From positions 1 to 20,536 of IMG/VR virus record IMGVR_UViG_3300047491_000943: a stretch of DNA of 20,536 nt; one strand, written 5' to 3'. The stretch is from a virus. Below, piece after piece: positions 1 to 20,536 of this stretch. A model generated the notes under the pieces. The model had not been told where the DNA came from. It made no database searches and saw only the letters and a list, made by a program, of their open reading frames with translations. A program made the position numbers and the translations under genes. Numbering within the stretch: the first letter of the stretch is position 1; every line of letters begins with the position of its first letter.

Positions 1-69
1 ACGTAGCACATGAGTAACTGCCTCTAGCGCATCGCACAATTTAATTACTTGTAGATCATCGTAAGCCAT
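1..69 (-). CDS. Partial CDS, N-terminus of an unknown phage protein
   Basis: An ATG at 69-67 opens a frame that stays open to the left edge of the window and gives 23 residues beginning MAYDDLQVIKLCDALEAVTH. The stop codon of the upstream gene overlaps this ATG by one base (TAATG), the usual sign of translational coupling in this operon. Too little is present to assign a family. The position downstream of a ParB-domain gene and a possible small-terminase-like gene makes a packaging role conceivable, but that is inference from gene order only. Confidence 0.6.
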   Translation of the reverse strand, partial: MAYDDLQVIKLCDALEAVTHVLR

Positions 70-755
70 TAACTCTCCACCACAATTTCTTCTTTCTCTG
101 TAACAGTAAACTTACCGTCTTGATCTAGATTTAGCGTTACTGATCTAGTATCTACTAAATCAAGTAACTTATGTGTGGCATTAATCATTGCTTCACCGTC
201 ATTTTTAAAGCCATCTACAAGTTGTTGGAGTTTTTGGTTAGATTCTGATGATACAGTTACTGTTTGCTCTGGTATATTTAGATCTGATTTAGCTTTTAAT
301 AAGTTATGTAGCATTTTATCCAGCATAGCAATATTATCAGTAGTTCCGGGATATATTAAACCAGACTTCTTTTCCTTACCGAGCATTCCCACTACTCGTT
401 CTGTTTGTTGATCCACTAGCCAATTTAGTCTTCCAAAAGCGTCTACTCTAGATGTAAGGCCGCGAAGGCGAGTAGCCAATTGTATAGCGGCAGTATTGCC
501 CTGCGTTTCTTCTATGGCTAGTAATGCTTTGTCATTAAGAATTTGTGTTCTAAATTTAACTATGTCGGGAAGAAGTTCTTCCAATTTAGCTTTACGCTTA
601 ACATTAAACATTGCCTGGCAAGTTTTAATTGCCTCACTATTGGTTGCACCATTTTTAAGCATTTCATGTATTTTTAAAAGCTGGAGGTCTTCTAATAGTT
701 CCATCCAGCTTCCTTTAGGTACTGCTGCTTTTATTTCTAAGAGTGTATTAGACAT
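69..755 (-). CDS. Hypothetical protein, possible small-terminase-like
   Basis: A 228-residue, mostly helical, soluble protein with no signal peptide or membrane segment. The N-terminal third has a pattern that could be a helix-turn-helix (around residues 34-50, NGATNSEAIKTCQAMF), followed by long amphipathic helices. This layout resembles phage small terminase subunits (N-terminal DNA-binding helices, then an oligomerisation core), but no diagnostic motif is visible and the call is a guess from shape and position. The ATG at 755 has only a weak ribosome site (GTGG about 5 nt upstream) and follows the ParB-domain gene by 15 nt. The gene overlaps the next one by one base. Confidence 0.7.
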   Translation of the reverse strand: MSNTLLEIKAAVPKGSWMELLEDLQLLKIHEMLKNGATNSEAIKTCQAMFNVKRKAKLEELLPDIVKFRTQILNDKALLAIEETQGNTAAIQLATRLRGLTSRVDAFGRLNWLVDQQTERVVGMLGKEKKSGLIYPGTTDNIAMLDKMLHNLLKAKSDLNIPEQTVTVSSESNQKLQQLVDGFKNDGEAMINATHKLLDLVDTRSVTLNLDQDGKFTVTEKEEIVVES

Positions 756-770
756 TTTACCACATAATTA

Positions 771-1616
771 TTACGGATCAATTAAATCCTCTAGTGTCTC
801 TTCTCCCTCCGATATTTCTTCAAGCCTTTCCTTATATTTTTCTATAAATTCTGGTAGGTTTAATTCGTCTAGCATTATTTGTAATACGGAGCTAACTTTA
901 TATCCTTCTTGAAATATATTTCTGAAAAGATCCGTACACGCAGCCATATGTCCCTGGTCCATCTGAACCCAGAGATGACGCATATTACCATAATCAATAA
1001 TCATGAAATTAGCGGGGACACTATCAGAATACTTAAGCCAAAGTCTTTCAATTAGCTTGGCTAGGCCATCAATAGAATTAACTTTTTTAACTGCTTTATC
1101 GTATTCTTTTCTAGCTTCCTTCGGCACTTCTTCTCTTCCGGCCTTAACTAGTTGCTGAAAGTAGTCTAAATCCTCGAAGGCTAGATCTTCTGCCAATGTA
1201 TCAAAATTCATGCCGTGTTTATTAACTAGTTTATCAATAAGCGCATTAAATTTGTCAGGATTAAGAACCCCCCTAATATTGTTGAGTCTTACTGTCTGCA
1301 GCATCAATGTTTTTTCATCAAAAATTTCATTTGAAACTACAACACATGGAATATCCTGTACTCCTGACATTCTTTGTTGTTCCCATCTATGCTGCCCGTC
1401 AATAATAACAAAATTGCCATCCAAATCAGGAGTTACTACTATAGGGTCCACAAATCCCACTTGTTCTACATTCTCTTCTAGAAATGAGAAAGCTTCTTCG
1501 CTCATTTCGTTAGGATTATACATATTAGGAGCTATCCTATCAATAGGAAGACGAATAGTTTCCCCGTGAGCTACTTCCCTACCGTCATATAGTAATATCT
1601 TATTTGGAGTTTCCAT
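771..1616 (-). CDS. ParB/Srx-domain (ParB-like nuclease) protein
   Basis: 281 residues. The N-terminal 95 residues carry the ParB N-terminal (ParB/Srx superfamily) fold: LPIDRIAPNMYNPNEMSEEA (about 23-42), then a helix ending VGFVDPIVV (53-61), then the signature IIDGQHRWEQQ (71-81), which corresponds to the GEHR/GxRR box that binds nucleotide (CTP in ParB, ATP in Srx-like members). The remaining 185 residues are helical with an acidic C-terminus and resemble no known ParB DNA-binding domain. Phage proteins of this type often sit next to packaging genes and are annotated as ParB-like nucleases, but their activity is mostly untested. The ATG at 1616 has AGGA about 6 nt upstream. The gene overlaps the preceding helix-turn-helix gene by 17 nt. 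A partitioning role is not supported, since no ParA or parS-like sites are visible. Confidence 0.88.
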   Translation of the reverse strand: METPNKILLYDGREVAHGETIRLPIDRIAPNMYNPNEMSEEAFSFLEENVEQVGFVDPIVVTPDLDGNFVIIDGQHRWEQQRMSGVQDIPCVVVSNEIFDEKTLMLQTVRLNNIRGVLNPDKFNALIDKLVNKHGMNFDTLAEDLAFEDLDYFQQLVKAGREEVPKEARKEYDKAVKKVNSIDGLAKLIERLWLKYSDSVPANFMIIDYGNMRHLWVQMDQGHMAACTDLFRNIFQEGYKVSSVLQIMLDELNLPEFIEKYKERLEEISEGEETLEDLIDP

Positions 1617-1878
1617 TTATTTCCTGTGGCTCTAGTAATTCTTGCATAGGTTTTAGAGAAGCTACTACCTCGGGACCAGTATTCTCACGACACATATCTA
1701 TCCAAGCATCTACATCTGTTTTTAAAAATCGTGCTGCTTTATTTATCTTAAAATAAGGAATGTGTAGTGTTTTCTCTCTTATTCCTTTGTACAAAATATT
1801 TCTACTTATCTTTATATAATCAGACAACTCTTCTACAGTCATAGTTCTATTACTGGAATCGCAACAACAAGTTTCCAT
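1600..1878 (-). CDS. Small helix-turn-helix (excisionase/MerR-like) protein
   Basis: 92 residues. Residues 14-62 follow the HTH_17/excisionase pattern: a helix-turn-helix (TVEELSDYIKISRNILYKGI), a wing-like segment with IPYFKINKAARFLKTDVDAWI, then a tail. Proteins of this kind bind DNA as small winged-helix modules and act as excisionases or transcription regulators. No integrase is present in the window, so regulation, or a DNA-recognition role beside packaging genes, is as plausible as excision. Residues 4-6 form a Cys triplet of unknown meaning. The start is well supported: AAGGAG lies about 11 nt upstream of the ATG at 1878. The 3' end overlaps the ParB-domain gene by 17 nt. Confidence 0.8.
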   Translation of the reverse strand: METCCCDSSNRTMTVEELSDYIKISRNILYKGIREKTLHIPYFKINKAARFLKTDVDAWIDMCRENTGPEVVASLKPMQELLEPQEINGNSK

Positions 1879-1883
1879 TTTTA

Positions 1884-2195
1884 TTATAACTCCTTATTTA
1901 AATTTTTAAATTCTATAAATCTCCGTACAGAGAGTTTTGCTTTACTGACCGGGCAGTCGTTGCATACATTTACTGATTTTAAAGTTTTATCTATAAATCC
2001 AGTATCAGCTACAGTAGGAGTAGCTTTTCTTATGATATCACAAAATCTTATGTGCATAATAGCGGATCTTTTTTCGCAATGAATTATATTGCCATCCTCC
2101 TCCGTTTTTCTTAGCCAGGCATTTGGATCGGTAAGCGGGTTTCCAGAATTTCTGTCGTCCGGGATAGAACTTTTTTTCTCAGGGAAGCGTTCCAT
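1884..2195 (-). CDS. Hypothetical small protein with four Cys, possible zinc binder
   Basis: 103 residues, not recognised. Four cysteines (C40, C52, C78, C81; the last pair is CNDC) are spaced so that they could bind one zinc ion; this is inference. The first 28 codons lie inside the 3' end of the preceding gene in another frame (85-nt overlap). I kept the long start because the ATG at 2195 has a good ribosome site (GTGGAG, 5 nt upstream). The next Met (residue 47, at 2057) would remove one of the four Cys. The high Lys/Arg content of the C-terminus would suit nucleic-acid binding. Confidence 0.7.
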   Translation of the reverse strand: MERFPEKKSSIPDDRNSGNPLTDPNAWLRKTEEDGNIIHCEKRSAIMHIRFCDIIRKATPTVADTGFIDKTLKSVNVCNDCPVSKAKLSVRRFIEFKNLNKEL

Positions 2196-2899
2196 AAATT
2201 CTCCACATCTGTATTTTTAAATATATTCTGTTTTAAGGTATCCCAGTAATCTAATTTATATTGAATTAACTTAGTAGTATAATTATGCTCAAATATACTT
2301 AAAGCTTGCTCTGCCTCGCGATGGGATAGATTAGATATCACTGTAATATAGTTAATAATATGATTATATATCCATGATTTGCTACCTAAGTAATATTCTG
2401 TAGAAATACTAGATATATCATCAACGTCGGCTAAGGGAGCACTAGAAAATTGAAAATATTTAGTATCAGATATTACTCTATTCATGGATACAACTACTTT
2501 ATATAGTAATCTATCCATATATGTGGATAATGGTATTGCACAAGTACCAGATTCTGAGTATGAAAATCTTACAAAATCATGAACAAGAGGAGTGTTAACG
2601 CCGTTAATAAAAAAAGAAGCAATAGTGTAGGCCCTTTTATCTAAACTAGCTTCGCACATTCCTGAGATAATTTCCCAAGCATCGCTCATATCAACCCTAA
2701 TAATTTCTGCGGGCAGCACTGAAAAATGAAGTAGGGATGCTCTAATAAGTACTGAGCTTAATGTGTCAACCGGGTATTTAGAGAAAGAGGAGATAGCTCT
2801 AAAGGCTAATTTAGCTGCGGGCAAATCTCCTCTACATATGCTCATATCAAGCATAGACTCATAAATACCTAGTGTTTCTGGGAGTCTAGTTATTGTCAC
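2111..2899 (-). CDS. Hypothetical helical protein
   Basis: 262 residues, predicted all-helical and soluble. The start is GTG at 2899, which overlaps the stop of the upstream gene (GTGA), with GGATG about 8 nt upstream. The N-terminal half contains CRGDLPAAKLAFRAISSFSK (about 22-41) followed by helices LIRASLLHFS and an SDAWEII segment. The rhythm faintly recalls the helical C-terminal region of MgsA/RarA-type proteins, but this similarity is by eye only and I do not assign it. The gene lies between the ATPase/unknown pair and the small Cys protein, and its 3' end overlaps the latter by 85 nt. No catalytic motif is visible. Confidence 0.72.
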   Translation of the reverse strand: MTITRLPETLGIYESMLDMSICRGDLPAAKLAFRAISSFSKYPVDTLSSVLIRASLLHFSVLPAEIIRVDMSDAWEIISGMCEASLDKRAYTIASFFINGVNTPLVHDFVRFSYSESGTCAIPLSTYMDRLLYKVVVSMNRVISDTKYFQFSSAPLADVDDISSISTEYYLGSKSWIYNHIINYITVISNLSHREAEQALSIFEHNYTTKLIQYKLDYWDTLKQNIFKNTDVENLWNASLRKKVLSRTTEILETRLPIQMPG

Positions 2900-3708
2900 A
2901 AAAATTCATCCAAAGGATCTTCATTATCAGAGTTGCTTAGTGTTATAGTGCTTTCTTCAATATCATCCTCATCTTCATCATCAACGGAATTAGTAATGGT
3001 TTCTGTAGGAGACACTCCGGAAATAACCAGCTTTCTTCCATATATTTGCTGTAGGTGAGCAATATGATCTTCTAGAGTAGAATGTTGGGGTACTACTCCT
3101 TTGGATTCCATCCATTCTTGACATATATTAGCCAGGGCTAATGCTAAATCATTACTATTAATGAGGCTTTTACTTTCCTGCAGGGCGTCATCAATTATAG
3201 CGTGTTCTGCCATCCCTAGTTTAAATGTGATGGTGGTAATAATAGGGGCTTCCTCTACTATAGAAGATTTATCGGCTGTTTTATCTTTTTCTTTTTTCAC
3301 TTGGATATTGAGTTCTTTTACTGTACAGTTCTCAGCCCTATCCATCCACTCTGACACATTACTCTCATCTACTATTCGTATAAGTTCTCTGGCCTTACTC
3401 CATCCCATTCTCTCAAGTCTATCCATGTCCATATTTAGTAATTTGGCTTTACCATATATTTCGACCAAATACATTGCTTTACGATATGCTATTTGTATTT
3501 CTTTATCTATGTAGTCCTCAAAATTTATATAATTCCAATAGGTACTGTATACGTCTTGGTGATATATATCATATAGACACCTAGCCAAGAGCATATATCC
3601 GGACTCTATCATATCCTTTGCTCTAACAGCCTCTTCCCTAAGAAGATCCTGTGGACTTAATGTGTGCATAACTGCTTGAGATTTTCTAGTTATAACTTTA
3701 GTTGCCAT
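2896..3708 (-). CDS. Hypothetical protein, plasmid/phage helical N-domain with acidic tail
   Basis: 270 residues. Residues 20-140 are helical with a recurring pattern seen in phage and plasmid proteins of unknown function: YWNYINFEDYIDKEI, then YRKAMYLVEIYG, then WSKARELIRIVDE, then AENCTVKELNIQVKKE. This recalls the DUF3102/ParB-associated style of DNA-binding helical domains, but I cannot name a family. A linker leads to a second helical block (165-215), and the last 40 residues are strongly acidic (DDEDEDDIEES). The ATG at 3708 has AAGGAG about 7 nt upstream. It overlaps the ATPase gene by 11 nt and the next gene by 4 nt, so it is probably co-translated with both. Confidence 0.75.
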   Translation of the reverse strand: MATKVITRKSQAVMHTLSPQDLLREEAVRAKDMIESGYMLLARCLYDIYHQDVYSTYWNYINFEDYIDKEIQIAYRKAMYLVEIYGKAKLLNMDMDRLERMGWSKARELIRIVDESNVSEWMDRAENCTVKELNIQVKKEKDKTADKSSIVEEAPIITTITFKLGMAEHAIIDDALQESKSLINSNDLALALANICQEWMESKGVVPQHSTLEDHIAHLQQIYGRKLVISGVSPTETITNSVDDEDEDDIEESTITLSNSDNEDPLDEFL

Positions 3709-5302
3709 CTTTTTCTCCTTTTTTTATACTTTTTATATCCCGCAAGGTAGGGATTGACTTTTTAGCGGTAGTATTTTCTTCTGATCCGGATACAGAGCGT
3801 GCTCTAGTGCTCATCCACTCTTTTAATCTTAAATATTCTTCACTAGAAGAATCACTTTGTGGAAGTGTACCATCTATAGATTTAAGAATATACCCAGTAT
3901 CTACCTCTACATTATCATAGAATGCATTAAACATGGCATCTTCAATAGATGCCTCTATTTCAGCCCCTGTGAAATTTTTTGACCTATTGGCAAGAAGAGC
4001 AGTATCAAAGAGAGAAGCATCTCTTTTTCTTCTTTCTAAATGTATTTTAAATATTTCTTCTCTCTCAAGAAGAGTAGGTAAATCCACTGCCCATATTTCA
4101 TCAAGCCTGCCTTTTCTATATATCATGGCTGGTATTAGGTCTGGGTTATTTGCAGTATACACCATAAACACTGGATACGTAGTTTCCTGTCTCCACGTCA
4201 AAAGAGTAGAAAGAACACGAGCAGTTACTCCAGAATCTGTTTTTCCGCTTGCCTCTGAGCCTGATAATGCTTTCTCTGCTTCATCAATTTGGACCACTGT
4301 AGGTGCCACCGCCTCCACTATTTGGAGTGCTCTTCTTAGGTTGGCTTCCGAATCCCCGACGTATCTTCCGAATACTTTTCCCATGTCAAGTCTAAGAAGA
4401 GGAAGTTCAAGAAAAGATGCTAAACATTTAGAAATATGAGATTTTCCGGTTCCGGAAGCGCCAGAAATAAGTATGCCTTTGGGCCAGGGGAGTCCATATT
4501 CTCGTGCCCTGTCGGTAAATGCATCTTTTCTGCGAGCCAGCCATTCCTTTAATGCCCCAAAACCGCCTACATCTTTTAAGCTTAAATCAGTGCTAATATA
4601 CTCAAGAACATCAGATTTCTTTATGTGCTGTTCCTTTTGGGATTGAATTATTTTAGCGTTGGGCTCTGCTGTAATACTAATAGCTAAGGCTAGTGCATTT
4701 TCAGCAGAAAGCATATCAAGTCCTTGAGCAGACATAGCCGCCTTACTTAAAATTTCTTTACGTTTTTTTTTATTCTTGGGAAATTCTAATTTATGATTTT
4801 CCTCCCACGCCTGTATTAGTTCCTCAAATAGAACTTCAATTTCATCTTTAGTAGGAAGAGGGAAATCCACATATGTTACTATATTAAGTAGCTCTGGAGG
4901 AAGAGGAAGAAAAGATCCTATGAATATTATAGTAGAAAAGTTTTGCTTAGCTTTATAAGTAGCGTCTATAATAGCCTGCACAATATTAGGTTGATCTAGT
5001 AAGCTTCTAATATGATAGAATACTCCTATGCATTCTTGGGTATCCGCTACTTTATTAAGGGCTCCTATAAATTCCATGATGGGTCTACTTGTAGGGATAG
5101 CATCACTTAGGCCATTTACCCACTTACCTCTTTGATAAGTTATCATACCTGTCGTAGATTTCCATACCGCTAGTTCTCTATTAACAAAACCTAAATGTAT
5201 TAATGAATCTATAATATGTGATAAAGCTTTACTATCTTCGATAGTGGGTATAAATAAACAAGGATTACTACTAGCTAAATAGTGTAATACCTTAGGCGTC
5301 AT
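3698..5302 (-). CDS. AAA+ ATPase of the Ycf46 type
   Basis: 534 residues. The C-terminal half is a complete AAA+ module: Walker A GASGTGKS (281-288), Walker B VVQIDEAE (336-343, with D340 and E341), sensor-1 region TANN (383-386), arginine-finger region YRKGRLDE (R396, R399) and sensor-2 GAEIE (446-450). The lead-in VGGFGALKEWLARRKDAF (245-262) and LPLLRLDMGKVFGRYVGDSE after Walker A match the Ycf46/COG0464 family of cyanobacteria, plastids and other bacteria. So does the architecture: an N-terminal degenerate AAA-like domain ending in VTYVDFPLPTKDEI (142-155). Length fits the family (about 500). The C-terminal 60 residues are low-complexity and basic. Ycf46 function is poorly defined. Its place among recombination genes suggests remodelling of a DNA or protein complex, which is inference. 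Ribosome site GAGGGG lies 7 nt upstream of the ATG. Confidence 0.92.
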   Translation of the reverse strand: MTPKVLHYLASSNPCLFIPTIEDSKALSHIIDSLIHLGFVNRELAVWKSTTGMITYQRGKWVNGLSDAIPTSRPIMEFIGALNKVADTQECIGVFYHIRSLLDQPNIVQAIIDATYKAKQNFSTIIFIGSFLPLPPELLNIVTYVDFPLPTKDEIEVLFEELIQAWEENHKLEFPKNKKKRKEILSKAAMSAQGLDMLSAENALALAISITAEPNAKIIQSQKEQHIKKSDVLEYISTDLSLKDVGGFGALKEWLARRKDAFTDRAREYGLPWPKGILISGASGTGKSHISKCLASFLELPLLRLDMGKVFGRYVGDSEANLRRALQIVEAVAPTVVQIDEAEKALSGSEASGKTDSGVTARVLSTLLTWRQETTYPVFMVYTANNPDLIPAMIYRKGRLDEIWAVDLPTLLEREEIFKIHLERRKRDASLFDTALLANRSKNFTGAEIEASIEDAMFNAFYDNVEVDTGYILKSIDGTLPQSDSSSEEYLRLKEWMSTRARSVSGSEENTTAKKSIPTLRDIKSIKKGEKDGN

Positions 5303-5849
5303 TTTTTTCCCCTCTTATTTTAGTAATACAATCTTTTTCAGTAATGGTTAGTTCCTTACCAGTTAGTAACTTACCCATAAAGTACGCGTAGCCAAAAGCC
5401 ATTAATCCAAAGGCGTCGGCCTCGTCCGAGGTAACAAATTCTCTTCCGTATCGTTTATATATCCCTAATTTTACATCCTCTTTTTTGGAGTTTCCTTTTC
5501 CGGTAACGAATTTCTTTAGAGAGGTGGGGGGTACCACAATAAAATCAACTCCATTTTCCCATAAATAAAACTTAATGATTCCTCCTAGTTCCATTAAGTT
5601 AGACATTGCAGTTGATTTAGAAAAAGAACCCAGTGCGTATCCCTCGATAAAAAAAATAGCTTCCGTCTCGGCAATCTCAATTTCTATTTCAGCCAGAATT
5701 TTATTATAACGGGTCATATAGTCGTATTTATTGGTAGTCTTTACCACTTTATTACATTCCACTGCTGATGACATTGCGTAGGTCACTATTCCAGTAGAGG
5801 TAAGGGAGAGATCGAGACCTACTATTTTTTCGGGTAATTTCATTTTCAT
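5292..5849 (-). CDS. RuvC-like Holliday junction resolvase
   Basis: 185 residues, near the family's usual length. The RNase H-fold RuvC pattern is clear: strand 1 IVGLDLSLTSTGIV with D13, strand 4 FFIEGYALG with E69, VPPTSLKKFVTGKGNSKKED (107-126) as the basic DNA-contact segment, and C-terminal SDEADAFGLMAFG with D142 and D145. These equal the four acidic metal ligands of RuvC. It would cut four-way and branched DNA before packaging. It is probably the first gene of its own transcript: a promoter (TTGACA, 17-bp spacer, TG-C-TAGTAG) ends 6 nt before the ATG at 5849, so the mRNA may start on the ATG itself, and no Shine-Dalgarno sequence is present. A second in-frame ATG lies at 5843. The 3' end overlaps the ATPase gene by 11 nt. 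Confidence 0.92.
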   Translation of the reverse strand: MKMKLPEKIVGLDLSLTSTGIVTYAMSSAVECNKVVKTTNKYDYMTRYNKILAEIEIEIAETEAIFFIEGYALGSFSKSTAMSNLMELGGIIKFYLWENGVDFIVVPPTSLKKFVTGKGNSKKEDVKLGIYKRYGREFVTSDEADAFGLMAFGYAYFMGKLLTGKELTITEKDCITKIRGEKNDA

Positions 5850-5855
5850 AAAAAT

Positions 5856-5884
5856 CTACTAGCACGTTTTTTAATTTTTGTCAA
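5856..5884 (-). promoter_or_regulatory. Leftward promoter before the RuvC-like gene
   Basis: On the minus strand TTGACA (5884-5879), a 17-bp spacer, then extended -10 TGC-TAGTAG (hexamer 5861-5856). The discriminator ATTTTT runs straight into the ATG at 5849. The -35 box overlaps the stop codon of the Cas4-like gene. The design matches the other leftward promoters in this window. Confidence 0.72.
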
Positions 5885-6732
5885 GTAAATTTTTTGCATT
5901 GTGCTAGGGCGGGGCAATTTTTTGCTACATACGTGGAATACCCGGCAGATACACATAAATCGGAAGGAGGCGGTAAGTCGCCACCTAGGTACCCCTCTTT
6001 AAATTTTACAAGCTTATTTAAAATTTCTTTTTCTACGGAGGACTCTCTTTTAATTATAAAAGTTTTAACGGGAGAGCTGTTAATTTTCATATCCTTTGAT
6101 ATATACATTATGTAACTAATTTTATTATCAAATGGAAGAAGTTTAAATAGGGTATCCTTGCTAAGACCCCACATATAAGAATGAACCTGCCAGACATGTT
6201 CTATGAGTGGAGCCTTTAATTTATCAAAATCATTTCCATTAATAGTTTTAAATTCTACTACTCTGTAATTATTAGCTGGCTTCTCCACAAACATGTCTGG
6301 ATGACCTGTAAGATATAAAGGTTTCTCAATTTTTAGGGGGTACTCAAAATACTCAAATGATGATTTTTTAGCTGCACATGAAGGGCACGCAACTGAAATA
6401 ACTCCTGAGAATTCTGATAGAAATCCGCAGGATCTGCATTTCCATAAGCCTCTACGATAAGAATCATCTATGAATGATTTAGTATTTTGAGCCCAAAAAT
6501 GAACTGCGTTTCCTATACTAAAAACCACATTTTGATGAAATTTATTATATTTGGTATCTTGTATCTGATATCTATTTATTAATACAAGCTGTCTCATACA
6601 ATCATGATAAATGGCTGATGCCCTTGGATAACGAGGTAATTTTTTTTTATCAATAGAACTTTTAACAGATACAAATTCTCTGGTTATTAATTCTGGATCA
6701 CCAGTCTTCTCTATTTGGGTTAGTTCGCTCAA
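5881..6732 (-). CDS. Cas4/RecB-like PD-(D/E)XK nuclease with zinc ribbon and probable Fe-S cluster
   Basis: 283 residues from the TTG at 6732. I chose this start because AAGGAG lies 8 nt upstream; a GTG at 6741 is in frame but leaves no spacing from the ribosome site. Nuclease core: a helix with H78, GHPDMF (D146), VVEFKTI (E160, K162) and WQVHSYMWGL (Q182, Y186), which is the RecB/Cas4 motif order. C45 before the core and C260, C273, C279 at the C-terminus are placed like the Fe-S ligands of Cas4/AddB nucleases. Between them a CxxC...CxxC zinc ribbon (C99, C102, C116, C119) is inserted. The protein probably resects DNA ends for recombination with the neighbouring recombinase. No CRISPR array or other cas gene is present, so a Cas role is unlikely. 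It overlaps the upstream endonuclease gene by 35 nt. Confidence 0.88.
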   Translation of the reverse strand: MSELTQIEKTGDPELITREFVSVKSSIDKKKLPRYPRASAIYHDCMRQLVLINRYQIQDTKYNKFHQNVVFSIGNAVHFWAQNTKSFIDDSYRRGLWKCRSCGFLSEFSGVISVACPSCAAKKSSFEYFEYPLKIEKPLYLTGHPDMFVEKPANNYRVVEFKTINGNDFDKLKAPLIEHVWQVHSYMWGLSKDTLFKLLPFDNKISYIMYISKDMKINSSPVKTFIIKRESSVEKEILNKLVKFKEGYLGGDLPPPSDLCVSAGYSTYVAKNCPALAQCKKFT

Positions 6733-7225
6733 TAAAGGCACTCCTTAAGGTCCACGGAATTAGTATAAAATTAACCTCAGGATATTGCCTTATAAAGGTA
6801 GTTAATTTTGCTCGTTTGCCTATACTAAACAATCCTTTGACCTCTAAAAAACAATTATATGGGCTTTCTATAAAGAAATCAGGTGTATAAGTCTGATCCC
6901 CCACTATAAATGTATATTTTTCATAGATCGGAAAAATTGCACACGTGTGCAAAAATTCCGCTACTGCCGCTTCATATTCAGATCTAAAATTCTTACCTAA
7001 TTTCCAGGAATATGCTGCTGTTAAGCCATCAGGATCTATGCTATCTGTAGCTTCAAAAAAGCTATTAGGGGGTAGTGGGCTAGGAGTTAAATTTTTAAAT
7101 AATTTTATCATCTCCGCTACGCACTCCGGACTGCAGATAAAATCAAAAGAATCATGAAGATATTTTAGTTCTCTTGTGGCGACGGTAATTTTTTCTCCGC
7201 AGGCTTTACAGGTTCTGGTTGGCAA
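6698..7225 (-). CDS. PD-(D/E)XK endonuclease with N-terminal zinc finger
   Basis: 175 residues starting at a TTG (7225). The TTG is supported by AAGGA about 9 nt upstream and by the fact that the first zinc-binding pair lies right after it (C6, C9; second pair C31, C35). The nuclease core follows: FRSEYEAAVAEFL (E83), then YTPDFFIE (D116), then CFLEVKGLF (E128, K130), the E...PD...EVK order of TnsA, DUF1064 and phage endonuclease I-type enzymes. A branched-DNA or nicking endonuclease role in phage recombination is likely, but the substrate cannot be told from sequence. The start lies 61 nt inside the recombinase gene and the end overlaps the Cas4-like gene, so the three nuclease/recombinase genes form an interlocked block. 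Confidence 0.85.
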   Translation of the reverse strand: MPTRTCKACGEKITVATRELKYLHDSFDFICSPECVAEMIKLFKNLTPSPLPPNSFFEATDSIDPDGLTAAYSWKLGKNFRSEYEAAVAEFLHTCAIFPIYEKYTFIVGDQTYTPDFFIESPYNCFLEVKGLFSIGKRAKLTTFIRQYPEVNFILIPWTLRSAFIERTNPNREDW

Positions 7226-8361
7226 ATTTTATTTTCCTTAGGAATAATTTTTTCTATTGTGTGATTCAGAAGCTTATGCTGCACTTCAAAATATAAATCT
7301 TTATTCTTTTTCCACGCATCTATAAAATCTTTCTGAGCCCCTGAATTATTTCCAAATTTATATTTTCCAGAACTAGATTTAACCATTAGCCCAGAATCTA
7401 CCAACCTTCCAGCAACATACTTATAATCAGCTACGTCTCCGCGCTTAAATTCCAATTCGGGTATATCAGCGGTTATCCTTAAAAATTCTCCACCTTCTGA
7501 TAACTTTAATGATTTATATTTCTCAATATAAAAGGAGTGTTTTTGTGCTAGGGTAAGATCTCTTACTTTATCATGATATTTATCTTTATCAGTTAAAGCT
7601 TTTTTAGATATATTAACTGTAATTCCCGAAAAGTGTTTTAACGCATGACCCCCTGGGGTTATAGGGGTAGGTGGTCCGAACATAGAAAAGCCACCTATGT
7701 TAGCACGTAACTGATTAGTTACTATAACTAAGCAAGGATGACCTCTTTTTCGTTCTCTAGCTAACCTGGTATTAACTCTATTCATTAAATTAGTTATTAA
7801 TTTAGCTTGTAAGGCTACATTTTTAGAATCCATGGAAGATTCCATTATTTCAGCAGGAAGCAATGCAGCAATAGAATCTATAACTAATAATCCGCAGTCA
7901 TCTGCGCGTAAAGCAAAATCAGCAACATCCCCATACTCATTTCCTGATTCACTAGTATTTAGGTAATAATCGTCGGGGTCGCAACCAATACATTTAGCCC
8001 AAAATTTGTTAAAAGTTCCTTCTACATCTAGCCACATGCTTCTCATCTTAATAGGGGGTAGGGAGCAACAACACATAGATATAGGTTTATAACATCTCCA
8101 ACATATCTTAGGAACTTTTGACATTGCAGACATAATAAGAGAAGTTTTTCCGCCGTGCTCAGCTCCTTTTATTATAGATACCTGATGTACTGGAAAACCA
8201 CCGCCGCTAGAATGATCAAATATGTAAATACCAGTAGGAAGTCTTGGAGGATCCTCCGGCATATCAGTTCCGTGAACGGAGGTATTATCTCCAAATCTTG
8301 TGTTAAGGCTGCTAGAAATAGCAGCTAGGGTTGATGGCTTCGACTGGTCTTTCTCCGTCAT
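7165..8361 (-). CDS. RecA/UvsX-like recombinase with Cys-rich insert
   Basis: 398 residues. RecA-core motifs in order: TGIYIFDHSSGGGF (43-56), Walker A GAEHGGKTS (66-74), catalytic Glu region WLDVEGTF (E114), Walker B LLVIDSIAALLP (158-169), NQLR (216-219) and a loop-2-like region rich in Gly/Pro (220-238) ending PGGHALKHF. These define a strand-exchange recombinase of the RecA/RadA/UvsX group. Unusually, CWRCYKPISMCCCS (88-101), with five Cys, is inserted between Walker A and the catalytic Glu and looks like a metal-binding element. Two more Cys follow (C124, C127). The C-terminal 140 residues are a helical, possibly winged, extension. It would coat ssDNA and drive recombination-dependent replication with the SSB, SF2 helicase and resolvase nearby. 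The ATG at 8361 has GAGGAG 6 nt upstream. Confidence 0.92.
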   Translation of the reverse strand: MTEKDQSKPSTLAAISSSLNTRFGDNTSVHGTDMPEDPPRLPTGIYIFDHSSGGGFPVHQVSIIKGAEHGGKTSLIMSAMSKVPKICWRCYKPISMCCCSLPPIKMRSMWLDVEGTFNKFWAKCIGCDPDDYYLNTSESGNEYGDVADFALRADDCGLLVIDSIAALLPAEIMESSMDSKNVALQAKLITNLMNRVNTRLARERKRGHPCLVIVTNQLRANIGGFSMFGPPTPITPGGHALKHFSGITVNISKKALTDKDKYHDKVRDLTLAQKHSFYIEKYKSLKLSEGGEFLRITADIPELEFKRGDVADYKYVAGRLVDSGLMVKSSSGKYKFGNNSGAQKDFIDAWKKNKDLYFEVQHKLLNHTIEKIIPKENKICQPEPVKPAEKKLPSPQEN

Positions 8362-8364
8362 CTA

Positions 8365-8706
8365 TTACTCCTCTACATTATTAATAGAAGCTATAATTGT
8401 GTTGACCTTCTTAGCTATTATTTTGTCTACAATTGAATCTGTTTTTTGGTAACACGAAGCAATTTCTTCTACATAACAAGGCACACTAACAGTGACGGCT
8501 ACAGTGGCTCCCCCTAGGTTGGCTCCTAAAGGAATGTATCTTTTTGCATGCACTTCAATACGAGCAGTATCAGTTACAAATGGTTTGATCTTAATCTGTT
8601 TTACTTCTTCTCTAGGCTTACCTATAATAGTTTCATTGACCACTATTAAAGCTTCTTCTTGGGTTTCTTTAATAACTTCTTTGTTTTTATTAGTTGGTTT
8701 CTTCAT
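8365..8706 (-). CDS. Hypothetical small protein
   Basis: 113 residues. The first 25 residues are Lys/Glu-rich and probably flexible. Residues 50-113 look like a folded alpha/beta domain: IEVHAKRYIPLGANLGGATV, then VSVPCYVEEIASCY, then a helix with VDKIIAKKVNTIIASI. I recall similar small proteins in phage recombination/replication clusters, but I cannot name a family or function. Its start overlaps the stop of the SF2 helicase gene (ATGA) without a clear ribosome site of its own, so it is probably translated by coupling. It is followed after 3 nt by the recombinase gene, which suggests a role with one or both. Confidence 0.75.
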   Translation of the reverse strand: MKKPTNKNKEVIKETQEEALIVVNETIIGKPREEVKQIKIKPFVTDTARIEVHAKRYIPLGANLGGATVAVTVSVPCYVEEIASCYQKTDSIVDKIIAKKVNTIIASINNVEE

Positions 8707-10070
8707 ACTCGTGGTCTAACCTCTTTAATTACAAGATTACGATTTTTATAGAATTTTATTCGAGCTTTAGCACTTCTCATAGCAGAAGGGTAGTGAAGAT
8801 CTATAATATCTATCACTACTGGTGATAATTTTCCTTCCAAGAATCGCTCTATTCGACCCAAAACTTGTTTCATGTCGCTGCGTAGCGTACCCAAAATTAG
8901 GCAAGATAGTCTGGGAATATCTGTTCCTCTGGAAAGCATACCATAGGTGGCTAAAATTATTTGACATTTATCCGCTGAATGTTTTTTTTCGGCTTCTTTT
9001 AAATTCTTTCCATCTAGCGATCTTACAAAATATCCTATATCTTCTTTGGGAATTTTAAAAACTTTGGTAAGAATACTTTCTACTTTCTTTAGTTGATCTT
9101 TACGGTCGCTTATTATAAGCGTTGCTCTTCCGGAGTTATAGCTTCGAGTAGCATAATTAGCTATTAAATTATTTCTAACCGGGTTACTTGCCAAATTGGA
9201 TATAAGAACTCCCCTGCGCTGAAGATCTTTTAAATATGAGGGTATTTCCCCCGATGATCCCTTAAACATATGCAGGATAACCGTAGGTTCTAATGTTTTA
9301 GTGTTAGTACATTTAATTCTAAACTGTGCTAGATTTTCTTCAAAAATAACATGAAGTCCGTCTGCCCTAGTAGCAGAAGCGGTCATACCTATTCTGTACT
9401 TTGCTGGGAACATTCCAGAAGCAGATGAAAAGGTTTTCGGAGGAAGGCTACTATCGCATTCATCAAAAAGAACAGCCCCGAAGTAAGAACAAAACTCTTT
9501 TGTAGCAATTCTTTTTATGATAATGCTATGCACTAGCCCTATTACAATTTTCTTATCTTTATATTCTCCAGATCCTCCCTCAATTGTACCTATTTCATTT
9601 TCTTTTACATTAGTAAATTTTAATATTCGGTCTTTCCACTGTTTAACTAAGTCAGATTTTGGAACAATAACTAGGGAAGTCACCCCTAGTAATGATAGCA
9701 TACGCAATCCCATGACTGTTTTACCAGACCCAGGGGCGGCCTCTAGAAAAAATCCAGAGCCGCCCTTCGCTACAAGAGTGGAAAATTCGTTAATAGCTTT
9801 TAGTTGGTAGTCCCACAAAGATCCATTAAATTCTATATCTGCGGGACTACCCATAGAACGTCTATCTTCTAATTCTTCCGCTATAGTTGTAGTAAGGCGC
9901 ACAGCATGTCTAGGTATCCCGAAGTAATAATTATCCTCCTTATAATAAGGAATAACAGGGCCATTAGAATAATTACTCTTCACAGTGTACCTTCGTCTAT
10001 ACGCTTCTACATCAATTTCATTCTTAGGTACAAAGATATGAGTGGATACTATAGCTTTAGAAAATGGCAT
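8703..10070 (-). CDS. SF2 DNA helicase (UvsW/RadD/XPB-like)
   Basis: 455 residues with all main SF2 motifs: LWDYQLKAINEF (Q-motif-like, 85-96), motif I EAAPGSGKTVMG (110-121), motif Ia VIVPKSDLVKQW (134-145), motif II DECD (203-206), motif III TASAT (230-234), motif V ATYGMLSRGTDIP (374-386) and motif VI QVLGRIER (402-409). A DECD box with this spacing, together with an N-terminal extension of about 80 residues, fits the UvsW/RadD/XPB branch, which remodels branched DNA such as D-loops, R-loops and forks. It would pair with the RecA-like protein in recombination-dependent replication. The ATG at 10070 has a GGGA-type ribosome site about 9 nt upstream and follows the SSB gene after 11 nt. Confidence 0.93.
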   Translation of the reverse strand: MPFSKAIVSTHIFVPKNEIDVEAYRRRYTVKSNYSNGPVIPYYKEDNYYFGIPRHAVRLTTTIAEELEDRRSMGSPADIEFNGSLWDYQLKAINEFSTLVAKGGSGFFLEAAPGSGKTVMGLRMLSLLGVTSLVIVPKSDLVKQWKDRILKFTNVKENEIGTIEGGSGEYKDKKIVIGLVHSIIIKRIATKEFCSYFGAVLFDECDSSLPPKTFSSASGMFPAKYRIGMTASATRADGLHVIFEENLAQFRIKCTNTKTLEPTVILHMFKGSSGEIPSYLKDLQRRGVLISNLASNPVRNNLIANYATRSYNSGRATLIISDRKDQLKKVESILTKVFKIPKEDIGYFVRSLDGKNLKEAEKKHSADKCQIILATYGMLSRGTDIPRLSCLILGTLRSDMKQVLGRIERFLEGKLSPVVIDIIDLHYPSAMRSAKARIKFYKNRNLVIKEVRPRV

Positions 10071-10081
10071 TACTATCTTCC

Positions 10082-10939
10082 CTAAAAAAGAGGATCGTCG
10101 TCTTCTGTTTTAGTCTCTGTCTTAGTTTTTTTATCTGAAGTTGTACTGCTTTCTTCTGCCTTCTCCTGAGTGTCCACTTTAATTTTTTCGTCTTCGTCGT
10201 CGTCAATACCAAGCTCATCCAACTCCTCTTTTTCTGGACTATCCTCTAGACTAAACCCAAGTCCTTCTAGCTCAGAAGAGGAATCTCCTCCTAGCGGTTC
10301 TCCTAATCCCACTATGCGCCTAAGATCTGAATTTGGTAATGGCGCTAGAATAGTCATATAATCAAAAGGTTTGAGATATTCTTTAGCATCTTTAGGGTCT
10401 TCATTTACTTTAGCAGCTATTTTATCTAAAGCAGATACCGCTATTTTTTTATCCTCAGTAAAGAACTCACCGCAAGATACTGACTTAGGATCGGTGTCTC
10501 TTTCTACGTCAATGGCGTAGTGAGTTAAATCTAGTTTGTTTGCTTCTAAAAACTGACGTAGCATAGCTCTAATAGCCTTACCTTTAGCTACGTATAAAGC
10601 TTTTTGAAACTGATAAACCTTACCAGTTTTTTCACTAGTAACTTTACGACAATCAATTACTGTTGACACTAAAATAGGAGATCTCTTTACATTAGCCATA
10701 CATAGAGGGCATGTTTCTATCTCATCAGTGCAGGTGTAGTTTTCGTAGTTTCCATTTACTTTTACTGTATGTTCCTGAAGCCAAAGTGACGGATGATCTA
10801 AGAAAATAATTTTAGCCTTCTCTCCTGGCTTTAGCCTAAACCTTCTAACTCGGGATTGATTTGCGGTAATAGCACGTAAGGATTCCATTTCCTTAAATTT
10901 CTTCATACCAGCTAGTCCGGTGGAAAACCAATTTGACAT
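10082..10939 (-). CDS. gp32-like single-stranded DNA-binding protein
   Basis: 285 residues. The C-terminal 65 residues are highly acidic and end in DDDPLF, the type of tip (DDxPF) that SSBs use to recruit partner proteins. The N-terminus is basic (RVRRFRLKPGEKAKIIFLDH), followed by H57, C70, C77, C80 in an H-x12-C-x6-C-x2-C pattern. The H-to-first-C distance and the final CxxC equal those of the T4 gp32 zinc module (H64, C77, C87, C90). Aromatic residues around 105-117 (YQFQKALYV) fit an OB fold. It would coat ssDNA for the helicase, primase and recombinase. It has its own promoter, and the AAAGG ribosome site lies about 10 nt before the ATG at 10939. Confidence 0.85.
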   Translation of the reverse strand: MSNWFSTGLAGMKKFKEMESLRAITANQSRVRRFRLKPGEKAKIIFLDHPSLWLQEHTVKVNGNYENYTCTDEIETCPLCMANVKRSPILVSTVIDCRKVTSEKTGKVYQFQKALYVAKGKAIRAMLRQFLEANKLDLTHYAIDVERDTDPKSVSCGEFFTEDKKIAVSALDKIAAKVNEDPKDAKEYLKPFDYMTILAPLPNSDLRRIVGLGEPLGGDSSSELEGLGFSLEDSPEKEELDELGIDDDEDEKIKVDTQEKAEESSTTSDKKTKTETKTEDDDPLF

Positions 10940-10996
10940 ATTGTTTTAACCTTTCTAATTAGAATTTATATATGTTATATACCATTAACATACTTT
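10940..10996 (-). promoter_or_regulatory. 5' leader of the SSB gene
   Basis: This short non-coding leader lies between the predicted start of transcription (near 10975) and the SSB ATG. It is very AT-rich and contains TATATAAC/ATATATAA stretches and a ribosome site AAAGG about 10 nt before the ATG. No terminator-like hairpin is seen, so read-through from the primase gene is possible. Confidence 0.5.
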
Positions 10997-11010
10997 TTAA
11001 AATTTGTCAA
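10982..11010 (-). promoter_or_regulatory. Leftward promoter before the SSB gene
   Basis: TTGACA (11010-11005), a 17-bp spacer beginning AATTTTAAAAAG, and extended -10 TGT-TAATGG (hexamer 10987-10982). The -35 and spacer lie inside the last codons of the primase gene. The -35 through spacer is nearly identical to the promoter at 14467-14495, differing by one base over about 26. Confidence 0.72.
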
Positions 11011-12103
11011 ACTTTTTTTGAGCAACAAGCACTTTTTTATTTATGGCCCGCAGTATATCTAATCTATTCTCTGCATCTCCTGGATCTTTTCCTCCTGCAT
11101 TATCCCAATTTATAACATGTAATAACTTTCCATGAGACAGAGCAATTAAGTTTTTCGTAGCTCTTCTTCCCGCATCATCACTATCAAACCCTATCCATAA
11201 ATTAGATGAAGGTATATTATGAATTTGAGACTTAGAAAAACTAGCTGAAGTAGTTGCTATTACATTGTTAAATCCATACGTTTTTAATAAAAGACAATCG
11301 GTCTCAGATTCTACTATTATAACCGGCTTAGTTGAGTCTACCTTATGAAGTCCAAACGATACTCCAGTATCACGAATGTTTGGTAGATTATATTTACCGT
11401 TAACCGCCTTAGAGGAAATGGTAAACATAGATTTATTCCTAGGGTCACATAATCGGGCACGTAAAACTTGAATATTTCCTCGGATATCGGTGAGCGGAAA
11501 TATAATTAAATTCTTTTTCTCATGGTAACGAATTCCCATCTCGGCAATGGATGCTAATGAAATTTTTCTTACATTTATTAGATAATCTTTAATCATAAGA
11601 GCAGTTCTATTGGTTTCCTGAGCCACTAACGGAAAATTAATTAGTAGATCCTCTGGGAATTTTGGCTCCATTGGTATTTTTCTTATTTCTTCTTCGTTAT
11701 GCACACGCTCTAATTTCCATTTATTAAATTTTAGCGAAGAAGAAAATGATTCTGCCTCAAAAACAGCGTTATCCGCTTTTTCTAACTCTGATTCTTCAAA
11801 AATTTCACGACTTTGATAGAATAAAGTAAGGGCTCTATCGTTATACTCATTCTCTAGTGCCTTAGATATTACAAGATCAATAAGTTTAGTAGGTTTAGGG
11901 GTACAAGAAAAGCATTTAAAAAAGGATTCTCCACTTGGATTTATGGATATGCCTGCACTAGGGGTAGTTAAAGATCGCTGACCCGGTTTATGCTTTTTAT
12001 TAACAAGTGGACATATTATATTTATCCACTCATCCCTAACTACCATTTCATGATCTTCATACCCCATCAATCTCAAAAGTCGAACTACGTCTATCTCCTT
12101 CAT
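10997..12103 (-). CDS. DnaG-type DNA primase
   Basis: 368 residues from the ATG at 12103. I preferred this to a TTG at 12136 because GAGG lies 6 nt upstream and the TTG has no clear ribosome site. The N-terminal zinc domain has C31, H38, C64 and C67 (CPLVNKKHKP ... FFKCFSC), a CHC2-like finger with the His four residues later than in the standard CPFH motif. A basic RNA-polymerase-like segment follows (KNLIIFPLTDIRGNIQVLRA, 197-216). TOPRIM motifs are VIIVESETD (E265) and WIGFDSDDAGRR (D307, D309). There is no C-terminal helicase-binding domain beyond TOPRIM, so it is shorter than cellular DnaG (about 580), as is common in phages. It makes RNA primers on the lagging strand, next to its helicase gene, which it overlaps by 47 nt. 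Confidence 0.92.
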   Translation of the reverse strand: MKEIDVVRLLRLMGYEDHEMVVRDEWINIICPLVNKKHKPGQRSLTTPSAGISINPSGESFFKCFSCTPKPTKLIDLVISKALENEYNDRALTLFYQSREIFEESELEKADNAVFEAESFSSSLKFNKWKLERVHNEEEIRKIPMEPKFPEDLLINFPLVAQETNRTALMIKDYLINVRKISLASIAEMGIRYHEKKNLIIFPLTDIRGNIQVLRARLCDPRNKSMFTISSKAVNGKYNLPNIRDTGVSFGLHKVDSTKPVIIVESETDCLLLKTYGFNNVIATTSASFSKSQIHNIPSSNLWIGFDSDDAGRRATKNLIALSHGKLLHVINWDNAGGKDPGDAENRLDILRAINKKVLVAQKKFDKF

Positions 12104-13352
12104 CTTCTTCCTCGGAATCCGGATCCCTTTCAACAACTCGTGTATGATTAGTATCTAGCAATAGCAAGGTACTGCCTTCTTCTCCGTCTCGACCTTTAGT
12201 TATGTTCATAACTTTAGGTTTTATCCCCGGAACCCAGGTCTCGCCCTCATCTTCTGTCTTATCAGCTAACTCTATAACAATACTGGATAACTGTCTAACT
12301 ACATCACTTTGATAAATATCGTCAGTCTTTTTATTTATCTGATAGGTAGCTATAATAGGAATGTTTAGTTCTTTGGCAAGCATTTTTAGTGATTCAGCTA
12401 CCGAGGACACCATCTCATATCTAGATTTAGCGTATGTTTCTGGACGTAATAAGTACGCCCCATCAATATAAATAGCGTCTGGCTTATACACATAAGCTGA
12501 AGATTTCACATCCAGCATGCCTAAACTCATAGAAGCATCAGTCATATAAAACTTATGCTCATTTTTTTCGAGCAGCTCTTTATCATATTTTAATAGTGGT
12601 ATACCTATAACAGAAGAAAGTTCCCCAAATTTAATTTTGTTAACACTTAGGGTATTACGTAAGGCAGCTAATCTTCTATGATACTGAATCTCGGACATTT
12701 CAGTCGGAATCAGCATGACATTCTTTCCAGTTTCGTACGCAGACAGAGCCATATGTAAAAGAAGGAATGTCTTGGAACTTCCAGGGCGCCCAGCAATTGT
12801 AATTAAATCACCACCTTGAGCTCCTCCAGAAGAGTGGTCTAAAAAATTTATGCCAAACGGAATGCCAAAGGTGCTAGAATTTAATCTAGTTTGATTGTGG
12901 GCTTCTAAAAGGGTATCATACGCATCTTCCAGAGAGTATACCCTAGTTTTAGTCTGGCCCTCAATCAAAATCCTTGTCATTCGGGATGCAGCATCCGCGG
13001 CGCTATCAATATCTCCTTCAGTTATTTTTGCTAAAATATCTCTACACATTGTGTAAGAATTTTCTACAGCATACCGCTTCCTGACTTCATCAGCCCAAAA
13101 AGAAACTGTCCCTGACGTAGGCGGATCAGGGAGTGCCGCGCCTATTTCTATCTCTACAAAATTTCTATCTGGAACTGATTTATATAAATCGACATAGTTC
13201 TGAATTAAGTCTATTAACTTTAATTCTACACCAGTAAAATGATTTCGAGTTAACCTAAAGGCACCCATAAAAGATTGAGGACCTTTATCTCTTAGGATAG
13301 CCGTCAAGAATAAGATTCCAGTAGTCGATTCTAATTTTAGTTTATTCGTCAT
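12057..13352 (-). CDS. DnaB-type replicative DNA helicase
   Basis: 431 residues from the ATG at 13352. A GTG at 13364 is in frame, but the GGTGG ribosome site fits the ATG. The helical N-terminal domain (1-150) is followed by a RecA-fold motor: INFLDHSSGGAQGGDLITIAG leading to Walker A GRPGSSKT (188-195), VMLIPTEMSEIQ (DnaB motif 1a, 212-223), Walker B AIYIDGAYLL (293-302), and IPIIATYQINKK (331-342), where DnaB proteins carry the Q/LSR sensor. KPKVMNITKGRDGEEG (378-393) is the family's KxRxG motif region. It unwinds the fork 5' to 3' as a hexamer. The acidic C-terminal tail (DPDSEEEDEGD) may contact the primase. It overlaps the upstream gene by 11 nt. Confidence 0.93.
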   Translation of the reverse strand: MTNKLKLESTTGILFLTAILRDKGPQSFMGAFRLTRNHFTGVELKLIDLIQNYVDLYKSVPDRNFVEIEIGAALPDPPTSGTVSFWADEVRKRYAVENSYTMCRDILAKITEGDIDSAADAASRMTRILIEGQTKTRVYSLEDAYDTLLEAHNQTRLNSSTFGIPFGINFLDHSSGGAQGGDLITIAGRPGSSKTFLLLHMALSAYETGKNVMLIPTEMSEIQYHRRLAALRNTLSVNKIKFGELSSVIGIPLLKYDKELLEKNEHKFYMTDASMSLGMLDVKSSAYVYKPDAIYIDGAYLLRPETYAKSRYEMVSSVAESLKMLAKELNIPIIATYQINKKTDDIYQSDVVRQLSSIVIELADKTEDEGETWVPGIKPKVMNITKGRDGEEGSTLLLLDTNHTRVVERDPDSEEEDEGDRRSSTFEIDGV

Positions 13353-14040
13353 CGCTGTCACCACCGGTAAGCCACGAACTCCGTACCTCTGCTGGAGAAT
13401 TAATATATAGTAAATCTACATTTCTCTTAAAAATATCTTCCAATTTAGGGGAATAATAAGTTCGTAGTCTATGTGTACAGTCAGTTATTGCGTTGTCTCT
13501 ATTTCCAAAGTAGTTGTAGGCGGTGAACAGCACTTTTTTACTGGGATTAGTATTACATATGATATCTTCTAGTACATATTCTATGCTGGGTCCCATACTA
13601 TTTAGCCTAGGATCTGGGTATAATATCCCGGTGAATACACTTAAGCTTTGCTTAAATTCTAATTTTTTATTATAGTTATCCTTATCCAGAAGACTATCTA
13701 TAAGTTTTTTGATGGTAACACGATATACGGATTTGCCCAAATTATTAATAGCATATAATACTGGGAAATAGGCATGTATTTTCCACATTACATCTCCACT
13801 ATTACACACTACAAAGACGCATCTATGTTTCTGAAGCCTATAATGAATTCTATTACAAGTTTCATAAAAGTGAGGATTATCGGATAATACCCTATCTAAA
13901 AGATCTAGGTTTCCAGAAAATCCATTCTCTATTAGCTTCTTATTAACGCTAGTAAATAATGAGCTATGAGATCGTCCATTCTCGTTCGCCTGTTCTTTTT
14001 TTACGGCTAAAAGAGTCTTCATAGGTTTTAAGTTCTTCAT
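13342..14040 (-). CDS. Hypothetical protein, possible degenerate helicase loader
   Basis: 232 residues directly upstream of the replicative helicase gene, which it overlaps by 11 nt. No intact catalytic motif is present. Residues 72-190 follow the order of a DnaC/DnaI-type AAA+ core: a strand VFVVCNSGD where Walker A would be (lacking GxxxxGKT), a helix YFPVLYAINNLGKSVYRVTI, KKLIDSLL, a segment FTGILYPDP where Walker B would be, a helix, then KKVLFTAYNYFGNRD in the place of the sensor-1 strand. This suggests a helicase loader that has lost ATP binding, but it is a by-eye reading. The ATG at 14040 has GAGGG about 8 nt upstream. The first 26 codons overlap the preceding gene by 77 nt. Confidence 0.75.
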   Translation of the reverse strand: MKNLKPMKTLLAVKKEQANENGRSHSSLFTSVNKKLIENGFSGNLDLLDRVLSDNPHFYETCNRIHYRLQKHRCVFVVCNSGDVMWKIHAYFPVLYAINNLGKSVYRVTIKKLIDSLLDKDNYNKKLEFKQSLSVFTGILYPDPRLNSMGPSIEYVLEDIICNTNPSKKVLFTAYNYFGNRDNAITDCTHRLRTYYSPKLEDIFKRNVDLLYINSPAEVRSSWLTGGDSDDE

Positions 14041-14458
14041 ACTCCTCTCCCTCTTTCTCTAAAAAATATTTTAAGGTAATCCAATCCACATAATGATTGA
14101 ACGTATTTAAAATCCTAACTGAATCTAACACTAATTTTAGGTGATCTTTTACAAAAAATAAATTAAAATATAATGAGTGATGTTCCGGATGAAAATATTG
14201 ATATAGTTTGCTTATGGTGGAATAATGTTTTATAATAAGTTCAAGTGTATTGCCATCGCGATTAATTTTATTTAAGATGTACTTATAAGTGTACATCATT
14301 TTATTGTGGTCTACTTTAGGGTCCTTAAAAGAAAAAATTAGGCCGTACCTGCGGCACAGCCATTCTATGTGATTATCCGATTTGGGTCTGGGCACTTTCC
14401 TTTCTCGTATAGCCTTGGTTTGATTAATCACATCTTTTAGATTTATTTTATTTTTCAT
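13964..14458 (-). CDS. Hypothetical protein, first gene of the leftward operon
   Basis: 164 residues from the ATG at 14458; an in-frame GTG at 14476 lies inside the promoter and has no ribosome site. The protein is basic and helical, rich in Lys, His, Tyr and Phe (HHSLYFNLFFVKDHLKLVLD, about 93-112), with no motif I recognise and no signal peptide. Its place as the first gene before a loader-like protein, helicase and primase suggests a replication-initiation or early regulatory role, which is inference from order alone. There is no Shine-Dalgarno sequence, and the predicted transcription start is 1-2 nt before the ATG, so it may be read from a leaderless mRNA. The 3' end overlaps the next gene by 77 nt. 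Confidence 0.72.
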   Translation of the reverse strand: MKNKINLKDVINQTKAIRERKVPRPKSDNHIEWLCRRYGLIFSFKDPKVDHNKMMYTYKYILNKINRDGNTLELIIKHYSTISKLYQYFHPEHHSLYFNLFFVKDHLKLVLDSVRILNTFNHYVDWITLKYFLEKEGEEYEELKTYEDSFSRKKRTGEREWTIS

Positions 14459-14466
14459 TGTTGGTT

Positions 14467-14495
14467 TTATTAACACACTTTTTAAAATTTGTCAA
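14467..14495 (-). promoter_or_regulatory. Leftward promoter at the head of the replication operon
   Basis: TTGACA (14495-14490), a 17-bp spacer beginning AATTTTAAAAAG, then extended -10 TGT-TAATAA (hexamer 14472-14467). Transcription is predicted to begin at about 14460-14459, right before the ATG at 14458. It is almost the same sequence as the SSB promoter at 10982-11010. Confidence 0.75.
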
Positions 14496-14502
14496 GAAAA
14501 AA

Positions 14503-14540
14503 GTGAAATATGCGGTAAAAGTATCTTGAGCGCATATCAC
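14503..14540. repeat. Inverted repeat upstream of the replication promoter
   Basis: GTGAAATATGCG (14503-14514) pairs with CGCATATCAC (14531-14540): 10 bp with one bulged A, loop of 16 nt. It lies just upstream of the -35 box at 14495-14490, a position suited to an operator or activator site. Confidence 0.5.
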
Positions 14541-14544
14541 TCTG

Positions 14545-14559
14545 GTTTATACCATAAAC
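14545..14559. repeat. Small palindrome GTTTAT-ACC-ATAAAC
   Basis: A perfect 6-bp inverted repeat with a 3-bp centre, 15 bp in all. Its size and symmetry resemble a repressor half-site pair. No second copy was found in the region. Confidence 0.4.
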
Positions 14560-14641
14560 GAAAGATTTTACTTTTTAGGCTGCTTGATAATTGCTAGGTA
14601 AGCGGGCACGGGCAGGAGCGAAAAATTGCCATTCGGGTTGT

Positions 14642-14654
14642 CGGAAATTTTCCG
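14642..14654. repeat. Small palindrome CGGAAA-T-TTTCCG
   Basis: A perfect 6-bp inverted repeat around a single central base, followed by another GGAAAA. It stands at the edge of the AT-rich repeat block, and a protein-binding site is possible. Confidence 0.4.
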
Positions 14655-14664
14655 GAAAAGTATT

Positions 14665-14795
14665 GAAAAAATTTTTCCCTTTAATTTTGGAGGGGTAAGG
14701 CTCTTGAGAAAAATTAAAAAAATTTTCTCTTTAAATTTTTCCTCTTAAGTCTATCCCAAAAAAATTTTCTCTGAATTTTTCCCCGGAGGGGTATG
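14665..14795. repeat. Three imperfect AT-rich direct repeats (iteron-like)
   Basis: Copies begin near 14665, 14714 and 14757, spaced 49 and 43 bp apart. Each starts with a run of six or seven A followed by TTTTC/TTTTTC, CTCT or CCCT, and a second T-rich stretch. The first and third also end in GGAGGGGTA. A shorter relative (CCCAAAAAATATCTCC) lies near 14855. Such arrays can be initiator-binding iterons or DNA-unwinding elements, though the similarity is partly due to low complexity. Confidence 0.45.
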
Positions 14796-14842
14796 TTTAT
14801 ATCTTTATTTATTTCTTAGTTTATATCTTTATTTATTTCTTA
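14795..14842. repeat. Perfect 24-bp tandem repeat, two copies
   Basis: The unit GTTTATATCTTTATTTATTT plus CTTA occurs at 14795-14818 and again without change at 14819-14842, followed by a 5-bp start of a third copy (GTTTA). It lies within the leader that the distal leftward promoter would transcribe. Confidence 0.9.
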
Positions 14843-14887
14843 GTTTACAACTTTCCCAAAAAATATCTCCGCTCCTTTACTGCTTAA

Positions 14888-14916
14888 GTAATAGCACAGA
14901 AATGAAAATTTGTCAA
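14888..14916 (-). promoter_or_regulatory. Distal leftward promoter
   Basis: TTGACA (14916-14911), a 17-bp spacer beginning AATTTTCATTTC, then extended -10 TGC-TATTAC (hexamer 14893-14888). The 12-bp block TTGACAAATTTT is identical to that of the promoters at 14495 and 11010. Transcription would begin near 14881 and read through about 420 nt of repeat-rich leader before the first gene at 14458. Confidence 0.65.
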
Positions 14917-15004
14917 TAAAAAAATGCACTTACTTATTAAATATTTTTTTATCAAGCAACGCAGCCATTTTAAAAATCACATATTACGTAACTACATATT
15001 TTTC

Positions 15005-15033
15005 TTGACATTTATGTATGTAAAATGTTTTTA
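15005..15033 (+). promoter_or_regulatory. Rightward promoter candidate for the head genes
   Basis: TTGACA (15005-15010) is perfect, but the hexamer at 17-18 bp spacing (TTTTTA/TTTTAA) is poor. A good extended -10, TATGTAAAAT (15016-15025), lies too near that -35. One of these probably drives the head genes, perhaps with a phage factor. The ATG at 15025 lies inside this element, which supports using the ATG at 15055 as the true start. Confidence 0.45.
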
Positions 15034-15054
15034 ACTAAATATAGAGGGTTTTTT

Positions 15055-15657
15055 ATGTCCTATCGAAAATTAGTAGTTAAGGGTGATTATGAGAGAGTGG
15101 TTATAGGCGAGGTCTATATTCCAGGACAAGAAGATGCTCACGGAAATATCATGACTTCAGAGGAAATAAAAAAAGCATGTTATAATTTTATGAAAAATCA
15201 GAGAACCTATAATATTGATTTTATGCATAATGAGGAGCCCACCGGAAGCTATGTAGTAGAAAATTTTTTGGCGCGTAAGAACGATCCTGATGGGTTTATC
15301 GAAGGATCCTGGGTGGCTGCCACTAAGATAGAATCAGATTCTTTATGGAATAGGATTCTCAAAGGAGAAATAAATTGTTATTCTCTATCTGGGGTTACAG
15401 AATTAAGTAAACAGATAGAAGTAATTGATAAAGTTATAGAGGCTACTGGAGAAACTTTTAAGAATTTAGATGAGATGGTTCCCGCGCACACGCATTCCTA
15501 TATTATTCATTTCGACGAAAATAATAAAGTTATACACACTAGATCTAGCGAATCCATGGGACACGTACATGATATAACAGCGTACTCTGTAACAGAAGAG
15601 GCGTTTGGTCACGTCCATAGATATGCTTTGGAGGCTAATGATGCCAGTTACTCTTAA
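15055..15657 (+). CDS. XkdF-like prohead serine protease with His-rich C-terminus
   Basis: 200 residues from the ATG at 15055 (GAGGG 6 nt upstream); an ATG at 15025 lies within the promoter. The first 115 residues match the XkdF/peptidase S78-type prohead protease pattern: VVIGEVYIPGQEDAHGNIMT (15-34), a helix EEIKKACYNFMKN, DFMH (H58, probable catalytic His), FIEGSWVAATKIESDSLWNR (81-100) and GEINCYSLSG (S110/S112, probable nucleophile). It would cleave scaffold and capsid during head maturation. The last 60 residues hold HTH (145-147) and two GHVH motifs (169-172, 185-188), spaced like a metal-binding repeat, which is unusual for the family. The 3' end overlaps the scaffold-like gene by 17 nt. 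Confidence 0.86.
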   Translation: MSYRKLVVKGDYERVVIGEVYIPGQEDAHGNIMTSEEIKKACYNFMKNQRTYNIDFMHNEEPTGSYVVENFLARKNDPDGFIEGSWVAATKIESDSLWNRILKGEINCYSLSGVTELSKQIEVIDKVIEATGETFKNLDEMVPAHTHSYIIHFDENNKVIHTRSSESMGHVHDITAYSVTEEAFGHVHRYALEANDASYS

Positions 15658-16786
15658 ACCTATAGAGACAGAAGTTGAGTATATGGAGGATCTTGATGTA
15701 GGCTTCATTTCGTTAGTTGATAAAGGAGCTAATCGCGTTCCCTTTAAAGTAATAAAATCGGAGGAAAGTATGGATGATGTGATACAAAGTGTAATCACTC
15801 CGTTGGGTAAGAGCTTGACTGACTATGAAGTTCCGTTGTTTTCTAGTGATTTTAAAATTGCTAAGACAGAGAATCATGGCGATTATACTAAGCATATTAG
15901 TTTTTCAATGAGTGATCTCAAAGAAGAGTCAGTAAAATTAGTAAGATTGAATGAAGAGGATAGTGCTTTTGTTATTATAGGTCAGCCAAAGACTCCAAAT
16001 GAGTCACATATAGTTTATAAAGCATCTATAATGGATACTCCAGTTAAATTTAGTGAGAATGTGGTTGAAACTTTTGGTGACGAGTTTTATTGCCAATTAA
16101 ATAATTTAGTTAATTCATTAACCGGAACCATGTCATTAGACAAATTGGATAATAAGAAAAAGAAAGCGGCAATTGCTAACTCCTTAGATGCCTTTAAAAT
16201 TTTTATAGCTGCTGGCTTGGATATGAATTCAGGTCAAACTAATGTAGCATTGAGATACCCTATAAATTTTGAGAAGAAAGATAACATAAGTGAGGTTAAA
16301 AGTATGGAAGTTACAAACAATGAGGTAGAAAAAATGGATGCGATGTCAACACAGTCCGGAATGAATAACGGCGTTCCTGATCCAGTTCCGCTGAGTATGA
16401 GTGATATTCAAAATCAGGTGTTTAAAAATCAGGAAGAAATGACTAAGCTCATTAGTTCTTTAGCACAAAAAGTTGAGAGCTTAGTAGATGCTATGACTAA
16501 AAAAACAGAATCCAATGATGAGATGTCTGGTAAGGGTATTCCATCTGCAAGTGAGGGTATAACTACTCCTATGCCAGATTTGGATCCATTTTCTAATCTT
16601 CAGAAAATGGAAGACATAATGACTAAAATGGCCTCTAAAGTAGAGAAATTGGAGGAGTTAGTAGAGAAAATTGATGGTGATGTTCCAGAGCCTAGCGCTC
16701 CCGTGGAAACTGTAATAAAGACAGAGCAGCCAAAAGTTCCGGAAAGTCCTTTTGCGGGCATTTTTGATCACCTTAAAAGTAAATAA
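15641..16786 (+). CDS. Scaffold-like coiled-coil protein with XkdF signature
   Basis: 381 residues. Among several in-frame starts I chose the ATG at 15641, since GGAGG lies 6 nt before it (the ATG at 15638 is too near). Residues 15-37 contain MEDLDVGFISLVDKGANRVPF, the SLVDxGAN signature usually found after the protease domain in XkdF-type proteins. The middle (50-210) is an unrecognised alpha/beta region. Residues 255-350 hold two heptad-like coiled coils (MTKLISSLAQKVESLV and MEDIMTKMASKVEKLEELV) separated by a Pro/Gly/Ser-rich linker, ending in a Pro-rich stretch and FAGIFDHLKSK. Placed between protease and capsid, it is most likely the internal scaffold that the protease removes. Confidence 0.78.
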   Translation: MPVTLKPIETEVEYMEDLDVGFISLVDKGANRVPFKVIKSEESMDDVIQSVITPLGKSLTDYEVPLFSSDFKIAKTENHGDYTKHISFSMSDLKEESVKLVRLNEEDSAFVIIGQPKTPNESHIVYKASIMDTPVKFSENVVETFGDEFYCQLNNLVNSLTGTMSLDKLDNKKKKAAIANSLDAFKIFIAAGLDMNSGQTNVALRYPINFEKKDNISEVKSMEVTNNEVEKMDAMSTQSGMNNGVPDPVPLSMSDIQNQVFKNQEEMTKLISSLAQKVESLVDAMTKKTESNDEMSGKGIPSASEGITTPMPDLDPFSNLQKMEDIMTKMASKVEKLEELVEKIDGDVPEPSAPVETVIKTEQPKVPESPFAGIFDHLKSK

Positions 16787-16811
16787 ATTATATTAGGAGG
16801 AATGTTTTAAT

Positions 16812-17759
16812 ATGGGCAAGATTAACACAAAGACGATTGTAGAGAAAACCGATATAGCGGTTAGTAATCTAGTTGCCGATGGCGGTTATTTAAATCCTAT
16901 GCAATCTGATACATTTATTAGATTGCTGGTAGATCAACCCACTATACTTAATGAAATGCGTATCGTTCCTATGAATGCGCCGACTATGCAAATTAATACT
17001 ATTGGATTTGCAGATCGTATTATGCACGCGGCCCCCGCATCGGGTTCTCAGCTTTCATCTGGTAATAGGTCTGCTCCGACTACTGATAAAATTGAGTTGA
17101 CCACTAAAGAAATTATGGCTGAAGTACACATTCCGTATGATGTTTTGGAAGATAATATTGAGCGAGGTACTCTCGAATCTACTATAATGACAATGATTAC
17201 GGAACGGGCTGCCATTGATCTAGAGGAACTTATTATTCTTGGGTATCATAGTGCAACTGATCCTTATTTGGCTTTGTTTGACGGATTGCTAATTAAGGCT
17301 ACTGATCACGTTGTAAATTATACTACTCCTCCTTCTGATCTTGATGTAAATATATTTAAGGCCGGTATTCATGCTATGCCCACAAAGTATTTGCGCAATA
17401 GATCACAGATGAAATTCTATACTTCTCATTACATTGAGACAGAATTTGCAGCTCAGTTGGCAATGCGTGAGACAGCTCTAGGCGACGTTAGAACCACTAA
17501 TGATTATGCGGCGGTTCTTAAAGCTTTTGGTGTTCCGGTAGCCCCATGTGCTATGATGCCAGATGCTAACTATATTCTTACTCTCCCACAGAATCTTATT
17601 CTTGGAATTCAGAGAAAAATACAGGTAGAGACTGATCGTATGATTAGGGAAAGATCCCATGTTATTGTAGTTACTATGCGCTTGGCGTTTGAAATTGAGC
17701 AGACTGACGCAGTTGTTAAGGCTCGCGGTCTTACTGCTACAGGCACTACAACTTACTAA
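16812..17759 (+). CDS. Major capsid protein, HK97 fold
   Basis: 315 residues, within the usual range for HK97-type coat proteins. Typical features are seen in order: a short N-arm, TFIRLLVDQPTILNEMRIVP (E-loop/P-domain entry, 35-54), a central region ELTTKEIMAEVHIPYDVLED (capsid spine helix entry), IDLEELIILGY, then YAAVLKAFGVPVAPCAMMP and LILGIQRKIQVETDRMIRER, and a C-terminal beta segment with VIVVTMRLAFEIEQTDAVVKARG. The Arg-rich linker and VVxxRG-like ending are standard for the fold. The start is ATG 16812 with AGGAGG 11 nt upstream; a decoy ATG at 16802 ends after one codon. The protein has no long N-terminal scaffold (delta) domain, which fits a separate scaffold gene. Confidence 0.93.
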   Translation: MGKINTKTIVEKTDIAVSNLVADGGYLNPMQSDTFIRLLVDQPTILNEMRIVPMNAPTMQINTIGFADRIMHAAPASGSQLSSGNRSAPTTDKIELTTKEIMAEVHIPYDVLEDNIERGTLESTIMTMITERAAIDLEELIILGYHSATDPYLALFDGLLIKATDHVVNYTTPPSDLDVNIFKAGIHAMPTKYLRNRSQMKFYTSHYIETEFAAQLAMRETALGDVRTTNDYAAVLKAFGVPVAPCAMMPDANYILTLPQNLILGIQRKIQVETDRMIRERSHVIVVTMRLAFEIEQTDAVVKARGLTATGTTTY

Positions 17760-17764
17760 TAAAA

Positions 17765-17781
17765 TTAACCTAGGAGGTTAA
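17765..17781 (+). promoter_or_regulatory. Perfect 17-nt palindrome holding a Shine-Dalgarno
   Basis: TTAACCT-AGG-AGGTTAA starts 5 nt after the capsid stop codon. The 7-bp arms flank a 3-nt loop. The AGGAGG ribosome site of the following mini-ORF is formed by the loop and the right arm, so folding in RNA would hide half of it. There is no T-run, so it is not an ordinary intrinsic terminator. Confidence 0.75.
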
Positions 17782-17784
17782 CTA

Positions 17785-17829
17785 GTGGTTTATTTCAAAT
17801 GTAGTGGTAAAAAAGGCGGGAAGAAATAG
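17785..17829 (+). CDS. Mini-ORF of 14 codons, possible leader peptide
   Basis: GTG at 17785, seven bases after TAGGAGG, opens a frame of 14 codons coding MVYFKCSGKKGGKK and stops with TAG at 17827-17829. The next gene starts 7 nt later with only a weak ribosome site of its own (AGG), so translation of this ORF could deliver ribosomes to it. The peptide is basic, with one Cys and six Lys, which recalls the start of small phage zinc-ribbon proteins cut short. The ribosome site is much stronger than needed by chance and is the main evidence. It may equally be a relic. Confidence 0.5.
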   Translation: MVYFKCSGKKGGKK

Positions 17830-17836
17830 GTAACCC

Positions 17837-18166
17837 ATGGATTGCACCGTAACATGTCTAGGAAAAGAAGGAACCACGTTTAATATGGTTGTGTTCAATG
17901 ATCCGTATCTATTCAAAGGCGGGTCATTTAGAACACTCCATGAATCAGTAGGTAGAGTTTTAGAAAAGGTCCACGATGATTTTGGGAAAAAACTTTTTAA
18001 AGTAGAGTATTTAGAATTAGTTAAAGAGCCAGCAATTAACGTGGATAATGAAATAACCTTAGAGCCCGATGTAAAAGAAATTTCTGATGCAGTAGAGATA
18101 GAAGTAATTCCATCAATAATAATTGACGATAGAAAAGTTACTAAAAAAAATAAGGTTAGTAAATAA
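17837..18166 (+). CDS. Hypothetical small head-region protein
   Basis: 109 residues. Residues 1-60 look like a compact beta-rich fold (VTCLGKEGTTFNMVVFNDPY) followed by a helix RTLHESVGRVLEKVHDDF. The second half is low-complexity and acidic-then-basic, with Val/Ile/Asp/Glu repeats and a final KKNKVSK. I cannot name a family. Its place after the major capsid and before the connector, and its small size, fit a capsid decoration, head-completion or stabilising protein; this is inference from position. The stop overlaps the next ATG by one base (TAATG). Confidence 0.72.
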   Translation: MDCTVTCLGKEGTTFNMVVFNDPYLFKGGSFRTLHESVGRVLEKVHDDFGKKLFKVEYLELVKEPAINVDNEITLEPDVKEISDAVEIEVIPSIIIDDRKVTKKNKVSK

Positions 18167-19164
18167 TGCTCGTTTTAGATCCAGCGTCTACCACGTCTAA
18201 TAGCTATATCAACCTAGAGGAAGCCGAAGAAATAATATTGAATTCGGGTTTAATAACTCCGCTGTGGAATAGTTTAAATTCTGGTAGAGGATTGCGTATA
18301 ACTGGAACAATAGCTGGACCTTTTCTACCTGTATCTGGTATTTCAGATAAATTATCATTTAAAATAGGGGACGGAAATTCACAAGTTATTACTTTTTCGT
18401 CCTCTACTACACCAATAACTACTACTAATATATGTATCTTTATAAATTCTAATGTCTCTGGTATTACAGCTTCTCCAACTGTAGATGATAAAATTAAATT
18501 AGTATTAACTGACGTAGAAGAAAGTTTAATTGTAGAAACTATATCAAGATCTGCTAATGATATTTTTGGATTCATACCTGGAACTTATGTAGATACGATA
18601 CCCACGCAAAAAGAATATTTACTTAGACTTTCGGCACAATTAATAGGACAGCTTCCGCTATATGGAATGCGGGTATGTAAGAATCAGGCGTTAGATTTTC
18701 CTAGGCAGCCGTTGCCTAGTTCTAGATATACTTTAGATTATGAGTCTCTGGACAGAACAACTGCCCCGGAAAATTTATTAACCATACCTGATGAAGTAAA
18801 AGAGGCACAAGCATTGCTGGCTTGTCTTGTGGTGCTACCTAACTTTGCACAACAAGTGCAGATGTCTGAAGATCTTTCATTGCCAACAGCTTTACAGAAT
18901 GCTATAGTTAACGAAGTACAGGTGGCAAATGTAATAAATGTAAAGACTTCTGCGGCCTCTTCTACTGCCGGAACAGATTATACTGGAACTACCAATAAGA
19001 TGGAAGCTTTGGCAGGAATATTTACGCTTCCTGTTTATTTAATTATGAAAAAATATTTATCCCAAATAGGTGGGGGTGCTTTAATATCACCCGAAAATTA
19101 TGAATATTTTCTATACGACGAAGTTTTAGCTGAAACTCCACTTGATGCCCCATTAGGAGATTAG
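18166..19164 (+). CDS. Head-tail connector, DnaT-like/gp6-like, with inserted domain
   Basis: 332 residues, against about 160-200 usual for this family. The family's first helix (NSYINLEEAEEIILNSGL, 12-29, then PLWNSL) and later core (EYLLRLSAQLI, GMRVCKNQALDFPRQPLP at 167-184, then IPDEVKEAQALLACLV at 207-222) are both present and match the DnaT-like/gp6-like head-tail connector pattern (helix, QALxFPR, IPxxVKxAQ). Between them (about 40-143) is an insert rich in Ser/Thr/Ile: FKIGDGNSQVITFSSST, then IFINSNVSGITASP, then KIKLVLTDVEE, then RSANDIFGFIPGT. This is the layout of the small beta-domains repeated in flagellar hook and phage structural proteins. A helical extension of about 100 residues follows the core. 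It would sit in the neck between portal and tail. Confidence 0.75.
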   Translation: MLVLDPASTTSNSYINLEEAEEIILNSGLITPLWNSLNSGRGLRITGTIAGPFLPVSGISDKLSFKIGDGNSQVITFSSSTTPITTTNICIFINSNVSGITASPTVDDKIKLVLTDVEESLIVETISRSANDIFGFIPGTYVDTIPTQKEYLLRLSAQLIGQLPLYGMRVCKNQALDFPRQPLPSSRYTLDYESLDRTTAPENLLTIPDEVKEAQALLACLVVLPNFAQQVQMSEDLSLPTALQNAIVNEVQVANVINVKTSAASSTAGTDYTGTTNKMEALAGIFTLPVYLIMKKYLSQIGGGALISPENYEYFLYDEVLAETPLDAPLGD

Positions 19165-19165
19165 A

Positions 19166-19618
19166 GTGCTTGCAACTGGACTACAGGTAAAAAGTATTTT
19201 AGAGTCAACCTTTGATGGGGTTTATAATGAAGATGTTATATGTGTGCTGGCTAATGGCTTAACTATTAAATTTCATGCCATAGTTCATACTGAGATAGTA
19301 AGGGCTAGAAGAGATCATTTTACGTCAGATAATTCTCAAGGTGTACTAGATCGACATTCGTTAGGAATTATTTTACTAAATAGAGATATACAAGAAAGTG
19401 GATTGACAAAAATACCAGCCACTAGTTATTTTTTAGTAGATGGGATACGGTATGACTTTACACTAACAGAACCATATCTTGATGATAGATTAACTCCATA
19501 TAAAGGGGCGGGGGATGTTTTTGCTGTCTTTTATGTGAGAAAGGCAGCAGAACTAGAGAGACAAAAGTCAACTTCGGGGGAAGCCGGATTTTCTTTTAGA
19601 GGGAAGAAGGCTACTTAA
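19166..19618 (+). CDS. Hypothetical head-tail joining candidate
   Basis: 150 residues starting at GTG 19166, with AGGAGA about 5 nt upstream and one base after the connector stop. It appears beta-rich with a short N-terminal helix (TGLQVKSILESTFDGVYNED); the later segment IPATSYFLVDGIRYDFTLTE looks like paired strands. The basic tail FSFRGKKAT is probably flexible. The usual gene order in phages with this arrangement puts a head-closure or adaptor protein here, but I see no signature. The stop overlaps the next ATG (TAATG). Confidence 0.72.
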   Translation: MLATGLQVKSILESTFDGVYNEDVICVLANGLTIKFHAIVHTEIVRARRDHFTSDNSQGVLDRHSLGIILLNRDIQESGLTKIPATSYFLVDGIRYDFTLTEPYLDDRLTPYKGAGDVFAVFYVRKAAELERQKSTSGEAGFSFRGKKAT

Positions 19619-20019
19619 TGGCTAAGTCGTCATCATCTTATTCCAGGAAATCGGGTCTTCTATATCACAGGAATTTAATTTCGTCTATTAGTAGCTTTAG
19701 TGATAAATTATCAAAAGAATTTGAAGAAAAATATGGCATACCCGTTAAGTTTTATTTTAGTAAACGTAATATGGGGGATATGCAGCTAAAGTTTAGACCA
19801 AAAATCTCAGCTTCCAAATTAAAATCTTCTGGAATCCCTGATTTAACCGGAACTTTAAAATCTTTTATTTTAAGCAAGTTACCTAGTATAGATAGTTTTA
19901 TAATGAAAGCTATACATGATACAGTGGGTAAGCCTATTTTATCATCAGTAACTATAACTGACGATAAAAATAAAGAAACCACGACTAGTTGGATCAACGA
20001 TACAAAGTTAACTAAATGA
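19618..20019 (+). CDS. Hypothetical neck/tail protein
   Basis: 133 residues, basic at the N-terminus (Ser-rich, MAKSSSSYSRKSG), then a helix ISSFSDKLSKEFEEKYGIPV, a beta-like segment and a helix DLTGTLKSFILSKLPSIDSF. Its size and position after a head-closure candidate are those of HK97 gp10-type tail-side connectors, but the sequence shows no known motif. The ATG at 19618 overlaps the stop of the upstream gene, and its stop overlaps the start of the following gene (ATGA). Confidence 0.72.
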   Translation: MAKSSSSYSRKSGLLYHRNLISSISSFSDKLSKEFEEKYGIPVKFYFSKRNMGDMQLKFRPKISASKLKSSGIPDLTGTLKSFILSKLPSIDSFIMKAIHDTVGKPILSSVTITDDKNKETTTSWINDTKLTK

Positions 20020-20536
20020 ATATAATAAGTCAACTAGATGAATTTATAGTAGAGCGATTAAGGCTTATTGAAATAGATAGTGTATCTATACCAGTATTGC
20101 CTTATGAGCCAGCTAGAGAACGTGGGGAAAATGAATATCCATTTGCATCAGTAACTCGTTCCGGTTTTTTTGAAGAAAAAAGCAGGCGTAGATTTGGAAT
20201 AGAAGTATTTAGGCCATCCACCCAAAAAAAAGTTATACAACTTGCTAACGGAAATGTACGTGTAGTTCCGGATCATTATGAAGTACGTGATTATCCTGGA
20301 ATATACACATTTAGATATATTATAGACACTGAAGCGGTAAAAGAAGATCACGCAGATATGCTCATTATTTTAATGAAACAGGCGTTTCCTTTTGGGTACG
20401 AACCTTATATTGACGGGCAACCCCTGCTTTTTAGATTTACTGAGCCAATATATAAGGATGATCTAACTAGACCCTTGTTTAAGGTATCTTATTTGTTCGA
20501 TGTTTCTGGGGTTCGTATTGACAGCTTTGATTACTA
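20016..20536 (+). CDS. Partial CDS, neck or tail-terminator candidate
   Basis: The ATG at 20016 overlaps the upstream stop (ATGA) and the frame stays open to the right edge, giving 173 residues. It starts MNIISQLDEFIVERLRLIEI and is followed by several beta-strand-like stretches (KKVIQLANGNVRVVPDHYEV, GIYTFRYIIDTEAV) and LIILMKQAFPFGYEPYIDGQ. The mix of an N-terminal helix and a beta core, and its place in order, fit a tail-terminator or tail-completion protein. No family is recognised and the C-terminus is missing. Confidence 0.75.
   Translation, partial: MNIISQLDEFIVERLRLIEIDSVSIPVLPYEPARERGENEYPFASVTRSGFFEEKSRRRFGIEVFRPSTQKKVIQLANGNVRVVPDHYEVRDYPGIYTFRYIIDTEAVKEDHADMLIILMKQAFPFGYEPYIDGQPLLFRFTEPIYKDDLTRPLFKVSYLFDVSGVRIDSFDY

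Follow-up and report, generated by a model that had tools for sequence, protein, structure and literature searches.

The window is 20.5 kb long, a fragment from a virus record, and carries a long row of genes on its minus strand. One of these, at positions 3698–5302, encodes a 534-aa protein that was identified as a Ycf46-type tandem AAA+ ATPase from Pfam, phrog, profile and AlphaFold evidence. These coordinates had been given correctly in the original prediction; the gene sits on the minus strand, with an ATG start at 5302 and a stop at 3698–3700 in the ORF call, and the plus strand of the interval contains many stops, hence no open frame. The protein is composed of a degenerate, D1-like AAA domain (residues 1–235), a complete, D2-like AAA domain (240–500) and a disordered tail (505–534).

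In order of transcription, the row begins with g170 and g232 (together 13342–14476), followed by a DnaB-like replicative helicase (12057–13364; Pfam DnaB_C, E 2e-27; phrog_19, E 7e-52), a TOPRIM DNA primase (10997–12136; phrog_47, E 6e-34), a probable single-stranded DNA-binding protein (SSB; 10082–10939), an SF2 DNA helicase (8703–10070; Pfam ResIII, E 6e-22; phrog_16, E 9e-45) and g113, a small conserved protein (8365–8706) whose family was found in 22–23 loci. Next come a RecA/UvsX-like recombinase (7165–8361; Pfam RecA, E 4e-25; phrog_97, E 7e-41), a phage endonuclease I-like resolvase (6698–7225; phrog_945, E 3e-11; Pfam Phage_endo_I, E 1e-6, slightly under the cut-off), a PD-(D/E)XK nuclease resembling Cas4/RecE exonucleases (5881–6741; Pfam PDDEXK_1, E 1e-5; phrog_2506, E 4e-23) and a RuvC-like Holliday junction resolvase (5292–5849; phrog_159, E 7e-30), which lies directly upstream of the AAA gene. 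Downstream of the latter are g270 (2896–3708; phrog_17202), g262, g103, an HTH protein and, where the row ends, a ParB-N domain protein (771–1616; Pfam ParB_N, E 2e-10; phrog_26387, E 9e-49) and g1, all on the same strand. The probable SSB had no Pfam hit and was assigned from its position in the row and its acidic tail, DDDPLF; its relative in locus L039 ends in DDDIPF, like bacterial SSBs. A prohead protease and a capsid protein are encoded among the rightward genes from 15025 onward. The RuvC and AAA genes, and the AAA gene and g270, overlap by 11 bases each, and from these overlaps on both sides and the shared strand the AAA gene is probably co-transcribed with its neighbours. Its location inside a phage replication and recombination cluster, as had been predicted, was borne out, and the row is conserved among relatives.

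The second AAA domain contains Walker A (GASGTGKS, 281–288), Walker B (336–344, with D340/E341), sensor-1 (N385), the arginine fingers (R396/R399) and the sensor-2 motif GAEIE (446–450), and is matched by Pfam AAA at residues 277–407 (E 4e-21), in agreement with the predicted complete AAA+ core. The protein also matched phrog_8638 (E 2e-115). In an alignment of 47 relatives, residues G284, G286, K287, E341, N385, R396, R399, G446, E448 and E450 were invariant (47/47), while position 340 was D in 44 and E in three. Y314, adjoining invariant G316, is at the site of pore loop 1 in classic AAA proteins. Residue 314 was aromatic in 15 of the 47 relatives, L in 22 and I in six, and hydrophobic in most of the non-aromatic ones.

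The structure was predicted with AlphaFold2 using the 47 relatives (pLDDT 90.2, pTM 0.81). The model consists of a beta-alpha-beta core (15–129) and a four-helix lid (152–229), followed by the second AAA domain. With Foldseek and VIA-align, the entire protein aligned with the double rings of p97/Cdc48, Drg1 (AFG2), NVL, Rix7 and Pex1/Pex6, with which it shares the D1–D2 fold (VIA Z 25–29) and complete D2 motifs. The best alignment paired residues 2–501 of the model with 211–763 (D1–D2) of p97 over 460 residues (Z 28.6, rmsd 6.6), while the second AAA domain by itself superposed on p97 D2 or Vps4 at 2.3–2.8 Å; from the model, we read the high rmsd over the full chain as differing relative domain placement. 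Identity to the Cdc48/p97 group is 15–20%, however, and the phage protein differs in having no p97-type N-terminal adaptor domain and in its P-loop-less first AAA. A P-loop was found in the N-terminal half of none of 183 family members, so that the usual ATP binding by the first AAA is expected to be impossible across the family. The degenerate N-terminal AAA domain that had been proposed was thus supported by the predicted fold, by alignment with p97 D1 and by a profile of the N-terminal half (below). The AAA proteins of Vibrio SIO-2-type and DLP_5 phages, of about 400 aa, are shorter, and no Ycf46 N-terminal half could be detected in them.

Family membership was assessed with a profile built from 12 cyanobacterial chromosomal proteins (Pseudanabaena, Leptolyngbya, Synechococcus, Cyanaurora and RYN_339), which served as stand-ins for slr0374 and plastid ycf46. 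The phage protein scored 392 bits over residues 9–505, with approximately 32–35% identity to the aligned cyanobacterial members, whereas FtsH-type AAA proteins from the same genomes scored 114–125 bits. Across three cyanobacterial genomes, full-length members scored at least 349 bits and every other AAA protein at most 90. A second profile, restricted to the first 220 positions and hence excluding the AAA core, matched the phage protein with 68 bits (E 7e-20) and matched no non-family ORF in the loci examined, an extra match being a second family copy in L116. In contrast, the NCBIfam models for CDC48 (89 bits, cut-off 803), FtsH (69 bits, cut-off 600) and the anti-phage ATPase IteA (53 bits, E 2e-14, cut-off 510) matched within the AAA core only. 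Identities as FtsH, Cdc48, PAN, CdvC or IteA were rejected, as these profiles covered the core alone with scores far under cut-off. In a tree made by a quick method, with FtsH-type sequences as the only outgroup, an SH-aLRT value of 100 split the FtsH-type from all other sequences, and the window-like members formed one clade (support 99).

The ORF is a full-length Ycf46-type AAA+ protein. With the cyanobacterial chromosomal members that stood in for Ycf46 (slr0374; plastid ycf46; a subset of COG0464) it shares full-length homology, a P-loop-less first and complete second AAA, and the conserved positions. The identity given in the original prediction was upheld by homology and fold, and the profile search that it called for favoured Ycf46 over Cdc48 and FtsH. 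Its description of the family as known mainly from cyanobacteria and plastids was too narrow: Ycf46-type proteins were found in at least Planctomycetota, Chloroflexota, Armatimonadota, Omnitrophota, Bacillota, Myxococcota, Verrucomicrobiota and archaea, as well as on plasmids and in many phages. The phage gene differs from cyanobacterial Ycf46 in lying in a replication row and not in a stress operon or a ycf35 neighbourhood.

A profile-guided scan of viral contigs with the family alignment left 80 loci, and relatives forming one clade with the window protein were present in about 25 viral contigs. Three gene settings were distinguished. In setting A, the window type (37–64% identical), the AAA gene occupies the same replication and recombination row; RuvC immediately precedes it in 17 of 26 such loci, and g270 immediately follows it in 21 of the 25 with a gene visible on the downstream side. 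In setting B, found in large phages, the order is AAA, DnaC-like protein, DnaB and primase. In setting C, on plasmids and in phages and bacterial and archaeal genomes, the AAA gene occurs with DUF1257 and DUF2997. The position of the AAA gene thus varies among phage lineages. Scans of viral contigs with the window RuvC or g270 as single proteins, the reach of which extends to close relatives only, returned no relatives.

The downstream neighbour g270 overlaps the AAA stop codon. Its model (mean pLDDT 74) is made of helices and runs out into a disordered, acidic stretch; the C-terminus itself, DPLDEFL, is short, acidic-hydrophobic and SSB-like. Within a phage, g270 and the probable SSB have tails of one kind: DPLDEFL and DDDPLF in the window, and DIDDLLGI and DIDDLL in L028. 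Sequence comparison with solved structures gave no match, and a fold search gave weak matches (E 0.5–3) in which ParB/Spo0J/Noc accounted for seven of the top eight chains, a weak likeness to a ParB/Noc-type HTH. Profile comparison was negative for g270 as a diverged DUF1257, p210 or DnaC-like c21. That g270 serves as an adaptor on the DNA side is a reasonable conjecture. Among cultured phages, both AAA and g270 were matched in records from Vibrio (32), Rhizobium (6), Rhodobacter (5) and Stenotrophomonas (4) phages, host groups in which the window-type capsid also occurs. Together, these co-occurrences suggest that AAA and g270 are long-standing in one broad phage lineage. In the cultured phages g270 lies some 13–21 kb from the AAA gene and is not adjacent to it.

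Outside the window clade, a different association recurred. DUF1257 is the Pfam family of plastid and cyanobacterial Ycf35 (PMC4284462). DUF1257 or DUF2997 was located within 5 kb of the AAA gene in 60 of 87 loci from plasmids, cultured phages, genomes and other viral sources (plasmid 7/9, cultured-phage 4/5, genome 25/44, other viral 24/29), counts in which the loci are related and thus non-independent, the plasmid and phage loci having been picked among the best hits. Several of these loci also carry a 4Fe-4S/radical-SAM protein. In Pseudanabaena and Leptolyngbya, the chromosomal Ycf46-type gene directly precedes a 116-aa DUF1257 gene. There were 17 cultured-phage records with an HJ05-type DUF1257, and by accession at least 11 of them were also among the AAA matches listed; since AAA was matched in only 116 of 50,697 phage records, an overlap of this size far exceeds what chance would give. 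We take DUF1257/Ycf35 and DUF2997 to be the usual partners of the motor in most other lineages. The original prediction had missed this recurrent link, which is invisible from the window: neither gene was found there by Pfam (20 proteins scanned) or by sensitive profiles, and no 4Fe-4S gene was recognised.

Neither gene was found within 5 kb of AAA in any of 22 setting-A or 19 setting-B loci. Both were kept elsewhere in four of eight window-type contigs (G007–G010), with DUF2997 above the cut-off in a whole-contig search and the adjacent DUF1257 at E 9e-16 to 5e-8 with a profile built without these sequences. In these four sister phages, the genes form a row, p210x-DUF1257-DUF2997-p110, upstream of the replication genes and on the same strand; the p110 family also comes after DUF2997 in cultured phages. 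The quartet stands at the head of the row, which in the window is occupied by g232 and g170 and is without it; g232 had no detectable relation to the 211–225-aa gene of the sister-phage head. In profile comparison, the cultured-phage p210 and the sister-phage p210x had a 3% probability of belonging together, which does not support a common family, and any equivalence of the two would be by position only. The simplest reading is that the AAA gene relocated within the genome and the other genes stayed put. Elsewhere, 9 of 17 other records, mostly of setting B, hold DUF1257 and/or DUF2997 away from AAA. Both genes were absent in G004, G005, G006 and the 46-kb G011 (G006 and G011 being checked by Pfam only). 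In the window's two nearest relatives (102.7 and 98.0 kb), searches for DUF1257, DUF2997, p110 and p210 found nothing even at loose thresholds. DUF1257 and DUF2997 thus appear to be missing from the window's own subclade, with the absences soft, as contig records may be incomplete.

The best explanation for these observations, to which we would give an even chance, is that the gene encodes a Ycf46-type AAA+ motor that remodels proteins assembled on phage DNA during its replication or recombination. Six copies would assemble into a two-tier ring. The upper ring (residues 1–235), dead to ATP, would dock partners, while the lower ring (240–500) would hydrolyse ATP and pull polypeptide through the central pore via the pore-loop residue Y314, in the manner of the Cdc48/p97/Drg1 group. 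The phage may use this action to disassemble or remodel complexes on its replicating or recombining DNA, with the translationally coupled g270 as a putative adaptor or substrate, possibly ParB/Noc-like. The parts of this proposal differ in strength. Membership of the family, the intact motifs of the active site, the degenerate first domain, the predicted fold and the conservation of gene order are shown. Activity as an ATP-driven, ring-forming protein remodeller is probable from fold, motifs and kinship: the degenerate D1, complete D2, p97-like fold and invariant motifs all count for a motor. That its target would be phage replication and recombination complexes is, from gene context, slightly better than an even call. 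Here the gene order of the window clade counts for a DNA-side role, as does the setting-B AAA beside DnaC-like protein and DnaB; cultured phages of the same host groups matching AAA and g270 also favour the explanation. The hexamer, the threading, the partner, the substrate and the role in DNA metabolism are presumptive. Against the explanation, operon context can mean co-regulation instead of common function, and the plasmid and chromosomal neighbours of the family are mostly other than DNA-metabolism genes. The changing position of AAA between phage lineages, the distance of g270 in cultured phages, the minority of aromatic residues at position 314, the weak g270 fold match and the link between the only studied family member and CO2 use (below) weigh on the same side. 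Of the roles originally suggested, one in phage DNA metabolism is suggested by gene context, while takeover of the host found no supporting evidence.

The recurrence of DUF1257 and DUF2997 beside AAA, several times with a 4Fe-4S/radical-SAM protein, could alternatively mean, as the main rival reading, that these proteins form a working set in which the ATPase is an enzyme-activase or cofactor AAA+, maturing a metal or radical enzyme or regulating metabolism, as cellular Ycf46 may, with the phage tuning host or phage metabolism. In Synechocystis, DUF2997-ycf35 is paired with the ferredoxin gene fed7 (PMC4284462). PMC7496141 (citing Jiang 2015) connects the only studied family member, Synechocystis Ycf46 (slr0374), with CO2 use, and describes mutants with lowered activity of the carbonic anhydrase EcaB. 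For the window-like phages, however, this reading is unlikely, given the 22 loci with neither DUF next to AAA, the two nearest relatives of about 100 kb with neither gene, and a window in which no 4Fe-4S gene was recognised. A DNA-side loader, which would load, unload or recycle the replicative helicase or recombinase, would suit both the large phages, with AAA immediately before a DnaC-like gene and DnaB, and the window, with AAA in one row with DnaB, primase and RecA. Those large phages already own a DnaC-like protein, though, the fold and motifs are of Cdc48/Vps4 type, and plasmids and chromosomes commonly carry the family with no DnaB next to it, so that a loader is rather improbable.

Quite improbable is a weapon or counter-weapon in phage–host conflict, whether for host takeover, for anti-defence or as the ATPase of an IetA/SgiA-like toxin pair. 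The IteA model does match the AAA core, and SGI1 carries an AAA antitoxin from the same broad SpoVK/Ycf46/Vps4 superfamily (PMC10954446); the phage protein thus shares a core of this superfamily with IteA/IetA and SgiA. It differs from them in its IteA score, far under the cut-off and confined to the core, and no S8 protease or toxin was recognised beside the gene, which, in contrast to the usual accessory anti-defence gene, is conserved within the replication row in diverse phages. An FtsH-like or ClpX-like unfoldase supplying a protease, as the annotation of some cultured relatives as 'ATP-dependent zinc metalloprotease' might imply, is very improbable: the protein has no protease domain, its FtsH match is core-only and far below the cut-off, and FtsH-type sequences form a separate outgroup with full support (100).

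The Ycf46 family is already known, and phage members have been deposited as 'AAA-ATPase', so presence in phages alone is not new. The phrog_8638 family and the 'AAA-ATPases' of Rhizobium phage L338C, Pseudomonas phage SM1, Rhodobacter phage RcDurkin, Aeromonas phage HJ05 and Mycobacterium Corndogvirus phages belong to the same family, at 28–35% identity. In L338C, HJ05, RcDurkin, JP1 and SM1, AAA is followed by DUF1257 and DUF2997, whereas in the window it is followed by g270. A search of open-licence papers found no description of a phage Ycf46, nor of a Ycf46, Ycf35/DUF1257 and DUF2997 set. The new element is the occurrence of this AAA type beside DUF1257, the family of Ycf35, and DUF2997 on plasmids, in phages and in bacterial and archaeal genomes.

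Ycf46 and Ycf35 are 'hypothetical chloroplast reading frames' of red-algal plastids and cyanobacteria, and are biochemically uncharacterised. The neighbourhood of a Ycf46-type motor and a Ycf35-family gene across many phyla suggests that the two probably work together. In keeping with this, the absences of ycf35 and ycf46, together with those of pbsA and ycf34, are correlated among 127 red-algal plastids (PMC5940233). The authors of that study saw habitat adaptation in the pattern; gene neighbourhoods allow a functional interpretation. Tentatively, and at less than even confidence, we suggest that Ycf46, Ycf35 (DUF1257) and DUF2997 constitute an ancient AAA+ working set that phages and plasmids spread and of which plastids retain two orphan genes. 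Window-type phages would have moved the motor into their replication and recombination row, where it acquired new DNA-side partners (g270) and some of the phages dropped the original ones, the motor being re-purposed for protein remodelling at the replication fork. Two long-unexplained plastid genes are thereby linked and their function becomes testable, with the small versions in cultured phages (Pseudomonas SM1, Aeromonas HJ05 and Rhizobium L338C) as a simple test system for the set.

Relatives of the Ycf46-type AAA+ ATPase occur on a plasmid and in cultured phages. The Treponema succinifaciens plasmid pTRESU01 (L002:9318-11473) encodes a Ycf46-type ATPase, 37% identical, together with a radical-SAM 4Fe-4S protein, within a contractile-injection/baseplate gene cluster. 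A shorter relative of about 404-413 aa is found in Vibrio SIO-2-type and Stenotrophomonas DLP_5 phages (L222, L224, L225), with no detectable Ycf46 N-terminal half. Among the large phages (L043-L070), many contigs carry the Ycf46-type gene followed by c21, which encodes a degenerate DnaC-like protein, and then by DnaB.

Apparent insertions are present in two relatives of the window. In L016, a close relative of the window, the terminase-like gene (13061-15916, 951 aa) contains an HNH endonuclease-bearing intein (HNH_3, E = 1e-6; Intein_splicing, E = 4e-9), whose insertion site is apparently the ATPase P-loop. In L017, a 64%-identical relative, the ATPase gene is separated from g270, which encodes a predicted helical protein, by an oppositely oriented TnpB-like gene (9585-10754) that looks like a recent insertion. 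Upstream of their replication genes, the sister phages L195-L198 share a conserved row of four genes, p210x-DUF1257-DUF2997-p110; those p210x and p110 proteins that were tested gave no match in a Pfam search.

The g270 protein (window:2896-3708) and the probable SSB (window:10082-10939) have in common an acidic C-terminal tail with a hydrophobic end, and the same tail type occurs on both proteins in many window-type phages. This shared tail suggests that g270 and the probable SSB dock on one common phage protein.
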